From positions 62,001 to 126,000 of the forward strand of contig NZ_FCOK02000011.1 in assembly GCF_001544555.2 (NCBI RefSeq): DNA of 64,000 nucleotides, read 5' to 3'. Made by a program: the position numbers and the translations under genes. This document shows, piece after piece, positions 1 to 64,000 of the stretch; position 1 is the first letter of the stretch; each line of letters opens with the position of its first letter. Below the pieces are notes generated by a model. It saw only the letters and a program-made list of their open reading frames with translations, was not told the DNA's origin and searched no databases. Source of the DNA: Caballeronia udeis. GTDB taxonomy: Bacteria; Pseudomonadota; Gammaproteobacteria; Burkholderiales; Burkholderiaceae.

Positions 1-815
1 TTGCCGCCGGCCGTGTAAGGGGTCGGCGGGGTCACGGTCGTTGTCGTGCCCGTCGCCGGATCCAGAGCCGTGACCGAGTACGAGCTGACGGTCGAGGTCG
101 TGGGCGGCGTCCCGGTGGTCGTGGTGCCGAAAGTGATGGTGTAGGTCGACGAGTTGGCAGGATCGCTGCTGTTGGTCACGCTGACCGGACTGATCGTGCC
201 CGACCCGGTGTTAGCGGCCGATCCCGACGAAACCGGCGCGCTTTCGTTCGACGAAACGCTTTGGAAGATTGCCGAACCCGGATCCGCGACGTTGATCGTG
301 CGGGTGTCGGAAATCTGCACCTGCCGCTGCCCGGGGCCGCCCGCGTAGGTCGCGCCAACGCCGGAGGGGTTGTCGTTGAATGGCTTCGAGCCGCCCTGGA
401 AGCCGGCAAAGATGTAGTTGCCGTTGGCGTCGGTGGTGTTGGCGAGCGTCATCAGCGTACTGCGATAACCCTGGAGCTGGGTCGCGAGCGCGCTGCGGTC
501 GGTGTCGTTGAGCGTGCCGTTGCCGGCATTCACCACCAGCGACTGGATGCTCTGCATCACGTTCGTCACACTCGTGAGCGTGGAGTCTTCCTGCTGCAAC
601 GAGGTCAGCGCAGACGACTGGTTGGTCGAGTATTGCGCGAGGTTGGCCGCCTGCGCGGTCAACGCCACGGCTTGCGCGGCGCCGAGCGGATTGTCCGCCG
701 CGGTCTGCAAGCTTTTGCCCGATGAGATCTGCGCATACAGGTTGGAGAGCGATGCCTGCTGATTGTTCATCGTCGAGACGCCCGACGTGAAGTACTCGAA
801 GGTGGAGATGCGCAT
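1..815 (-). CDS. flgL: Flagellar hook-associated protein 3 FlgL, partial
   Basis: FlgL is the second junction protein between hook and filament, exported by the flagellar type III system. The minus-strand frame opens with MRISTFEYFTSG at 815 and stays open to the left edge, about 271 residues, so the C-terminus lies outside the window. The N-terminal heptad-rich segment (AQISSGKSLQTAADNP) is typical of the flagellin/FlgL family D0 domain. The start lies 10 bases after the flgK stop, so flgKL is one transcript, probably driven by the sigma-28 site upstream of flgK. The middle is rich in Ser, Thr and Gly, as expected for the variable exposed domain. The family call is firm; the total length cannot be given. 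Confidence 0.95.
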   Translation of the reverse strand, partial: MRISTFEYFTSGVSTMNNQQASLSNLYAQISSGKSLQTAADNPLGAAQAVALTAQAANLAQYSTNQSSALTSLQQEDSTLTSVTNVMQSIQSLVVNAGNGTLNDTDRSALATQLQGYRSTLMTLANTTDANGNYIFAGFQGGSKPFNDNPSGVGATYAGGPGQRQVQISDTRTINVADPGSAIFQSVSSNESAPVSSGSAANTGSGTISPVSVTNSSDPANSSTYTITFGTTTTGTPPTTSTVSSYSVTALDPATGTTTTVTPPTPYTAGG

Positions 816-825
816 CGTGAAAACC

Positions 826-2781
826 TCAGTTGAAAATGCCGAGCAGCGTTGTGAACAGCGTGGAGGCGGTCTGGATGACCTTGCTGTTGGCCTGGTACAA
901 CTGCTGGTACTGAATCAGGTTGGCGGCCTCTTCATTCAGGTTCACGCCCGACACTGACTGCTGCGCCGACGTCGCCTGCGTGAGCACCGCGGTCGCCGAC
1001 GTACTGGAACTCTGCAGATTGTTGGTCTCGTTGCCGATCTGGTTGACGTAGTTCGCGTACGCGCTCGTCAACGAGTCCGTGCCGCCGTTCAGCGACTTCG
1101 CCGACCCGAGATTCGCCATCGCGAGTGCGTTGCTGCCGTCGCTGCTGCCGCCCTTGTTCGCCGCGATGGTGAAGGTATCGCCATTTGCCGGCGTGCCGCT
1201 GATCGTTGCGCTGACACCCGTACCGTTCGATAGGGTGAGACCCTGCGCGGGGTTGTAGGCGATCGGCAAACCCGGCGCAACGGTCGTGCCGTTCGGCAAC
1301 GTGACCTGCACGTTCGACGTAAATTGCTGCGCCGTCGAGTTGTACGTCAGCGTCATGCTGCTCGGGATCGAATATCCGGCTGTCACGGTCGCCGCCGAGA
1401 TGTTCGCGGTGCCTGCGTTGCTCGCTCCCGCCGATGCCACCGCCGGAGACGCTGCAGCGATTGCGGTCGGGTTCGTGGTCACCAGCGTGAAGGCGGCGAG
1501 CGCGCCGCTCGTTGGCTGGATGTTGAACGAATCGCCGGCCTTCATGATGCCGCTCGTCACCGAGATATTCAGGCCCGCGATCGTGCCGGTGACCGCGCCG
1601 GTTGCGGTTGAAGTGGGCGCGAGGGTGCCGAGGACCGCGCCGCTCGCGCTGTCGGTGAGCGTGTAGTTGGTGCCGTTGTAGGACAGCGTGTAGTTGCCGT
1701 TGGTCGGCTGGGTCGGATTCGCAATCGATACGCTTAGCGGAGCAGTGCCCGTATTGCGCGAATTCGCATAGATGGTCGGGCTGCCGGTCGAGAACAGCGC
1801 GGTGCCGGGGTTGCCGTTCAGGTCCACGCCCAGCGCGTTTTGCTGGTTCAGCTGCGCGGCGAAACTGGTCGCGAGCGAGCCAAGCTGGGCCTGCGCCGGA
1901 TCGAGCGACTGGCTGCGGAACGCAAGCAATCCGCCTACCGTACCGCCGCCGAACGTGGAGTCCGGCAGATATTGCGTTTGCGCGGGCGTCTGCGGCGAGC
2001 CGGTCGGCGATGCATACGCGATCGACAACTCGCTCGGGTCCGACGTCGACGTCACCGCCTGCAGTTGATACCCCGTGGTACCCGAAACCAGCGGCTGGCC
2101 CGTGCCGATCGACACGTTGTACATGCCGTTGACCGTGGTGACCTGCACGTTCGTCAACTGGCTGAGGTTCGATACCGCCTGATCCCGCGCATCGAGCAAC
2201 TGGTTCGGCGGCTGGCCCTGCGCGCTCGCGGTCACAATCTGGCCGTTCAGCGTGGCGATCTGGTTGGTGTAGCTGTTGATCTGCGTGACCGCGTTGGTAA
2301 GCGACTGGTTGACGCCGGAGCGAAGCTGGTTGTAGTTCGCAGCCGCAGCATTCATCTGGTCGACAAGCGATTGCCCGCTGCTCATCAGCGACTGCCGCGT
2401 CGACGTCGTGGCGGGGCTGTTCGCCACCGACTGCAAGCTCGTGAAATAGCTCGTCATGCCGGCGCCAACACCCGTTGTCGGATCGCCCACGATGTTGTTC
2501 AACTGCGACAACATCGAATAGTAGGTGTTCAGCGAACTGCTGTTGGACTGCGCGGCATTGAGCTGCGTGGTCAGGAACGAACTGTATGAGCGCTGGACAG
2601 TCGCCGTCGTCACCCCGGAGCCCAGATAACCCGACGTCGTATATTGCCCCGACGCTTCCTGGTACACCGGCTTTTCCTGGGTGTAGCCAGGGGTCGCGGC
2701 GTTGCTGATGTTCTGTCCGGTAGTCGTCAAACCCCATTGGGCCGCATTGAGACCACTGACGCCGATATCGAATAGGGACAT
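826..2781 (-). CDS. flgK: Flagellar hook-associated protein 1 FlgK
   Basis: FlgK is the first hook-filament junction protein. The protein has 651 residues and starts MSLFDIGVSGLNAAQWGL, the classic FlgK N-terminus shared with the rod/hook family (GLNAAQ, then NISNAATPGYT near residue 25). The C-terminus (VNLNEEAANLIQYQQLYQAN) is the matching helical family signature. The middle 300 residues are Ser/Thr/Gly-rich and variable. It is the first gene of flgKL and has its own sigma-28-like promoter 60-90 bases upstream, which fits expression as a late (class 3) gene. Length is within the usual 550-660 range for this family in Burkholderiales. Confidence 0.97.
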   Translation of the reverse strand: MSLFDIGVSGLNAAQWGLTTTGQNISNAATPGYTQEKPVYQEASGQYTTSGYLGSGVTTATVQRSYSSFLTTQLNAAQSNSSSLNTYYSMLSQLNNIVGDPTTGVGAGMTSYFTSLQSVANSPATTSTRQSLMSSGQSLVDQMNAAAANYNQLRSGVNQSLTNAVTQINSYTNQIATLNGQIVTASAQGQPPNQLLDARDQAVSNLSQLTNVQVTTVNGMYNVSIGTGQPLVSGTTGYQLQAVTSTSDPSELSIAYASPTGSPQTPAQTQYLPDSTFGGGTVGGLLAFRSQSLDPAQAQLGSLATSFAAQLNQQNALGVDLNGNPGTALFSTGSPTIYANSRNTGTAPLSVSIANPTQPTNGNYTLSYNGTNYTLTDSASGAVLGTLAPTSTATGAVTGTIAGLNISVTSGIMKAGDSFNIQPTSGALAAFTLVTTNPTAIAAASPAVASAGASNAGTANISAATVTAGYSIPSSMTLTYNSTAQQFTSNVQVTLPNGTTVAPGLPIAYNPAQGLTLSNGTGVSATISGTPANGDTFTIAANKGGSSDGSNALAMANLGSAKSLNGGTDSLTSAYANYVNQIGNETNNLQSSSTSATAVLTQATSAQQSVSGVNLNEEAANLIQYQQLYQANSKVIQTASTLFTTLLGIFN

Positions 2782-2841
2782 GCAAGGAATCCTGGTAAAG
2801 GCCCAAAACCCGGGCCGCCGCTGTCTGACGGTAACTGGTGT

Positions 2842-2868
2842 ATATCGGCCGATTGCAGAAAAAGTTGA
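2842..2868 (-). promoter_or_regulatory. Sigma-28 (FliA) promoter of flgKL
   Basis: Read on the minus strand the site is TCAACTTT, an 11-base spacer, then GCCGATAT. The enterobacterial FliA consensus is TAAAGTTT-N11-GCCGATAA, so the -10 matches 7 of 8 and the spacing is exact. It lies about 60 bases upstream of the flgK ATG. The fliA gene is at 29053-29793 in the same window. The remaining bases between flgK and the PilZ gene (2869-3135) show no convincing gene. Confidence 0.8.
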
Positions 2869-3135
2869 ATCCCGGCGCGGTGGTTCGGGGCGCGCGTGGT
2901 TTGAGCGCCGCCCGGCTCAGGCTCAGGCTCCGGCGAAACCCGCACGCGCACTGCGCCATGACGGATTATTCATCGGCATTGAGCGGGGCAATCGATGAAG
3001 CAACGGGGGGATTGGGCGTCAGTTCGCCGGATGGAACGGGGTGGGTGTTACGCGGGAAAGGCGTTGGGTGCTCGAACGTGAGCGGACATGAGCGAAGCGA
3101 GCACGGAGCTCGCCGCCGCATCAATCGCATCAAGC

Positions 3136-3891
3136 TTAGCGCGCCAGCGACCGGCGCTTCATCTCGAGTTGCGTAATCAGGCGCTGCAGCGTGTTTTCCG
3201 CCGAGCCCGGCAAGCTCATGAACTTGAAGCCGAGCGTATAGCGCGGCTCGCCCTTCGTATTCTCCGTCTGCCGGTTCGACATCAGTTGCAGGTCGAGCAC
3301 CACCTTGCCCGGGTTGCTGAAGTGCAGTTCCACGGAATGCAGGATCAGGCCGACCTCCATGGATGCAACCCGCTCGTCCATGGTCCGCAGCGCCACGCCG
3401 CCCAGCGACAGGTCGTTCACTTCAAAGCGGAAACGCTCGCCGTTCGGCAGTTCGCCGCTGCAGATATAGGGATCGAGCACGGGCGCTTCCACGCGGAAAT
3501 ACTCACGCCGCTGCATGTAGAACAGCACTGGCGGAAAATCCGCTTCGAACGCCGGGCGGCCTTCGAAGACGACTTCGCGCGGCGTGCCGGTCGCGAATTC
3601 CACGCGGATTCCGTCGGGGCTCGCGTGAAACATCAGGTTTTCCGTGCGCAGCATGGCCTCGTTCTGCTCGGGAATGCCGCCCCAGTCGAAGACGAAGGTA
3701 TGCGCCGCCGGATTCACGTCGAGCAGGCGGGTAACGATCTGCCCCCTGCCGTGATCGACAGTCAGGAAATCGGCCCGGTGAACGAGGTTGCGCAGGGAGA
3801 CACCGATTTCCAGCGGATTACGCCGGCCGAAATCGTGAGTGTCGGACTCGTCGTCTGCGATGCCGGAACCGTTTGGCGGATTCATGTTCAT
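3136..3891 (-). CDS. ycgR: Flagellar brake protein YcgR-like, PilZ domain
   Basis: A c-di-GMP effector that slows the flagellar motor when c-di-GMP rises. The protein (251 residues from the chosen start MNMNPPNG) has an N-terminal YcgR domain of about 110 residues followed by a PilZ domain. The c-di-GMP binding residues are visible: RxxxR in RREYFR (R129, R133) and DLSLGG (D160, S162, G164-165). An upstream in-frame start at 3975 would add 28 residues of low-complexity sequence; I prefer 3891. It sits between flgJ and flgK and has a sigma-28-like promoter 100-125 bases upstream, so it should be co-expressed with filament genes. The diguanylate cyclase at 29825-30916 is a possible source of ligand. 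Confidence 0.9.
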   Translation of the reverse strand: MNMNPPNGSGIADDESDTHDFGRRNPLEIGVSLRNLVHRADFLTVDHGRGQIVTRLLDVNPAAHTFVFDWGGIPEQNEAMLRTENLMFHASPDGIRVEFATGTPREVVFEGRPAFEADFPPVLFYMQRREYFRVEAPVLDPYICSGELPNGERFRFEVNDLSLGGVALRTMDERVASMEVGLILHSVELHFSNPGKVVLDLQLMSNRQTENTKGEPRYTLGFKFMSLPGSAENTLQRLITQLEMKRRSLAR

Positions 3892-3988
3892 GGAGCTTGC
3901 CGTGTTCGTTTGCTCGCTCGCGTCCCGTTTCCCGGGACTGTTTGAGCGTCCAACCGGACCCTGCGGGTCCGGCACTTCGATATGTCAT

Positions 3989-4015
3989 TTAGCGGCAACG
4001 GAGACTGAATATTTA
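3989..4015 (-). promoter_or_regulatory. Sigma-28 (FliA) promoter of the PilZ/ycgR gene
   Basis: On the minus strand: TAAATATT, an 11-base spacer, then GCCGCTAA. This matches the FliA consensus at 6 of 8 and 7 of 8 positions with exact spacing, about 98 bases before the chosen start. The flgJ-to-PilZ interval (3892-4283) otherwise contains no gene I can support; 4185-4260 is AT-rich. Confidence 0.7.
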
Positions 4016-4283
4016 GGGTTGGTTGTAAAAAAACTTCCCTAATCTCGTCCCGGACGACCGAAAACATTCGCAAAGTGCGCAAATCGAAACGAACCAGCAC
4101 GTTCTCTCCATTTCGATGCGTCCCGGCCGGCTGCCTTCCAGGCGCACCATGCGCCCGTTCCTCGCCGTCAGCCTGCATCGTCTTTTATCGCGACTTTAGC
4201 CCCGTCGCTTTTGATACCTTACTCGTAATACCTTTTGTTTACCTATATTAACTGCAGCAAAAGGTGCGCCAGCTCGCATTCCG

Positions 4284-5309
4284 TCAAGCGATGTGCCGCA
4301 TGATCGAAATCAACTTTTTAGCGTATTGCGGGTCCGTTGCGTAGCCCGCCTTCTGCATTCCGTGCGCAAAACCAGCGGCATCGCGCGAGGCTTGCACGAC
4401 CGGCGCGTAGCGCGGATTGCTCTTGAGCACGCTGGCGTAGTCGGTGAGGGCGTCTTCGTACGAGTCGTACGAGCGGAATTTCTCCACCACTTTCTGCGGT
4501 TTGCCGTTGACGTATTCCGTGGTCACCGCGTTCGTGGTCTTGCCGGTCCAGTCGCTGCTCGCCTTGATGCCGAACACGTTGTGACTCGAGCTGCCGTCGG
4601 TGTTCTTGATCTCGCGCTTGCCCCAGCCCGACTCCAGCGCCGCCTGGCCAATGATGAATCGCGCCGGAATCCCGGTCGCCGAACTGGCCGCCTGTGCCGG
4701 CGCGGCCAGGCGATCGACAAACGCGGCGACCTTGTCCGAGCCCACGCCGCGTGTGGGCGGCGTCAGCGCGCTGTCGGCGCTGTAACCGTTGCCGGAGAGC
4801 GATGCCTTCGCGGACCCCGGCGCGTTTGCGTACGCCTTTGCCATCGCGTTCATGGCGGCAAGATTGCCGGCGTTCGCGCTGCTGTCGCCGCTCGCGTCCG
4901 CGCCTGCCCCCGCGCCCGCACCGTTTGCGGAAGACGTGGCCCCGGCGTTGCGCATCAGTTGCTTGAGCATCATGTCGGCTACGCCAATGCCCTTCGCGCC
5001 CATGTTCTGCGAAAGCTGCTGGTCGAGCATCGACGTGAAGGTCTTGCTGTCGTTCGAATCGAAAGGGCTATCCGACGGTGTGGCCTCCCGCATGCTCTTC
5101 AACATCATCTGTGTGAAAACGGAGTCGAATTGCTTGGCCGCCGCCTTTAAACCCTGCTGCGGGTTGGCGTTGGCCTGGGCCCGCATGGCGTCGAAGCCCT
5201 GCACGTCGAGCGCAAACCGGTTCGACAACGAACCCAGGCCGCTGCTCGTGTCCGTCGTACTCAGTGATGCGAGCGCGTTGCTTGTCGTACCGGTCCCGTT
5301 CGCGTTCAT
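4284..5309 (-). CDS. flgJ: Flagellar rod-assembly protein / muramidase FlgJ
   Basis: FlgJ caps the growing rod and cuts a hole in peptidoglycan for it. The protein has 341 residues in two parts. Residues about 30-125 are the rod-capping domain (AAKQFDSVFTQMMLKSMREA, MLDQQLSQNM). Residues about 190-341 are a glucosaminidase/muramidase domain with the catalytic glutamate in AALESGWG (E226). Between them lies an Ala/Gly/Ser linker of about 60 residues. It is the last gene of the flgB-J operon, 12 bases after flgI. The dual-domain form is the usual beta/gamma-proteobacterial FlgJ. Confidence 0.96.
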   Translation of the reverse strand: MNANGTGTTSNALASLSTTDTSSGLGSLSNRFALDVQGFDAMRAQANANPQQGLKAAAKQFDSVFTQMMLKSMREATPSDSPFDSNDSKTFTSMLDQQLSQNMGAKGIGVADMMLKQLMRNAGATSSANGAGAGAGADASGDSSANAGNLAAMNAMAKAYANAPGSAKASLSGNGYSADSALTPPTRGVGSDKVAAFVDRLAAPAQAASSATGIPARFIIGQAALESGWGKREIKNTDGSSSHNVFGIKASSDWTGKTTNAVTTEYVNGKPQKVVEKFRSYDSYEDALTDYASVLKSNPRYAPVVQASRDAAGFAHGMQKAGYATDPQYAKKLISIMRHIA

Positions 5310-5321
5310 GACCTGTCGCCT

Positions 5322-6440
5322 TTAAATAATTTCAAGATCGGCGCGCAACGCACCCGCCGCTTTCATCGATTGCAAAATCGAAATCAAATCCGCCGGCGTT
5401 GCGCCGAGCGCATTCAACGCCTTGACCACGTCCGCGAGCGTCGCGCTTGCCGCCACCTGCTTCAGCGCGCCCGTGTCCTGCTTCAACTGGATGTTCGACT
5501 GCCGCGCGGTCACGGTTTGTCCGTTGGAGAACGCGCCCGGCTGGCTCACGGCGGTCGTCGTGTTGATCACCACCGACAAATTGCCATGTGCAACCGCGCA
5601 GTTCTGCAGCGTGACCATCTGGTTCATCACGATAGAACCCGTACGCGCATTGACGATTACCTTCGCCGCAGCTTGCGACGGCCTGACATCGATATTCTCG
5701 AGCTGCGCCATGAACGACACCACCTGGGACGGATCGGTCGGGGCGCGCAACTGGATCGTGCGGCCGTCGAGCGCGATCGCCGTGCCCATGCCGAAGTCGT
5801 TGTTCACCGCCGCAACAATCTTCTGCGTGGTGTCGAAGTCGAGCGTGTTCAGCTCCATCGTCATCACGCCGCCGGCTTGCGTCACCGCTGCGGGCACGGC
5901 GCGCTCGACCAGCGCTCCGCCCGGAATGCGGCCGACCGCGAGCTGGTTGACCTGGACCTTGCTGCCGTTCGCGCTGGCGCCCGCGCCGCCGACCGCGAGA
6001 TTGCCCTGCGCCATGGCGTAGACCTGGCCGTCGGCGCCTTTGAGCGGCGCCATCAGCAGCGTGCCGCCGCGCAGGCTCTTGGCATTACCGAGAGACGACA
6101 CTGTCACGTCGATCGCTTCGCCCGGCCGCGAGAACGGCGGCAGCACGGCTGTCACCATCACGGCGGCGACGTTCTTCAACTGCATGTTCTGGGTGGTCGC
6201 GGCATTGAGCGTGATGCCGAGGTTGCCGAGCATGTTGACCAGGCTCTGCGTGGTGAATGGCGTCTGGGTGGTCTGGTCGCCCGTGCCGTCGAGGCCGACC
6301 ACGAGGCCATAGCCGATCAGCGGATTGTCACGCACGCCCTGGAACGAGACCAGGTCCTTGAGGCGTTCCGCCTGCGCGGGCGGTGGTAATGCGCAGCCAA
6401 GCGCCAGCGCAACGAGAAAGAAGCGAAGAAAGAGTTTCAT
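5322..6440 (-). CDS. flgI: Flagellar P-ring protein FlgI
   Basis: FlgI forms the periplasmic P-ring bushing around the rod. The 372-residue protein begins with a Sec signal peptide (hydrophobic residues about 4-18, cleavage near AQA-ERLKDL). The mature part starts with the strongly conserved [20 protein letters not shown] and GLDGTGDQT blocks. It starts 2 bases after the flgH stop, so translation is probably coupled. Its assembly chaperone FlgA is encoded divergently at 12121. Confidence 0.97.
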
Positions 6441-6442
6441 GA

Positions 6443-7135
6443 TCAGAAGGGCGCCACGTTGAGAAAGAAGCGCTGGAGCCAGCCCATCTGCTGCGATTCA
6501 TCTATATAGCCCTTCGCCGAATACTCGATCTTCGCGTCCGCCACCTGGGTGGAAAACACCGTGTTGGTGCCGGAGATGGTCGTCGGATTGACGACGCCGG
6601 AGAAGCGCACGAATTCGTTGCCCTGGTTGATGAGCATCTGCTTTTCGCCGCTCACTTCCAGGTTGCCGTTGGGCAGGACACCCGTGACGGTGACCGTCAG
6701 CGTGCCGTTGAAGGTATTGGCCGCGCTCGCGCCGCCTGCGCCGTTGAAGCCGTTGGAACCGCTGGCGTTCAGGTTGGTGTTGTGGAACAGCCCGCCGAAA
6801 ATACCCGGTGCGGTCGGCACGGCGAACGCCTCGCTGGCGTTGCGCGCCGCATTCGCCGCCGACGACTTCGTCGCGTTGACGTTTTCTGCAATCACGATGG
6901 TGATGATGTCGCCGGTGTTGCGCGGACGCTGGTCCTCGAACAGCGGCCGTCCCGCGTAGCCCGCGTTGTAGATCGCGCCGGGCGATGCCGAATTGAGCGG
7001 CGGCGCCGGCGGGCGGGCGGTCATCGGCTGCTGGGTGATCGGCTCTTTGGGCACGAGCGCGCAGGCCGCCAGGGCGACCAGCACCAGCACCGATACGCTG
7101 CGGATGCGTGGAAAGCGTGAGAATTGTGATGACAT
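6443..7135 (-). CDS. flgH: Flagellar L-ring lipoprotein FlgH
   Basis: FlgH builds the outer-membrane L-ring. The 230-residue protein has a lipoprotein signal with lipobox LAAC near residue 26, then the family blocks [19 protein letters not shown] and [26 protein letters not shown]. The C-terminus ([19 protein letters not shown]) is characteristic. Length and order between flgG and flgI are standard. Confidence 0.97.
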
Positions 7136-7180
7136 CTTCGTGGTCCTTCGGAATGACGCTGCCGATGCGGTTGATGCAAC

Positions 7181-7969
7181 TTAAACCTGCATCTGGCTCA
7201 GCGTCTGCAGCATCTGGTCCGACGTGGTCACGGCCTTGCTGTTGATTTCATAGGCGCGCTGGGTCTGGATCATGTTCACCAGTTCCTGGACCACGTTTAC
7301 ATTCGACGCCTCCACATACCCCTGTTGCAATTGGCCCGCACCGTTCAAACCCGGCGTCACGACGTTCGCCGTACCGGACGAAGCCGTTTCCGCGAACAGG
7401 TTTTCACCGCGCGCGTCGAGGCCGGCCGGGTTGACGAAGGTCGCGAGCTGCAACTGGCCGACGGTCGTGTTGGCCGAGCTGCCCTGCGCCGTGGTCGTGA
7501 CCGTGCCGTCCGAGCCGATCGTTATGCTGGTCGCAGTCGTCGGGATCGTGATTGCCGGGGTTACCTGATAACCGCTCGACGTGACGAGCTGGCCTTGCGC
7601 GTTGGTCTGGAACGAGCCGTCGCGGGTGTAAGCGGTCGTGCCGTCGGGCATCGTCACCTGGAAAAAGCCGTTGCCGTTGATGGCGACGTCCTTCGAGTTG
7701 CCGGTCTGCGACAGGTTGCCCTGTGTGTAGAGGCGTTCGGTCGCGACCTGTTGCACGCCGGTGCCGATCTGGCTGCCCGACGGCAGTTCGGTCTGCTGCG
7801 TGGAGCTCGCGCCCGGCTGGCGGACGGTCTGGTACAGCAAGTCCTCGAACACCGCGCGCGAGCCCTTGAAGCCGTTCGTGCTGACGTTGGCGAGATTGTT
7901 CGAAATCACGTCCATCTGCGACTGTTGCGCGTTCATGCCGGTTGCGGCGATGTAAAGAGAGCGGTTCAT
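7181..7969 (-). CDS. flgG: Flagellar distal rod protein FlgG
   Basis: FlgG forms the distal rod. The 262-residue protein starts [20 protein letters not shown], followed by [25 protein letters not shown], the distal-rod signature. The C-terminal heptad region ends [21 protein letters not shown]. It lies between flgF and flgH in normal order, and its length is the usual 260-262. Confidence 0.98.
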
Positions 7970-7992
7970 GTTTTTTATCCTGGTACTGCGGA

Positions 7993-8748
7993 TTAACTGA
8001 AGTCGAGCAGCTTGTCAGCCGACTGATCGTTCGCGTTGGCCGAATCGAGCAACTTGGTCTGCATCTGGAACTGGCGGGCGTTGGTGATCATGTCGACCAT
8101 CGCGGACACCGCATTCACGTTGCTGCCTTCCAGCGACGCGGGCGCCACCGTCACCGTCGGATCGGCGTCGGCGGGCTGGTTGTCGGCGGTGCGAAACAAA
8201 CCGTCGTCGCCGCGCGTCAAGGTGCCCGGATCGGGATTGACGAGCTTCAACTGGTCGACTGTCGCAATCGATGTCGGCGGGTCGCCCGGCATCAGCGCGG
8301 TCACCGTCCCGTCCTTGCCGATAGTGACTTCCGCGCCCGGCGGGATCGACATGGGACCGGCATTGCCGAGCACCGGCAGGTTGTTTGCCGTGACCAGCTG
8401 GCCATTGGCGTCAACATGAAGATTGCCGGCGCGCGTGTACGCCTCGCCGCCGTCTGCCGTCTGCACGGAAAGCCAGCCCGGACCCTGGACAGCGACGTCC
8501 AGGGGATTGCCGGTCTGCTGGATCGGACCCGGCGTGTAGTCGGCGGTCGGCGTGGACGACAGCACGAAGGTGCGCGTGGTCGGGTCGCCGGACGCATTGT
8601 TCTCGAAGTTCATCGGCACCTGTCGAAACGCTGAAAGCTGCGCACGAAAGCCTGTCGTCGACGCATTGGCGAGGTTGTTCGCCGTGACGCTCTGCTGCTC
8701 GAGCGCCTGCGCGGCGCCGCTCATCGCGGTATAGATCAGACGGTCCAT
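7993..8748 (-). CDS. flgF: Flagellar proximal rod protein FlgF
   Basis: FlgF is a proximal rod subunit. The 251-residue protein begins [19 protein letters not shown] and contains [19 protein letters not shown], which distinguishes FlgF from FlgG. The C-terminus ([20 protein letters not shown]) is typical. It is followed by flgG after 23 bases. Confidence 0.97.
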
Positions 8749-8783
8749 TTATGACTCTCTCGTGCGCGGCTTGGCTGCGGCTC

Positions 8784-10043
8784 TTACAGGTTGATGAGCG
8801 TCTGGTCGACGGTTTGCTGCGTCTTGATCGTCTGCGCGTTCGCCTGGTAATTGCGCTGCGCCGTGATCAGGTCCACCAGCGAGCTGGTCAGGTCGACGTT
8901 CGAGTTTTCCACCGCGCCGCCTTGCAGCGAGCCGTGGTTGGTCGACCCCGGCACCGACACCTGCGCGAGGCCCGACGCCGCGGTCTGCTGGTAGTTGTTG
9001 CCGCCAAGGTCCTGCAAGCCGTTCTGGTTGGCGAACGTCGCGAGCGCGATCTGACCGAGCGATTGCGTCTTGCCGTTCGTGTACGTGCCGGTCAGCGTGC
9101 CGTCCGTACCGACCGAAAAGCCCGCCAGTTCGCTTGATGTATAGCCGTCCTGGCTGCTGCTCACGAGGCCGGTCGTCGCGCCGAACTGGGTCGTGCCGGC
9201 GAATGACATCGACATGGTTTGCACCGCGCCGGCGGTGTTGGACGCGGCATCCGGAATCGAAAAGGAGAACGGCGTAATGGCGGTGGCGGGCGGCGTCGGG
9301 ATCAGGTTGCCCGACTGGTCGAACGAGACCAGGCCCAGATCGCCGGGCGTACCGGTCGACGTTCCCGTGACGGGCGTGTTGGCCGTGCCGCTGGTCGCGA
9401 ACGCTTCCCATGAACCCGTTGCCTGCTTGACGAAAAACACGTTCACCGCATGCGTGCCGCCAAGCGAGTCGTTGACGTTGATCTGGCTGGTGGCGCTATA
9501 AGTATTCGCGTTGGTCGGGTCGAACGGCGTCTGGGTGGGGAGCGCAGCCTGCGAATTCAGGTTGAACTGAAAACTCACGTTCTTGGTGGCCGCCGGCGGC
9601 AGGTTCGAGTTCGGCACAACGAGCGGCACGGTCGACGAGCTGTTGATCACACCCTGCGAATTGGCTGCATAACCCATCAGCGTCTGGCCTGCGGCATTGA
9701 CGATCGTGCCGTTCGCCGCCAGGTTGAACACGCCGTTGCGCGAGTACACGTTCGCGCCGTTGCTCGACATCTGGAAAAAACCATTGCCGTTGATCGCGAC
9801 ATCCAGCGCCTGGCTGGTCGTGGTGATCGTGCCCTGGCCGAACTGCTGCTGCACTTCCGACATCTGCGAGCCAATGCCGATCTGGTTGTTCACGGCGGTG
9901 GCGACCGAGTTCGCGTACATATCGGCGAATTGCGCCTGGCCTTGCTTGAAGCCGACGGTGTTCGCGTTGGCAATGTTGTTGCCGATCACGTCGAGGTCGT
10001 TCGACGCGCCGGACAAACCAGATAAACCTTGTTGGTAACCCAT
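8784..10043 (-). CDS. flgE: Flagellar hook protein FlgE
   Basis: FlgE polymerises into the hook. The 419-residue protein starts MGYQQGLSGLSGASNDLDVI followed by GNNIANANTVGFKQGQAQFA, the hook-protein N-terminal signature. The C-terminus carries NSNVDLTSSLVDLITAQRNY. The central Thr/Ser-rich region is the variable D1/D2 part. It lies downstream of its capping protein gene flgD, as is usual. Confidence 0.97.
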   Translation of the reverse strand: MGYQQGLSGLSGASNDLDVIGNNIANANTVGFKQGQAQFADMYANSVATAVNNQIGIGSQMSEVQQQFGQGTITTTSQALDVAINGNGFFQMSSNGANVYSRNGVFNLAANGTIVNAAGQTLMGYAANSQGVINSSSTVPLVVPNSNLPPAATKNVSFQFNLNSQAALPTQTPFDPTNANTYSATSQINVNDSLGGTHAVNVFFVKQATGSWEAFATSGTANTPVTGTSTGTPGDLGLVSFDQSGNLIPTPPATAITPFSFSIPDAASNTAGAVQTMSMSFAGTTQFGATTGLVSSSQDGYTSSELAGFSVGTDGTLTGTYTNGKTQSLGQIALATFANQNGLQDLGGNNYQQTAASGLAQVSVPGSTNHGSLQGGAVENSNVDLTSSLVDLITAQRNYQANAQTIKTQQTVDQTLINL

Positions 10044-10085
10044 GACGGTCTCCGCTTCTAGAAGAATGAGCTAATGAATAACGGC

Positions 10086-10823
10086 TTAGAGAATCGATGC
10101 GATGCTGGTCAGCGGAACCGTCTTGCCAGTCGACAACATGACGCCCGTCGTGCCGTCGGCCTGCTGCACCACGCTCTGCACCTGCGAGGAGGACAGCGCG
10201 GTAGCGGTCGCCGCGGCGCCGTTGATCGTGCCAGCCGCCGAAATGGTGTAGGTGCCGTCGGGCAGCGTGGCGCCGGTCTTGTCCGTGGGCGTCCAGCCCG
10301 AGATTGGCACCGTGCCCGCAGCCTGCGGCCCGAGGTCGATCGTATTCACCACCTGGCCGGCGCTGTTCGTGACGCTCACCGTCATGTCGCCGAGCGCGTT
10401 GGCCGACTGCACGCCGAAGCTGCTGGCCTTGCCGCCGCTCACGGTCATCGTGCTTCCAGGCGCGAGCACGGTTGCACCGATCAGCGAAGCTGCCTGCGCC
10501 GACTGCCCGGCCGACAACTGCGTGGCGAGCGAGCTCAGCGACGTGTTCAACTGGCCGATGCCCGACACCGTGCTGATCTGCGCGAGTTGCGAAGTCATCT
10601 GCGAGCTGTCGGTCGGGTTGGTCGGGTCCTGGTTCTGGAGCTGCGTGACGAGCAGCGTCAGGAAGGTGTTCTGCAGGTCCGCCGGCGACTGCGTGCCGGT
10701 CGCGCTCGAGCTGGACGACGCACTGCCCGACGTGCCGGATGTGCTCGACGTGCCGTTCATGGTGTTCAGCAGCGTCTGCGACATCGTCGCGCCGTTGTTG
10801 CCGATCGTGGTGTTGGTTGTCAC
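10086..10823 (-). CDS. flgD: Hook-capping scaffold protein FlgD
   Basis: FlgD caps the hook while FlgE is added and is not kept in the final organelle. The 245-residue protein has the conserved N-terminal block FLTLLVTQLQNQDPTNPTDS (about residues 52-71) followed by SQLAQISTVSGIGQLN, then the FlgD Ig-like and Tudor-like part with SGWTPTDKTGATLPDGTYT. A Ser-rich stretch near residues 25-45 is a flexible linker. The order flgC-flgD-flgE is canonical. Confidence 0.97.
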   Translation of the reverse strand: MTTNTTIGNNGATMSQTLLNTMNGTSSTSGTSGSASSSSSATGTQSPADLQNTFLTLLVTQLQNQDPTNPTDSSQMTSQLAQISTVSGIGQLNTSLSSLATQLSAGQSAQAASLIGATVLAPGSTMTVSGGKASSFGVQSANALGDMTVSVTNSAGQVVNTIDLGPQAAGTVPISGWTPTDKTGATLPDGTYTISAAGTINGAAATATALSSSQVQSVVQQADGTTGVMLSTGKTVPLTSIASIL

Positions 10824-10833
10824 GGGGTTGTCC

Positions 10834-11259
10834 TCAGGTTCCGATCGTCAGGGTCTTAAGCATCAGCTGCTTGGCGGTATTGAGCGTTTCCACATTCGCC
10901 TGATACGAACGAGACGCCGAAATCATGTTGACCATTTCCTGCACCGGATCGACGTTCGGCAAGGTCACGTAGCCGTCCGGGTTTGCTGCGGGATTGCTTG
11001 GGTCGTAGCTGGTCTTCATCGGCGTCGGGTCGTCAATCACCCCCGTCACCTGCACCCCGCCCACCTGCTGGCCGGACGCCGTGCGCGCGCCGCCGAGCGG
11101 ATCGACGGCGAACACCACCTGCTTCGCCTTGTACGGCTGGCCATCCGGGCCCGTCGTGCTGTCCGCGTTCGCCAGGTTCGAGGCGGTCACGTTCAGGCGC
11201 TGCGCCTGCGCGGACATCGCCGAACCGGCAACGCTGAAGATGTTCATCAGAGGGGGCAT
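10834..11259 (-). CDS. flgC: Flagellar proximal rod protein FlgC
   Basis: FlgC is a proximal rod subunit, 141 residues here. It contains [20 protein letters not shown] at the N-terminus, the block [20 protein letters not shown] and the terminal [19 protein letters not shown]. These are the family landmarks. It lies between flgB and flgD. Confidence 0.97.
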
Positions 11260-11283
11260 TGCTTCTCCTCGTTAGCTTGGCTT

Positions 11284-11775
11284 TCAGTTCGACGTGATCG
11301 CGGAAAGCATCGTCTTGATCTGCGACGACACCACCGTCATGCCGGCTTCAAAATGCAGCGCGTTGTCCGCGAACTGGACGCGCTCCGAATCCATGTCGAC
11401 CGTGTTGCCGTCAAGCGCCGGCTGGCTCGGAATCCGGTACGCGAGACGGCCGTAGTCGTCGGTGCTGCCGCCGCTGGCGGTAAGCGTCGTCGTGCCGGAC
11501 ATATGTCCCGCCGATGTCGTCGCGAGCGCCGCGCCAGCCGACACGCTCACCGGCTGCGCCATCTGCAGCGTCGCAGTGCCGGAAGCCGTGGTGTCCGCCG
11601 CCGTGCCGGTCTTTTTCAGCGCGCCCGCGAGGGCGCTGGAGAAATCGACGTCGCGCGCCTTGTAGCCCGGGGTATCGGCGTTCGCAATATTCGACGACAA
11701 CAGTTCCTGCCGGTATGCGCGCACATCCAGCGCTTCACGGCCAAAGGCAAATTCCTGGTCGAGCTTGTCCAGCAT
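11284..11775 (-). CDS. flgB: Flagellar proximal rod protein FlgB
   Basis: FlgB is the first rod subunit gene of the flgB-J operon. The 163-residue protein begins MLDKLDQEFAFGREALDVRA with SSNIANADTPGYKARDVDF, and ends with the helical VQFADNALHFEAGMTVVSSQ. It is a little longer than the usual 130-145 because of an Ala/Thr/Ser-rich central insert (about residues 60-110). The SD-like AGGAGG lies directly upstream of the ATG. Confidence 0.97.
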   Translation of the reverse strand: MLDKLDQEFAFGREALDVRAYRQELLSSNIANADTPGYKARDVDFSSALAGALKKTGTAADTTASGTATLQMAQPVSVSAGAALATTSAGHMSGTTTLTASGGSTDDYGRLAYRIPSQPALDGNTVDMDSERVQFADNALHFEAGMTVVSSQIKTMLSAITSN

Positions 11776-11810
11776 GGCGGTCCTCCTTCAGCTTCAGATC
11801 TGGTCTGCGG

Positions 11811-11870
11811 TGCTTCGCGTGCTTTTGCGTGCTTTTGCGTGCTTTTGCGTGCTTTTGCGTGCTTTTGCGT
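11811..11870. repeat. 10-bp tandem repeat between flgB and flgA
   Basis: Five perfect head-to-tail copies of GCTTTTGCGT occupy 11821-11870, preceded by one degenerate copy at 11811-11820. The array starts 36 bases upstream of the flgB ATG, inside its 5' leader or promoter. The 345-base flgB-flgA interval (11776-12120) holds this array, three AGACGAAT-like words and no other gene that I can support. Confidence 0.95.
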
Positions 11871-11942
11871 GTCTCGTGATCAATGACGCCGGGCAATCAA
11901 GCAAGCGCCGGGACGCCATTGGCTATCGAAGACTTTTGCATG

Positions 11943-12047
11943 AGACGAATCTTAGGAGCGAGACGCAAGATGCAATCAGACGAATAACAGGGAAAGCCGG
12001 CCTCTATTCGACGCTTGCCTTTAGCCGCCGAAATCTAGAATTCGTCT
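11943..12047. promoter_or_regulatory. Three copies of an AGACGAAT word upstream of flgA
   Basis: AGACGAAT occurs directly at 11943-11950 and 11978-11985 and inverted (ATTCGTCT) at 12040-12047, all within 105 bases between the divergent flgB and flgA genes. Repeated short words in a divergent promoter region are compatible with an activator or repressor binding site, but no known consensus is matched, so the regulatory role is inference. Confidence 0.35.
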
Positions 12048-12120
12048 CGTGGGTCAATCTTTTAGGGAATTCACGGACTTTGGACGCGGGGCTTTTCGTT
12101 TTTGGTTTGGGAGAAACACA

Positions 12121-13662
12121 ATGCACAGCTTCACTGCGCCTGCTCGTAAGCCGGCGGTTCATCGCCTGGCCGCGAACGGCCTGGTGAAGGCCCGCGCTCA
12201 CCTGGCTGACCTGGCTCGCCGTGTTGCGCCGCGTGGTCCGGCTGCGCTTTGCCTGCTTGCGTTCGCTTTCATGACGGCCGGTGTGACAACGGCAAGCGCG
12301 CAGGAGAGTGGCGGCGGCGGCACGATCATGATTGCCGGCCCTGCCGAAACCAATCCGGCGGCTGTCGTGGCAATGGCGAAAAACGCCGGGATGACGGTGG
12401 ACGCGAACGCAAGCCAGCCGGCGAGCCCGGCTCAGCCGGTTAAACCCCAACCGGCGCGCCCCTTGGGTTACGCCGCAGCGGCCCATGCAGCCGATGCCGC
12501 CATGCGTGCCGCCGCGCTCGCACTCGATGCCCACGCCGACGCCGCCGATGCGTCCTCCTCTTCCGCCGATACCAGCGGCCTGATCGTGATCCCGGGGCCG
12601 GGTGAATCGAAGACGGCGAAGCCCGTGGCTGCGGCTGCGGCTGTGGCGCCCAGGCTGGCGATGTCGCCGAGCGGGACCGGTGCATCGAACAATGCCCCCG
12701 ATGCCGGCGGAATGATCGAGATCCCCGGGAATGGCGAGCCGAAAGCGCCTGCTACTACTATTAGTAATGCGGCAGCCAATGGCCGGGCTCCGGCCACCGA
12801 TCCCCTTCCCCGCGTTACCACCTCCTCAGGCGACGTAATGCCCGTGGTCGTTGCCACGGACGGCAGCGCGTCGGTCCAGAACATTCCACGCGTGGCCTCG
12901 CGAGGGTTCCAGGCGAGGCCGATCGCCGCGGCGCCTGCCACGCCGGTCGCCGGCATGATGCCCGTTTCGATGCGCTCCCCCGCGCCCATCCGCGCGCCGC
13001 TTCAACCCGCCCCCGCCATGGCCGGTGCGCCCAACCAGCTCACGCAGGACGGCGACTCGGTACGCGCCGCTGCGCTCATCTTCCTGACACAGCAGGCGGC
13101 CGGTTTGCCCGGCAAGGCCGACATCACCGTCACGCCGGTCTTCCCGCGTGGCCTCGCTGCCTGCTCCACGCTCGAGCCGTTCCTGCCGGCGGGTTCACGT
13201 CTCTGGGGCCGCACCACTGTCGGCGTGCGTTGCTCCGGCGACCGGCCGTGGACGCTCTATCTGCAGGCGCGCGTCTCGGTGATGGCGACCTATTACCTCG
13301 CCGCCCGCGCCGTCGCGCCCGGCGAAGTGCTCACTGCCGCCGACCTGATTCCCCGTGACGGGGACCTCACCGCCATGCCGCAAGCCGTTGTCACGGATCC
13401 GTCACAAGCCGTTGGCGCGGTGACGCTGTCGCGGATCGCAGCGGGCCTGCCGCTACGCACCGACATGCTGCGCGGCGCCGGTGCCGTCGTGATCGGCCAG
13501 ACCGTGCGCGTGGTGACCGGCGGCGCAGGCTTCTCGATATCGGCGGAAGGCAGCGTCATGAATAACGCTGCGCCCGGTCAGCAAGTTCGCGTCAAAACTG
13601 CCGGGGGACAGATCATTTCGGGCATTGTGAAAGACGGCTCGACGGTGGAAATCCAGCTTTGA
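12121..13662 (+). CDS. flgA: Flagellar P-ring assembly chaperone FlgA, long form
   Basis: FlgA is the periplasmic chaperone for FlgI P-ring assembly. The start ATG at 12121 follows a GGGAGA ribosome site; an in-frame start 24 codons upstream is less likely. The protein has 513 residues, about twice the E. coli length. A hydrophobic stretch at residues 41-60 ending ASAQ is a signal peptide behind an unusually long n-region. The C-terminal 125 residues carry the SAF/FlgA domain (AARAVAPGEVLTAADL). Between them is a 330-residue Ala/Pro-rich region with three copies of a (T/L/M)I-x-IxGxxE motif at residues 68-76, 154-162 and 198-206. It is divergent from flgB and upstream of flgM. Confidence 0.93.
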   Translation: MHSFTAPARKPAVHRLAANGLVKARAHLADLARRVAPRGPAALCLLAFAFMTAGVTTASAQESGGGGTIMIAGPAETNPAAVVAMAKNAGMTVDANASQPASPAQPVKPQPARPLGYAAAAHAADAAMRAAALALDAHADAADASSSSADTSGLIVIPGPGESKTAKPVAAAAAVAPRLAMSPSGTGASNNAPDAGGMIEIPGNGEPKAPATTISNAAANGRAPATDPLPRVTTSSGDVMPVVVATDGSASVQNIPRVASRGFQARPIAAAPATPVAGMMPVSMRSPAPIRAPLQPAPAMAGAPNQLTQDGDSVRAAALIFLTQQAAGLPGKADITVTPVFPRGLAACSTLEPFLPAGSRLWGRTTVGVRCSGDRPWTLYLQARVSVMATYYLAARAVAPGEVLTAADLIPRDGDLTAMPQAVVTDPSQAVGAVTLSRIAAGLPLRTDMLRGAGAVVIGQTVRVVTGGAGFSISAEGSVMNNAAPGQQVRVKTAGGQIISGIVKDGSTVEIQL

Positions 13663-13722
13663 AGAATGGTCCGCAGTTGCCCTATGTGGGTTATCCCTCA
13701 CTTGTTTCAATTTGTTGCAATT

Positions 13723-13746
13723 CCTTATCGGGCTTATCCGATAAGG
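13723..13746. promoter_or_regulatory. Perfect 9-bp inverted repeat between flgA and flgM
   Basis: CCTTATCGG and CCGATAAGG flank a 6-base loop. No T-run follows, so this is not a classical intrinsic terminator. It lies 51 bases before the flgM sigma-28 promoter and contains CCGATAA, a core of the sigma-28 -10 element. It could be an operator or an RNA hairpin. Confidence 0.5.
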
Positions 13747-13796
13747 CTGAGCGGGAGATAGAGCGGACTGGCACGTGGTCCGGGCGGCGGGAAGGT

Positions 13797-13824
13797 TAAA
13801 GTTTTTGCGTCGGTCCGCCGATAA
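13797..13824 (+). promoter_or_regulatory. Sigma-28 (FliA) promoter of flgM
   Basis: TAAAGTTT at 13797-13804 and GCCGATAA at 13817-13824 are both perfect matches to the FliA consensus half-sites, with a 12-base spacer instead of 11. The flgM GTG start follows 29 bases later. This gives flgM a class 3 promoter besides any read-through from flgA, as in enterobacteria. Confidence 0.85.
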
Positions 13825-13852
13825 AGGAATCACATCGTCAGGGAAGACCATC

Positions 13853-14182
13853 GTGAAAATCGATTCCAGCAACACCAGCCAGATCGCAGCTTTGCAGGAA
13901 GCTGCACAACAACGTACGGCGCAAGCCGACGCGCAAGCCACCAGCACGACCGGCGGCACCACGACCAGCAGCGGCTCGAATTCGACCGTGAGCTTGTCGG
14001 CGTTGTCGACGGATTTGCGTACATCGGGCTCGTCGTCCGACATCGATACGGCGAAAGTCGCGTCGATCAAGGCCTCGCTGAACGACGGCAGCTACAAGGT
14101 CGATTCGGGCAAGGTTGCCGACGGCATGCTGAGCAGCGCGCGTGAACTGATGCAAACGAACACCCCGCCGGCCGGCGGCTGA
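13853..14182 (+). CDS. flgM: Anti-sigma-28 factor FlgM
   Basis: FlgM binds and holds FliA inactive until the hook is complete and FlgM is exported. I choose GTG 13853 because it gives the family N-terminus (M)KIDSSNTSQIA and has GGGAAGA just upstream; a longer frame reaching 13775 would read through the sigma-28 promoter. The 109-residue protein has a Thr/Ser-rich centre and the sigma-binding C-terminal half TAKVASIKASLNDGSYKVDS. The downstream interval 14183-14343 holds a GCATCG/CGATGC hairpin (14256-14273) followed within 15 bases by seven T, a possible terminator. Confidence 0.95.
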   Translation: MKIDSSNTSQIAALQEAAQQRTAQADAQATSTTGGTTTSSGSNSTVSLSALSTDLRTSGSSSDIDTAKVASIKASLNDGSYKVDSGKVADGMLSSARELMQTNTPPAGG

Positions 14183-14343
14183 GCATAGCGGCTACGTGTT
14201 GCAGGCAACGCCCAGAGCGAGCCCGCGGCACATGGACAATAAGCTTCAGATAAACGCATCGTTTCCACGATGCAGCGCCGGGCGGCTTTTTTTGACCTTG
14301 GCACCGCCATGAATGCGGTGCCGGAGTTTTTAGCGAGTCGCCC

Positions 14344-14787
14344 ATGAAAGACGCCCTGCTTGCCACTGTTATCGACGAAACCGCTGCTGTCCACGCGTTC
14401 GAGTCGCTGCTTGCCCACGAAGAGAAAGCGCTCATTGCGGCCTCGCCGCTCGATACGCTGCCTTCGATCATCGAAAAGAAAACCGCCTTGACCGAGCAGA
14501 TTGCCGCGCTGGAACGCCGGCGTGACGAGCAGCTCGGCGCGCTCGGGCTGCCGAAGGGTTTTGTCGGCATGGAGCAAGCCGTTACCGGCCATGAAGCGTT
14601 GACCTCGCACTGGCGGGAATTGCTCGCGGCGGCGGGACGCGCGCGGCGTGGCAACAACACGATCGGCGTGCTGATCCGCTCGCGCATGGAGTACACCCGC
14701 AACGCGCTTGCCGCGCTGACGCTGGCTCCGCCCAAGTCGTCGTTCTATGGTCCCGATGGCCGCGTGCCCGGGATCTACGGGGTGTAG
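14344..14787 (+). CDS. flgN: Flagellar export chaperone FlgN
   Basis: FlgN is the cytoplasmic export chaperone for the junction proteins FlgK and FlgL. The 147-residue, mostly helical protein follows flgM as usual. It shows the FlgN pattern: an N-terminal helix FESLLAHEEKALI, then LPSIIEKKTALTEQIAALE and a C-terminal region GVLIRSRMEYTRNALAAL. No motif is diagnostic, but position, length and helical pattern agree. Confidence 0.9.
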   Translation: MKDALLATVIDETAAVHAFESLLAHEEKALIAASPLDTLPSIIEKKTALTEQIAALERRRDEQLGALGLPKGFVGMEQAVTGHEALTSHWRELLAAAGRARRGNNTIGVLIRSRMEYTRNALAALTLAPPKSSFYGPDGRVPGIYGV

Positions 14788-14812
14788 GGTCATCGATTCA
14801 ATGCACTGCAAC

Positions 14813-14848
14813 ACGCGCCGCTTCTCTCCGGGGACCGGCGCGTTTTTC
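14813..14848 (+). terminator. Intrinsic terminator after flgN
   Basis: A perfect 8-bp stem ACGCGCCG / CGGCGCGT (14813-14820 and 14836-14843) with a 15-base loop is followed by a T-run (14843-14847). It lies 25 bases after the flgN stop and closes flgAMN before the flhB promoter. Confidence 0.85.
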
Positions 14849-14913
14849 ATGACGCCTTGCCTCATGCCTTCGCGCCATGTCTTCGCCGCATGCCGGTCGC
14901 GCCGGTTCCATCG

Positions 14914-14977
14914 CCCGAATTGCCCCCGTTTGTCCGCCCTGATCAAGCGATGGCCGCTTGCTGCTTTTCGCAATAAT
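14914..14977 (+). promoter_or_regulatory. flhBA promoter, shared with flhF
   Basis: This 64-base segment aligns without gaps to 26227-26290 upstream of flhF, with about 40 identities grouped in blocks: CCCGAATT at the left end, CCCC, TTT, ATCA, CGATGG, and GCAATAAT at the right end. AATAAT (14972-14977) looks like a sigma-70 -10 box; 17 bases upstream there is no good -35 (GATGGC), as expected for an activator-dependent promoter. In flagellated proteobacteria such class 2 promoters are activated by FlhDC. The flhB start follows at 15041. Confidence 0.7.
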
Positions 14978-15040
14978 CGCTCCACTGGATCAACACGTTA
15001 ACGGCTTCGTCGAAGCCCGGCGAGACTGGAGTGCAGCGAA

Positions 15041-16279
15041 GTGGCAGAAGAGAGCGACGTCGAAAAGACCGAATCAGCCACTCCCAAGCGCATTGAAAAG
15101 GCGCGGGAGGAAGGTCAGGTCGCGCGCTCGCGGGAACTCACGTCGTTCGCGCTGCTGGCGGCGGGGTTCTTCGGCATCTGGGGCCTGTCCGGTCCTCTCA
15201 GCCAGCACATGCAGGCCATCTTGCGCGGCGCGTTCACGTTCAATCACAAGACCGTCCTCGACACCAACCAGATGCTGATCGGCGCAACCGCCGCCGGCAA
15301 GGAAGGTTTCATGGCCCTGGCTCCGGTGCTCGCGCTGACGGGCCTGGCCGCGCTTGGCGCGCCCCTGGCGCTCGGCGGCTGGCTGCTCAGCACCAAAGCC
15401 ATGGCGCCCAATTTCAGCCGGCTGAACCCGATCAGCGGACTCGGCAAGATCTTCTCGTCGCAAGGACCGATTGCGCTCGGCATGTCGATCCTGAAGACCC
15501 TGGTGGTCGGCGGACTCGCCGGCTGGGCGATGTGGACCCGCAAGGACGAAGTGCTCGGCCTCGTCACCAAACCGCTGGACCTCGCACTCGCCGACACCAT
15601 GCATCTGCTCGTGGTGTGCTGCGGCATGGCGATCGCCGGACTGTTCCTCGTTGCCGCAGTCGATGTCCCTTACCAGCTCTGGACGCACGCGAAGAAGCTG
15701 CGCATGAGCAAGGAAGAAGTGAAGCGCGAGCATCGTGAAAGCGATGGCGACCCGGCGGTCAAGGCCCGCATTCGCGCGCAGCAACGTGCCGCTGCGCGCC
15801 GCCGGATGATGACCGCGGTGCCCACCGCCGACGTGATCGTCACCAACCCGACCCACTTCGCCGTCGCGCTGAAATATGCCGATGGCCAGATGCGCGCGCC
15901 GAAGGTCGTCGCGAAAGGCGTGAACCTCGTGGCCACGCGCATTCGTGAAATGGCGATCGAACACAACGTGCCGCTGCTCGAAGCACCGCCGCTTGCCCGG
16001 GCGCTGTATCACAACGTCGAGATCGACCGCGAGATTCCGGGTGCGCTGTACGGCGCCGTCGCGCAAGTGCTGGCGTGGGTATACCAGTTGCGCAAGTTCA
16101 AGGAAGACGGCGGCACGAAGCCGGACAAACCCGAGAATCTCGAGGTTCCTCCCGAACTCGACAAAGGCGGCGTTCCCGAATCAGAAGCCGACCAGGAAGC
16201 CGCCGAAGCATTCGCGGCAGACGCCGCAGCTAATGGCCCAAACGGCCCGAATGACCCGATGAAAGGAAGCAGAGCATGA
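15041..16279 (+). CDS. flhB: Flagellar export switch protein FlhB
   Basis: FlhB is the inner-membrane export gate component that changes substrate specificity from rod/hook to filament proteins. GTG at 15041 gives the family start MAEESDVEKTESATPKRIEK. Four membrane segments follow, then the cytoplasmic domain with the autocleavage motif NPTH (in VIVTNPTHFAVALKY, near residue 268). The 412-residue length includes a C-terminal acidic tail rich in Glu, Pro and Asp. The stop overlaps the flhA start (ATGA). Confidence 0.97.
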   Translation: MAEESDVEKTESATPKRIEKAREEGQVARSRELTSFALLAAGFFGIWGLSGPLSQHMQAILRGAFTFNHKTVLDTNQMLIGATAAGKEGFMALAPVLALTGLAALGAPLALGGWLLSTKAMAPNFSRLNPISGLGKIFSSQGPIALGMSILKTLVVGGLAGWAMWTRKDEVLGLVTKPLDLALADTMHLLVVCCGMAIAGLFLVAAVDVPYQLWTHAKKLRMSKEEVKREHRESDGDPAVKARIRAQQRAAARRRMMTAVPTADVIVTNPTHFAVALKYADGQMRAPKVVAKGVNLVATRIREMAIEHNVPLLEAPPLARALYHNVEIDREIPGALYGAVAQVLAWVYQLRKFKEDGGTKPDKPENLEVPPELDKGGVPESEADQEAAEAFAADAAANGPNGPNDPMKGSRA

Positions 16280-18378
16280 ACGCGCGCGCCGGATTTTTCT
16301 CGAAGCGCCCTGACGCATTGGGATCGCAGAACTTGCGGGCCTTAGCCGGCCCGGTGCTGATCTGCATGATCCTCGGCATGATGATCCTGCCGTTGCCGGC
16401 CTTTTTGCTCGACTTGCTGTTCACGTTCAACATCGCGCTGTCGGTGATGGTGCTGCTGGTCAGCATGTACACGCAAAAGCCGCTCGACTTTGCTGCATTC
16501 CCGAGCGTGCTGCTGTTCTCCACGCTGCTGCGTTTGTCGCTGAACGTGGCGTCCACGCGGATCGTGCTGCTCGAAGGCCATACCGGTCCCGATGCCGCCG
16601 GCCAGGTGATCGAATCGTTTGGCCACTTCCTGGTGGGCGGGAATTTCGCGGTCGGTATTGTCGTGTTCGTGATCCTGATGATCATCAACTTCATGGTGAT
16701 CACGAAGGGCGCGGGGCGGATTGCCGAAGTGGGCGCACGCTTCACCCTGGACGCCATGCCGGGTAAGCAGATGGCCATTGATGCCGACTTGAATGCCGGC
16801 CTCATCAACGAAGACCAGGCGCGCAAGCGCCGTTTGCAAGTCGCGCAGGAAGCCGAGTTCTACGGTTCCATGGATGGTGCGAGCAAGTTCGTGCGCGGCG
16901 ATGCGATCGCGGGCTTGATGATCATGATCATCAATATCGTGGGCGGCTTGATTGTCGGGATGGTCCAGCACGACATGGACTTCGCGCACGCGGCCACGAA
17001 CTACACGCTGCTGACCATTGGCGATGGCCTCGTCGCGCAGATCCCCTCGCTGATCATTTCGACGGCGGCGGGCGTGATCGTGTCGCGGGTGGCGACTGAA
17101 GAAGACATTGGCACGCAGTTGACGGGGCAGCTGTTCAACAACCCGCGCGTGTTGATGATTACCGGCGTGATCATCGGGATCATGGGCCTGATTCCCGGCA
17201 TGCCGCATTTCGCGTTCTTGCTGCTGGGCGGCGGTCTGGTGTATGCCGCGCGTTCGATGAACCAGCGCATCCAGGCAAAGAAGAAAACGTCGCTGGTAAC
17301 GGATGTCGTGCCTGCCGCCGCTGCACCGCTCGAAAACACGGAAGCGAGCTGGGACGACGTCGCGATGATCGATCCGCTCGGGCTCGAAGTGGGGTATCGG
17401 CTGATACCGCTGGTCGACCGGAACGCGGATGGCGAGTTGTTGAAACGGATCAAGGGTATCCGCAAGAAGTTCGCGCAGGAAATCGGCTTCCTGCCGCCGG
17501 TGATCCATATCCGCGACAACCTGGAGTTGCGTCCGAATGGTTACCGCATTGCGCTGAAGGGCGTGGAAGTGGGCGTAGGCGAAGCATTCCCGGGTCAGTG
17601 GCTCGCGATCAACCCGGGTCAGGTTTCGGCAACGTTGCCGGGGAATCCGACGCAAGATCCGGCATTTGGTTTGCCGGCGGTGTGGATCGATACGAACTTG
17701 CGTGAGCAGGCGCAGGTGTATGGCTACACCGTGGTCGATGCCAGCACGGTCGTGGCCACCCACCTCAACCATCTGGTCGTGACGCACGCCGCGGAATTGC
17801 TGGGCCGTCAGGAAGTGCAGGCGTTGCTGGAGCGTATAGGCAAGGACACGCCTTCGTTGACCGACGATCTGGTGCCGAAGACGCTGGCGCTGACGACCTT
17901 GCAGAAGGTGCTGCAGAACTTGCTGGACGAAGGCGTTCCTATCCGCGATATGCGCACGATCCTGGACGCATTGCAGGAACATGCGCCGAAGGTATCCGAC
18001 GCGTACGACCTGACTGCCGCGGTGCGTCTGGCGCTGGGCCGCGCGATCACACAGCAGTGGTATCCGGGCAGCGGCGAGTTGCAGGTGATGGGACTCGACC
18101 CGGCGCTGGAGCGCGTGCTGTCGCAGGCGTTGGCGACGGGGGCGAATCCGGGACTGGAACCGGGCCTGGCGCAGACGTTGTTGAACTCGACGCAAAACGC
18201 GATTCTGCGCCAGCAGAACATGGGGCTGCCGCCGGTGCTTCTGGTGCAGCATTCGCTGCGCGCCATGCTTGCTCGTTTCCTGAGAAGAAGCCTGCCGCAG
18301 TTGAAGGTGCTGTCGTATGCGGAAGTGCCGGATACCAGGAACATCAAGGTGATGAACCTGATCGGGCCGCAGGGGTAA
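16276..18378 (+). CDS. flhA: Flagellar export gate protein FlhA
   Basis: FlhA forms the nonameric export gate ring and the cytoplasmic docking platform for chaperone-substrate complexes. The 700-residue protein has about eight N-terminal membrane segments and the conserved block DAMPGKQMAIDADLNAGLIN between them, then the soluble domain (from about residue 350) ending in the FlhA C-terminal signature. It overlaps flhB by 4 bases, so translation is coupled. Confidence 0.98.
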   Translation: MNARAGFFSKRPDALGSQNLRALAGPVLICMILGMMILPLPAFLLDLLFTFNIALSVMVLLVSMYTQKPLDFAAFPSVLLFSTLLRLSLNVASTRIVLLEGHTGPDAAGQVIESFGHFLVGGNFAVGIVVFVILMIINFMVITKGAGRIAEVGARFTLDAMPGKQMAIDADLNAGLINEDQARKRRLQVAQEAEFYGSMDGASKFVRGDAIAGLMIMIINIVGGLIVGMVQHDMDFAHAATNYTLLTIGDGLVAQIPSLIISTAAGVIVSRVATEEDIGTQLTGQLFNNPRVLMITGVIIGIMGLIPGMPHFAFLLLGGGLVYAARSMNQRIQAKKKTSLVTDVVPAAAAPLENTEASWDDVAMIDPLGLEVGYRLIPLVDRNADGELLKRIKGIRKKFAQEIGFLPPVIHIRDNLELRPNGYRIALKGVEVGVGEAFPGQWLAINPGQVSATLPGNPTQDPAFGLPAVWIDTNLREQAQVYGYTVVDASTVVATHLNHLVVTHAAELLGRQEVQALLERIGKDTPSLTDDLVPKTLALTTLQKVLQNLLDEGVPIRDMRTILDALQEHAPKVSDAYDLTAAVRLALGRAITQQWYPGSGELQVMGLDPALERVLSQALATGANPGLEPGLAQTLLNSTQNAILRQQNMGLPPVLLVQHSLRAMLARFLRRSLPQLKVLSYAEVPDTRNIKVMNLIGPQG

Positions 18379-18380
18379 AA

Positions 18381-18405
18381 CGTCCGCCGCATCGCGTGGC
18401 GGACG
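18381..18405 (+). terminator. Hairpin after flhA
   Basis: CGTCCGCC (18381-18388) and GGCGGACG (18398-18405) form a perfect 8-bp stem with a 9-base loop, 2 bases after the flhA stop. No T-run follows, so it may slow read-through or protect the 3' end, not act as a classical terminator. It sits in a convergent gap with the permease gene. Confidence 0.55.
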
Positions 18406-18435
18406 GATGTTAATGAGCCGGTTAAAGGTCGGTTG

Positions 18436-19677
18436 TTAAAGCTCGGAAGCAACACTCCGCAGGCGGGTGACCCTGCTGAAAATCGTGTAGCAAATGCAAG
18501 CGACAATAATCGAATCGAGTGAAGGGATGCTGGTGAAGGAAAACACGCCCTTCACGGTCATGAACCCGACCAGCGACCCGATGATCCACGCAACGAACGT
18601 AAGCATCTTCACTTGCGGGTCGCTTGCGAGCAGGCGCTCGTCATACCCGCCTCGCCGATACAGTAGAAAGTCTGCTATATAAATCCCGGCCACAGGCGGC
18701 GTCGCAATGCCCAGGAAAAGCAGAAACGGAATAAACCACGCCATGATGTCCATGCTGCCGACAATCACCGCGAGCACGCCCAGCGCCACGGTAATTTGCC
18801 ACTTGGGAAATCGCGTGAACAAGGTGGAAACAACCAGCGTGCCTTGAAACATATTCCCGGCATTGCCCGTTACGGTCGCGAAAATGAGCAGTAAAGCGGC
18901 CGGCAGCACGGCCCCGAACACGGCCATGGCGCCGAGCAAGGAAGCTTTCCCCGAGATCCCGCTCGGCGTGGCGCCCGCCCAATACAACAACGGATAGGCG
19001 ATCAGGAACGTCAGCACCGCGCCAATCAACGCGTGCTTGCGATCGTGAACGAAGCTGCCGAAATCAGGCAGCGTGGCGACCAGCACAATGATCGTCCCGA
19101 CCACGGTGGAAACGGCCACGCCGGTGTTCATATCGGTGAACCCGGCTGGTACCGGGACTATTCCGTGAGCCGCGACATACACGCAATAACAGAGCATCAA
19201 CGCGATGACGGGTATGGCGAACTGAGCCACCTTCCCGAGCAGTTCGAAGCCAAAAGCCGTAGCCGCGACAAAAATCACGCAACCCACCGCAACCAGCACC
19301 GGCACTGGTATTTCGAGGCCCTGCTGCGCGAGCAGATCGTGGACCGAATGCCCGAACATGTTGGCGGTCACGGCAATCCACCCGAACAAACTGACCGCAA
19401 GCAGGATGTTGATGGCGACCGCCCCTTTTTCGCCGAACGGATATTTGACGATACCGTAGGTTGGCAGGCGCGCCTTCTCGCCGACGCAAATGGTGATGCC
19501 CGAAAGAATGGTCAGGATGATGCCGCCGATCACCACCACCTTGATCAACGCCAGGCTCGATAGCTGACTGCCGAGACTGGAGGAGGAGAGTAAAACCGGC
19601 GTGATCGCAATGCCCAATAAAATCATGGCAATGCGATACCCGGGCGCCGTATGCGGGCGTTCGTCAGTGTTGCGCAT
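18436..19677 (-). CDS. NCS1-family nucleobase/ureide permease (CodB-like)
   Basis: A predicted 12-helix inner-membrane transporter of the nucleobase-cation-symport-1 family (413 residues), by resemblance to cytosine permease: hydrophobic segments throughout, the early GIAITPVLL and the mid-protein GNAGNMFQGTLVVSTLF region. It is the last gene of an operon carrying oxamate carbamoyltransferase-type genes. I therefore infer uptake of a ureide or related nitrogen compound such as allantoin, oxalurate or a hydantoin; the substrate cannot be read from the sequence. It starts 28 bases after the preceding gene and converges with flhA. Confidence 0.8.
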   Translation of the reverse strand: MRNTDERPHTAPGYRIAMILLGIAITPVLLSSSSLGSQLSSLALIKVVVIGGIILTILSGITICVGEKARLPTYGIVKYPFGEKGAVAINILLAVSLFGWIAVTANMFGHSVHDLLAQQGLEIPVPVLVAVGCVIFVAATAFGFELLGKVAQFAIPVIALMLCYCVYVAAHGIVPVPAGFTDMNTGVAVSTVVGTIIVLVATLPDFGSFVHDRKHALIGAVLTFLIAYPLLYWAGATPSGISGKASLLGAMAVFGAVLPAALLLIFATVTGNAGNMFQGTLVVSTLFTRFPKWQITVALGVLAVIVGSMDIMAWFIPFLLFLGIATPPVAGIYIADFLLYRRGGYDERLLASDPQVKMLTFVAWIIGSLVGFMTVKGVFSFTSIPSLDSIIVACICYTIFSRVTRLRSVASEL

Positions 19678-19705
19678 ACAAATGTTCCTCGGAAATTCCG
19701 CGCAG

Positions 19706-20098
19706 TCAGGCGGAATGGAAATGGCCGGTGTAGGCGCGCCAGCTTCCGTGCGCGGTGATGTCCTTCTGGTTTTCGACCAGCCAGGGTTCGGCGAGCACGC
19801 CCAATAGCTGGCTGCCGTTGCGAAGCGTCACCTTGCCTATCGCCAGCCCCGCCGGTTCGCTCAACAGCAACGCGGCGAACGACGCAAGCGGCAACTCCCA
19901 GACCTCGAGCGCGATCGACGTTCCGCCTGTTGTCACGCGAATCATTCCCGGATGGCGATCGCCAATGCTCCAGAGCAGGTAGTGCGGATCGGTTTGATCT
20001 TCACGCACGAACACGCCGCCAGCCGCCGTCATGTTGCCGTTCAGTTCGAGTCCGCGCATGAGCGTGCCGTTGACGGCCAGCAACGTAGTCTTGTTCAT
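19706..20098 (-). CDS. Stand-alone allophanate-hydrolase C-terminal-like domain protein
   Basis: A 130-residue protein resembling the C-terminal domain of allophanate hydrolase (gamma-glutamylcyclotransferase-like fold): it opens LLAVNGTLMRGLELNGNM and contains WSIGDRHPGMIRVTTGGTSIALEVWELP and KVTLRNGSQLLGVLAEPW. No amidase domain is attached. ATG 20098 is chosen because AAGG lies 8 bases upstream; a TTG 7 codons earlier is the alternative. It lies between the carbamate kinase and permease genes of the same operon. Its reaction is unknown; action on a carbamoylated intermediate of the pathway is inference. Confidence 0.7.
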   Translation of the reverse strand: MNKTTLLAVNGTLMRGLELNGNMTAAGGVFVREDQTDPHYLLWSIGDRHPGMIRVTTGGTSIALEVWELPLASFAALLLSEPAGLAIGKVTLRNGSQLLGVLAEPWLVENQKDITAHGSWRAYTGHFHSA

Positions 20099-20162
20099 CT
20101 GTCTGCCTTCGTTCTTCAATAAAAACTGGTATTGCTAAATAAAATGCCAACGGCTTGAACCA

Positions 20163-21120
20163 CTATTGCGTGATCCACGTCCCGGTCTTGTGATCAAGTG
20201 CACGCTTGATCGCTTCGGGGCTGGTAATCAAGCCCTTTCCGTGCCCGCCATTCGACCGGCTATGGGTAACGAATCGCATGATGGCTTCCACTTTGGGCAA
20301 CATGCTTCCCGCGCCGAACTGGTTTTGCGTGATCAATTCGTGCGCTTCGGCCAGGCTCAACGTGTCCAGCCAGCGCTGATCCGGTTTGCCGAAATTGATG
20401 GCCACCTGTTCCACGCCTGTCGGAATCAGCAGGAGATCAGCGCCCAGTTGCTCGGCGAGCAGGGCCGACGCCAGATCCTTGTCGATGACCGCTTCCACGC
20501 CCGAGATCTGCTGGTGCTCATCGACCAGAACGGGAATGCCTCCGCCGCCGCACGCAATTACCGCACCCCTGCGCAAGCAACGTCGCGATCACCTCGCGCT
20601 CCATGATCTCCAGCGGCTGAGGCGAAGCCACTGTGCGGCGCCAGCCCCGCCCGGCGTCTTCCATCAGCGTCCATCCGAGTGACTGTTGCCGCTGCCGCGC
20701 GGTGGCTTCATCGAGGAAAGCGCCTATTGGTTTGCCGGGATTGAGGAACGCCGGATCGTTCGGGCTGACACGCGTCTGGGTCACAACGGTGACCACTTGC
20801 CGATGAATCCCGCGACGCCGCAGCGCATTGCTCAACGCCTTTTGAAACATATAGCCAATAGCGCCCTGCGTATCCCCGACGGCATAGTCCAGCGGTACCG
20901 GCCGGACTTCATCGGCGGCGAGTTCGGAGCGGCGGAGGATAAAACCGACTTGCGGTCCGTTGCCGTGTGTCAGCACCAGGTCCCACCCGGCCTCGATCAT
21001 GTCGGCAATGTGCCGGGCACTTTCGACGACCGCGTCGTATTGATCAGGAATACTATTGTGTTGATCGTCGCGGATCAGCGCGTTGCCGCCGACCGCGACA
21101 ATAGCCAGAGGCTTGGTCAT
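20163..21120 (-). pseudogene. allK: Carbamate kinase AllK, frameshifted
   Basis: Carbamate kinase makes ATP from carbamoyl phosphate. The 5' part starts MTKPLAIVAVGGNALIRDDQ at 21120 and runs to about residue 184 (EREVIATLLAQG). The rest, AVIACGGGGIPVLVDEHQ to the stop at 20163, is in another frame. At 20565-20570 (plus-strand ACCCCT) one surplus base separates the halves; removing it joins LAQG to AVIACGGGG and restores about 318 residues, the normal size. Motifs GGNAL, GNGPQVG, GGGGIPV and NFGKPDQRW are intact. It is either a real single-base lesion or a sequencing error. The gene follows allG after 19 bases. Confidence 0.85.
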
Positions 21121-21139
21121 GATGCGTGTCCCGTGTGGT

Positions 21140-22546
21140 TTAAACGTATTCGGCGAGCGCGCGAATCGCTTCGATGAAACCCGGCATAGGCGCAGCGGTA
21201 ATGCCCGCGCCGATCTGCCCGACGCCAGCCTCCTTGTGCGCAATCCCGGTATTGATGATCGGCAGGATGCCGCGATCGACCACCTTGCGGGCGTCAATAC
21301 CCGCAGCGGTCGGCGCGAAATTCAGTGCGGGGAGCGTGAACGCGGGATTGCCGCCCAGCGTGATGGCCTGCATGCGGCGGCTGTTGCTGGTGGCGTCCGC
21401 CGGCGTGCCGCCCACGAACTTGACAATAGCCGGCGACGACGCCATGGCGAAACCGCCCACGCCTGCGGTCTCGGTGATGGCGCTGTCGCCGAGATCCGCG
21501 GCGGCGTCTTCCACGCCATAGCCCGGGAAGAACAATCCTTCCACCGGATTGGCGGGCGCCTGGAACCATCGGTCGCCCGTGCCGGACATGCGAATGCCGA
21601 AGTTCACGCCGTTACGCGCCATGACCGTGATCATGGAGCTGAAGGGCACGTTGTGGGCCGCATCGGTCATCGCCTTGCACGCGGCCATGGAGAGATTGAG
21701 GAAGAAGTGATCGTTGCCGACAATGAATTCCGTCACGCGCTGAATCCGTTCGATCGGCAATCCAGTCGACAGCAACGCGGGAATCAGGCGTTTGATCAGG
21801 AGGCCGGTGGCGGCCGCGTTGCGGTTATGGACCTCGTCGCCCATGTGCAACGCCTGCGCCATCAGCGGCTTCAACTCCACTTCGCCCAGCACCTTCAACG
21901 CGGCCTTCAATGCCGGCGCGAGCTCCTGGGCCATCCAGTGCAGGCGGTCCAGCACTTCGCCGTTGTTGGCCCCGAAACGGAGCACCTTGCCGAGCCCTTC
22001 GTTGAAGTTGCTGAAAGCCCGCCGGCCATTGGTCTTGTTCTCGATCACCCAGAGCGGCATGGACGGACTGATGATGCCGGCCATTGGACCGACCGCCTGA
22101 TAGTGATGACACGGCTCGAAATCGATCGCGCCGTCCGCCGCCAGACGCTCGGCGGCTTCGTGGGTCGTCGCCCATCCTTCGAACAGGATCGCGCCGACAA
22201 TCGCGCCCTTTACCGGTCCGCACATATCGGCCCAGTCGATGGGCGGTCCCGCGTGCAGGATCAGCTTGCGATGCGCCATTGCGCCGATCGCGTGCGATGC
22301 GCTCATGACATCGACGAGAACTGGCTGGGCGGCGAGATACTGCTGGAACGCCTGGTCGTTGGCCTGCTCGACCAGCGGATGGCGAATCAGCGATGCCAGC
22401 GCCAGCCCCGCGTCCACGTCGCCGAGAGCGGGCGGCTGCCAGCGCAAATCAGTGACGTTGCCGCCGGCGAGGGCGAGGTTTTCGGCGAAACTGCTCAGGC
22501 CTGCGTTCACCACGGTCAGTGGCTGATTAAATAGCGTGTTCATCAT
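21140..22546 (-). CDS. allG: Oxamate carbamoyltransferase subunit AllG (DUF1116, YlbE)
   Basis: AllG (formerly YlbE, DUF1116) is one of three proteins forming oxamate carbamoyltransferase, which turns oxalurate plus phosphate into oxamate and carbamoyl phosphate. The protein has 468 residues from ATG 22546; the adjacent ATG at 22543 is equally possible. It shows family blocks HRKLILHAGPPIDWADMCGP, FNEGLGKVLRFGAN, NGVNFGIRMSGTGDRWF and the ending IGAGITAAPMPGF. It starts 7 bases after the fdrA stop, with GGGA just upstream. Intact. Confidence 0.9.
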   Translation of the reverse strand: MMNTLFNQPLTVVNAGLSSFAENLALAGGNVTDLRWQPPALGDVDAGLALASLIRHPLVEQANDQAFQQYLAAQPVLVDVMSASHAIGAMAHRKLILHAGPPIDWADMCGPVKGAIVGAILFEGWATTHEAAERLAADGAIDFEPCHHYQAVGPMAGIISPSMPLWVIENKTNGRRAFSNFNEGLGKVLRFGANNGEVLDRLHWMAQELAPALKAALKVLGEVELKPLMAQALHMGDEVHNRNAAATGLLIKRLIPALLSTGLPIERIQRVTEFIVGNDHFFLNLSMAACKAMTDAAHNVPFSSMITVMARNGVNFGIRMSGTGDRWFQAPANPVEGLFFPGYGVEDAAADLGDSAITETAGVGGFAMASSPAIVKFVGGTPADATSNSRRMQAITLGGNPAFTLPALNFAPTAAGIDARKVVDRGILPIINTGIAHKEAGVGQIGAGITAAPMPGFIEAIRALAEYV

Positions 22547-22553
22547 GGTCCCG

Positions 22554-24110
22554 TTATTTTTGCGCCTGAAGATGGGCGACATGGCTCGCCCAGAGCGCCG
22601 CCTGCGCGTTGCATCCGGCGACCAAAACACCGGCTTCGCGCAAGGTATCGACCTGACGGCTCCGGACTTGTGGATCGGCTTCGGTGCCGCAAACGTGGGA
22701 GATCAGGACCGGCAAGTCGCGGCCGGCCGCTTGCAGGCGCGCGTGTTCGATCAGCGTCAGCAACTCGCTGGCGGGTTCCGTCGATGCGCCATAACCCAGC
22801 ACGAGATCGAACAGCACGACGGCGACTTGCGGGTCGTTCAGTTCCGCGAGGATTCGCTGGTTGCGCAGCGTGGGATCGATCATGGGATGCGGACGGCCGC
22901 GCGTGAAGTCGTCGTCGCCCATGTCCACGAGCGTGTGGCCGGTGCTGCGCCAGATATCCTCGAGCTTGCTGTTGGATGCAACCGGCGTATTCGACGACGC
23001 GGCGAAACCGCGTTCCCGGCATAACAACTGGCTCTCGTAGCAAAACGTGCCGCCCGCGAACACACCGCGGATAAAGCGCCGCATGGGCCGCAACGTACGG
23101 CTGTAATCGTGGAGACGGCCGGCGTCCGGCGTGCTGATCCCGGCTACCGTTGGCGGCAGTTCAGCGCCCGACAACAACGCGACGGCAAAGCCGGCGGCAT
23201 CGGCCAGGGTGTAGGCCGGAGTGATTCCCGGCACGTTCATGTCTTCGGCTCGCGCACCCAGGAAGTTGACAACCACCGGCTTGCCTGCGGCGCGCGCCCG
23301 CGCGAGGATTTGTTCCGCGACCGCCGGAGCCGGCGGTTTGGAGATCAGCACGATCACCTGGGTGTCGGGATCCGCGCTCAGCGCATCGAGACCGTGCAGC
23401 ATGGAAATCCCGCCGATCGATTCGTCCAGGTCATGACCGCCCGTGCCGAGCGCCTGCGAAATCCCGGCGCCCAACTGGTCGATGCGGCATGTCACTTCCT
23501 GCAGTCCCGTGCCCGACGCCGCCACCACGCCGATCGCTCCGCGCCTGACCACGTTGGCGAAACCCAGCGGCATCCCGTTGACAATGGCCGTCCCGCAATC
23601 GGGGCCCATTACCAGCAGGTTTTTCTCAGCCGCGAGCGTCTTGATGGCGCGCTCGTGGGCGAGGCTGACGTTGTCGCTGAACAGCATCACCGAAAGCCCC
23701 AGGTGCAGCGCCTTGATCGCTTCGGCGGCGGCGTAATCGCCAGGAACCGAAATAAGCGCCAGATTCGATGCCGCCTGCTGCTCCACTGCCATTTCGGGGC
23801 TGGCAAGTGGCGGCGGACGCACGCCGTCGCCGCTCGACTCCTCCGGCTTGCTGCTCAAACGCTCTTCCGCGATACCGAGCGCGACGTCACATGCGGCGAT
23901 CTCGCCCCTCACCGCGATCACGAGATCGTTGGGGCCCGCCTTGCAGCCGTCGTCCAAACCCGCGTCTCGCAGTTGCGCCAGATTGGTGCCGGTTCCCATC
24001 ACTACCGACGCTTGCTCGATGCCGTCGAGCCTGGAAATGTGCGCGGAGATCTGCATCAGGGAGACGGAGTCCTGATACATGTTCTGGAAGACCTTGGTTC
24101 TTATACTCAT
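22554..24110 (-). CDS. fdrA: Oxamate carbamoyltransferase subunit AllF (FdrA)
   Basis: FdrA/AllF is a succinyl-CoA-synthetase-like protein and the second subunit of oxamate carbamoyltransferase. The 518-residue protein starts MSIRTKVFQNMYQDSVSLMQ, close to the E. coli FdrA start, followed by VVMGTGTN. The CoA-ligase-type region has GPDCGTAIVNGMPLGFANVV, VAASGTGLQEVT and GTGGHDLDESIGG. The C-terminal third contains VLFDLVLGYGASTEPA. It is slightly shorter than E. coli FdrA (555). It lies 146 bases after the DUF2877 gene; that gap holds no gene. Confidence 0.9.
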   Translation of the reverse strand: MSIRTKVFQNMYQDSVSLMQISAHISRLDGIEQASVVMGTGTNLAQLRDAGLDDGCKAGPNDLVIAVRGEIAACDVALGIAEERLSSKPEESSGDGVRPPPLASPEMAVEQQAASNLALISVPGDYAAAEAIKALHLGLSVMLFSDNVSLAHERAIKTLAAEKNLLVMGPDCGTAIVNGMPLGFANVVRRGAIGVVAASGTGLQEVTCRIDQLGAGISQALGTGGHDLDESIGGISMLHGLDALSADPDTQVIVLISKPPAPAVAEQILARARAAGKPVVVNFLGARAEDMNVPGITPAYTLADAAGFAVALLSGAELPPTVAGISTPDAGRLHDYSRTLRPMRRFIRGVFAGGTFCYESQLLCRERGFAASSNTPVASNSKLEDIWRSTGHTLVDMGDDDFTRGRPHPMIDPTLRNQRILAELNDPQVAVVLFDLVLGYGASTEPASELLTLIEHARLQAAGRDLPVLISHVCGTEADPQVRSRQVDTLREAGVLVAGCNAQAALWASHVAHLQAQK

Positions 24111-24256
24111 TTCAAATATTCCGGTAATCGGTACGCCTGCTTCTCCGGATTTGGCCGAATCCCGGCCTGGCGAATCAGGCGCTGTGCGCGCTCGATGCCA
24201 TCAATCCTGCTCACTCGACAATGTCGATAGTCGTGTCCGCCGATTCGTTTTAAGAA

Positions 24257-25144
24257 TCAGCTCATTTCTTCTTGCGTCACTTTTCCCAACGTTCTTATTC
24301 CGTGCAGGAAACCGGCAAGGCAATCCGCGCCGGATGAAGAGCCGAATTGCATGACATCGATTGCTGCGCGCTTTATGTCCAGCGGCGGCCTTCCACGAAT
24401 CAGAACGGTTGATAAATGGTCAATGGGTTGTGAATAGTGTCCCTGCAACGCCAGTCCCAGATAATGCCGGCTGATACTGGTCGTCCGGTGAAGCTGATGC
24501 TTGATTACCGGACGCAATAGTTTCAAATGCGCGGATATGGCATCGAGATGTTGCCAAGACCATAACAACGCCAGATAACCGAGGAGGTAGTCGTCGCCGT
24601 CGGGCGTCAGCCCCGCCCCGTATCCAATCAGTTCCGAGACGCTGCTCTCCAGCGCGGCCGTTGAGTCACCAGGATTCAGGCTGGGCACACGTCCGCCCGA
24701 TGACCAGGTTGGCAGCAACTGCAAGCTGCTGCGCACCTCGCGTTGCAGGCAATACTGCGACAGCTGGCTTGCCAGCGCCGGATAAGCCGCCAGCAGCGCT
24801 TCCGGCGAACAGCCGCGATCCAGGCGCCCTGTTTCGGGCCGCCAGCAAGGCGCCCGGTCCAGGTTTGCGCGCCAGAGCGCGCCGCGCAACTCGTTGTTCT
24901 CGAGCGTGATGGGCTGCTGTGAATGCACCTGATGGCGCCAATCCCACCCGGGCGGCGTCAGGAGCCTGATCGCCGTGGGCAGGTTCTGGTAACGCGGACC
25001 GAGCAAGGTCAGCAACTCGCCGCTCGACGACGAGATATTCAACGCATGGTGGAAGCAGCTATGGACCCAGAACCGCAGCGTCTCGCGCGGCCCATGCTCC
25101 GCCAGATAACCCACCGAGCACACCGGGAACGTGAGGAGCGCCAT
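24257..25144 (-). CDS. allH: Oxamate carbamoyltransferase subunit AllH-like (DUF2877, YlbF)
   Basis: The DUF2877 family includes AllH (YlbF), the third oxamate carbamoyltransferase subunit. From ATG 25144 (MALLTFPVCSVGYL) the protein has 295 residues. The hallmark GYGAGLTPDGDDYLLGYLAL is at about residues 195-214, and the end GSSSGADCLAGFLHGIRTL is typical. The in-frame extension to 25345 overlaps the neighbouring gene and is not used. It follows the cysteine hydrolase gene after 17 bases. Confidence 0.82.
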   Translation of the reverse strand: MALLTFPVCSVGYLAEHGPRETLRFWVHSCFHHALNISSSSGELLTLLGPRYQNLPTAIRLLTPPGWDWRHQVHSQQPITLENNELRGALWRANLDRAPCWRPETGRLDRGCSPEALLAAYPALASQLSQYCLQREVRSSLQLLPTWSSGGRVPSLNPGDSTAALESSVSELIGYGAGLTPDGDDYLLGYLALLWSWQHLDAISAHLKLLRPVIKHQLHRTTSISRHYLGLALQGHYSQPIDHLSTVLIRGRPPLDIKRAAIDVMQFGSSSGADCLAGFLHGIRTLGKVTQEEMS

Positions 25145-25161
25145 GGCCAGCCCCGGTGGCG

Positions 25162-25830
25162 TCAGCCGCGCAAGCCGTCGACAATGGCGGCGGCGTCGCT
25201 GACCCAACCGAATATTGCGCCCTGGGCCTTGATCATCTCCAGCGCCGACTTCTGGAATTCGGGGAAATACGAACCCACGCAATCCGCCGCGACAATGCAC
25301 TCGTAGCCGCGGTCGTTGGCTTCGCGCACGGTGGTGGTTACGCAAACTTCAGTGGTCACCCCGCACACGATAAGCGTCTTGATAGCGTGGTTCTGCAGGA
25401 TCAACTGCAGGTCGGTTTCATAGAACGCGCCCTTGCCGGGCTTGTCGATGATCGGTTCGCCCAGCGCCGGGTACAGCTCGGGGATGATGTCGTGACCTGC
25501 TTCGCCGCGTACCAGAATGCGGCCCATTGGACCGTCGGTGCCAATGAAGGTCTTGCCGCCCCGGGTCAGTTTCGCGGGTGGGCAATCGGCCAGGTCGGCG
25601 CGATGGCCCTCACGCGTGTGGATGACCAGCAACTTCGAATCACGCGCTGCCTTCAACACTTTCCCTCACGGGACGATCGCGCTGCGCACCAGGGAAACGT
25701 CATTTCCCAATGCTTCGCCAAATCCCCCCGGTTCAACAAAATCGCGCTGCATGTCGATCATGACCAATGCAGTGGTTTTTGAATCGAACGATAGTGGAAA
25801 TGGGTTTGCGCGAAATAGTTTCTGAAGCAT
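25162..25830 (-). pseudogene. Cysteine hydrolase (isochorismatase fold) with in-frame TGA
   Basis: An amidohydrolase of the isochorismatase/N-carbamoyl amidase fold. The frame starts ATG 25830 and reads [15 protein letters not shown], then [17 protein letters not shown] with the catalytic Asp region, up to VRSAIVP, where TGA (25666-25668) stops it after 54 residues. The same frame continues without a shift as GKVLKAARDSKLLVIHTREG and on to the catalytic-Cys block CGVTTEVCVTTTVREANDRG and the natural stop at 25162. One base change (CGA to TGA fits) explains the lesion. A GTG inside (25659) could start a 165-residue fragment lacking the catalytic Asp. It is the first gene of the oxamate operon. 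Confidence 0.85.
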
Positions 25831-26226
25831 TTCGATATTCCTTGATTAATGTCAGGACGTGAAACTCTTGCCCTGTCATTGCGAATTCATTAAATTGTCC
25901 TTCGATTTATTATAGGTAGATTCGCTTTGACGCACGATAGATATTTCACTGACTTAACCATTGTTCATTGATTTTCAGGCTTGATTAAAGTCGTTTCAAA
26001 AACTTAATAAAATCATTATCACGAACTCGCCGGCACTGTGTTGCGCAATAATAAAACGGAAGATGAAATAATCGTTTGAACGCTAATGCCGGACGACACA
26101 CCAGGTAATGAAACGATTGCTGAAGTTTGCCGTCGCGGCCGCCGAATTCATGCAATCAATTGTCTGATGTTTGATCCGGCATGCATCTCCCCGATGCAGT
26201 CCACGCGCCGGCCCCGCCGCCGATCT
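25831..26226. other. AT-rich intergenic region upstream of the catabolic operon
   Basis: The interval between the divergent cysteine hydrolase and flhF genes is over 500 bases. The part 25850-26070 is clearly AT-rich compared with its surroundings and probably holds the promoter of the minus-strand catabolic operon. I see no gene and no recognisable operator; the segment 26227-26290 next to flhF is listed separately. Confidence 0.5.
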
Positions 26227-26290
26227 CCCGAATTACCCCGCTTTCCCGGCTCTTATCAGCCGATGGTCCGCCAGCCGCCCTTGCAATAAT
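26227..26290 (+). promoter_or_regulatory. flhF promoter, shared with flhBA
   Basis: This is the second copy of the 64-base ungapped element also found at 14914-14977. Conserved blocks are CCCGAATT, CCCC, TTT, ATCA, CGATGG and the terminal GCAATAAT; AATAAT (26285-26290) fits a -10 box. The flhF ATG is 91 bases downstream. An FlhDC-type class 2 activation site is inferred. Confidence 0.7.
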
Positions 26291-26381
26291 TCATTCACAG
26301 GAAAACGGTACGTCGCTCAAAACGTGGCTCGGCCGGTCAACCGCAACAGATCAACGTGAGTGCGAGCTCATCGGGGGGTAA

Positions 26382-28106
26382 ATGAACATCCGCAAATTTA
26401 TCGGTGCTACGAGTCGCGACGCGTTTCGGCTTGTCCGTGAAGCACTGGGCCCCGATGCGGTCGTGTTGTCGAACCGGGTAACCGAAGACGGCAGCATAGA
26501 AATTGTCGCTGTGGCGGACGGCGACCTCGCGAAGATTTCCCCGAAAGCAGCCGCCCAGCATCGCGAGATGAAACTGAGGGCGTCGGCCGAAAGCCCGTCG
26601 CACGCGCAGTCGCATTTGCAGCCTCATTCGCAACCTCATTCGAATTTGAGCGCGGGCTCGAACCCTTATGCGAGCGGCGATGTCTTTTCGTCGGTGTTCG
26701 GCGCCAATCCGGAACCGCTGGACGATCACCAGCCCGAAGCGCAGCCGGTAGACGCGTCGCGCACGATGGCCGAATCGAATCCCTGGCTGATCGAGCATGC
26801 GCGCCGGGTCGCGCAATCGGCGCACTCGGCGGCTGAAAGTGCGCCGCAACGCGCGCTAAGCGCATCGACGGCAATTGCGAAGGGACTGGGCGCTCCCGTG
26901 ACTGTCACGCCGGAGGAAGCAGCCCAAGCCCCGGGGTGGACACGCGAAGCGGCGCAACTCGCCGCTCGCCGCGCGGAACAAAAGACCGCGCAACTGCACG
27001 CCCAGACCCAAACCTATATGTCCGCGGCGCAAACCGCCAGTTCGATGCAGGAAGGCGCCTTCGCGGGCCTGCCGGCATCGGCCGCTGCCGCGGTTACCGA
27101 AGCCGTCCGCACGCGCGTGGAGCAAGTCATGAAGGACACCGTCATGAATGAGCTTTCGTCCATGCGCGGCATGATGGAAGAGCACTTCGCCGGCTTGCTG
27201 TGGGGTGATCGCCAGCGCCGCAGCCCGAATCACGCCGCGTTGACCAAGCGCCTGTTTGCCGCCGGTTTCTCCGCGCAACTGGTCCGTTTGATGGTCGACA
27301 ACATGCCGGAGATCGAAGCGGCCGAAGCGTCCATGCAATGGGTTCAGCAAGTGCTCGAAAACAACCTGCCCGTCATGGACAGCGAAGAATCGATGATGAA
27401 CCGCGGCGGCGTTTTCGCGCTGATGGGCCCGACGGGCGTGGGCAAGACCACGACCACCGCGAAGCTCGCCGCGCGCTGCGTGATGCGCTTTGGCGCCAGC
27501 AAGGTCGCGCTGCTCACCACGGACAGCTACCGGATCGGCGCACACGAACAACTGCGTATTTTCGGCAAGATCCTCGGGGTGTCGGTGCATGCGGTGAAAG
27601 ACGCGAGCGACCTGCAACTCGCGCTCTCCGAACTGCGCAACAAGCACATTGTGCTGATCGACACGATCGGCATGAGTCAGCGTGACCGTACCGTCGCCGA
27701 CCATATCGCCATGCTGTGCGGCGCCGGCCACCCGGTGCAGCGCCTGCTGCTGCTGAACGCAACCAGCCACGGCGACACGTTGAACGAAGTCGTGCAGGCC
27801 TACCAGAGCACGCCGGACCAGCCGCCGCTCGCGGGCTGCATCCTGACCAAGCTCGACGAAGCCACGAACCTGGGTGGCGTGCTCGACACCGTGATCCGTT
27901 ACAAGCTGCCCGTGCATTACGTATCGACGGGTCAGAAGGTGCCGGAAAACCTGTACGTCGCGACCAAGCGATTCCTGATCAAGAGCGCCTTCTGCATCCC
28001 GCGCGACGGCTCACCGTTCGTGCCGCAAGACGACGACGTGCCGCCGCTCCTGTCCGCGCTCTCCGCGCGCGCTTCCACAGAACTCCATGAGGTCCATTTT
28101 GGATAA
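26382..28106 (+). CDS. flhF: Flagellar placement GTPase FlhF
   Basis: FlhF is an SRP-type GTPase that sets the site and number of polar flagella. The 574-residue protein starts MNIRKFIGATSRDAFRLVRE behind a GGGGGG ribosome site. An Ala/Gln-rich, poorly conserved N-terminal half of about 300 residues is followed by the NG domain: P-loop GPTGVGKTTTTAKLAAR (about 350), DTIGMSQRD (G3), and TKLDEATNLGGVLD (G4). It overlaps flhG by 20 bases and shares its promoter type with flhBA. Confidence 0.96.
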   Translation: MNIRKFIGATSRDAFRLVREALGPDAVVLSNRVTEDGSIEIVAVADGDLAKISPKAAAQHREMKLRASAESPSHAQSHLQPHSQPHSNLSAGSNPYASGDVFSSVFGANPEPLDDHQPEAQPVDASRTMAESNPWLIEHARRVAQSAHSAAESAPQRALSASTAIAKGLGAPVTVTPEEAAQAPGWTREAAQLAARRAEQKTAQLHAQTQTYMSAAQTASSMQEGAFAGLPASAAAAVTEAVRTRVEQVMKDTVMNELSSMRGMMEEHFAGLLWGDRQRRSPNHAALTKRLFAAGFSAQLVRLMVDNMPEIEAAEASMQWVQQVLENNLPVMDSEESMMNRGGVFALMGPTGVGKTTTTAKLAARCVMRFGASKVALLTTDSYRIGAHEQLRIFGKILGVSVHAVKDASDLQLALSELRNKHIVLIDTIGMSQRDRTVADHIAMLCGAGHPVQRLLLLNATSHGDTLNEVVQAYQSTPDQPPLAGCILTKLDEATNLGGVLDTVIRYKLPVHYVSTGQKVPENLYVATKRFLIKSAFCIPRDGSPFVPQDDDVPPLLSALSARASTELHEVHFG

Positions 28107-29031
28107 GTTCGTGTCCGATCAGGCTGAAGGCTTGCGCCGTCTGCTGACGCGCAGCGGCTCTCGGGTCGTGGCGGTGTGCGGCGCCCCGGCAGGTGGATTG
28201 GGGGGGACCGGCAATACCTCGACGGTCGTCAACCTCGCCTCCGCCCTCGCCGCGCAAGGCAAGGACGTGCTGGTGATCGACGAGCGCCAGAACGCGTTGT
28301 CGGTGAACCGGCTGGCGAAGGTGGTGCCCAACGGCGCGCTGGGCGCTGTCTTGTCCGGCAAGCGTTTTTTAGAGGATGCCGTCACGCACACGCCGTTCGG
28401 TTTTTCCGTGATCGCCGCGCCGCGCGACGAACGGATCAGCCAGGACGCCGCGCATTGCCGGGTGCTCCTCGACGGACCCGCCGATGTCGTACTGATCGAT
28501 ACCCAGCTCGATCGCAGCGGCGCGCTCTCCAGTCTGGCCGTGCAAGCGCACGACTTCGTGATCGTGACGCGCGTAGCGCCTGCCGCGATCACCGAGGCGT
28601 ATGCCTGCATCAAGCGCTTGCACTACGCGCATGCCATCAGCCGCTTCCGGATCGTGGTGAATCACGTGAAGAACGCCGCGGACGCGCAACTCGCCTTCGA
28701 CAACCTCGCGAGCGTTGCGGACCGCTATCTCGCGGTGCAACTCATGCCGGCGGGTTGCGTGGCCGAGGATCCGCACGTGGCACGGGCGCACGAGCTGTCG
28801 CGCTGCGCGGTGGAAGCTTTTCCGGCGACGGCCGCCGCCCGGGATTATCGGCAGATTGCCGCTGAATTGCAGTACTGGCCGATGCCGCAAGCGTCGCAGT
28901 TTGAATGGCCCGTGCAGACCATGCGAGCGGAAACGCAGCATGAGTTGGGGCGCTCGATCAACTCCGGCGCGGTACGCCGCACCGAAACGCCATTGATGCA
29001 GCTTGCGATGAGCAGCCCCGCATCCGTGTGA
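28087..29031 (+). CDS. flhG: Flagellar number regulator FlhG with degenerate P-loop
   Basis: FlhG is a MinD/ParA-like ATPase that counteracts FlhF and limits flagellar number. The 314-residue protein carries the N-terminal FlhF-activating helix DQAEGLRRLL (residues 11-20). The deviant Walker A is degenerate: GAPAGGLGGTGNTSTVVNLA (residues 32-51) lacks the lysines of the usual KGGxGKT, although downstream MinD-like blocks (VLVIDERQN, DVVLIDTQLD) remain. The start lies inside flhF. ATP binding may therefore be weak or absent. Confidence 0.9.
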   Translation: MRSILDKFVSDQAEGLRRLLTRSGSRVVAVCGAPAGGLGGTGNTSTVVNLASALAAQGKDVLVIDERQNALSVNRLAKVVPNGALGAVLSGKRFLEDAVTHTPFGFSVIAAPRDERISQDAAHCRVLLDGPADVVLIDTQLDRSGALSSLAVQAHDFVIVTRVAPAAITEAYACIKRLHYAHAISRFRIVVNHVKNAADAQLAFDNLASVADRYLAVQLMPAGCVAEDPHVARAHELSRCAVEAFPATAAARDYRQIAAELQYWPMPQASQFEWPVQTMRAETQHELGRSINSGAVRRTETPLMQLAMSSPASV

Positions 29032-29052
29032 TGCCGCAAGAGAAGGAACAAG

Positions 29053-29793
29053 GTGAATGCGATGTATAACGCCCAGGGAAAACTGTCACAGTCCGAAGTC
29101 CTGACCCGCTACGCGCCGCTGGTGCGCCGGCTCGGACTGCAGCTCGTGGCCAAAATGCCGGCCAGCGTCGATCTGGACGACCTGATCCAGGCCGGCATGA
29201 TCGGCTTGCTGGACGCGGCCAGCCGCTATAAGGAGGATCAGGGCGCTCAGTTCGAGACCTACGCCAGCCAGCGGATTCGCGGTGCGATGCTCGACGAGTT
29301 GCGCGCCAACGACTGGCTGCCGCGCAGCATGCGCAAGACCTCGCGCGAAGTCGAATCTGCGGTGCACAAGGTCGAGCAGCATCTTGGGCGCTCGGCGAGC
29401 GAACAGGAAGTGGCCGAGCACCTGAACATGCCGCTCATCGAATACCAGGCCATGCTGCAGGATCTGCATGGCAGCCAGTTGATCTATTACGAAGACTTCG
29501 ACCGGTCTTCGGATGACGAGCCGTTTCTCGACCGTTATTGCGTCGATAAAGCCGATCCGCTCTCCGCGCTGCTCGACGGCAACTTGCGCTCCGCGCTCGT
29601 GGACGCAATCGATAAACTGCCTGAGCGCGAAAAGCTGCTGATGAGCCTGTATTACGAGAAGGGCTTGAATCTGCGCGAGATTGGCGCCGTGATGGAAGTC
29701 AGTGAATCGCGCGTGTGCCAGTTGCACAGCCAGGCCGTCGCGCGGCTACGGGCGAAGTTGCGGGAACAGGCATGGTCGGGTGTGGAGGCCTGA
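29053..29793 (+). CDS. fliA: Flagellar sigma factor FliA (sigma-28)
   Basis: FliA directs RNA polymerase to late flagellar promoters, and candidates are present in this window before flgK, the PilZ gene and flgM. The 246-residue protein has region 2 (DLDDLIQAGMIGLLDAASRY), region 3 and region 4 with the helix-turn-helix LREIGAVMEVSESRVCQLHS. GTG 29053 and ATG 29062 are both possible; AAGGTG 6 bases before the ATG makes MYNAQGK an attractive alternative start. It ends the flhF-flhG-fliA operon. Confidence 0.97.
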   Translation: MNAMYNAQGKLSQSEVLTRYAPLVRRLGLQLVAKMPASVDLDDLIQAGMIGLLDAASRYKEDQGAQFETYASQRIRGAMLDELRANDWLPRSMRKTSREVESAVHKVEQHLGRSASEQEVAEHLNMPLIEYQAMLQDLHGSQLIYYEDFDRSSDDEPFLDRYCVDKADPLSALLDGNLRSALVDAIDKLPEREKLLMSLYYEKGLNLREIGAVMEVSESRVCQLHSQAVARLRAKLREQAWSGVEA

Positions 29794-29824
29794 GGCCGGG
29801 CGGCTGAAGGCCGATGGAAGCGGA

Positions 29825-30916
29825 TCAGGTTTCGAAATCCGCGCTTTCGGCGAATACGGTCTGGCCTTTGCCCAGCGCCTTGGCGCGATACATTGCGCGA
29901 TCGGCTGCGCGCATCAGTGCGGCAATATCCCTGTAGCCGGGGCTGAGCTCCGGCGAAATCAGGCACGCGCCAATACTCGCCGATACATTCACCATCCGGT
30001 CCTGCACCGACCTCATTTCCGCCAGCACCGCGTGCACGCCGTTTGCCACCGTCTGCACCGCGTGAGTGCCGGTTACGTGCCGGGCGAGCACGACGAATTC
30101 GTCGCCGCCGAGGCGCGCGACCGTATCGGTGGTCCTCACCCTTCTTACCAGCAACGCCGCGAAGGTTTGCAGCACGGCGTCGCCGACTTCGTGGCCGTAG
30201 GTATCGTTGACTTCCTTGAAGCCGTCGAGATCGATCAGCAGCAGCGCAGTCGCGCCTTCCTGCCCCGTCGATATCGCCATCACCGCCCGGCCGATGGTCT
30301 GCTCCAGCATGTAGCGGTTGCTCAGGCCCGTGAGCGGGTCGGTGCCGGCCTTGAGGGCGAGGTCGCGATTCGCGCTGCCGAGCCGGCCAATCAGTACAGC
30401 GAGATAGATGGATGCCCCGAGCACGCTCAAGCCAATTCCGAGCGCGGCTGAACGATTGATCATCCACCACGGCTGCAAGACGGACAGCGCGACCAATCCC
30501 ACCAGCGCCGTTGCGCACGACAACGCCAGCGTGCGCTTGCCGTGACGCCCGCCCGCGCCGATCAGAAAGAGAAAAACGGCCCACAGCATGGGCAGCGTGA
30601 GCGCTCCGCCCGCGCCGAGGATCACGGCAAGCAGCACTTGATCGGTCAGCGTCGTGAACGCGAGGCGCAGATTCGATTGCCGCTGCATTCTGCTGATGAT
30701 TAGCCACGTCGCCACGCCGTAGATCAGATAGAGCGTGAGCGCATGGAAGCTGGCAACGGCGGCATGCGTTGGGGAGGACCACGCCAGCGCGCCATACACG
30801 GACGTCGCGAGGCCGCCCAGTATGACTCGGAGCATTGCCTGCTCTTTTTCCGGATCGAGATGTGCCGACCACACGTAACCACGCTGCCGGTGGAAGGGGT
30901 CATTCGGCTGCCCCAT
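29825..30916 (-). CDS. Membrane diguanylate cyclase (GGDEF)
   Basis: A predicted inner-membrane c-di-GMP synthase. ATG 30916 is chosen because AAGGAG lies 7 bases upstream; the longer frame is not needed. The 363-residue protein has about six membrane segments (residues about 28-175), then a GGDEF domain: DPLTGLSNRYMLE, LLLIDLDGFKEVNDTYGHEV, the active-site GGDEF at about 270-274, and the inhibitory site RTTD five residues before it (R261-D264). No sensory domain is visible. It converges with fliA and could supply c-di-GMP to the PilZ brake. Confidence 0.92.
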   Translation of the reverse strand: MGQPNDPFHRQRGYVWSAHLDPEKEQAMLRVILGGLATSVYGALAWSSPTHAAVASFHALTLYLIYGVATWLIISRMQRQSNLRLAFTTLTDQVLLAVILGAGGALTLPMLWAVFLFLIGAGGRHGKRTLALSCATALVGLVALSVLQPWWMINRSAALGIGLSVLGASIYLAVLIGRLGSANRDLALKAGTDPLTGLSNRYMLEQTIGRAVMAISTGQEGATALLLIDLDGFKEVNDTYGHEVGDAVLQTFAALLVRRVRTTDTVARLGGDEFVVLARHVTGTHAVQTVANGVHAVLAEMRSVQDRMVNVSASIGACLISPELSPGYRDIAALMRAADRAMYRAKALGKGQTVFAESADFET

Positions 30917-31226
30917 TCTGAGTCTCCTTGATGTCAATCCCGAGGCGCTTCCCGAAGTGCTGATCGATGCCGCTTTTTCCACAGTGATTGCATACTGCAG
31001 AATTGCAATCGTACTGCGTAGTGGAAAAGTGACCGGAAATTGCGGGATTCGGCTGGAATCGCGGCCGATTGATGTCGGCTTCTTCTGGTCGATTTCGAAC
31101 GGAGCAGCACACGTTCGGTACGCCTGGATGTTTTGGCGGCTTGCGTTTCTACGCGGCTTGTTTTCGAATCGTTGTTCACGTTGCTATTTGAATTGTTATC
31201 TACTACGTAGGTTTTTCGACGCCCCA
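30917..31226. other. Intergenic region between the cyclase and the Rieske gene
   Basis: This is the divergent promoter region of the diguanylate cyclase and the Rieske oxygenase. It has an open plus-strand frame continuous with the Rieske protein (from 30957), but that extension has no family-like sequence. No operator or RNA gene is recognised. Confidence 0.4.
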
Positions 31227-32309
31227 ATGCAACCCTTTGAACCTGCTTCTTCCTCTGCTCCCTCTGGCGACATGAGTACTGCCGGTGACGCCCGCACCTC
31301 GCTCGATGCCGCATTACTCGGCGAATGGCTGCCGGTATGTAATAGCCCCGACGTGCCCGCCGGGGAGTCGCGTGGGTTTGTGGTGGCGGGCGAGCGACTG
31401 GTTGTCTGGCGCAACGCACCGGCGGCTGGCGGTCCGGCAGCGCAGCCCGATATTTCCACCGATGCCCACGTCTGGCGCGATGTCTGTCCGCATCGCGGGG
31501 CGCAGTTGTCCTTGGGCACGGTGACGGGCGGCGTACTTGCATGCCCGTATCACGGCTGGCGCTACGACGCGGACGGCCAATGCATCCACATTCCCGCCAA
31601 TCCGTCGATACGCCCCGCGAAGCGCGCTTGCACGCGGACTTATCGCGTGGAGGAGAGATACGGCGTGGTATGGACATGTCTCGGCGAGCCCTCGCGTCCG
31701 CTCGATTTCTTTCCGGAGTACGACGCGCCCGGTGCGCGCCGGATCAATCTCGCGGCGCAGACGGTGCGTTCATCGGCGCCGCGCGTGGTCGAGAATTTCC
31801 TCGATATGGCGCACTTCCCGTTCGTGCATACAGGCATTCTCGGGGACGCGTCGCATGCGGAAGTGAAGGATTACGAAGTGATTGAAACTGAGGACGGGCT
31901 TGAAGCACGGCAGTGCCGCTTCTGGCAACCGGCGGGTTTGCCGGGACAGGAGGGGGTGGATATTGAATATATGTATCGCGTGAAACGACCGCTGGTGGCG
32001 ACCTTGTCGAAGGTGGCGCAGCATGGTTCGGGCGCGTTGCATCTGCTGCTGGTGGCATCGCCGGTGAGTGAAACGGAGACGCGGGCGTGGCTGGTGTCAG
32101 TGTTCGAGGACGAGGCCACACACTCGGATCAGGAGCTGTATGACTTCAATATGCGGATATTGATGCAGGACACGCCGGTAGTGGAATCGCAATGGCCGAA
32201 ACGGCTACCGCTCGATCCGCAGGCTGAACTGCATCAGGTGTGCGACAGGTTGTCGGTGGGGTACAGGAGATATTTGAGGGAACGGGGGTGGGGGTATGGG
32301 ACGGAGTGA
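31227..32309 (+). CDS. Rieske non-heme iron oxygenase, VanA-like
   Basis: An aromatic-ring or O-demethylating oxygenase terminal component. With ATG 31227 the protein has 360 residues; ATG 31272 is an alternative and neither has a strong ribosome site. The Rieske 2Fe-2S ligands are CPH (C87, H89) and CPYHGW (C106, H109). The mononuclear iron site is in NFLDMAHFPFVHTG (D193, H196, H201). No reductase, ferredoxin or regulator is adjacent, so the electron donor must be encoded elsewhere and the substrate cannot be predicted. Confidence 0.85.
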   Translation: MQPFEPASSSAPSGDMSTAGDARTSLDAALLGEWLPVCNSPDVPAGESRGFVVAGERLVVWRNAPAAGGPAAQPDISTDAHVWRDVCPHRGAQLSLGTVTGGVLACPYHGWRYDADGQCIHIPANPSIRPAKRACTRTYRVEERYGVVWTCLGEPSRPLDFFPEYDAPGARRINLAAQTVRSSAPRVVENFLDMAHFPFVHTGILGDASHAEVKDYEVIETEDGLEARQCRFWQPAGLPGQEGVDIEYMYRVKRPLVATLSKVAQHGSGALHLLLVASPVSETETRAWLVSVFEDEATHSDQELYDFNMRILMQDTPVVESQWPKRLPLDPQAELHQVCDRLSVGYRRYLRERGWGYGTE

Positions 32310-32332
32310 TGGGGGGTGCCTTGCGGGGTGCG

Positions 32333-32998
32333 TCATATCGCTATTCGCTCGTAGCGGATAGCAGCTTCGACCGCGGCGACCGGGATGTCGAACAGCGACG
32401 CGACTCTCTTCTTGTTCTTTTCAGTCTTGAAGGCCCCGGCGACAATTTCCGTTCTGACGCCATAGTCCGTCAGTACAGGCTTGCCAAATGCGATTTCCGG
32501 ATCGAGCACGATCGCCTTGCTGCGTTTGAGTGGAAACCAACGCGTTGCCTGGCCGTCGCTTGCAAATTCGATCCCGGCGTACAACGCGGGCCGTACGATT
32601 CGTTCAAGTGCCAAGCGGCGCTTGGCAAGATCGGGCATTTCAGCGTCACCATGCTCTTGCAATGCTTTGGCAAAAATCGATTTTCCGTCGATCAAGAACC
32701 GATGTGCAGTGAAGGGATACTCGATTCCGAAGGTCGTCTTCGCGCCGTCGATAGCAGCACGAATCACCCGGAGCGGAAAGCTGTGATCGCGGAAAACCTT
32801 AACGATGCGCAACTGCATCAGGTCGCGAAAGCCAATTACCTTCTCATCGAGACCGGCAAATTGGGGCGTCCATAGTGGAGCGCCAACACCACCCTTGAAC
32901 GTGTAGCCGAATAGCCAGCGGCTCACCTCGCGCGCTTGCGCGCCGGTGAGCTGTTCCGCTTCCTGAAGTGTGTATAGGCCAACGCCAGTGAGTTCCAT
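32333..32998 (-). CDS. VapB45/DUF433-like antitoxin-type protein, orphan
   Basis: A 221-residue protein with an N-terminal winged-helix-like segment (GLYTLQEAEQLTGAQAREVS) and a C-terminal DUF433 region (GKPVLTDYGVRTEIVAGAFK, then SLFDIPVAAVEAAIRYE). This architecture is that of VapB45-like antitoxins, whose partner is normally a PIN-like (DUF5615) toxin encoded next to them. No such gene is found on either side: 24 bases separate it from the Rieske gene and about 230 empty bases lie upstream. It may be an orphan antitoxin or a regulator. Confidence 0.65.
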   Translation of the reverse strand: MELTGVGLYTLQEAEQLTGAQAREVSRWLFGYTFKGGVGAPLWTPQFAGLDEKVIGFRDLMQLRIVKVFRDHSFPLRVIRAAIDGAKTTFGIEYPFTAHRFLIDGKSIFAKALQEHGDAEMPDLAKRRLALERIVRPALYAGIEFASDGQATRWFPLKRSKAIVLDPEIAFGKPVLTDYGVRTEIVAGAFKTEKNKKRVASLFDIPVAAVEAAIRYERIAI

Positions 32999-33227
32999 AC
33001 GCGCATTCTACGGTGTGCGTGACAGCGGCTTCGAACTAGTTGATGCGGTGGATGGATACAGCACGGCGAGCACTCCTTACGCCTTACTAATAGTTAGAAA
33101 TATCGCGTAATGAGCGCCCGAGTGAATCATCAAAAGATCTCTAATACGAGGCCGTTAACGACGGTAGCAGCTATTACACTCACTCGTCGTTCCAGCAGGA
33201 ATTCACGCTAACCACTCGGAGCAATGC

Positions 33228-34055
33228 ATGTCCATTTCAGCACTGACAGGATCGGCTGCTAGCGCCGAGCCGGGTGCGGTTAACCGCACCCGCGCAAGCC
33301 AGCAAGACGGGAATAGCGCCGACTCTTCGTCGACCACATCGACGGGAAGTGCCAACAGTACCAATCCGCTGGCGCAGGCTATTGCCGCGACGTTGTCCCA
33401 ACTTGGATTGACGCCATCAAGCGACACGTCTTCAACGAGTTCAAGCACAAGTTCGACACCCACGACCGATGCAACCTCCAGCACCTCGTCGTCGGCGACA
33501 TCGGTAGCCGCAGCTCTGCAGCAATTTCTCGGCGCGCTGTTCCAGGCGGCTGGGCAGCAGGGAAGCTCGGTCCCGACATCGACATCGACATCGACGAGCA
33601 CCACCGAGAGTGACACCGCCACCGGTGCTATTGCGGCAACCAGCGCAACGAGTACCGGTTCATCAACCGCGACCGCGGCGACCAGCACGGCCGCGACAAC
33701 CGCTCCCACTACGACCAATGGCACAACGCCGGCGCATCACGGGCATCATCGGCACGGCGGTGGTGGCGGCGGTGATCTTGCGTCCCAAATCTCCGACCTG
33801 GCTGATTCGTTGACCTCCAGTTCAAGCAGCACCACGTCGACCACCAGCACGACCAGTTCATCGACCGATTCGAGTAGCGTCGGTGGTTTGACGTCGGACT
33901 TCCAGAATCTGCTGTCGGCGTTGGGCACAACCTCCGGCAGCTCGTCGAGCAGCACGGGTACCCAGTTGCAGACGTTCCTGCAAAGTCTTTCGAGCAACCT
34001 TCAGCAACAAGGTGCATCCGGTGCCAGCGGGATGTTCGTCAACACAGCGGCTTGA
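33228..34055 (+). CDS. Ser/Thr-rich low-complexity protein of unknown function
   Basis: Not assigned to a family. The 275-residue protein is dominated by Ser, Thr and Ala, with runs such as TSTSTSTSTT and STTSTTSTTSSS, a histidine/glycine patch HHGHHRHGGGGGG near residue 170, and three short amphipathic helices with a related pattern (LAQAIAATLSQLG, AALQQFLGALFQAAG, LTSDFQNLLSALG). No signal peptide is seen. CGGAG lies 8 bases upstream of the ATG, so it is probably translated. The helix-linker pattern could indicate a secreted or surface protein, but this is only an impression. Confidence 0.6.
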   Translation: MSISALTGSAASAEPGAVNRTRASQQDGNSADSSSTTSTGSANSTNPLAQAIAATLSQLGLTPSSDTSSTSSSTSSTPTTDATSSTSSSATSVAAALQQFLGALFQAAGQQGSSVPTSTSTSTSTTESDTATGAIAATSATSTGSSTATAATSTAATTAPTTTNGTTPAHHGHHRHGGGGGGDLASQISDLADSLTSSSSSTTSTTSTTSSSTDSSSVGGLTSDFQNLLSALGTTSGSSSSSTGTQLQTFLQSLSSNLQQQGASGASGMFVNTAA

Positions 34056-34283
34056 GGTAGAGACCGGGCGAGGTGCGGCTGACGTTCGGTCGTGACTTCG
34101 CTCGCGTTCAGAGATGACAGCGCTGGTGACTAAACTGCAACTCGCAGTGGTTTAGGTACCGTTTTAAAGGCAATTTAGATGTGATGGGATCGTGGCGGGA
34201 CCGCGTGTGCGTCCGCTACCCCGCTGATGTCGCTTATGGGCGAACGTCCATGATTACGTTCTGCAATCTGCTACCAGACGTGG

Positions 34284-34628
34284 TTAGAGTGCATCGTGAC
34301 AAAGCGCCATCATCCTCTGCACCATTGTGCTTGAACCGTTGAGTTCCATTTCATCGGTGAAGAGTGCCGATACACTTGACAGCCGAACCGCGACTCCGGC
34401 CTCCAGCAAATCCTTACTGGCAATCTTCAGCGCAAGTTGGCCCATTTGGACCCGATCGAGCCAGTGCATCTTCAGTTGGTTCTTCCTTAGCCACCGGCGA
34501 CAACATTCGACGACATGGTCCACACGCCATTCTTCCGTCAGGGCGTACGATGCCGCCGCAATCGCGACCAGGAAACATAGCAAGTCGGCGCGCGCGCTCT
34601 CTTGTTCGGTGAGTTCAGCTTTAGTCAT
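34284..34628 (-). CDS. Hypothetical protein, 114 residues
   Basis: Not recognised. A mostly helical small protein with CFLVAIAAASYAL near residues 18-30, a basic, cysteine-containing segment VVECCRRWLRKNQ and a C-terminal acidic/neutral region. It stands alone between the Ser/Thr-rich gene and a truncated HicB-like gene. Codon use is in keeping with the surroundings. Coding status is likely but not proven. Confidence 0.45.
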   Translation of the reverse strand: MTKAELTEQESARADLLCFLVAIAAASYALTEEWRVDHVVECCRRWLRKNQLKMHWLDRVQMGQLALKIASKDLLEAGVAVRLSSVSALFTDEMELNGSSTMVQRMMALCHDAL

Positions 34629-34820
34629 GCTTTATCGTCCTGCCTACGCTCGTTTATCAACATCACCACATGTGGGCGTGAGTACGAGAATCAATATTGG
34701 TGAACCGCTGCCCCTCGCCCCAACCGGTTGATTTCCACAGGGAACCAGACTTCTCCGGTAACGATCGCGCTGCGAGCAATCGCCGGATTTTATGCCCGTG
34801 GTCCGGACTCGTCCACCGCA

Positions 34821-35105
34821 ATGGATTTCTACTTCGAAGATAAGCGCCCGGTTCCGCTGCCGTCCGACGCAAAACGCGGCGAGACGCTGATCGAACTACG
34901 CGCCAGCGTTGCGGCAAAGGTGCTGCTGCTTAATGCAATGCTTGCCCAACACGTCACGCCCGCCGAGTTGGCGCGGCGGATGCACACACGTCCGCAGGAA
35001 GTGAATCGCGTCATTGATCTCGGGCATGCAACGAAAATCGACACGATCGCCTCGGCGCTGGCCGCGCTCGGCATGCGTTTGGAGTTGAAAGTGATCCCGG
35101 TATAA
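34821..35105 (+). pseudogene. HicB-family antitoxin, N-terminally truncated
   Basis: The frame gives DFYFEDKRPVPLPSDAKRGE, then ASVAAKVLLLNAMLAQ, TPAELARRMHTRPQEVNRVI and HATKIDTIASALAALG. This is the linker and DNA-binding half of a HicB antitoxin. The N-terminal RNase-H-like domain of about 45 residues that normally precedes it is absent: the in-frame sequence upstream, to a TTG at 34728, does not resemble it. No hicA toxin gene is adjacent. ATG 34821 would give 94 residues. Probably a relic of a HicAB module; a free DNA-binding fragment is possible. Confidence 0.7.
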
Positions 35106-35421
35106 GGGCGGACCAGAGATTGGGGATTTTCGCGCGCTTCGATGAGGTGAGCGCCGCTACGGACGGCGGACAAATCGGCCTGTGGAATCTGACACGGCCA
35201 GACCATCTATTGCACTGGAGAGCGCCAAAACAATCGCTTCGGAGTTAGGGCCGCATGCTGAGCACGCATCCGCGTAACTCGACGAGGGGCAGCCAAAACT
35301 GAAATCGGCAGCAATTCGGATGTAGCCACCCCTTACCAGATCGGAGGAACTATAGCGGTGACGTAACTTGCATTTCCAGTCATTCTGCGGACTGCAGAAG
35401 TGGGTGTATTCTTACCAAATA
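35106..35421. other. Intergenic region before vapBC
   Basis: More than 300 bases without a convincing frame or RNA gene. The right end contains the vapBC promoter, listed with its operator. Confidence 0.4.
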
Positions 35422-35437
35422 CATATCGATCCATATG
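35422..35437. promoter_or_regulatory. Palindromic operator-like site before vapB
   Basis: CATAT and ATATG flank a 6-base centre, ending 10 bases before the antitoxin ATG. Type II antitoxins of the AbrB-fold class autoregulate from palindromes next to their start, so this is the likely binding site. Confidence 0.5.
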
Positions 35438-35447
35438 AGGTAAGGCA

Positions 35448-35660
35448 ATGACCGCCACCGCAACGCTATCCAGCAAATTTCAGATCTCCATTCCCAAAGC
35501 GGTTCGTGAAGAGCAGCACTGGGAAGCCGGGCAAGAGTTCGTGTTCATTCCAAAGGGCAAAGGCGTGCTAGTCATGCCGGTACCCGAATTGGAGCAACTT
35601 TCCGGGATCGCGAAGGGCGCTAAGAAAGACGACTACCGCGACCGCAAGGACCGTTATTAA
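35448..35660 (+). CDS. vapB: VapB-type antitoxin (AbrB/MazE fold)
   Basis: A 70-residue antitoxin. The N-terminal swapped-hairpin DNA-binding domain shows SSKFQISIPKAVREEQHWEA and GQEFVFIPKGKGVLV. The C-terminal tail (GAKKDDYRDRKDRY) is charged and should wrap the toxin. A good ribosome site (GAGGTAAGG) precedes the start. The stop shares one base with the toxin start (TAATG). Confidence 0.9.
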   Translation: MTATATLSSKFQISIPKAVREEQHWEAGQEFVFIPKGKGVLVMPVPELEQLSGIAKGAKKDDYRDRKDRY

Positions 35661-36055
35661 TGGCGAGATCAATGCGCGTGATTGATACGTCGGCCTGGAT
35701 CGAGTGGTTGGTCGGCAGTGCGCTAGGCAAGAAGCTGAGCAAGGAATTTCCAGAAAAATCTCGCTGTATCGTGCCGACGATCGTACAGCTCGAGTTGTCG
35801 AAATGGCTGGTGCGTGAGGTCGGTGAAGAACAAGCCGACCAAGTCATTTCCTACACGCAGAAGTGTGTGGTCGTACCACTGGACACTGCCATTGCATTGC
35901 TGGCCGCCGAACTGCATCGGGAACACAAATTGGCGACCGCCGATGCGATCGTTTACGCGACAGCACGGCAACGGAGAGCGGATCTGCTCACGTGTGACGC
36001 GCATTTCAATGGACTATCGGACACCGTGTTTTTCCCGAAGCCGACCCGCTCGTGA
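35660..36055 (+). CDS. vapC: VapC toxin (PIN-domain ribonuclease)
   Basis: A 131-residue PIN-domain endoribonuclease. The four acidic metal ligands are visible: D9 (VIDTSAW), E45 (QLELSKW), D95 (ATADAIVYATA) and D113 (LTCDAHF). It follows vapB with a 1-base overlap, so the pair is translationally coupled. The pair lies just left of the tRNA scar, outside the inferred island. Confidence 0.92.
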   Translation: MARSMRVIDTSAWIEWLVGSALGKKLSKEFPEKSRCIVPTIVQLELSKWLVREVGEEQADQVISYTQKCVVVPLDTAIALLAAELHREHKLATADAIVYATARQRRADLLTCDAHFNGLSDTVFFPKPTRS

Positions 36056-36408
36056 AACCCTGCGCGGGCGCCGGCATCTCCGATCCGCCCGTCTGCACTC
36101 TCCAGACCAACGTCGCCCAACAAGATGTGCATGGTGTTGACCAAGTCGAAACGGGGAGCATCACGGAAACAGACCAGCGCCGTTCGCGCCGTTCGCGCTG
36201 TTTTCGCTTGGCCCGAACTTCGGTAATAGTTATCCGCGCGCAGATGGTTCCGTTCTTGCCGACCAGACACCACCATTCAATCCGTCGAGCCTCAGGAGCG
36301 CTGAATCTGGCCACGGTGTGCTCTCTCTACGCTTGTCGACAAATAGACAGAATTTGTACCAACCGGCACAGGCTCGGCGAGCACAACTATTGATTCTAAA
36401 GAATAATT
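36056..36408. other. Intergenic region left of the tRNA scar
   Basis: Several frames of 100 or so codons exist on both strands but none has family-like sequence, a ribosome site or sensible codon use. I see no gene here. It would be the original chromosomal sequence downstream of the tRNA-Arg gene. Confidence 0.4.
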
Positions 36409-36453
36409 TGGTGCGCCCGGCTGGGATCGAACCAGCAACCCCTGCCTTCGGAG
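36409..36453 (-). other. 3' half of tRNA-Arg(CCG), integration scar
   Basis: On the minus strand the sequence runs from the anticodon loop (CTCCGAA, anticodon CCG) through GGCAG, a perfect T-arm (GCTGG-TTCGATC-CCAGC), the acceptor strand CGGGCGC, discriminator A and CCA. Sequence 5' of the loop does not pair with GGCAG, so the 5' half is missing and the gene cannot be functional. Elements that integrate into tRNA genes leave exactly such a 3' copy at the end far from the intact tRNA. From the orientation the element lies to the right. Confidence 0.85.
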
Positions 36454-36516
36454 TTTTACCAGCGCACCACGATCCCTTATAAATCAATGCCTTACGCAAC
36501 TCGCAAACTGCAAAAC

Positions 36517-36556
36517 CAAGGCTAAACAAGGTCATTCAAGGCCATCCAAGCTCACC
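36517..36556. repeat. Four 10-bp-spaced CAAG(G) direct repeats near the tRNA scar
   Basis: CAAG starts at 36517, 36527, 36537 and 36547, each exactly 10 bases apart; the first three continue with a G. The array starts 64 bases inside the inferred island end. Closely spaced short direct repeats next to an attachment core resemble arm-type binding sites of tyrosine recombinases. The rest of 36454-36784 shows no gene. Confidence 0.5.
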
Positions 36557-36784
36557 CTGACTGTATTTTCACTGTACAGCCGGCAGACCCCGCCTCAATC
36601 CCGCTGCGGAGGTACAGCACGCCAAGCAGCTGATTTGTAACCATCAGGTGGTGGGTTCGAGTTTGCGCTGCACAATGGAGCGATTTCAGAAACCTCCTGT
36701 GTGGGTTCCGTTGCGGTCGATGCTTAGTCGGGCCACGGAGCAGGTCTAACGCGCCCGTCCGGCGCAGAGTTCGAACAATCGACA

Positions 36785-37762
36785 ATGAGCAACTTCCAGT
36801 TTTCCTTTCCTAAACAATGGGCGTTTGTCCTCAACCCAGTAGTTTTGCCTGGTATCGACTCATACGAGCTTGCCCCTAACCTGACCTTGCGGAAAGCAAA
36901 GCAGCATGAGGTCGTCGCGATCAAGCAAACCTTGGCGTGCTGCGTTGGCTCACCCTTCAATGTGCCGCGTGAGTTGAACTACGAGACGGACAGGCATGAA
37001 ACGCCAATCGGGCCGAACAGCAAAAACATCAACGCGATTCCGCTCGCCGTGGGCGATTGGCGCTATCACATCGTCACCAATGAAGGAGATCAAAACGGGC
37101 TCTATCGGTCGCATTTGGCTATCAATGCAACAGCCGCACCTTTAGAGATTTCCGCCCTGACATTCGTCGGGCAGGGGTTAAGCGGTTGGCGTGGAGACTC
37201 CGCTTCGCGGTACTTTCGCGATTTCATGCCACTCCCGGCCTCGCATTTGAGCATCGCTGACCTGGACGAAGCTCGCGAGACGATCACCGGATTTGAGCCG
37301 TTCTTCGGTGGTGGCGCGCTTTACGAGCAACACCCGGAAGTCCAGCGCGCTTTCCTCATGTATGACTCCCTTAGCATGTTGCCTGCGAATTCCGAATTTC
37401 AAGTAATTGGACTGTTCGCGATCATCGAAATGATGATTACGCATAACGCCAAGCTGGAAGATCGGGGGGACTCGATCACCCACCAGATGCAAACGAAGCT
37501 ACCGCTTCTGATGCGCAGATTCCGTAGACCAATATCGACGAACCAGCACTTTGGTGACGTTAATGCAAAAAAGGTTTGGTCCGCGCTCTACTCGTATCGG
37601 AGCGCCTTGGCGCACGGGGGAGTGGCGAATTTCGCTTCCGGCCCATTGCAGGCGATTAAGTCGGCGGAGGCTGCGGCCGAGTACCTTCGTTCAGTCGTGA
37701 AGGGACTGCTGAGGCATGTTCTCCTAGAGCCTCTACTCGTTCTTGACCTGAAGAATTGCTGA
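36785..37762 (+). CDS. Apea-like HEPN-domain protein
   Basis: A 325-residue protein whose C-terminal third carries the HEPN motif R-x4-H in YSYRSALAHGG (R272, H277), preceded by a helix-rich stretch with FAIIEMMITHN. This is the pattern of Apea-like HEPN domains, a class often found in defence and stress systems as RNase effectors. The N-terminal 200 residues are not recognised. It is a single gene at the island end with no evident antitoxin partner. Catalysis is inferred from the motif only. Confidence 0.65.
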   Translation: MSNFQFSFPKQWAFVLNPVVLPGIDSYELAPNLTLRKAKQHEVVAIKQTLACCVGSPFNVPRELNYETDRHETPIGPNSKNINAIPLAVGDWRYHIVTNEGDQNGLYRSHLAINATAAPLEISALTFVGQGLSGWRGDSASRYFRDFMPLPASHLSIADLDEARETITGFEPFFGGGALYEQHPEVQRAFLMYDSLSMLPANSEFQVIGLFAIIEMMITHNAKLEDRGDSITHQMQTKLPLLMRRFRRPISTNQHFGDVNAKKVWSALYSYRSALAHGGVANFASGPLQAIKSAEAAAEYLRSVVKGLLRHVLLEPLLVLDLKNC

Positions 37763-38242
37763 AAGCTCCTAACCGGCATTTCGAAAACCTGATTCACCGT
37801 GGCGAGCGCCTCACGCCGAGCCACCCCGTTTGCGACGGCATGCAACCTCAGAACCGAAGCGTGCACGCTGCATCAATGTGCATCAACAAGTTTGCGTTTA
37901 ATTTGTTGCAAGCCCCAAGGTGGAAGGGGCTCACGGGCGGGGTGCAGCTTGCATCAAAGGACGCCTCCCAAGAGGGCGGGCAGGCGGGGAGGGGACTGCG
38001 ACAGAACAAAGGCGGAGTCATCTCGCGCGCGGCGCGGAAGATTTTTGGAATCCATTGACGTCTCAGAGAATTGCGTGAAGGCGAGGTGCGGTCGGCAACG
38101 AGAGTTCGTCGCCAGGTCTACCCCGCTTAGTGGGATAAAATGCACGCTGGTCGAGTAAGCTGGCCTTGTTTGGACAGACCATTCGGCGGCGAGTCTCACC
38201 TTATGCGGTGGAAATTCCCTCTAATACTAAGTTGGACTCCGC
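37763..38242. other. Intergenic region after the HEPN gene
   Basis: About 480 bases without a convincing gene. It contains short frames on both strands lacking ribosome sites and family-like sequence. A small antitoxin or RNA partner for the HEPN protein cannot be excluded but is not visible. Confidence 0.35.
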
Positions 38243-38884
38243 ATGACCGACCCTATCCCGCTCACAGTCTCAGTCTTGGCCCTTGCCGTCTCTGCGATCA
38301 CGGCGTGGTTGACATTGTTTCGCCGCGGCACAGTGCGAATGACTCAGCCAACGGTCATATATTTCGGCCCCGACACGCCACGTCCAGGCGGCCGCGACGG
38401 AAATCCAAAGATCTATCTGCGGACATTGCTCTTTGCCACCTCGAAGCGCGGGCGAATCATTGAGAGTATGCATATCTCGCTTTCGCGATCCGAAACCCAC
38501 CAGAACTTCAATATCTGGGTGCATGGCGAGACCAACAAACTCGTTAGAGGTAGTGGCCTCTTCGTCGGCGAGACTGGCGTTGCTGCCAATCATCATTTCC
38601 TCATGCCGGAAGACGGAAGCCACTTTAAGTGGTTGGCGGGACATTATCAGCTTGGCGTGCACACTCGCCTCGTGGGTGACAAGGCGCATAAGCTGCTTTT
38701 CTCTCAGCCACTCGAAGTCACGTCGGACCTTGCCGCCCAACTGGATAGACCTGGTGTGGGGTTGTACTTCGACTGGGGACCAGACTCATCGCGCTACTTA
38801 CCACACATCGAACAACGTCCGCCCTTGCACGACCCAGAGCAATTCATCGAAACGCTAGGTCTAACGCCTCATGTCGAACGTTAA
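38243..38884 (+). CDS. Hypothetical membrane-anchored protein, 213 residues
   Basis: Not recognised. The N-terminus has one membrane segment (about residues 6-26, PLTVSVLALAVSAITAWLTL) followed by a soluble domain with a beta-rich look (LRTLLFATSKRGRIIESMHI, NFNIWVHGE). The single-anchor plus soluble-domain arrangement recurs in accessory islands. Lower GC than the flagellar region fits acquisition. It follows the HEPN gene at distance and may be independent. Confidence 0.6.
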   Translation: MTDPIPLTVSVLALAVSAITAWLTLFRRGTVRMTQPTVIYFGPDTPRPGGRDGNPKIYLRTLLFATSKRGRIIESMHISLSRSETHQNFNIWVHGETNKLVRGSGLFVGETGVAANHHFLMPEDGSHFKWLAGHYQLGVHTRLVGDKAHKLLFSQPLEVTSDLAAQLDRPGVGLYFDWGPDSSRYLPHIEQRPPLHDPEQFIETLGLTPHVER

Positions 38885-39040
38885 TGGACGTCTTGCGTTG
38901 TCCCTCGTCCTATCGCGATCGTCGCGAATCAGCTGCAAGTGGACTTCGGCTCAAGCAAATCGAGCGTCTCAACGCTCAACTGCACCGAACATCGTTAAGC
39001 CACTGCCAGTCACGTTAGCTCGCCGATTGGCGCTCGGACA

Positions 39041-39313
39041 CTATTGGCTCTCTTGACTAAAAAGATCATCGACAATTCGCCGCGCAGCGCTGTAACCGCC
39101 CATCAAGGCGTCTGCTTCTGTCGCAAACGGGCGACCGCCGGCCTCCCCGAAACGCAGCGGTGAAAATACCGCGATGGCATTACCTGCCTGGAAGATTCTG
39201 ACTATTGCCACGTAGCCCACACGCGCCGGAGTTCCGCCAGCCTGCCCCCAGCTTAAGTCGGATTCGACGGCCACAACCAGGGTATAGCCGTGATATTCGT
39301 ATGTACGCGTCAT
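39041..39313 (-). CDS. Hypothetical protein, 90 residues
   Basis: Not recognised. A short protein starting MTRTYEYHGYTLVVAVESDL with alternating hydrophobic beta-strand pattern and a C-terminal helix (ADALMGGYSAARRIVDDLFS). It looks like a small single-domain protein of the kind common in Burkholderiaceae. It lies 14 bases downstream of the mgtC stop on the same strand, so it may be in that operon. Confidence 0.55.
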   Translation of the reverse strand: MTRTYEYHGYTLVVAVESDLSWGQAGGTPARVGYVAIVRIFQAGNAIAVFSPLRFGEAGGRPFATEADALMGGYSAARRIVDDLFSQESQ

Positions 39314-39327
39314 GGCCTACTCCGCTT

Positions 39328-40005
39328 TTAACTGCCATTCCGGCATTCACGGACACCCGACATTGCTGCCAGCCGTGTACGGATCGTCGCGAACTCGCTG
39401 TCTGTCGCGCGTGATAGCCCGACCTGCACCTCGTCGAGTTCAGGGGCGTCGTCAGATTGCTGGACGATGAACTGCTTCACTCGAACACTTCCCGTACCCA
39501 GAGCGTTATGAATACTGTCGAGTGAGACGCTGCCGCGTTCGACCACCAGGGTTATATTGCGCTGCTGTTTGACCGAAATGAAGCGACGCTCGAGCGGCTT
39601 CACCCCGGCAAGAATGATAAAGATGATGACCGTCGCTCCGATGGCTGCGGTGTACATGCCACCGCCGACCGCCAGACCGATTCCTGCGACCGACCAGAGG
39701 CTGGCGGCGGTCGTCAACCCGCGCACGATTTCGCCACGCATCAGGATCGACCCCGCGCCGAGGAAACCAATGCCCGACACGACTTGGGCAGCGACCCGGG
39801 AAGGATCGAGCACGACGTTCTTCGTTCCCAACACATCGGCAAATCCGAACGCAGAGACGAGCATCATCAACGCCGCACCGACACATACAAGCATGTGCGT
39901 ACGCAAGCCTGCTGCCCAGTTCATTCTTTCGCGCTCGAAGCCGATGACGCTACCGAGTAGAGCCGCCAGGACGAGGCGAGATAGAAGCTCGATATTGCCG
40001 ATCAC
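39328..40005 (-). CDS. MgtC/SapB family membrane protein
   Basis: A predicted inner-membrane protein of the MgtC family, linked in other bacteria to low-magnesium survival. The 225-residue protein has the family blocks RLVLAALLGSVIGFERERMN, GLRTHMLVCVGAALMMLVSA, VVSGIGFLGAGSILMRGE and GLTTAASLWSVAGIGLAVGGG, then a soluble C-terminal domain with ACT-like pattern (ITLVVERGSVSLDSIHNAL). Located between a Nudix gene and a small unknown gene on the same strand. Confidence 0.9.
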   Translation of the reverse strand: MIGNIELLSRLVLAALLGSVIGFERERMNWAAGLRTHMLVCVGAALMMLVSAFGFADVLGTKNVVLDPSRVAAQVVSGIGFLGAGSILMRGEIVRGLTTAASLWSVAGIGLAVGGGMYTAAIGATVIIFIILAGVKPLERRFISVKQQRNITLVVERGSVSLDSIHNALGTGSVRVKQFIVQQSDDAPELDEVQVGLSRATDSEFATIRTRLAAMSGVRECRNGS

Positions 40006-40029
40006 GAACTACCCCTTGATATTTTGGTG

Positions 40030-40497
40030 TTAAATCGGCTGTGAAGCCGTGTCGGCGACGGGGGTGTGGGTCTGGCCCGTCCCGTTTCCGGGACCGTCCG
40101 GTTTATCGATGACCACCGACGGCGTTTCGCCGCGATTCTCGTGCGTAAGGAAGAGATCCACGATTTCCCGGGTCGGTATGCTTGTGACGAGCGTCGATAT
40201 TTTGGTCGGGCTGAACCACCTGCACTTCGAGATTTCGTTACACGGTTCGGGGGACGCGTCCTGAGGAAGATCGACGAAAAAAACGAGATGTCGTTTGCTG
40301 AGGCCGCCAAACTGGAACAGGTAGGTGACCTCCGCACCAACAAGCGAAGTCTCTTCTTGCAGTTCGCGCCGGGCTGCGTCCAGCGGCGACTCGGAACGTT
40401 TTATGGTGCCGCCGGGTAACGACCACCGCGACCGCTCGCGCGCGACCAAAAGCACTTTGCCGTCCCGGATGCATATGATGGTCGCCCTAGCTTTCAT
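40030..40497 (-). CDS. Nudix hydrolase
   Basis: A 155-residue Nudix pyrophosphohydrolase. The Nudix box is at residues 30-52: G30, E36, R44-E45-L46, E48-E49, with Ser at position 51 where Gly is usual. The metal-binding glutamates are all present. Substrate is unknown. The stop lies 24 bases before the mgtC start on the same strand, so co-transcription is possible. The C-terminal 20 residues are polar and low-complexity. Confidence 0.9.
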   Translation of the reverse strand: MKARATIICIRDGKVLLVARERSRWSLPGGTIKRSESPLDAARRELQEETSLVGAEVTYLFQFGGLSKRHLVFFVDLPQDASPEPCNEISKCRWFSPTKISTLVTSIPTREIVDLFLTHENRGETPSVVIDKPDGPGNGTGQTHTPVADTASQPI

Positions 40498-40706
40498 TCT
40501 CTCCCCTATAGGACACGCGGCGGCTGCTTTAAAGGCGGATTATGGACCATCCGCGAGCGTCCGTTTTGCCGAAGTGGCCGGAAGGACACGATGACGCGCT
40601 GTGGAGGCACCTCGCTGGCACAACGACGTTGATCGATCTGGTCCTTCTATTTTTGCACAGTGGAGTAAGCTAAAAGTCAGTCCACCGTTGACGGGGAGAA
40701 CAGGCA

Positions 40707-41102
40707 ATGAAAACGCGTTCGGCACTTGAGATCTGTTTGCCGCTTGCCCTGTTCATCGCGGCGTGCGCCTTGTCGCTTCCAACTCTGATGATCGCTGTCG
40801 CCTGGATGACGATTGGCGTTATGTCGCTGGGGCACCGCACACTCGAAAGCTTCCCGATTGACGGGATCAGTCGGAAGTGGCTCCGGGGGTATCGGGGAGC
40901 ATGCCTGTTGTTCTACCACCTTGCCTGGTGGCCCTGGTACATGCGGACTCCTCTGCGAGACGGCGCTGATCGAATCGGAAGACGGCTGTTCACAAGGAAA
41001 AAATCGCCGCATCGCGAGTCGGAGAATCCGCAGGACAACCTGCCGACCGGCGAGCGTGAGGAGAATAGCAAGAGCGACGCAGGTCAAGGGCGGCGAGATT
41101 GA
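40707..41102 (+). CDS. Hypothetical membrane protein, 131 residues
   Basis: Not recognised. A ribosome site (GGGGAG) lies 8 bases upstream. Two membrane segments (about residues 8-24 and 27-45) are followed by an aromatic-rich stretch (YHLAWWPWYM) and a charged C-terminus. It sits in the 400-base space before the first prophage gene and could be cargo or the last chromosomal gene. Confidence 0.5.
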   Translation: MKTRSALEICLPLALFIAACALSLPTLMIAVAWMTIGVMSLGHRTLESFPIDGISRKWLRGYRGACLLFYHLAWWPWYMRTPLRDGADRIGRRLFTRKKSPHRESENPQDNLPTGEREENSKSDAGQGRRD

Positions 41103-41365
41103 CTGGGCCGAAACCGACATGATCGTCGAGCTATCGGAAAAAGGGGGCTGACCGTGCCGCCTATGTCGGCACGTTTGCAGCCAAGGCGAAAAACCTGGCA
41201 TCGACTGTCACGATCTCACCCTGCCCTGGAAGCGACCATCCGCTGATTCGACGCGACCGGCGCTTGCTGGTCGATCAGAGATACTCTGACCATATACGTT
41301 GTGGCGCGCTTGGCGCTGACAATTGCCGTTCTTGGCGCGCCGCTTTGGGATGAATCCCTGGTCGC

Positions 41366-42403
41366 CTACGCGATGGAGTTCGACGTCTTGATCGAATAGG
41401 GATTGAAGCGCACAACCTCATCGCCAAGCCACTCATTGAGCTGCGCAAATCGCCTTTGCAGGGGTTCGATTTCGTTCGCGCCGAACACTTGCGCGGCCGT
41501 GTCGGCCGCACCGAAACCGCCGGTATTGCTCGGCACGATTCCCATAAGCTGCGGCGGTACGCGGTGAGCTGCGAGCAAGTCGTCGCGCGTCACGTTCTTG
41601 ATGTTGAAAAACTCATCCTTCGCCGTGACTTCCGAAACGGGTATGAGCTGGATGCCGTCTTTCTTTCCGTTCGGCGCGTACATGAACAGGTTTCGGAAAT
41701 TGCCCGGTCCCTTGCTGTTCTTCAAAGCCTCGCGCATGTTGTCAACATCGGTTTGACTTTGCGCCGCATCGGTCATGTACAGGATGAAACCCGCGTGCGA
41801 ACCGTTCTCGTAATACCGCCGGCGAAAGAGCGTCGCCGACTCGTTCAACCAGGCCGCGTGTAGGGCGCCGAGATATTCAGGCAAGCCATACACTTCCTGG
41901 TTAATGTCCGGCTCCATCAAATGATGGATCGAGCCGACCTCGAACTCGTGTTGCTGTTGCCACCCGTTGACCTGGTAAAACTTCTGCAAGTCTGTCGACC
42001 GGCGCAAGTATTTCGACGGTGCGCGTTTGAGCGCGAGGGTTCCGCCAAGCCTCGACCGTTGCCGCTCAATGTATCCATTGCCAAACACCAGGAAATCGAG
42101 CGACCACTTATCGAATTCCTCGCGCGTGAGCAACTTGTGCGGAATGAACGTGGCCGAAAGCACGTTGCGTTTAAAGTAAATCGCCGAGCTGTGATGCACA
42201 CCAGCTCGAAACGATTTCGCCAGGCCGGCGAGCGACACCGGCGGCTCGAACCACTGACCGGCGGCCCACGTTTCGACGTAGTCAAGTATTTCGGCGCGGT
42301 CCATCACTGGCATGGCGTCGCCGAACGTGAAGGCCTCGGCCTTGGGCGGGGTTGAAGGTGCGGCCGGCGGTGCGGCGTGCGTGTGCTGTCTGCGCTTACT
42401 CAA
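41366..42403 (-). CDS. Phage portal protein (P2 gpQ)
   Basis: The portal forms the packaging and head-tail vertex. The sequence closely follows P2 gpQ: EAFTFGDAMPVMDRAEILDY, SSAIYFKRNVLSATFIPH, SLDFLVFGNGYIERQ, LMEPDINQEVYGLPEYLGAL, NESATLFRRRYYENGSHAGF. TTG 42403 is chosen because it gives the gpQ-like start (M)SKRRQHTHAAPP and overlaps the terminase stop (TTGA); the frame continues further upstream inside the terminase gene without matching the family. About 345 residues. Confidence 0.95.
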   Translation of the reverse strand: MSKRRQHTHAAPPAAPSTPPKAEAFTFGDAMPVMDRAEILDYVETWAAGQWFEPPVSLAGLAKSFRAGVHHSSAIYFKRNVLSATFIPHKLLTREEFDKWSLDFLVFGNGYIERQRSRLGGTLALKRAPSKYLRRSTDLQKFYQVNGWQQQHEFEVGSIHHLMEPDINQEVYGLPEYLGALHAAWLNESATLFRRRYYENGSHAGFILYMTDAAQSQTDVDNMREALKNSKGPGNFRNLFMYAPNGKKDGIQLIPVSEVTAKDEFFNIKNVTRDDLLAAHRVPPQLMGIVPSNTGGFGAADTAAQVFGANEIEPLQRRFAQLNEWLGDEVVRFNPYSIKTSNSIA

Positions 42404-44181
42404 TTTGAGAACTCCATAAAGCCGGTATTGTTTGCGGTGATGCCTTCTAACGGCTCGTTTCCGAGCGCGTGCAGGCACGCCCACGCTAAGTCTGCGTGGC
42501 CTGTTTCCTCGTTCCTGCTGGCCTCATACGTGACTTTCTTGCCGCTCGCCGTCATCGTCTTTCGAATCGCCATAAACGATTGAGCTAAATCGGTCCAACC
42601 GGCATCGAATTCGAGCCGGCCCTTGCCGATCACGTTTAGGCCTTTGAGCACCAGGCGGCCTTTCACTTCAGGCGAGTAATTGAGTGCGACCGCGTGCGGG
42701 TAGAACTGGCGCACGAGCTGATAAACGCCCTGGCCGATGCCTGTCGTATCGATCGCCATATACGTCACGTTGTATTGCTGTGTGACCTGGCGAATTGCCT
42801 CGGCCTGTGCCTCGAAATCCATGCCGCGCCATTGGCACTTATGCAGCACGCGAAACTTGCCACCAGGCACGGCCGGCGGTGCGAGCACGATTAGGCCGGC
42901 GGAATCGCCCGATAGGGCAGGGTCATAACCTACCCAAACCGGGCGATATCCGAACGGCCGGCCGGCGAACGGTTTGAAGTCGTCGGCCCATTCATCCCAG
43001 GAATCGACCATGCAGCGTTGCAAGTCGGCGAGCGGGAAAATCGACGCGGTATCGTCGATAAACTGGCACATCAACAGGTTCGCGTATTCCTCGGCGCTGT
43101 ATTCAAGGCGCAGCTCGTCGATATCGAATAAGTCGCAACCGCCGAACACGGCATCCTCGACCGTCACAATCTGACGCCATTGCCTGTCCTCGCAAAGACG
43201 CCCGCCGGCGAGCGCCTTGTGCGTTACGTCCATATGCAAGTGATCGACCTTTGCGCGGCCCCTGTTGTAATGCTCGCCGCTCCAAAACGTATAGGCGCCG
43301 TGTCCTATGCTCGATGGCGTTGAAAAATACGTCTTTCTCCATTGCTTGTGCATCGCCATGCCCGAGGCGACTTTGTTGAGCTGTTGGAATCCGCCGACCC
43401 AAAAATATTCATCGAAATAAAAATTGCCGTGGTAGCTCTGCGCGGTGCGCGCGTTCGTGCCGAGGAAATAGAGAATCGCCTCATTCGGCAAAACGATCGG
43501 CTCGCCGGTCAATTCAACGTCTGCGGCCTCGCGGGCGAACTGGCATATGTACTGCCTGAAAACGTGCGCCTGTGCCTTGCTGGCCGACAAGAAAATTTGA
43601 TTACGGCCCGTGTTGATCGCGTCGTCTAAGGCCTCGCGTGCGAAATACCAGGTAGCGCCTATCTGGCGCGACTTGAGGATGTTGCGGGTTCGCTGATGGC
43701 CTTGCCGATACCAAACCTTTTGATAGTCGAATAACGAATCGAGAAAGGCCTCGCGAATCTGCTGCGCCTGATCGTCGCTGATCGCGTTACGTGTTGCCTT
43801 CTCCTTTCGGGGCGCCGTGTTGCGCGCCTCGATATTTGGGTTCAAGTCGCTTTCTTTCCCCGTCTCGCCGTATTTGCGCACGCGCGCCGTGCGCTCGATC
43901 TGGCGCATGAGCAAGTCGACCTCTTTGAAGTCGCGGCCGTCTTTCTGGTCCTTCGCAATGAGCACCATGAGGCGCGTTTCGATCGCCGTCTCGATGCGCT
44001 CGGCATGCGAGGCATCGGCCCACTTGTCGCGCTGTTTCCACGCCTCGACCGTAGGGCGTTTTTCTCCAATGTGTTTCGCGATCGACGAGACGCGCCAACC
44101 CTGCCAGTAGAGCGCGCGGGCTATACGGCGAGGGTCGGCGTTGTTTTCCAGAACGGGGGCAATGTCGGCAGTTTCGAGCAT
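42400..44181 (-). CDS. Phage terminase large subunit, ATPase (P2 gpP)
   Basis: The large terminase drives DNA packaging and cuts cos ends with gpM. From ATG 44181 (MLETADIAPVLENN) it has 593 residues. The N-terminal helix-turn-helix (ARALYWQGWRVSSIAKHIG) is followed by the ATPase motor with ILKSRQIGATWYFAREAL (Walker A region) and the nuclease-type domain with WVGYDPALSGDSAGLIVLAP. Divergent from the scaffold gene, as in P2. Confidence 0.95.
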   Translation of the reverse strand: MLETADIAPVLENNADPRRIARALYWQGWRVSSIAKHIGEKRPTVEAWKQRDKWADASHAERIETAIETRLMVLIAKDQKDGRDFKEVDLLMRQIERTARVRKYGETGKESDLNPNIEARNTAPRKEKATRNAISDDQAQQIREAFLDSLFDYQKVWYRQGHQRTRNILKSRQIGATWYFAREALDDAINTGRNQIFLSASKAQAHVFRQYICQFAREAADVELTGEPIVLPNEAILYFLGTNARTAQSYHGNFYFDEYFWVGGFQQLNKVASGMAMHKQWRKTYFSTPSSIGHGAYTFWSGEHYNRGRAKVDHLHMDVTHKALAGGRLCEDRQWRQIVTVEDAVFGGCDLFDIDELRLEYSAEEYANLLMCQFIDDTASIFPLADLQRCMVDSWDEWADDFKPFAGRPFGYRPVWVGYDPALSGDSAGLIVLAPPAVPGGKFRVLHKCQWRGMDFEAQAEAIRQVTQQYNVTYMAIDTTGIGQGVYQLVRQFYPHAVALNYSPEVKGRLVLKGLNVIGKGRLEFDAGWTDLAQSFMAIRKTMTASGKKVTYEASRNEETGHADLAWACLHALGNEPLEGITANNTGFMEFSN

Positions 44182-44222
44182 GCGGTAAGCGTACCCGCGA
44201 CGCGCGCGCGCAAGGAGCCTAA

Positions 44223-44247
44223 GTGTTTGTATCCAAAGCGAAAACAC
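44223..44247. promoter_or_regulatory. Candidate Ogr-type operator between terminase and scaffold genes
   Basis: GTGTTT and AAACAC form an inverted repeat with a 13-base centre; within it TTGT-N12-AACA resembles the TTGT-N12-ACAA element bound by Ogr-type zinc-finger activators at P2 late promoters. The centre (44235) would place a start near 44290 for the O-N-M-L operon. Confidence 0.45.
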
Positions 44248-44264
44248 TCGCCGCTCATTGAGAC

Positions 44265-44284
44265 ATTGCGCCCTCGAACGCAAT
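44265..44284. promoter_or_regulatory. Second inverted repeat upstream of the scaffold gene
   Basis: ATTGCG and CGCAAT flank an 8-base centre; partial extension (ACA/TGT) reaches outward with one mismatch. No T-run follows. It lies between the Ogr-like site and the scaffold start and could be a promoter operator or an RNA hairpin. Confidence 0.4.
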
Positions 44285-44344
44285 ATGTGAACTCACGTTG
44301 AACCCTTAAACGACCCCTGTAATAACCCTGTTGGAGACCTAACG

Positions 44345-45361
44345 ATGCAATCTCGCAAGCTGTCGCTTATGTCGTTCGCCGTTGCGGCGATCGCGTTCGC
44401 TTTCACGATGGACGCACACGCGGCGACGCTCGCCGTGAGCACCGTACTTGCACCAATCGATTTCGCTGCGCATGGCCTGGGCGCCCTGGGTATCGGTTCC
44501 GTTGCACTGGCCGGCGCGAACGCCGACACGGTGAAGCATGCGGCAACGAAGTTTTTCCGCATTGCTGTCGAAGGCGCGACCACGGACGGCCGCAACATCT
44601 CGCGCGAATGGCTCACGCAAATGGCGAAGAACTACAGCCCCGAGCTGTACGGCGCACGTCTGAATCTCGAACACTATCGCGGCATCATTCCCGATGGTCC
44701 GTTCAAGGCATACGGCGACGTTCTCGCGCTCGAAACCCGCGACGAAACGGGCGTGCTCGCTGGAAAGCTCGGCCTCTATGCGCAAATTGCCCCGACGCCC
44801 GAACTCGTCGCGCTGACGAAGGCCAAGCAAAAAATCTATACCTCGTGCGAAGTCGACCCGTCTTTCGCCGACACCAAGCAAGCCTATTTGATCGGCCTGG
44901 CCGTGACCGATAGCCCGGCGAGCCTCGGAACTGAAATCCTTTCTTTCGCAGCTCAAAACCCGGCGGCCTCGCCGTTCGCGAGTCGCAAGGTAAGCCCGAC
45001 GAACCTCTTTACGGTCGCCGACGAAACGGTGATCGAGCTGGAAGCGGAACCGGCGCCGGCTGCGCCCTCACTGTTCGCTCGCGTTGCCGAGCTGCTCGGC
45101 CTGGCGAAAGAGAAGGGCGCCAAAGACGACACGCGATTCGCTGACGTAACGCAAGCGGTCGAAGCGATCGCCACGCACGGCAACGACCAGGCCGCGACAT
45201 TGGCCGCCCTGCAAGCGACCGTCGCCGAGCTGACGGCCGCCGGCGAGCGCGATCGCCAAGCGTTCGCGGAGCTGCAAACGCAGCTCTCGACAACCGGCAA
45301 CGGCCAACCCCTGCGGCCGGCGGCAACCGGCGCCAACGCCGAAATCAAAACCGACTGCTAA
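44345..45361 (+). CDS. Phage capsid scaffolding protease (P2 gpO) with N-terminal extension
   Basis: gpO is the head scaffold and maturation protease. From residue about 67 the protein matches it: KFFRIAVEGATTDGRNISRE, LYGARLNLEHYRGIIPDGPF, KIYTSCEVDPSFADT, YLIGLAVTDSPASLGTE. It carries about 62 extra N-terminal residues with a basic start, a hydrophobic segment (about 8-20) and DAHAA, which look like a signal peptide. ATG 44345 has GGAGA 8 bases upstream. GTG 44531 would give the normal P2-like start but lacks a ribosome site. 338 residues in the long form. Confidence 0.92.
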   Translation: MQSRKLSLMSFAVAAIAFAFTMDAHAATLAVSTVLAPIDFAAHGLGALGIGSVALAGANADTVKHAATKFFRIAVEGATTDGRNISREWLTQMAKNYSPELYGARLNLEHYRGIIPDGPFKAYGDVLALETRDETGVLAGKLGLYAQIAPTPELVALTKAKQKIYTSCEVDPSFADTKQAYLIGLAVTDSPASLGTEILSFAAQNPAASPFASRKVSPTNLFTVADETVIELEAEPAPAAPSLFARVAELLGLAKEKGAKDDTRFADVTQAVEAIATHGNDQAATLAALQATVAELTAAGERDRQAFAELQTQLSTTGNGQPLRPAATGANAEIKTDC

Positions 45362-45406
45362 ACCGACCCCCTCGGCACTTCCTCGACCCTTGGAGTAACA
45401 CACAAC

Positions 45407-46411
45407 ATGCAGAACAAAACCCGCCTCGCTTTCAATGCCTACCTGGAAGCAATCGCGCAACTCAACGGCGTGCCGAGCGCGGCCGCTAAGTTTGCGGTCG
45501 ACCCGAGCGTGCAACAAAAGCTTGAAACGCGCATGCAGGAATCGAGCACGTTCCTGTCGAAAATCAACGTGATGCCCGTTTCGGAACAACAGGGCGAAAA
45601 GCTCGGCCTCGGCATCGGCGGCCCGATCGCGAGCACGACCGACACGAAGGTGAAAGACCGCGAAACGACCGACCCGACCGATATCGACTCGCACAAGTAT
45701 TTCGCCTCGCAAACGAACTTCGATTCGCATGTGCCGTATGCGAAGCTCGACGCCTGGGCGAAATTCGCGGACTTTCAAACCCGCTTGCGTGACGCGATCG
45801 TGCAACGCATGGCGCTCGATCGCATCACGATCGGTTTCAACGGCAAGACGCGCGCGGCAACGTCCAATCGCGGTACAAACCCGTTGCTGCAAGACGTGAA
45901 TATCGGATGGCTGCAAGCGTATCGCGATCAAGCTGCGGCTCGCGTGATGGCCGAGGGCAAGGCCGCCGGTAAGGTGCAAGTCGGCGCCGGCGGTGATTAC
46001 GCCAACCTTGACGCCCTGGTGTATGACGCGGTGAACAGCCTGGTGGACGCATGGCACCGCGAGGATACGGCGCTCGTCGTGATCTGCGGCCGCGAGCTGC
46101 TGCACGATAAGTATTTCCCGATTCTGAACCAGGACAACAAGCCGACCGAGCAAGCGGCGGCCGACATGATCGTGAGTCAGAAGCGCATCGGCGGTTTGCC
46201 GGCCGTGTCCGTTCCTTACTTCCCGGCCAACGCCATGATGGTTCAACGGCTCGATAACTTGTCGATCTACTGGCAAGAGGGCGCACGCCGTCGCACGATC
46301 GTCGACAACGCCAAGCGCGACCGTATCGAGAACTTCGAATCGAGCAACGATGCGTATGTCGTCGAAGATTTCGGCGCCGGCTGCATGGTCGAAAACATCA
46401 CGGCGGTCTAA
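45407..46411 (+). CDS. Major capsid protein (P2 gpN)
   Basis: The 334-residue major head protein, cleaved by gpO during maturation in P2. It shows gpN features: MQNKTRLAFNAYLEAIAQLN, SSTFLSKINVMPVSEQQGEK, GKTRAATSNR, NPLLQDVNIGWLQAYRDQA. The stop shares its last base with the first possible start of the next gene. Confidence 0.95.
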   Translation: MQNKTRLAFNAYLEAIAQLNGVPSAAAKFAVDPSVQQKLETRMQESSTFLSKINVMPVSEQQGEKLGLGIGGPIASTTDTKVKDRETTDPTDIDSHKYFASQTNFDSHVPYAKLDAWAKFADFQTRLRDAIVQRMALDRITIGFNGKTRAATSNRGTNPLLQDVNIGWLQAYRDQAAARVMAEGKAAGKVQVGAGGDYANLDALVYDAVNSLVDAWHREDTALVVICGRELLHDKYFPILNQDNKPTEQAAADMIVSQKRIGGLPAVSVPYFPANAMMVQRLDNLSIYWQEGARRRTIVDNAKRDRIENFESSNDAYVVEDFGAGCMVENITAV

Positions 46412-47073
46412 TGATGAAAAGCCCCGCCCAACGCCATTTTGAACGCGTGTCGGCCGAACAAGCTGCGGCCTCGGCCGCGCCTGGCGAATCCCTCGCCGGC
46501 GCAAACGCCTATGAGCTGATGCTTGTAAAGCTGTCGACCGATCGGCGCCGCTTGAAGTCGATTGCCTCGATTGAACAAAAGATCAAGGTAAAGCGCGACG
46601 AGCTGTTACCCGAATACGTCGACTACGTGACCGGCTCGTTAAGTGGCGGGCGGGGCGCCCAGGATGACGTTTTAACCACGGTGATGATCTGGCGCATCGA
46701 TGCGGGCGACTATGCCGGCGCGCTCGATATCGCCCGGTACGCGATCAAGCACCGCATGACCTTGCCCGATCAATACGACCGGCCGCTCGCGACCGCGATC
46801 GCGGAGGAATTCGCCGAGGCGGCACTCGCGGATTTCAAAAAGGGCATTGCGATCGATTTCCTGCAGCTCGGCGAAGTCGCGGAACTCACCGCGCCGGCCG
46901 ACATGCACGACCAGGTGCGCGCCAAGATGCACAAGGCGATCGGCTACGCCGTGCAAAGCACCGATAGCGCGCTCGCCCTCCAACACCTACGCCGTGCGCT
47001 CGAACTCGATTCGCGCGTCGGCGTAAAGCAAGACATTGCTCGTATTGAAAAAGCGAGCAATGCGGCCGGCTGA
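46411..47073 (+). CDS. Terminase small subunit / endonuclease (P2 gpM)
   Basis: gpM cuts cos DNA with gpP. The 220-residue protein starts at ATG 46411 (46414 is also possible) and contains PAQRHFERVSA, YELMLVKLSTDRRRLKSIAS and the acidic helical C-terminal half with ALQHLRRALELD, typical of the family. It overlaps gpN by 1 base. Confidence 0.92.
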   Translation: MMKSPAQRHFERVSAEQAAASAAPGESLAGANAYELMLVKLSTDRRRLKSIASIEQKIKVKRDELLPEYVDYVTGSLSGGRGAQDDVLTTVMIWRIDAGDYAGALDIARYAIKHRMTLPDQYDRPLATAIAEEFAEAALADFKKGIAIDFLQLGEVAELTAPADMHDQVRAKMHKAIGYAVQSTDSALALQHLRRALELDSRVGVKQDIARIEKASNAAG

Positions 47074-47193
47074 TACCGCCGACCGCACGTAACTAGCCCC
47101 CCCGGCTGGGTGGCGCCGGCCGACGAAATGCAACGCCTGACGGTTACGCATTTCCGACGCCGGCCCACCGCCCACATTTTCCGAGCTGAAGCC

Positions 47194-47685
47194 ATGACGA
47201 GTTTTAACGCGATCGCCGCGCCGAGCATTACCCCCGAACCGACCCCGCCGGCCGCGTCGCTGATTGTCGAAAACATCGATTGGTTTCCGCCTATTGACCT
47301 GGCCGCCATGCGCGAAGCGGTGCGGCTCGACGGCACCGTGACACATGCCCGCTTGCGTGATGCGGTGATCGCCGCAATCGACGAAGTAAATCGCGAGCTG
47401 TCGACCTGGCGAGCTGCGCACCAGGCCGCGAACGTCGCAAGCCTGGCCGAGCTGCCGTCCGACAAAATCGGCGGTGAGAGCGTGCAGCTCGCGCGATATC
47501 GCCGCGCTGTCTATTTCCTCGCCCGTGCGGACCTGACCGAAAAATATCGCGACTTCGATAGCACGAAGTCGGGCGCCGCTGATGCCGACGAGCTGGTGAC
47601 AACGATCGACGCCGATCGCCGCAACGCGCGCCACGCGATCAACGATATGCGCGGCCTCTCGCGCACAACGATAGAGCTGATCTGA
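47194..47685 (+). CDS. Head completion/stabilisation protein (P2 gpL)
   Basis: gpL completes the filled head. ATG 47194 (MTSFNAIAAP) is preferred over an upstream frame. The 163-residue protein has the family pattern NIDWFPPIDLAAMREAVRLD, TVTHARLRDAVIAAIDEVNR and RRAVYFLARADLTEKYRDFD. It overlaps gene X by 1 base (TGATG). Confidence 0.92.
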   Translation: MTSFNAIAAPSITPEPTPPAASLIVENIDWFPPIDLAAMREAVRLDGTVTHARLRDAVIAAIDEVNRELSTWRAAHQAANVASLAELPSDKIGGESVQLARYRRAVYFLARADLTEKYRDFDSTKSGAADADELVTTIDADRRNARHAINDMRGLSRTTIELI

Positions 47686-47891
47686 TGCGCGTTTATGCAC
47701 AACAGGGCGATACCGTCGATTCCCTTTGCTATCGCCACTACGGCCGCACGCGTGGCGTCGTGGAGGCAACGCTCGAATTGAATGCGGGGCTTGCCGACCT
47801 CGGCCCGATATTGCCGCACGGCCAAGCCGTCGACCTGCCAGAAGCACCGAACGATCAACCAACCATCTCAACCGTAAAACTTTGGGATTAA
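47685..47891 (+). CDS. Tail protein X (P2 gpX)
   Basis: A 68-residue LysM-like tail protein, MRVYAQQGDTVDSLCYRHYG followed by VVEATLELNAGLADLGPILP and GQAVDLPE, which is the gpX pattern. It sits between L and the lysis cassette as in P2. Confidence 0.93.
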   Translation: MRVYAQQGDTVDSLCYRHYGRTRGVVEATLELNAGLADLGPILPHGQAVDLPEAPNDQPTISTVKLWD

Positions 47892-47907
47892 CCAGGAGTG
47901 CGCCGCT

Positions 47908-48246
47908 ATGGCCGAACCTAGTACCGCGCTCGCCGTCGCATCGGCCAGCATCGGCATTGCCAGCTTGTTTCCTGGCGTCGACGGAAATGCACTGATCGGC
48001 GCATTCACCGGCGCCGCGCTCGTCGTCGTGACCTCGAAAGACCTATCGATCGGCAAGCGTTTCGCCTACCTGGTGATTTCAACAATTGCTGGATATCTGG
48101 CCGCGTCTGATGTCGTGCAGTGGACGCCGATAAAGAGCACGGGCGTTGCTGCTTTCTTCGCGGCCGCGCTGGCGATCACGGTGACGCTGCAACTGATCGA
48201 GCGAGTGAAAACGTTCGACCTGTTGGCGTTGTTCAAAAGGGGCTGA
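47908..48246 (+). CDS. Putative holin, first lysis membrane protein
   Basis: A 112-residue protein with three likely membrane segments (about residues 10-25, 28-45 and 80-98), located exactly where P2 carries its holin gene Y. No family motif is diagnostic. A ribosome site (AGGAG) precedes the start. Together with the next gene it should release the lysozyme or regulate timing. Confidence 0.75.
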   Translation: MAEPSTALAVASASIGIASLFPGVDGNALIGAFTGAALVVVTSKDLSIGKRFAYLVISTIAGYLAASDVVQWTPIKSTGVAAFFAAALAITVTLQLIERVKTFDLLALFKRG

Positions 48247-48249
48247 CCT

Positions 48250-48516
48250 ATGCACAACCCTCTCGCATTGATCGCGCTGATCGCCTACACCTTCGCGGCG
48301 TTTCGCATCCTCACTTATCGCCGAGACGGGGCGCGCTATCGGCATCACGTCGCCTGGTTTGCATGGCTCTTGCTCGTGGTCCTGGGCGGCTCTGCGATCG
48401 AGCTGGCGATCCACGCAAAAGCTATCGGCGTATTCGAAGCCGTGCGGGCGATCCTTTTTACGATTCTCGTTTTTGGCGTGCGGGGCAACGTCGCGCGCCT
48501 GCTTAGGAGCGAATAA
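48250..48516 (+). CDS. Putative phage holin, second lysis membrane protein
   Basis: An 88-residue protein with three hydrophobic segments (residues about 4-20, 35-52, 62-78) that resembles the class of small phage holins of the Phage_holin_3 type. Three bases separate it from the previous membrane gene and 2 bases from the lysozyme gene, so the four lysis genes are tightly packed. Holin versus antiholin roles of the two proteins cannot be told apart from sequence. Confidence 0.75.
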   Translation: MHNPLALIALIAYTFAAFRILTYRRDGARYRHHVAWFAWLLLVVLGGSAIELAIHAKAIGVFEAVRAILFTILVFGVRGNVARLLRSE

Positions 48517-48518
48517 CA

Positions 48519-49319
48519 ATGATTCTGAGATACGGCGATATAGGCGACGATGTTGCTTTGCTGCAAAAGCGCCTCACGCGTGCGGGCTTTCCCGTCAATG
48601 AGACGCACATTTTCGACCACGCAACCGAATCCGCGGTGATGGCGCTGCAACGCGCTCGCGGCCTGGTGATCGATGGCATTGTCGGCCCGAAAACGCTTAT
48701 CGCTTTGCCAGGCCTGGCGCTGCCTTCACACCTGAAAGATTCCGACCTGGTGAAAGCGGCCGGCACCCTGGGCGTGTCGGTCGCGTGTGTGCGCGCCGTG
48801 AATGAAGTCGAATCACGCGGACAAGGTTTCTTGCCTGACGGCCGGCCAAAGATCCTTTTCGAGCGCCACAAGTTTTATAAAGCCCTGGCCGATCGCAAGA
48901 TCGACCCGGCGCCGCTCGCCGTGAAATATCCGAACATCGTATCGAGCACCGCCGGCGGATACCTGGGCGGGGCGGCCGAATATTCGCGCCTTGCCCTGGC
49001 CGAACGCATTCACTCGGACGCCGCGCAAGAGTCGACGAGCTGGGGCGCGTTCCAAGTCATGGGCTTTAACTGGAAGCGCTTGGAGTATTCGAGCATTACC
49101 GATTTCGTCGCACGCATGCAGCAAAGCGAAGGCGATCACCTGGACTCGTTTGTGCGCTTTATCGCGGCCGACACGGCCTTGCTGGCCGCGTTGAAGGGTA
49201 AGAAGTGGGCGGCCTTCGCCAAGGGCTACAACGGGGCGGATTACGCCCGCAACATGTACGACACGAAGCTCGCCCAGGCGTATGCGAAGTATGCCGAGCG
49301 CGAAAAGGCGGCGGCATGA
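48519..49319 (+). CDS. Phage endolysin: peptidoglycan-binding plus N-acetylmuramidase domain
   Basis: The 266-residue lysozyme has an N-terminal peptidoglycan-binding domain (GDIGDDVALLQKRLTRAGFP to VIDGIVGPKTL, residues 6-60) and a C-terminal N-acetylmuramidase domain (DUF3380) with the catalytic glutamate in NEVESRGQGFL (E98) and QESTSWGAFQVMGFNW. No signal peptide is seen, so release depends on the holins. It overlaps Rz by 4 bases (ATGA). Confidence 0.92.
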   Translation: MILRYGDIGDDVALLQKRLTRAGFPVNETHIFDHATESAVMALQRARGLVIDGIVGPKTLIALPGLALPSHLKDSDLVKAAGTLGVSVACVRAVNEVESRGQGFLPDGRPKILFERHKFYKALADRKIDPAPLAVKYPNIVSSTAGGYLGGAAEYSRLALAERIHSDAAQESTSWGAFQVMGFNWKRLEYSSITDFVARMQQSEGDHLDSFVRFIAADTALLAALKGKKWAAFAKGYNGADYARNMYDTKLAQAYAKYAEREKAAA

Positions 49320-49750
49320 ATGCGATGGCCGCTCGCCTGGTTGCGTGCCTCGTGGCGGCCCTGGCGCTCGTCGGCGCCTGGTTCTATGTCCAAGCCCTAC
49401 GCGGCGACCTGGCGGCCGCCCAGGACACCGCACGCACGGCACAAGAGACGGTCGACCGGCGCGACGCCACGATCGCGCAGTTACAGAAAACCGAGCGCGA
49501 GCACGCCCGCCAGCTCGCGCAGCTCGAACGCACCCGCCAGGGCGTCGCGGCCGACCTGGCCGCTCGTGAAACCGAACTAGAGGCTTTGAAGCATGAAAGC
49601 GAAACCGTGCGCGCCTGGGCTGATGGCGCTATCCCTGATGACGTTGTGCGCCTGTACACAAGCCCCGCGCTCACCGGAACCGCCGACCTCCTTTCAACAA
49701 TGCGCGCCGGTAACGGCATGCACGATGCCGGCAATGTCGCCGCGCCGTAA
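49316..49750 (+). CDS. Inner-membrane spanin subunit Rz (LysB-like)
   Basis: A 144-residue protein with one N-terminal membrane anchor (about residues 6-22) and a long coiled-coil (about 25-90, AAQDTARTAQETVDRRDATI onward). This is the i-spanin plan. The Rz1 gene is nested in its 3' half in another frame and extends beyond its stop. Start ATG 49316 is fixed by the ATGA overlap with the lysozyme. Confidence 0.9.
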   Translation: MNAMAARLVACLVAALALVGAWFYVQALRGDLAAAQDTARTAQETVDRRDATIAQLQKTEREHARQLAQLERTRQGVAADLAARETELEALKHESETVRAWADGAIPDDVVRLYTSPALTGTADLLSTMRAGNGMHDAGNVAAP

Positions 49751-49877
49751 CGGCGACCTGGCGCACGCGCTCGACGTGGCGCGCGCTGCCTGGGGCGATT
49801 GTGCGGCCCGCGTCGATATGGTTGTCGCTTGCCAGGCGAACGACCTGGCCGGCGCCCTGGGCGGCACCCATGAATAA
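49593..49877 (+). CDS. Outer-membrane spanin lipoprotein Rz1 (LysC-like), nested in Rz
   Basis: A 94-residue lipoprotein that starts inside the Rz gene in the +1 frame relative to it. The signal peptide ends in a lipobox (SLMTLCAC, lipid-anchored Cys near residue 19 or 21), followed by a Pro-rich mature part (SPEPPTSFQQC). It should link to Rz across the periplasm to fuse the membranes. It overlaps gene R by 8 bases. Confidence 0.88.
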   Translation: MKAKPCAPGLMALSLMTLCACTQAPRSPEPPTSFQQCAPVTACTMPAMSPRRNGDLAHALDVARAAWGDCAARVDMVVACQANDLAGALGGTHE

Positions 49878-50310
49878 GGCCGCCAGCTTTCGAAAGGCGA
49901 TGGCCTCGGCCGTTCCCTCGCTCAACGATGACCCCGACAAGCTGCTCGTTTTCATCGATCAAGGGCGCATCGTCGCCACGGCCGCGCCGTCGCTGTCGTT
50001 CGAATATCGTTTCGTGCTCAATGCGATCCTGCTCGACTTCGCCGGCGACGCCGACACGATTTTCGTCGCGCTGATGGCCTGGGTTCAACGCAATCAATCC
50101 GACTTACTCGCCAACGTCGACGAGCGGGCGAACGGCATCACTTTCGAAGTCGATCACCTGACGCAATCAACGTTTGACCTGTCGATCAAGCTCTCGCTCA
50201 CCGAGGGCGTGATCGTCGACACCGACCAGGCCGGCGCGCACACGATCACGCATATCGACGAGCCTGTGCCCGAATGGACCCTCGACACGCTGTTCGCCGG
50301 CAATGGATGA
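49870..50310 (+). CDS. Tail completion protein (P2 gpR)
   Basis: A 146-residue tail completion protein from ATG 49870 (MNKAASFRKAMASAVPSLND). It has the gpR-type pattern DKLLVFIDQGRIVATAAPSL and SFEYRFVLNAILLDFAGDAD. Overlaps the S gene by 8 bases; position after the lysis genes matches P2. Confidence 0.9.
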   Translation: MNKAASFRKAMASAVPSLNDDPDKLLVFIDQGRIVATAAPSLSFEYRFVLNAILLDFAGDADTIFVALMAWVQRNQSDLLANVDERANGITFEVDHLTQSTFDLSIKLSLTEGVIVDTDQAGAHTITHIDEPVPEWTLDTLFAGNG

Positions 50311-50764
50311 ACTGCGCGCCCTCGAAGCCTGGGCGGGGCGCTTGCTCGCCCAGCTCGAAGCGCCCGCCAGGCGCGCGGCGTTGCGCGATATCGCGCGCGA
50401 GCTGCGGCGCACTCAAACGGCGCGCATCGCGCAGCAAAAGAACCCGGACGGTAGCGCCTATGCGCCCCGCAAGCCGAGGCATGTAAAGAAGCTGCGCGGC
50501 AAGCAAGGCCGCATCAAAAACGGGGCGATGTTTGCGAAGCTACGCCAGGCGAAATATCTGCGCGCCGAATCCGACGCGGTTAGCGTGACTGTCGGGTTTT
50601 CCGATCGCATTGCGCGCGTCGCGCGTGTGCACCAATACGGCCTAACCGATCGCGTCGCAAAGGGCGGCCCCGAGCACAAATACGATGCCCGTGTGCTGGT
50701 CGGATTTAGCGACGCTGATCGCGAGATGATTCGCGATATGTTGCTTAAACACATCGTCAAATAA
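50303..50764 (+). CDS. Tail completion / virion morphogenesis protein (P2 gpS)
   Basis: A 153-residue protein of the phage virion morphogenesis family. It has AARRAALRDIARELRRTQTA-like helices, the conserved RIAQQKNPDGSAYAPRK and a C-terminal RVHQYGLTDRVAKGG followed by RVLVGFSDADREMI. It closes the first late operon before the baseplate genes. Confidence 0.92.
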   Translation: MDELRALEAWAGRLLAQLEAPARRAALRDIARELRRTQTARIAQQKNPDGSAYAPRKPRHVKKLRGKQGRIKNGAMFAKLRQAKYLRAESDAVSVTVGFSDRIARVARVHQYGLTDRVAKGGPEHKYDARVLVGFSDADREMIRDMLLKHIVK

Positions 50765-50848
50765 TCATTCGGCTCTCTAACTATGTACCCAAGGCGCGAA
50801 CAACCGCGCCGTGTCGACTCGCGCGTGCGTGCTCGGCACCATTGGGGA

Positions 50849-51505
50849 ATGAACTCAAACGAATCCACACGCCAATTTTTGAACGGCATACGCAAAGGCA
50901 CCGTGATAGGTCTGTCCGGCGCGTTGTGTCGCGTAGAGAGCGGCGATTTAACTACCGACTGGATTCAATGGTTCGTGCCTTGTGCCGGAGAAACGATCGA
51001 GTGGCTTGCGCCCTCGATCGGCGAAGGCGTGATGCTGTTGTGCCCGAGCGGCGACCCGGCGCAAGCCGTCGCACTGCGCGGTTTCTATACCGAGGATTTC
51101 GAATCGCCGAGCCTCGACCCCAATAAACACATTCGACGATATCGCGACGGTGCGCTCGTCGAATACGACTTTGCCGCTCACATTCTCAACGTCGATTTAC
51201 CCGCCGGCGCAACGGTCAATGTCACCGCCCCCGACGCGGTGAATATCAATACGAAAACCGCCAACGTAAAGGCCGACAAAGTAACGCTCGATGCGGACGT
51301 GGAAGTTACTCGCTCGATGGTTGTGAAAGGCCCGTTTTCGTTCGAGAACGGCGTGAGCGGAAAGGCCGGCCAAAGCGGCGGCCCCGCAATGGTCATTTCC
51401 GGCACCGTCGCCGTAAGCGATGACGTGATCGCCGGCGGCAAGAGCGGCGCACATCACTCGCACATGGAACAGGGCGACGGCAAACCAGTGAGCGAACCGA
51501 TATGA
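50849..51505 (+). CDS. Baseplate assembly protein, spike (P2 gpV)
   Basis: gpV forms the membrane-piercing spike at the baseplate centre. It has LCRVESGDLTTDWIQWFVP and APSIGEGVMLLCPSGDPAQA (OB-fold part), beta-repeats rich in Val/Thr, and the C-terminal iron-binding type ending SGAHHSHMEQGDGKP. ATG 50849 is preferred; an in-frame start at 50783 adds 22 Arg-rich residues that look non-coding. 218 residues. Confidence 0.9.
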   Translation: MNSNESTRQFLNGIRKGTVIGLSGALCRVESGDLTTDWIQWFVPCAGETIEWLAPSIGEGVMLLCPSGDPAQAVALRGFYTEDFESPSLDPNKHIRRYRDGALVEYDFAAHILNVDLPAGATVNVTAPDAVNINTKTANVKADKVTLDADVEVTRSMVVKGPFSFENGVSGKAGQSGGPAMVISGTVAVSDDVIAGGKSGAHHSHMEQGDGKPVSEPI

Positions 51506-51864
51506 AAGGAATGAACGCCAAGACGGGGCGCGCTACGTTCGGCCTGTCACACCTGTATCAATCGATCGAAAAGATTCTGACGACCCCGCTCGGCACGCGT
51601 ATCGCTCGCCGCGATTTTGGTTCCGAGCTGCCCGATCTTGTCGACGCCCCGAACAACCTCACGACCCGCGTGCGCCTGTATGCCGCTGTCGCGACCGCGC
51701 TGATGCAATGGGAACCCCGCTTGCGGCTCACCCGCGTGCAGCTCTCGACGGACGTGAGCGAGACGGGCGCGGGCGTGCAAGTGCTCGACATTGAAGGCAC
51801 GACAACCGAATCGGGCGACCAGGTATCGACCCGCGTGCAGCTCACGAACGGCGGTGCGGCATGA
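51502..51864 (+). CDS. Baseplate wedge protein (P2 gpW)
   Basis: A 120-residue gpW/gp25-type baseplate protein: GLSHLYQSIEKILTTPLGTR, RRDFGSELPDLVDAPNN. It overlaps V and J by 4 bases each. The first ATG (51502) is used; a second at 51511 is possible. Confidence 0.93.
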   Translation: MKGMNAKTGRATFGLSHLYQSIEKILTTPLGTRIARRDFGSELPDLVDAPNNLTTRVRLYAAVATALMQWEPRLRLTRVQLSTDVSETGAGVQVLDIEGTTTESGDQVSTRVQLTNGGAA

Positions 51865-52781
51865 GCGCGACCCCGATCGACCTCTCGCGCCTACCTGTTC
51901 CGGCCGTTGTCGAAGTCATCGACTACGAAACGTTGCTCGCCGAGCGCAAGGCGCGGCTCGTCTCGCTCTATCCGGCCGACGATCAAGCCGAAGTCGCGGC
52001 CGCGCTCGAACTCGAATCCGAGCCGATGAATATTCAATTGCAGGAAAGCACGTATCGCGAAGTCGTCTTGCGTCAACGCGTCAACGATGCCGCGCGCGCC
52101 GTAATGCTCGCCTACGCGGTCAAAGAGGATCTAGACCAGGTAGCGGCCCTGTTCGGTATCAAGCGCCTCACCATCGTCGAACCTGACCCGGCAAACGACA
52201 TTGAGGGCGTCTATGAAGAGGACACCGACTTGCGCAAGCGCACGCAGCTCGCCCCGCAAGGCTATTCCGTCGCTGGTCCCGAGGGCGCATATATCTCGCA
52301 TGCGTTGAACACTGACGGCCGCGTGCTCGATGCCTCGGCCACGAGTCCCGCACCGTGCGAAGTCGTCGTAACGATCCTGTCGCGCGAAGGCGACGGCACC
52401 GCATCGCAAGAGCTGGTCGACAAGGTAACGGCCGCCCTGCAGGCCGACAACGTGCGCCCGTTGACTGACGAAGTAACGGTACGCGGTGCGCAAATTCTGC
52501 GCTACCAGGCGCGCGCGACGCTCATTTTCTTCGCCGGCCCTGATCGCTCCGTCGTGCTCAAGGAAGCGCAAAAACGCACGGCCGCATATACGGACGAAAT
52601 GCACCGTATGGGCATGGAAATAACCGAGGATGGTTTGTTCTCGGCGATGCGTGCGCCAGGCGTTCAAAAGGTGAAACTCATTTCGCCGATCGGCGGCATT
52701 GCTGTATCGAAAGCTCAAGCGGCTTATTGCGAGCTGATCGAGCTGATCGACGGCGGTGTTTATGACGGGGGCACGGAATGA
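51861..52781 (+). CDS. Baseplate protein J (P2 gpJ)
   Basis: The 306-residue baseplate J protein, the wedge component joining hub and fibres. Family blocks: ATPIDLSRLPVPAVVEVIDY, RQRVNDAARAVMLAYAVKED, DLDQVAALFGIKRL and EGAYISHALNTDGRVLDASA. It overlaps gene I by 4 bases. Confidence 0.95.
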   Translation: MSATPIDLSRLPVPAVVEVIDYETLLAERKARLVSLYPADDQAEVAAALELESEPMNIQLQESTYREVVLRQRVNDAARAVMLAYAVKEDLDQVAALFGIKRLTIVEPDPANDIEGVYEEDTDLRKRTQLAPQGYSVAGPEGAYISHALNTDGRVLDASATSPAPCEVVVTILSREGDGTASQELVDKVTAALQADNVRPLTDEVTVRGAQILRYQARATLIFFAGPDRSVVLKEAQKRTAAYTDEMHRMGMEITEDGLFSAMRAPGVQKVKLISPIGGIAVSKAQAAYCELIELIDGGVYDGGTE

Positions 52782-53320
52782 GCAAGCTACTCGCCCCTAA
52801 CTCGACCACGACCGAGCGCAACCTCGCCACGGTCAACGCCCGCATATCGGATATCCCGACGCCGATCGCGCAGCTAATGAACCCCGACACGATCCCGCTC
52901 GCGTTGCTGCCGTGGCTTGCCTGGCACCTGGGAATCGATGCGTGGAAAGACTATTGGCCCGAGCAAGTGAAGCGCGCCCGCGTTAAGGCCGCTATCTCGA
53001 TCGCCCGCAAAAACGGCACTGCTGCGGCCGTGCGCGAAGTCGTCGCCGCATTCGGCGGAAACATTGCGCTGCGCGAATGGTTCGAGATGCAACCCAAGGG
53101 CAAGCCGGGAACGTTCGACGTTGTTCTGACTGTTGGATCACGCGCCGGCGAAGCCCCGACCGCCGAGTTTATCGCCGACATCATCGCGGAAATCGACCGG
53201 ACCAAGCCCGTGCGCGCTCACTACTCATTCACCCAGGGTTTCGGCATGCAAGGAACGCTCGGCGTTGTCGGCGCCGTGCGGCCGGCCCTGTATCGCCGTC
53301 TTTCTTTCACGGATCAATAA
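52778..53320 (+). CDS. Tail protein I (P2 gpI)
   Basis: The 180-residue tail protein I, with LLAPNSTTTERNLATVNARI, IPLALLPWLAWHLGIDAWKD and EQVKRARVKAAISIARKNGT, all characteristic. Followed after 2 bases by the tail fibre gene. Confidence 0.95.
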   Translation: MSKLLAPNSTTTERNLATVNARISDIPTPIAQLMNPDTIPLALLPWLAWHLGIDAWKDYWPEQVKRARVKAAISIARKNGTAAAVREVVAAFGGNIALREWFEMQPKGKPGTFDVVLTVGSRAGEAPTAEFIADIIAEIDRTKPVRAHYSFTQGFGMQGTLGVVGAVRPALYRRLSFTDQ

Positions 53321-53322
53321 AC

Positions 53323-55140
53323 ATGGCCGGAAATCTCTTTACTGTCACCGACGCCGGTAGAGCTGCGCTCGTCTCACCCGGCAACACTGGCACTGCTGCG
53401 CACAAAGTCACGCAAATCGGCGTGAGCACCGTCGCCTTTGACTCGACCGATAAGACGCTCAAAGTGCTGCCAGGCGAGCGCAAGCGCATTACCACGCTTG
53501 CCGGCGATAACGTCGCGGCCGACATGATTCACGTCACGCTCAAAGACGATACGGACGATCAATACACGCTCTACGGGTTCGGCCTGTACTTCGAAAACGG
53601 CGTGCTGTTTGGCACCTACAGCCAGGCCACGCCAATCATGGAGAAATCGCCGGCGGCAATGCTTTTGCTCGCGGCCGATATGGCGTTCAAGTCGATCGAC
53701 ACGGCGCAAATATCTTTCGGCGATGCGACCTTCACGAACCCGCCGGCGACCACCGATCGCCAAGGCGTTGTCCAATTGGCGACGAACGCCCAGGCGATCG
53801 CCGGCACCGACACGCAACGCGCAGTAACGCCGGCCGGTTTGCAATCGGCCCTCGCCCCCGCACTCGCGACGAAATCGAATGTCGGCCACCGTCACACGAT
53901 CGTCGAAGTTGACGGGCTGCAATCCGCGCTCGATGCAAAACTAAACCTCACTGGCGGGATATTGAGGGGAAACACGACCGTCTCAAACGCGACCCTCGCG
54001 TTTCAAAACGGCAATTACACCGCCAGCATGCGCGCCGATGCGAGCGGGCTGCTCGGCTTCCTCAATCAAGCGTTGACCGCGTGGAACCTGCAACTCAACG
54101 ATGCCGGCGTGCTCTCGTTGCCGCGTGCTCGCCCGAATTGGGCGGGCGGCCTGACACCCTGGGACAACGGCAACTTTGACCCGAATACGCGCGTCGCCAA
54201 AACCGGCGATCGCATGAGCGGCGACCTGTTTGTCGATAGCGGCGGACTGCACTTAAGCGGATGGAACGGGAACCCGAATACAGGCGTCGTGTTTCTCAAC
54301 GCTGCCAGCAATAGGTACGTTAATTTTGACGGGACCAGTTACGTTATGCCTGGCGCCGAGCTGTACACCGGCCCTGCGATTAACCGCGTTTGGCACGCCG
54401 GCAACTTCAATCCCGCGGCCTATCAACCTGCTGGCAACTATCAACCAGCGGGAAGCTACCAGGCTGCCGGCGACTATCTACGCAATCGCACCGGTCAAAC
54501 CACGACGGGCCTGTATTTCGGTTCGGCTAACCCCCCTGGCATTGGTGGAATCTCCCAATCTGGAAACAACGACAACGTAGCGCTCACGATCGGCAATGAC
54601 GGCAATCAGTCTGCGTCGGCCGTGATGCAGTTTCACCGCCAAGGTTCATTTGCCGCCTATTTCGGCCTGGACACTGACAACCAATGGGCGGTTGGCGGGC
54701 GCTCGATGGGCAACGTTCGATATCGCCTCTTTCACGAGGGCAATTTCGATCCCAACACCGCCGTCAACCTGGCTAACAACGCCAACAACAACGCCGCTTC
54801 AAAAGCCCCGATCCGCAACGGCAATAACAACGGCGGATACGGATACGTCTGTTGCGATAGCACTGCCAAGGTGACGATTAGTTGGGATGGCGCGAATCAC
54901 CAGATATACGCCGATAACAGTTACCTCGGCGCGCTGATGACCACGAGCAATTACAACAATTGGGCCGCGACGAAAAGCGCACAAGTGCAATGGGGTAGCG
55001 GCGTTTCCGAACTCGCCGGAGTAGTGACCGGCGCCGATGTAACGGTGGACGCCGGCGGCCCTTGGGTGTTGGAAGGCTTGCGCACGGTCGGCGGAAACAA
55101 CCGAATTTATATGCGCGTCGTTTGGCTAAGGAACCAATAA
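53323..55140 (+). CDS. Tail fibre protein (P2 gpH-like)
   Basis: The 605-residue receptor-binding fibre. ATG 53323 gives the family start MAGNLFTVTDAGRAALVSPG. Residues 1-140 are the tail-attachment domain. A middle region has shaft motifs (GDRMSGDLFVDSGGLHLSGW, YQPAG repeats near residue 365-385, HEGNFDPNTAVNL). The C-terminal 130 residues, rich in Gly, Asn and aromatic residues, form the tip and will set host range. Confidence 0.92.
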   Translation: MAGNLFTVTDAGRAALVSPGNTGTAAHKVTQIGVSTVAFDSTDKTLKVLPGERKRITTLAGDNVAADMIHVTLKDDTDDQYTLYGFGLYFENGVLFGTYSQATPIMEKSPAAMLLLAADMAFKSIDTAQISFGDATFTNPPATTDRQGVVQLATNAQAIAGTDTQRAVTPAGLQSALAPALATKSNVGHRHTIVEVDGLQSALDAKLNLTGGILRGNTTVSNATLAFQNGNYTASMRADASGLLGFLNQALTAWNLQLNDAGVLSLPRARPNWAGGLTPWDNGNFDPNTRVAKTGDRMSGDLFVDSGGLHLSGWNGNPNTGVVFLNAASNRYVNFDGTSYVMPGAELYTGPAINRVWHAGNFNPAAYQPAGNYQPAGSYQAAGDYLRNRTGQTTTGLYFGSANPPGIGGISQSGNNDNVALTIGNDGNQSASAVMQFHRQGSFAAYFGLDTDNQWAVGGRSMGNVRYRLFHEGNFDPNTAVNLANNANNNAASKAPIRNGNNNGGYGYVCCDSTAKVTISWDGANHQIYADNSYLGALMTTSNYNNWAATKSAQVQWGSGVSELAGVVTGADVTVDAGGPWVLEGLRTVGGNNRIYMRVVWLRNQ

Positions 55141-55142
55141 CC

Positions 55143-55529
55143 ATGATTTCGCACGATCAACTCGCTCACGCTATTGAGCAAGAACTCGGACTTAAGCACG
55201 GCGTCGATTTTCTCGTCGCTCATCCGCTCGACAAAGACGGAAATCAACGCGCCGATGCCTATCTTTTTCGATGGATGAACAAGGACGTTTTGCAACCGGA
55301 TATCGAGCTGATGAAGGCCCGATATCAAGAGTGCCATTGCGACACCTATGAAGCGATGGCCGCACGCGAGCGTCGCGACGCGTTGATCGCGCAAACCGAT
55401 TGGACACAAGCCCAAGACATACCGGACGCGGTGAAGGCGAAATACGCCGTCTACCGCCAGGCCTTGCGCGACATAACGAGCCAGGCCGGTTTTCCAAAGT
55501 CGATCGACTGGCCTCTTTTACCGCAGTAA
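55143..55529 (+). CDS. Tail fibre assembly / chaperone-like protein
   Basis: A 128-residue protein directly after the fibre gene (2-base gap). The C-terminal pattern RRDALIAQTDWTQAQDIPDA, AVYRQALRDI and FPKSIDWPLLP is that of phage tail fibre assembly proteins. The N-terminal 60 residues are not recognised. Confidence 0.8.
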   Translation: MISHDQLAHAIEQELGLKHGVDFLVAHPLDKDGNQRADAYLFRWMNKDVLQPDIELMKARYQECHCDTYEAMAARERRDALIAQTDWTQAQDIPDAVKAKYAVYRQALRDITSQAGFPKSIDWPLLPQ

Positions 55530-55557
55530 TCCCATACGCAACCAGGAGCAAAACAAA

Positions 55558-55887
55558 ATGCCTTTGAAAAAAACAATCCGCATCGCATCGATCGGCACGC
55601 CGGCGTCATACCACAAGGTTCGTCGCTATGCGGTCGACGTGGAAGCAAAGACCACGTTCATCGATATCGCCAGTTTCTACGATGAACAAGCGGCACGCGA
55701 CAACTTGCAATCGATCGGCATGGCAAACGTGATGATCGCCGGCATTCCTTCGAACGGCACCGATGCCGTCGCCTTCTGCGAGGCGCAACTCGCGGAGCCC
55801 GTACCCGCTGCGCCGGTCGATGGATCTGATCCGACCATCGGCAACCCGAATCGTTACCTGTTCGCCGACGCTGAAATCGTCGACTAA
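55558..55887 (+). CDS. Hypothetical phage protein, 109 residues
   Basis: Not recognised. A small protein, MPLKKTIRIASIGTPASYHK followed by FIDIASFYDEQAARDNLQSI, with a polar, Pro-rich C-terminus. AGGAG lies 10 bases upstream. It occupies the position between fibre assembly and sheath genes where P2-like phages carry variable genes; it may be an extra fibre-related protein. Confidence 0.65.
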   Translation: MPLKKTIRIASIGTPASYHKVRRYAVDVEAKTTFIDIASFYDEQAARDNLQSIGMANVMIAGIPSNGTDAVAFCEAQLAEPVPAAPVDGSDPTIGNPNRYLFADAEIVD

Positions 55888-55935
55888 CACGCCCACGCCC
55901 CCGTTTCCCCTCACCTCTACGGACTAGGAAAACCC

Positions 55936-57111
55936 ATGCCTACGGATTACCACCACGGCGTAAGAGTGCTCGAAATCAACGAAGGCACGCGCCCGATTCG
56001 CACCGTATCAACGGCCGTTGTCGGCTTTGTTGCGACGGCTGAAGATGCCGACCCGCTCGCATTCCCGCTCGATACGCCTGTGCTCATCACGAACGTCATT
56101 TCGGCCCAGGCGAAGGCCGGCAAGCTCGGCACGTTGAGCAAGACCCTCAAGGCGATCGCCGCACAGACGAAGCCGGTTTGTGTCGTCGTGCGTGTCGCTG
56201 CCGCCCAGGACGCGGCCGCGACCTCGGCCGCAATCATCGGCGGCGTTAGTGTCGACGGCAAATACACCGGCATGAATGCGTTGCTGGCCGCGCAAGCCAA
56301 GCTCGGCGTTAAACCGCGCATCCTGGGCGTGCCTGGCCTCGATACGTCTGAAGTCGCCGTCGCACTGGCATCGATCGCGCAAAAGCTGCGCGGCTTTGCC
56401 TACGTGTCGGCCAACGGCGCCAAGACGAAAGAGGAAGCGACCGCCTATCGCAAGACCTTCGCACAGCGCGAAGTGATGGTCATTTGGCCGGACTTCACCG
56501 CTTTCGACACCGTGACGACCATCACGTCGACGCTGCCGGCGACCGCTGCGGCCCTCGGCCTGCGCGCCAAGATCGACGAGGAAACGGGCTGGCATAAGAC
56601 GCTTTCCAATGTCCCGGTCAATGGCGTAACGGGTATCTCGCAAGACGTGTTTTTCGATCTGCAAGACCCGGCGACGGATGCGGGCTATTTGAATGAGCAA
56701 GACGTAACGACGCTCGTGAATCCGGGTAAAGGCTTTCGCTTCTGGGGTTCGCGCACCTGTTCGTCTGACCCGTTGTTCGCGTTTGAGAACTACACGCGCA
56801 CCGCGCAAGTGCTCGCCGACACGATGGCCGAGGCGCATCTCGAATACGTCGATAAGGACATGCACCCCTCGCTTGTTCGTGACTTAATCGAAAGCATCAA
56901 CCAGAAGTTTCGCGAGCTGGTCGCAAACGGCTATTTGATCGGCGGCTCGGCCTGGTACGACGAAGAACCGAACACCGTCGACTCGCTCAAGAGCGGAAAG
57001 CTCTACATCGATTACGACTACACGCCGGTTCCGCCGATTGAAAACCTGCTGCTGCGCCAGCGCATCACCGACCGTTACCTCGCCGACTTCGCCTCGCGCA
57101 TTCAGGCCTAA
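55936..57111 (+). CDS. Tail sheath protein (P2 gpFI)
   Basis: The contractile sheath subunit, 391 residues. It starts MPTDYHHGVRVLEINEGTRP, has the conserved GFVATAEDADPLAFPLDTPV and NKGFRFWGSR-type block (NPGKGFRFWGSRTCSSDPLF), and ends TDRYLADFASRIQA, as in gpFI. Confidence 0.96.
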   Translation: MPTDYHHGVRVLEINEGTRPIRTVSTAVVGFVATAEDADPLAFPLDTPVLITNVISAQAKAGKLGTLSKTLKAIAAQTKPVCVVVRVAAAQDAAATSAAIIGGVSVDGKYTGMNALLAAQAKLGVKPRILGVPGLDTSEVAVALASIAQKLRGFAYVSANGAKTKEEATAYRKTFAQREVMVIWPDFTAFDTVTTITSTLPATAAALGLRAKIDEETGWHKTLSNVPVNGVTGISQDVFFDLQDPATDAGYLNEQDVTTLVNPGKGFRFWGSRTCSSDPLFAFENYTRTAQVLADTMAEAHLEYVDKDMHPSLVRDLIESINQKFRELVANGYLIGGSAWYDEEPNTVDSLKSGKLYIDYDYTPVPPIENLLLRQRITDRYLADFASRIQA

Positions 57112-57137
57112 CCCGGTTCAACCAGGAGTAAGAAAAC

Positions 57138-57647
57138 ATGGCATTGCCGAAAAAGCTAAAGGCTTTCAACCTGTTTCAAAACGGCGAGAACTATCGCGGC
57201 GAAGTCACCGAAGTGACCCCGCCCAAGCTCACGCGAAAGATGGAGGACTATCGCGCCGGCGGCATGAATGGCCCGATCGGCATTGATTTCGGTAACGAAA
57301 AGATCGTGCTCGAATGGACGTGCGGCGGAATCATGCGCTCGGCCCTCGAACAGTACGGGATTATGAAACACGATGGCGTGCAACTCCGTTTCGCGGGCGC
57401 CTACCAGGCCGAGGACTCGGCCCGCCCCGATGCCGTCGAAATCGTCGTGCGTGGCCGACACACTGAAATCGACTTTGGCAACGGTAAGGCCGCCGACGAT
57501 ACCGCGTTCAAAGTCTCGACGCAGTGCAGCTATTACAAGCTGACGATTAACGGCACGACGATTATCGAAATCGACTTTATCAACATGGTCGAAAAGGTGA
57601 ACGGCGAGGACTTGCTCGCGTCGCTGCGCAACGCTATCGGCCTCTAA
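57138..57647 (+). CDS. Tail tube protein (P2 gpFII)
   Basis: The tail tube subunit, 169 residues: LPKKLKAFNLFQNGENYRGE, TPPKLTRKMEDYRAGGMNGP, and the ending INMVEKVNGEDLLASLRNAI match the family. Follows the sheath gene after 26 bases with AGGAG upstream. Confidence 0.96.
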   Translation: MALPKKLKAFNLFQNGENYRGEVTEVTPPKLTRKMEDYRAGGMNGPIGIDFGNEKIVLEWTCGGIMRSALEQYGIMKHDGVQLRFAGAYQAEDSARPDAVEIVVRGRHTEIDFGNGKAADDTAFKVSTQCSYYKLTINGTTIIEIDFINMVEKVNGEDLLASLRNAIGL

Positions 57648-57735
57648 GCCAGGCATCCACGTTTAACCCCGCCTCGCTCGCCTGGTGAACGCCAGGCGAG
57701 CAATCAGCACCCGAACCCATTGCAGAGAAAATCAA

Positions 57736-58044
57736 ATGAACGAACAAGCAATCGAACAAGGCACCGAAGAAGCCAACCCGAACACTGTAGAACTCGATAC
57801 GCCGATTACGCGCGGCGATCAAGTCATCAACTCGATCACGCTGCGCAAGCCGACCTCTGGCGAGCTGCGCGGCACGTCGCTGAATGCCCTGGTCAATCTG
57901 GACGTGGACGCCCTCGGCAAAGTCTTGCCGCGCATCGCCACGCCCACGTTGACGGCTTTCGACGTGAACTTGCTGGACCCGGCCGACCTGGTGCAATTGG
58001 GCGTGGTGTTTGCCGGTTTTTTGCTGCCGAAGCGGGCGAGCTAG
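57736..58044 (+). CDS. Tail assembly chaperone (P2 gpE)
   Basis: The short product of the tail assembly frameshift pair, 102 residues from ATG 57736. It matches gpE: ELDTPITRGDQVINSITLRK, GTSLNALVNLDVDALGKVLP and DPADLVQLGVVFAGFLL. Most ribosomes end at 58044; a fraction shift at 58017-58023 to make E-E'. Confidence 0.94.
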   Translation: MNEQAIEQGTEEANPNTVELDTPITRGDQVINSITLRKPTSGELRGTSLNALVNLDVDALGKVLPRIATPTLTAFDVNLLDPADLVQLGVVFAGFLLPKRAS

Positions 58045-58190
58045 AGCACGGCTTACCCGATCGCGTCGAAGAGGCGATGGCCGATATAGCGATCGTCTTT
58101 CACTGTTCGCCGTTCGGTATGGACGAGCTGACTCTCGGCGAATTGAGTGAGTGGAGAGAACGCGCCCGCGTGCGCAACGGAACGGAATAG
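57736..58190 (+). CDS. Tail assembly fusion E-E' made by -1 frameshifting
   Basis: After the slippery site at 58017-58023 the -1 frame continues as AAEAGELEHGLPDRVEEAMA and ends with the E' signature HCSPFGMDELTLGELSEWRE and RARVRNGTE at 58190. Reading 57736-58023 joined to 58023-58190 gives 151 residues. In P2 the E/E' ratio is needed for tail assembly, with T as tape measure directly downstream. The E' part has no start codon of its own with a ribosome site. Confidence 0.9.
58017..58023 (+). promoter_or_regulatory. -1 ribosomal slippery site of E/E'
   Basis: The heptamer T TTT TTG is in register with the E frame (GGT TTT TTG). It equals the P2 slippery sequence and lies seven codons before the E stop. 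The downstream segment is GC-rich. Confidence 0.92.
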
Positions 58191-58192
58191 AT

Positions 58193-60850
58193 ATGGCGAA
58201 TGACCTGAAATTGCGCGTGCTGTTCGATATGGTCGACAACGCAACCAAGCCCCTCAAAGAGCTGATGAACGGTAACAAGGGGCTTGCAAAATCGCTGAAG
58301 GAAACACGCGGCGAACTCGGCCAGCTCAAGAAAGCGCAAAAGGACGTTGCCACGTTTCGCGAGCTGCGCACCGGCCTGGCCGGCACCGCGCGCGAGTTGA
58401 ACACCGCGCAAACCAGGGCGAAGGAACTCGCCGGCGGCTTGCGTGCGTTCGGCCCGCCGAGTAAAGCAATGATCGCTGACTTTGAGAAAGCGAAGCGCAC
58501 CGCCTCGCAGCTCGGCCAGGCACACGCGCAGCAAGCGAACAAAGTCGACGAGCTGCGCACGCGCCTCGCCGGCGCCGGAATCAGCACCCGCAACCTATCC
58601 GCGCATGAACGCGAGTTGCGCACGAGCATCACCGCGACAACCGGCACGATGACCGGTCAAATGCAAAAGCTTGACCAGCTCGCCGAACGTGAGAAGCGTA
58701 TGGGCGCCGCACGCGGGAAAATGAACCGCTTGCAAGGCACGGCCGCAAACATGGCGGTCGCCGGCTATGCCGCGAAGGCAACCGGCTCGCATATCCTCGG
58801 CGATATCAGCGAAACGCTCGACGAGTCGAAGAAATTCGAAGTCGAAGCGATGAAGATAAAGGCGCTCGGTCTGGGCGATCACGCTACGGCCGACGCGCTG
58901 AAATACGTTAAGGCGATGAAGTCTTACGGCACGTCCACGACCGATAACCTCACGCTGATGCGCGATGCAATGACCATTTTTGCGGACGAGCATCACGCAC
59001 AAATGGTTATGCCTACACTGGCGAAAATGAAGTTTGCAAACGAAGCTTTGTTCGGCGCCGAGGACGGCCACGTCAACGAAGAAAAGTTTATGAACATGCT
59101 GAAGGTGATCGAGCTCCGCGGCGGCACGAAAGACGAAGCGACGTTCAAAGACGAAGCGAACATGGTTCAAAAAGTCATCACGGCCACTGGCGGCCGTGTG
59201 GGCGGCGACCAGTGGATGCAGTTCATTCAAACGGGCGGCGTTGCGGCAAAGCAAATGCGCAAGGACGCGTTTTATAACCAGATGGAACCGCTCATTCAGG
59301 AAATGGGCGGGCATGCGGTCGGCACCGGGCTTATGTCCGCATACAGCAACGTCTACCAGGGCAAGACGACCGTTCGCGCAGCTCGGCAAATGATGGACCT
59401 CGACTTGCTCGATAAGAAGAAAGTCGAATTCAACAAAATCGGCATGGTCAAGCAAATCAAACCCGGCGCGCTCGCCGGTGGCGACATGCTCAAGGCCTCG
59501 CCGCTCGAATGGCTGGAAAAGGTTCTATTGCCGAAGCTGGCCGCCAAGGGCATCACGGACCCGGACAAGGTTAAAGACATGATCGCGACGATTTTTACGA
59601 ATCGCACCGCGTCGAATCTCTTTACGACCATGTACATGCAGAAGGACCAGATTCACAAAAACGAAAAGCTAAACGCCGGCGCTGATGGCATCGACGAGGG
59701 ATACGCCAAGGGTCAAGCATTGACGCACGGCCACGAAATCGAGGCGCTTAAAAAACTGGAGAACATTAAGCGTGAAATCGGCGACAAGGTTTCACCCATG
59801 TATAGCGCCGGCCTGGAAATCACGGCCAACCTCACGGAAAGGCTTACCCGCTTCATGCAAGAGCACAGCACCACCGCGAATATCGTGCTCGTGTCGCTCA
59901 CTGCACTGGCGGCCTTGCTGGTCGGAGGCGGCATGCTGACGATCGCACTCGCCGGCATTCTCGGCCCGCTCGCCCTGGTCAAATTCAGTATGTCGACGCT
60001 CGGCATACAAGGCGGCATCCTGTCGCGCGTGCTCGGCCTGGGCGCGACTGCCTGGCGCATGTTCGGCACGGCCGCGATGTTTGCCGGCCGCGCCATGCTG
60101 ATGAATCCGATCGGCCTCGCAATCACCGCGATCGCGGCCGCTGCCCTGTTGATCTATACCTATTGGGAGCCGGTCAAGGCGTTTTTCGGCGGCCTATGGG
60201 ACCAGGTTAAACAAGCGTTCGCCGGCGGCCTGGCGGGCGTCGGGGCGTTGCTTCTGAACTGGTCGCCTATGGGTCTGCTTTACCAGGCGTTCGCGAGCGT
60301 GATGCAATGGTTTGGCATCGACATGCCGGCGAAGTTTTCCGAGTTTGGCGCGAACATCATCGCCGGCCTGGTCAACGGCATCACAAGCGGCCTCGGCGCG
60401 GTCAAAGCGGCGATCACGGGCGCGGCCGATAGTACGGTCGCATCGTTCAAGGAAAAGCTCGGCATTCATAGCCCCTCGCGCGTTTTCGGCGAGCTGGGCG
60501 GGTTCATCAGCCAGGGCGCCGCGCTCGGCATGGAAAGCGAGCAAGGGCGCATCGCAAAGGCCGCGGTCGGCCTGGCGACGCTCGCCGCGACTTCATTCGC
60601 CATGCCAGGCGCCCAGGCGGCCGACACGCCGCTCGGCGTACCGAGCGTACCCATTGACACCCGAGGACCGATCGCGGCCCGCCAGGCGCCCGGAATTTCG
60701 GCCGGCGGGGCATCGGCCGCCGGCGGTGACACCTACATTTTTCAAATCAGTGGCAACGATACGAAGGCAATCGCCGACGCGGTGCGCGCCGAGCTGCAAA
60801 AGATCGAACGCACCAAGCAATCGCGCGTTACCTCGCGTCTGTCTGACTAA
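58193..60850 (+). CDS. Tail tape measure protein (P2 gpT)
   Basis: The tape measure sets tail length. ATG 58193 (MANDLKLRVLFDMVDNATKP) lies 2 bases after E'. The 885-residue protein has a coiled-coil N-terminal part, two to three hydrophobic segments in the second half (about residues 560-640) and the tape-measure C-terminal motif ADSTVASFKEKLGIHSPSRVFGE split by PSRVF. It ends with a helical tail (DAVRAELQKIER). Confidence 0.94.
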   Translation: MANDLKLRVLFDMVDNATKPLKELMNGNKGLAKSLKETRGELGQLKKAQKDVATFRELRTGLAGTARELNTAQTRAKELAGGLRAFGPPSKAMIADFEKAKRTASQLGQAHAQQANKVDELRTRLAGAGISTRNLSAHERELRTSITATTGTMTGQMQKLDQLAEREKRMGAARGKMNRLQGTAANMAVAGYAAKATGSHILGDISETLDESKKFEVEAMKIKALGLGDHATADALKYVKAMKSYGTSTTDNLTLMRDAMTIFADEHHAQMVMPTLAKMKFANEALFGAEDGHVNEEKFMNMLKVIELRGGTKDEATFKDEANMVQKVITATGGRVGGDQWMQFIQTGGVAAKQMRKDAFYNQMEPLIQEMGGHAVGTGLMSAYSNVYQGKTTVRAARQMMDLDLLDKKKVEFNKIGMVKQIKPGALAGGDMLKASPLEWLEKVLLPKLAAKGITDPDKVKDMIATIFTNRTASNLFTTMYMQKDQIHKNEKLNAGADGIDEGYAKGQALTHGHEIEALKKLENIKREIGDKVSPMYSAGLEITANLTERLTRFMQEHSTTANIVLVSLTALAALLVGGGMLTIALAGILGPLALVKFSMSTLGIQGGILSRVLGLGATAWRMFGTAAMFAGRAMLMNPIGLAITAIAAAALLIYTYWEPVKAFFGGLWDQVKQAFAGGLAGVGALLLNWSPMGLLYQAFASVMQWFGIDMPAKFSEFGANIIAGLVNGITSGLGAVKAAITGAADSTVASFKEKLGIHSPSRVFGELGGFISQGAALGMESEQGRIAKAAVGLATLAATSFAMPGAQAADTPLGVPSVPIDTRGPIAARQAPGISAGGASAAGGDTYIFQISGNDTKAIADAVRAELQKIERTKQSRVTSRLSD

Positions 60851-60864
60851 GCGGAGAAAAAAAC

Positions 60865-61284
60865 ATGCTGGCATCACTCGGACAATTCGTATTCGGCCTG
60901 TCGACGCTCGCTTACCAGGAGCTGCAACGGCGCACGAGCTGGAAGCATGCGAGCACGTCGCGCGTCGGCGCTCGCAATGCCCGCCAGTTCAACGGCCCAG
61001 GCGATGACGCGATCACGCTCACCGGCTGGATCGCGCCCGATCAAGTCGGCAAGCTCGCGTCTATCGCCGAGCTGCGCACGATGGGGGACGCCGGCGACGC
61101 TTACGCCCTGGTCGACGGCACCGGCTCGGTTTATGGCGCCTTCATTATCGAAGGCCTCGACGAAGGGCAAACGCTGCACCAAAAGGACGGCACACCGAGG
61201 CGCGTCGAATTCACGATCACGCTCATGCGCGTCGACGATGGCCTCGTGCAAACCAAAACCAAAACGAACGAGACGAAGGCATGA
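60865..61284 (+). CDS. Tail protein U (P2 gpU)
   Basis: The 139-residue tail terminator-like protein: MLASLGQFVFGLSTLAYQEL, then AYALVDGTGSVYGAFIIEGL and GTPRRVEFTITLMRVDD are family patterns. It overlaps D by 4 bases. Confidence 0.94.
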   Translation: MLASLGQFVFGLSTLAYQELQRRTSWKHASTSRVGARNARQFNGPGDDAITLTGWIAPDQVGKLASIAELRTMGDAGDAYALVDGTGSVYGAFIIEGLDEGQTLHQKDGTPRRVEFTITLMRVDDGLVQTKTKTNETKA

Positions 61285-62318
61285 AACAACCGACGCCCGA
61301 ATTTCATATCACGCTCGACGGCCGCGACCTCACGACAAAGATCGCCCCGCGCTTGGTGAGCATGGGCTTGTCTGAGTCGCGCTCGGACGAAGCCGACACG
61401 CTCGACCTGACGCTCGACGATAGCGACGGCAAGCTCGAAATCCCCCCGCGCGGCGCCGTGCTGCGCGTCTCGCTCGGCTGGTCCGATACGGGCGTGATCG
61501 ATAAGGGTAGTTTCACCGTTGACGAAGTGGAGCACGCCGGCGCCCCTGACGTGCTCACCATTCGAGCGCGATCGGCCTCGATGACTAAGGAAATGGGCGA
61601 GCGCATCGAAAAGAGTTGGCACGGCGAAACGCTCGGCGCGATCGTTCGAAAGATCGCCGGAAAACACAGCCTAAAGCCGGCGATCGCCGACGCACTTTCA
61701 AAGGTATTGATCGCCCATATCGATCAAACACACGAGTCGGATATGTCGTTTCTCACGCGCCTGGCGAAGCGTTACGACGCGGTGATGAACGTGAAAGACG
61801 CAAACTTGCTTTTTATGCCGATCGGACACGGCACGACCGCGAGCGGAAAAAAACTCGAGTCGATCGAGCTGACGCGCGCGAGCGGCGACTCGCATCGTTA
61901 CCACGTTGCCGAGCGCGAGAACTATGCGGGCGTTCGTGCGCACTACCATGCAACCGGCCGAGCGAAACGCAAGTCGGTTGTTGTCGGCGGGGAAAATAAT
62001 CACAGCATCAAGGTTTTGCCCGAAACGTATGCCACCGAAGCCGAGGCACGTGCGGCGGCATCGGCCGAGCTGAACCGCACGAAACGCAGTCAAGCGACGC
62101 TCGATTACACGCTCGCTCTCGGCCGCCCTGACCTTTACCCCGAGCTGCCGGTCTATCTGTCGGGCTTCAAACCTCAAATCGATGACGAGTCATGGCTCGT
62201 CAAGCGCGTTAAGCATTCAGTGGGCGATGGCGGATTCACGACCGGCCTAGAACTCGAAATGCGCGACGACCCGACAAGCGATCGCCACCGCTCGCACTTT
62301 CGAAAGGTAAGCAAATAA
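61281..62318 (+). CDS. Tail hub/late control protein D (P2 gpD)
   Basis: The 345-residue baseplate hub protein. It shows TPEFHITLDGRDLTTKIAPR, EIPPRGAVLRVSLGWSDTGV, and HIDQTHESDMSFLTRLAKRY. It is the last gene of the P2 late operon and is followed at once by a strong terminator. Confidence 0.95.
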   Translation: MKQPTPEFHITLDGRDLTTKIAPRLVSMGLSESRSDEADTLDLTLDDSDGKLEIPPRGAVLRVSLGWSDTGVIDKGSFTVDEVEHAGAPDVLTIRARSASMTKEMGERIEKSWHGETLGAIVRKIAGKHSLKPAIADALSKVLIAHIDQTHESDMSFLTRLAKRYDAVMNVKDANLLFMPIGHGTTASGKKLESIELTRASGDSHRYHVAERENYAGVRAHYHATGRAKRKSVVVGGENNHSIKVLPETYATEAEARAAASAELNRTKRSQATLDYTLALGRPDLYPELPVYLSGFKPQIDDESWLVKRVKHSVGDGGFTTGLELEMRDDPTSDRHRSHFRKVSK

Positions 62319-62324
62319 ACGCCG

Positions 62325-62349
62325 CCAAGCCTATGCAGCTTGGTTTTTT
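62325..62349 (+). terminator. Intrinsic terminator after gene D
   Basis: CCAAGC and GCTTGG form a perfect 6-bp stem with a 7-base loop, followed by six T (62344-62349). It ends the tail operon 7 bases after the D stop. The sequence to 62465 is AT-rich and probably holds the promoter of the next gene. Confidence 0.9.
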
Positions 62350-62465
62350 GTATGTACGCCAATCTGTCGAATTCGTTGCAAAAATGTTACAAAATACTTC
62401 ATATACTTTCTAATACCTTACCATTGCGCACTAAATAACAACGGCCGTTGGTCAACGGCAGCGCT

Positions 62466-63284
62466 ATGACGATTGGAACTCATTTTGTATGCATCTCTCT
62501 TGAACGCGCTAGTGAACGCCGCGCACTGATGGCACGGCAATTCCAGGCACACGGGATTGATGTTCAATTCTTTTCTGGCATTGAACCGCGCTCCTCCGCT
62601 GACGCCATTAACGAAAGCGATTTTTCGGCGCGCATGCGGCGATATGGTCGCCCTATGTCAGAAGGCGAAATTGGCTGCTATCTCAGCCATCGCGAAGTGT
62701 GGAAACAGCTTGTCGATTCGGGCGACGATGCTTGGTGCATCATGGAGGACGATATCGCGCTTCGCTCCGGGTTCGTCGCCACGGTTTGGGAGTTGGCTTC
62801 AAACCGGGATCATTGGGATGTTGTGCGCCTGATGGGACTGAACAGAAACGAGCGAATCCCCTATGCCAAGCTGCCTAGCGGAACTCAGCTCATGTGGATG
62901 GATCGGCAACCAGTTGGACTGCAGTGCTACATGTTGACGCGCGCGGGCGCCGCTGCTTTGCTGGCACACACGCATAAAATCGTGCATGCAATCGATACTG
63001 CGGTAGACCGACATTGGGAGCACAAGCTACGGCTGTTTGTTACCGAGCCGGAATATGTTGAGACAGTCGATATGGTCTCAACAGTCGGTTTCCGGCCTGG
63101 CATCACGTCGCTTTCGATGCGCGTTCGAGAGAAGATTTATCGTCGCATTGATAAAACGATGGCGGCCTTATACAACGCGAAGCGCCGCCCACAACGTCCA
63201 ATTCACTTATCGCAGAATGCCGTCTTTACCGAGCACCGGCAAAGGGACGCTCATGGTTTGAGCCTCATAGATCGCCAGTCCTAG
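62466..63284 (+). CDS. Glycosyltransferase family 25 (LPS-type), likely lysogenic conversion gene
   Basis: A 272-residue GT25 enzyme of the kind that adds sugars to lipopolysaccharide. Visible landmarks are FVCISLERASERRALMARQF at the N-terminus, GEIGCYLSHREVWKQLV and the metal-binding EDD in CIMEDDIAL (E94, D95, D96). ATG 62466 is preferred over a TTG six codons earlier. It follows a terminator and has an AT-rich upstream region, so it has its own promoter. Lower GC than the tail genes and its place after gene D fit a phage cargo gene that changes the host surface. Confidence 0.85.
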   Translation: MTIGTHFVCISLERASERRALMARQFQAHGIDVQFFSGIEPRSSADAINESDFSARMRRYGRPMSEGEIGCYLSHREVWKQLVDSGDDAWCIMEDDIALRSGFVATVWELASNRDHWDVVRLMGLNRNERIPYAKLPSGTQLMWMDRQPVGLQCYMLTRAGAAALLAHTHKIVHAIDTAVDRHWEHKLRLFVTEPEYVETVDMVSTVGFRPGITSLSMRVREKIYRRIDKTMAALYNAKRRPQRPIHLSQNAVFTEHRQRDAHGLSLIDRQS

Positions 63285-63518
63285 TCCGCTCAAGAGCAAA
63301 GCAAACCAGCAATACCACCACACCCGCTTAGAAAGGCGTCGCTTTGAACGCGTTAGCTTCCAAGCTGCGATTACAGCGACGCCGCCAGCAAGAACTAGCG
63401 CAACTACGCCGATTAGCTTGCATAGTCCGATTGTCGTAATCAGTCCAGCAAATCCCCAACCCGTGATGTAAGCGTCCTCTTCGCTTGGAGAAAGAGGGGC
63501 TCGTTTGTGTTCGTCCAT
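63207..63518 (-). CDS. Small membrane protein of unknown function
   Basis: A 103-residue protein with two or three membrane segments (about residues 22-45, 47-55 and 67-85) and a basic stretch (KLTRSKRRLSKR). It is on the opposite strand and its last 26 codons overlap the end of the glycosyltransferase gene. Not recognised; superinfection exclusion is one possible role for such a protein beside phage cargo genes, but this is inference. Confidence 0.6.
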   Translation of the reverse strand: MDEHKRAPLSPSEEDAYITGWGFAGLITTIGLCKLIGVVALVLAGGVAVIAAWKLTRSKRRLSKRVWWYCWFALLLSGLGLAIYEAQTMSVPLPVLGKDGILR

Positions 63519-63660
63519 AAGTCTTTTCGTTAGGTAGTTTTCAATTTGCCTACAGTATTTTAATAACGAATGACTCGCGCGGTCACTGACTCAGTGCAGC
63601 ACACACCAAAAACTTATATTTATCTTCCAATAAACTTATATACGACTTATAATTTCCAAC

Positions 63661-63915
63661 ATGAACAAAATCAACTGGACGTCGAAAGCAACCAAGCAGG
63701 CGCGCAAGCTCGATAGGCCCGTTCGTGTTGCAATCGTGGACGCGGTTGAACAACTGGCAGAGATGCCGGACTGCCAAAACGTGAAGGCGCTGACAAACCA
63801 TCTCTACGGCTACCGTCTGCGAGTTGGTAACTACAGGGTACTTTTTGATTGGGATGGCTCAATCAAAATCGTCGAAATACAGGAAGTGAGGAAACGCGAT
63901 GAACGCACCTACTAA
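63661..63915 (+). CDS. RelE/HigB-type toxin
   Basis: An 84-residue RelE-superfamily mRNA interferase: the start NWTSKATKQARKLDRPVRVA, the core DCQNVKALTNHLYGYRLRVG and the end NYRVLFDWDGSIKIVEIQEV followed by KRDERTY are characteristic. Upstream, three ACTTATA words (63612, 63634 and 63645) precede the start and may be an operator. The toxin gene comes first, overlapping the antitoxin by 17 bases. Confidence 0.9.
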   Translation: MNKINWTSKATKQARKLDRPVRVAIVDAVEQLAEMPDCQNVKALTNHLYGYRLRVGNYRVLFDWDGSIKIVEIQEVRKRDERTY

Positions 63916-64000
63916 CATTCAAACGATCAACGGCCCGGACGGAAAGCCGGCCTTTGTCGTGATCCCCTATTCCGAGTACGTCGCGCAGCATGCGCGCGAC
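63899..64000 (+). CDS. Antitoxin of the RelE/HigB pair, partial
   Basis: Only the first 34 residues are in the window: MNAPTNIQTINGPDGKPAFV then VIPYSEYVAQHARD. This N-terminal pattern is common in XRE-type antitoxins that follow RelE/HigB toxins. The DNA-binding domain lies beyond the right edge. The order toxin-antitoxin fits a HigBA-like arrangement. Confidence 0.75.
   Translation, partial: MNAPTNIQTINGPDGKPAFVVIPYSEYVAQHARD

Follow-up and report, generated by a model that had tools for sequence, protein, structure and literature searches.

A shared element before flhB and flhF

The flagellar genes flhB and flhF of Caballeronia udeis are each preceded by a copy of the same short stretch of DNA, which raises the question of what this stretch is and how flhF came to have one of its own. 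The window, that is the whole stretch of 64,000 nucleotides that was analysed, is part of contig C11 of a 10.05-Mb genome (G000). On its minus strand it carries flgK, flgI, flgE and two rod genes, the outermost of which was taken as flgB, while flgA and flgM also lie in the window, ahead of flhB. The genes that matter here are the following.

15041..16279, plus strand: flhB, with a GTG start (TIGR00328, over cut-off)
16276..18378, plus strand: flhA (TIGR01398, over cut-off)
18436..25659, minus strand: genes between flhA and flhF, probably of ureide/oxamate catabolism as judged by their Pfam domains
26382..28106, plus strand: flhF (TIGR03499, over cut-off)
28087..29031, plus strand: MinD-like ATPase, assigned as flhG because it follows flhF (MinD-type matches, none over cut-off)
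29053..29793, plus strand: fliA, sigma-28 (NF005413, over cut-off)

The gap between flhA and flhF measures 8003 bp. Its genes encode a purine-type permease, an allophanate hydrolase C-terminal domain, amino acid kinase pieces, AllG, a CoA-ligase, AllH and an isochorismatase; the amino acid kinase matches span two overlapping open reading frames (20163-20576 and 20518-21297), which may be separate genes or the product of a frameshift. Elsewhere in the window, genes for a P2-type phage capsid scaffold and major capsid protein (44345-46411) are probably part of a prophage.

The earlier note on this DNA had described two 64-nt stretches that align without gaps, with about 40 identical positions in named blocks. 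Pairwise alignment of 14914-14977 with 26227-26290 confirmed this, giving exactly 40 of 64 ungapped identities, and no ungapped 64-nt match of one 500-bp upstream stretch with the other exceeded 40. Likewise as described, both copies end in AATAAT at 64-92 bases before a gene, the measured distances being 64 nt to the flhB GTG at 15041 and 92 nt to the flhF ATG at 26382. If the two upstream stretches were alike merely by chance, shuffled sequences should do as well; however, 500 first-order Markov shuffled pairs reached a mean of 31.6 (s.d. 1.3) and a maximum of 36. In the rest of the window no place on either strand matched either copy at more than 33 of 64 positions, and a 40-nt pattern searched with up to 3 mismatches found no place in the 10.05-Mb genome beyond the flhB and flhF elements. 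A 78-nt profile, scored on 150 of 4685 first-look candidates, gave the two elements 69 and 64.8 bits and the next two matches, both inside open reading frames, 14.1 and 12.8 bits.

Three parts of the element: inverted repeat, unconserved spacer and -10 hexamer

We found that the conserved unit begins 5 nt earlier than the 64-nt block, with CATC or GATC at 14909 and 26222. An ungapped alignment of 55 distinct genus sequences showed AATAAT, CGA, TTT and A-TC to be invariant, and column symmetry, computed over the genus elements, singled out one centre (0.189, the next best being 0.103, against a mean over centres of 0.004 and s.d. of 0.052). Around this centre the left arm reads CATC-NN-CCGAATWACC and the right arm is its imperfect mirror image, with an inner distance shorter by 1 nt than that of the left arm, the whole box covering 45 bp. 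Between the two copies in the window, identity is 33/45 in the inverted repeat, 4/18 in the spacer and 6/6 in the -10. The 64-nt block is thus an inverted-repeat box followed by a free spacer and a -10, with these parts:

14909..14953, plus strand: predicted FlhDC box of the flhB promoter, a 45-bp imperfect inverted repeat (sequence, conservation and symmetry)
14954..14971, plus strand: 18-nt spacer from the flhB box to the -10, not conserved against the flhF copy (4/18 identity)
14972..14977, plus strand: -10 hexamer AATAAT of flhB (without variation across the 55 distinct genus sequences)
26222..26266, plus strand: predicted FlhDC box of the flhF promoter, 33/45 identical to the flhB box (sequence and conservation)
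26285..26290, plus strand: -10 hexamer AATAAT of flhF (without variation across the 55 distinct genus sequences)

Transcription would start near A14984 for flhB and near A26297 for flhF. Promoters of FliA (sigma-28) have TAAAG and GCCGATAA boxes; by eye, GCAATAAT in the flhB and flhF upstream stretches is partly like a FliA -10, and no TAAAG-like -35 was seen in these stretches.

The element is conserved in the genus and the family

Among fetched, best-matching genus loci the element was present before flhB in 30 of 30 and before flhF in 30 of 30, and its presence in all 60 refutes chance likeness of the two upstream stretches, an explanation whose probability we regard as practically nil. In other genera of the Burkholderiaceae, 36 of 39 flhB upstreams (19 search loci and 20 picked by hand, the latter from a list of 93 out of 120 family genomes with an FlhB match) scored above 10, namely 19/19 of the near and 17/20 of the far ones, compared with about -1 for shuffles; the three low scorers, all far, lay at 3.6-4.8. 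The note had stated that its proposal would fall if the blocks were not conserved in relatives, and with 60/60 genus loci and 36/39 other-genus upstreams above 10 it passed that trial.

The box fits the FlhDC consensus and matches E. coli promoters bound by FlhDC

In the available part of PMC9962212, the published E. coli FlhDC box is given as AAYGSSNNAAATAGCG-N10-12-CGCTATTTNNSSCRTT, 42-44 bp long, and the available text of PMC12888815 quotes a base-specific E. coli consensus, ANNAN18TN(A/T)TN6(A/T)T. As for form, an FlhDC site is expected to be an inverted repeat of two half-sites over about 42-45 bp, and the box of the element spans 45 bp around a symmetry centre. As for the base-specific letters, all 60 genus elements fitted the consensus at one offset with 6 or 7 of its 7 letters: 7/7 in 17 and 6/7 in 13 of the 30 flhB elements, and 6/7 in 30 of the 30 flhF elements, in all of which one letter is missing. 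Both window copies have 6/7, and as a background 0.18% of the window 34-mers reach 6 or 7 of 7.

We also scanned 31.5 kb of flagellar regions of E. coli MG1655 using a matrix built only from Burkholderiaceae flhB and flhF boxes. The top 8 distinct matches included the fliA, fliD, flhB, flgB and fliL promoters, all five of which are FlhDC-bound according to Table 1 in the available part of PMC4183435, fliD by ChIP-qPCR only; this 5 of 8 speaks for kinship with FlhDC-bound sites. With column-shuffled matrices none of 300 scans reached five bound promoters, the maximum being 3. The remaining 3 of the top 8 matches lie inside genes, the second-ranked one (18.2) inside flhB, and the FlhDC-bound E. 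coli fliE/fliF site was not among the top 12 matches of the Burkholderiaceae matrix.

The box before flhB tends to go with FlhC

If the box is an FlhDC site, it belongs in genomes that have the regulator. The genome of C. udeis encodes both subunits as a pair, FlhC at G000:C32:35267-35782 beside FlhD at C32:35810-36115. This FlhC (P0001, 219 residues) matches the solved FlhC chain 8j56 over residues 3-174 (E = 8e-64) and 2avu over residues 2-173 (E = 2e-59); we take 8j56 to be from Cupriavidus and to have been published with promoter DNA. A second full-length FlhC (G000:C36:68600-69115) shares 59% identity with it in an alignment of 224 columns; the contig of this second FlhC yielded no match to FlhD. 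The genome also encodes a second FlhD, on a different contig (G000:C73:46600-46890). FlhC is present in 55 of 58 genus genomes, and many genomes of the genus gave several rows of FlhC matches, fragments among them. Across the order, 141 of 200 genomes have FlhA and 72 of 200 have FlhC over cut-off.

Outside the Burkholderiaceae we compared 40 hand-picked genomes with full-length FlhC and 40 hand-picked genomes with no FlhC match, of which 37 and 35 could be scored; three FlhC-positive rows were dropped (L153 and L181, FlhB not found; L182, extraction too long), as were five FlhC-negative rows in which FlhB was not found (L206, L211, L214, L215 and L223). A matrix made from the genus only performed poorly at this distance (FlhC-positive median 2.4, with 3/38 above 10 and 0/35 of the FlhC-negative upstreams above 10), and it was replaced by one widened with family sequences and complemented by a hand-set -10 matrix. 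The box plus -10 upstream of flhB separated the 37 from the 35 with an AUC of 0.936 (p = 1e-10), a value favoured by the choice of the -10 matrix after NATAAT had been seen behind many weak boxes in the same genomes, and the box alone with an AUC of 0.779 (p = 2e-5); FlhC presence follows lineage, and both p values ignore kinship. Scores above 12.3 were found in 24/37 FlhC-positive and 1/35 FlhC-negative upstreams, and NATAAT, which forms part of the score, followed the best box in 30/37 and 5/35, respectively. Absence of the box in genomes lacking FlhC is thus a tendency (AUC 0.936) with one exception, genome G081 (L187), which holds the FlhC-negative maximum of 18.6, a value that only 14 of the 37 FlhC-positive upstreams exceed. 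G081 has an FlhDC-like box before flhB, although neither an FlhC nor an FlhD match was found in its genome; one reading is a recent loss that left a relic site.

These results bear on a rival explanation, namely that a different flagellar activator, peculiar to Burkholderiales and co-occurring with FlhDC, binds the element. The box centre CCCC..TTTC, conserved in the elements although the E. coli consensus leaves the centre open, would suit such an activator. Against it, however, stand the fit of all 60 elements to the published FlhDC consensus in a single register, the ability of a Burkholderiaceae-only matrix to pick out E. coli promoters bound by FlhDC, and the distribution of scores above 12.3 (24/37 with FlhC, 1/35 without), and we consider another activator quite improbable. 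In our judgement each element is very probably a class 2 flagellar promoter, consisting of a predicted FlhDC box and a putative sigma-70 -10. The note's guess that the activator is probably FlhDC is borne out insofar as the inverted repeat fits the consensus, matches bound promoters of E. coli and goes with FlhC outside the family.

We infer that FlhDC of C. udeis binds the two boxes and activates. The FlhDC complex would bind the 45-bp inverted repeat, each arm providing a half-site (CATC-NN-CCGAATWA on one side, its imperfect mirror on the other), and sigma-70 polymerase would use NATAAT as the -10, 18 nt past the inner arm. A -35 would have to lie where the inner arm is, so that FlhDC would take over from the missing -35 contact. 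As FlhDC would cover the 45-bp repeat and RNA polymerase the spacer and AATAAT, the 64 nt is not the footprint of one protein: of the note's idea of one large activator complex over the whole 64 nt, the complex stands and the single footprint does not.

Other class 2 promoters in the C. udeis genome

With the -10 included, the own-genome box scores were 26.1 for fliL, 16.3 for flgA, 13.6 for flgB, 11.9 for fliF and 8.9 for fliE, to be read against a random background of 300 stretches of 346 nt with a 95% value of 7.1 and a maximum of 12.2. The fliL and flgA/flgB boxes are clear of chance, but those of fliF and fliE are by themselves not; the latter two are one shared place, with scores (11.9/8.9) below the random maximum of 12.2. 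Of the matches before other class 2 genes for which the note had proposed a scan, those of fliL and flgB exceed the random maximum, and that of fliF (11.9 < 12.2) does not. In the window the divergent flgB and flgA promoters share one box:

11973..12017, serving both directions: weaker predicted FlhDC box common to the divergent flgB and flgA promoters (16.3 towards flgA, 13.6 towards flgB)
12036..12041, plus strand: predicted flgA -10 TAGAAT, 18 nt from the box (box-plus--10 scan)
11948..11954, minus strand: predicted flgB -10 TAAGAT or AAGATT, 18-19 nt from the box (box-plus--10 scan)

The distance from box to -10 is 18 nt at flhB, flhF, fliL and flgA, and 17-19 nt at flgB and the weak fliF/fliE place, so that the box lies upstream of class 2 operons at a fixed distance from the -10. 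These other class 2 promoters were found only with the half-site matrix, most clearly with the -10 added, whereas the strong pattern and the 78-nt profile found flhB and flhF only. In the genus, the fliL box was present in 27 of 30 loci, the other three being masked (L259) or cut at a wrongly placed position with no start codon there (L265, L275), and the flgB/flgA box, at up to 2 mismatches, in 6 of 9 named loci; among the three misses L003 starts past the expected place, L005 starts close to it, and L007, with 10 kb of sequence, has 22 mismatches at best.

Two repeats were noticed nearby. In the flgB leader, between flgB and its box, a tandem repeat of about 11 nt (tgcgtgctttt) is visible by eye at about 11815-11875 of the window, and CCGATAAG-type repeats in both directions, perhaps sigma-28 sites, lie before flgM at 13700-13760.

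flhF outside the operon has a box of its own

According to the available part of PMC3885665, the flhBAFG genes of Burkholderia glumae are transcribed together, and expression of flhF there requires FlhDC. We examined flhF in 20 family relatives, selected when the distance between flhB and flhF was already roughly known; L245 could be placed on neither side of the following split. In 8/20 relatives flhF overlaps flhA by 4 nt, and in the 500 nt before flhF no box in these eight scored above 4.6. In 11/20 relatives flhF is detached, the distance to flhA ranging from 287 to 3598 bp, and without exception these relatives have an flhF box scoring 25.1 to 63.8 (300 random stretches of 400 nt gave a maximum of 13.3) and followed 18 nt on by AATAAT (10) or GATAAT (1). 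Where flhF overlaps flhA, it could be read from the flhB promoter; in the window, flhF would have its own box because about 8 kb of other genes cut it off from flhBA. We tentatively suggest, as something possible rather than likely, that in the Burkholderiaceae the flhBAFG operon was broken between flhA and flhF, and that wherever such a break occurred flhF is served by an FlhDC promoter of its own, which in some lineages nearly copies that of flhB. That a broken operon and a second predicted FlhDC promoter go together so neatly is the less expected part of the finding.

How the second promoter arose is a separate matter. The flhB promoter may have been duplicated before flhF, so that not all of the likeness would be needed, an origin compatible with our reading of the element as an FlhDC promoter. 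In the window, the boxes of flhB and flhF agree at 33/45 positions, compared with 17-26/45 for either of them against its flgB/flgA or fliL box, and in four relatives (G264, G283, G299 and G342) the flhB and flhF promoters of the same genome agree at 38-43/45 of the box and 9-12/18 of the spacer. However, over the 33 genomes that have both boxes the same-genome identity averages 33.4/45, hardly above the cross-genome 31.7. Beyond the -10, likeness in the four relatives amounts to 17-21/40 positions, little above the other 29 genomes (8-20/40). Likeness past the -10 was accordingly rejected as proof of duplication, since the counts of the four relatives hardly stand out. Duplication from flhB to flhF is possible, and as the source of the likeness we hold it to be rather unlikely.

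With flhF apart from its old operon and still under the same predicted FlhDC switch, the intact and broken operons offer a natural series for studying the origin of promoters in genes that leave an operon. If our suggestion holds, the break-up of an operon was met by gaining, perhaps by duplicating, a promoter of the master regulator, and the dose of the placement factor FlhF could be tuned apart from the export gate. For the family, the predicted 45-bp box, 18 nt and NATAAT make up a concrete model of the flagellar master regulator's site that can be put to the test.

Comparison with known FlhDC promoters

The earlier note, to whose author the FlhDC binding sequence in this genus was not well known, needs correcting here: the E. 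coli box is published (PMC9962212), and an FlhDC box has also been derived in a relative within the Burkholderiales, Acidovorax delafieldii (PMC12888815), as far as the available parts of these sources go. The kind of site is known, and the literature already contains an example from this bacterial order. In the open PMC literature, no title found names an FlhDC box of Caballeronia, and the available part of PMC2885672 gives no FlhDC site. The available A. delafieldii text (PMC12888815) does not mention flhF, and the spacing to the -10 and an flhF box are absent from it.

As in the E. coli class 2 promoters described in the available parts of PMC9962212 and PMC4183435, the element here has an AATA-type core within an inverted repeat of 42-45 bp that precedes the -10, and the match at E. 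coli fliA is followed, after 17 nt, by GATAAT. Unlike in E. coli, the half-site here starts with CATC rather than with the AAYG given in the available part of PMC9962212, the centre CCCC..TTTC is conserved where the E. coli consensus, as available, leaves it open, and the genus shows AATAAT as its -10 in every one of the 55 distinct sequences. Finally, as in B. glumae (available part of PMC3885665), flhF is tied to FlhDC, here by a predicted box; however, whereas flhF there is part of the transcript with flhBA, here it lies 8 kb off with a box of its own.
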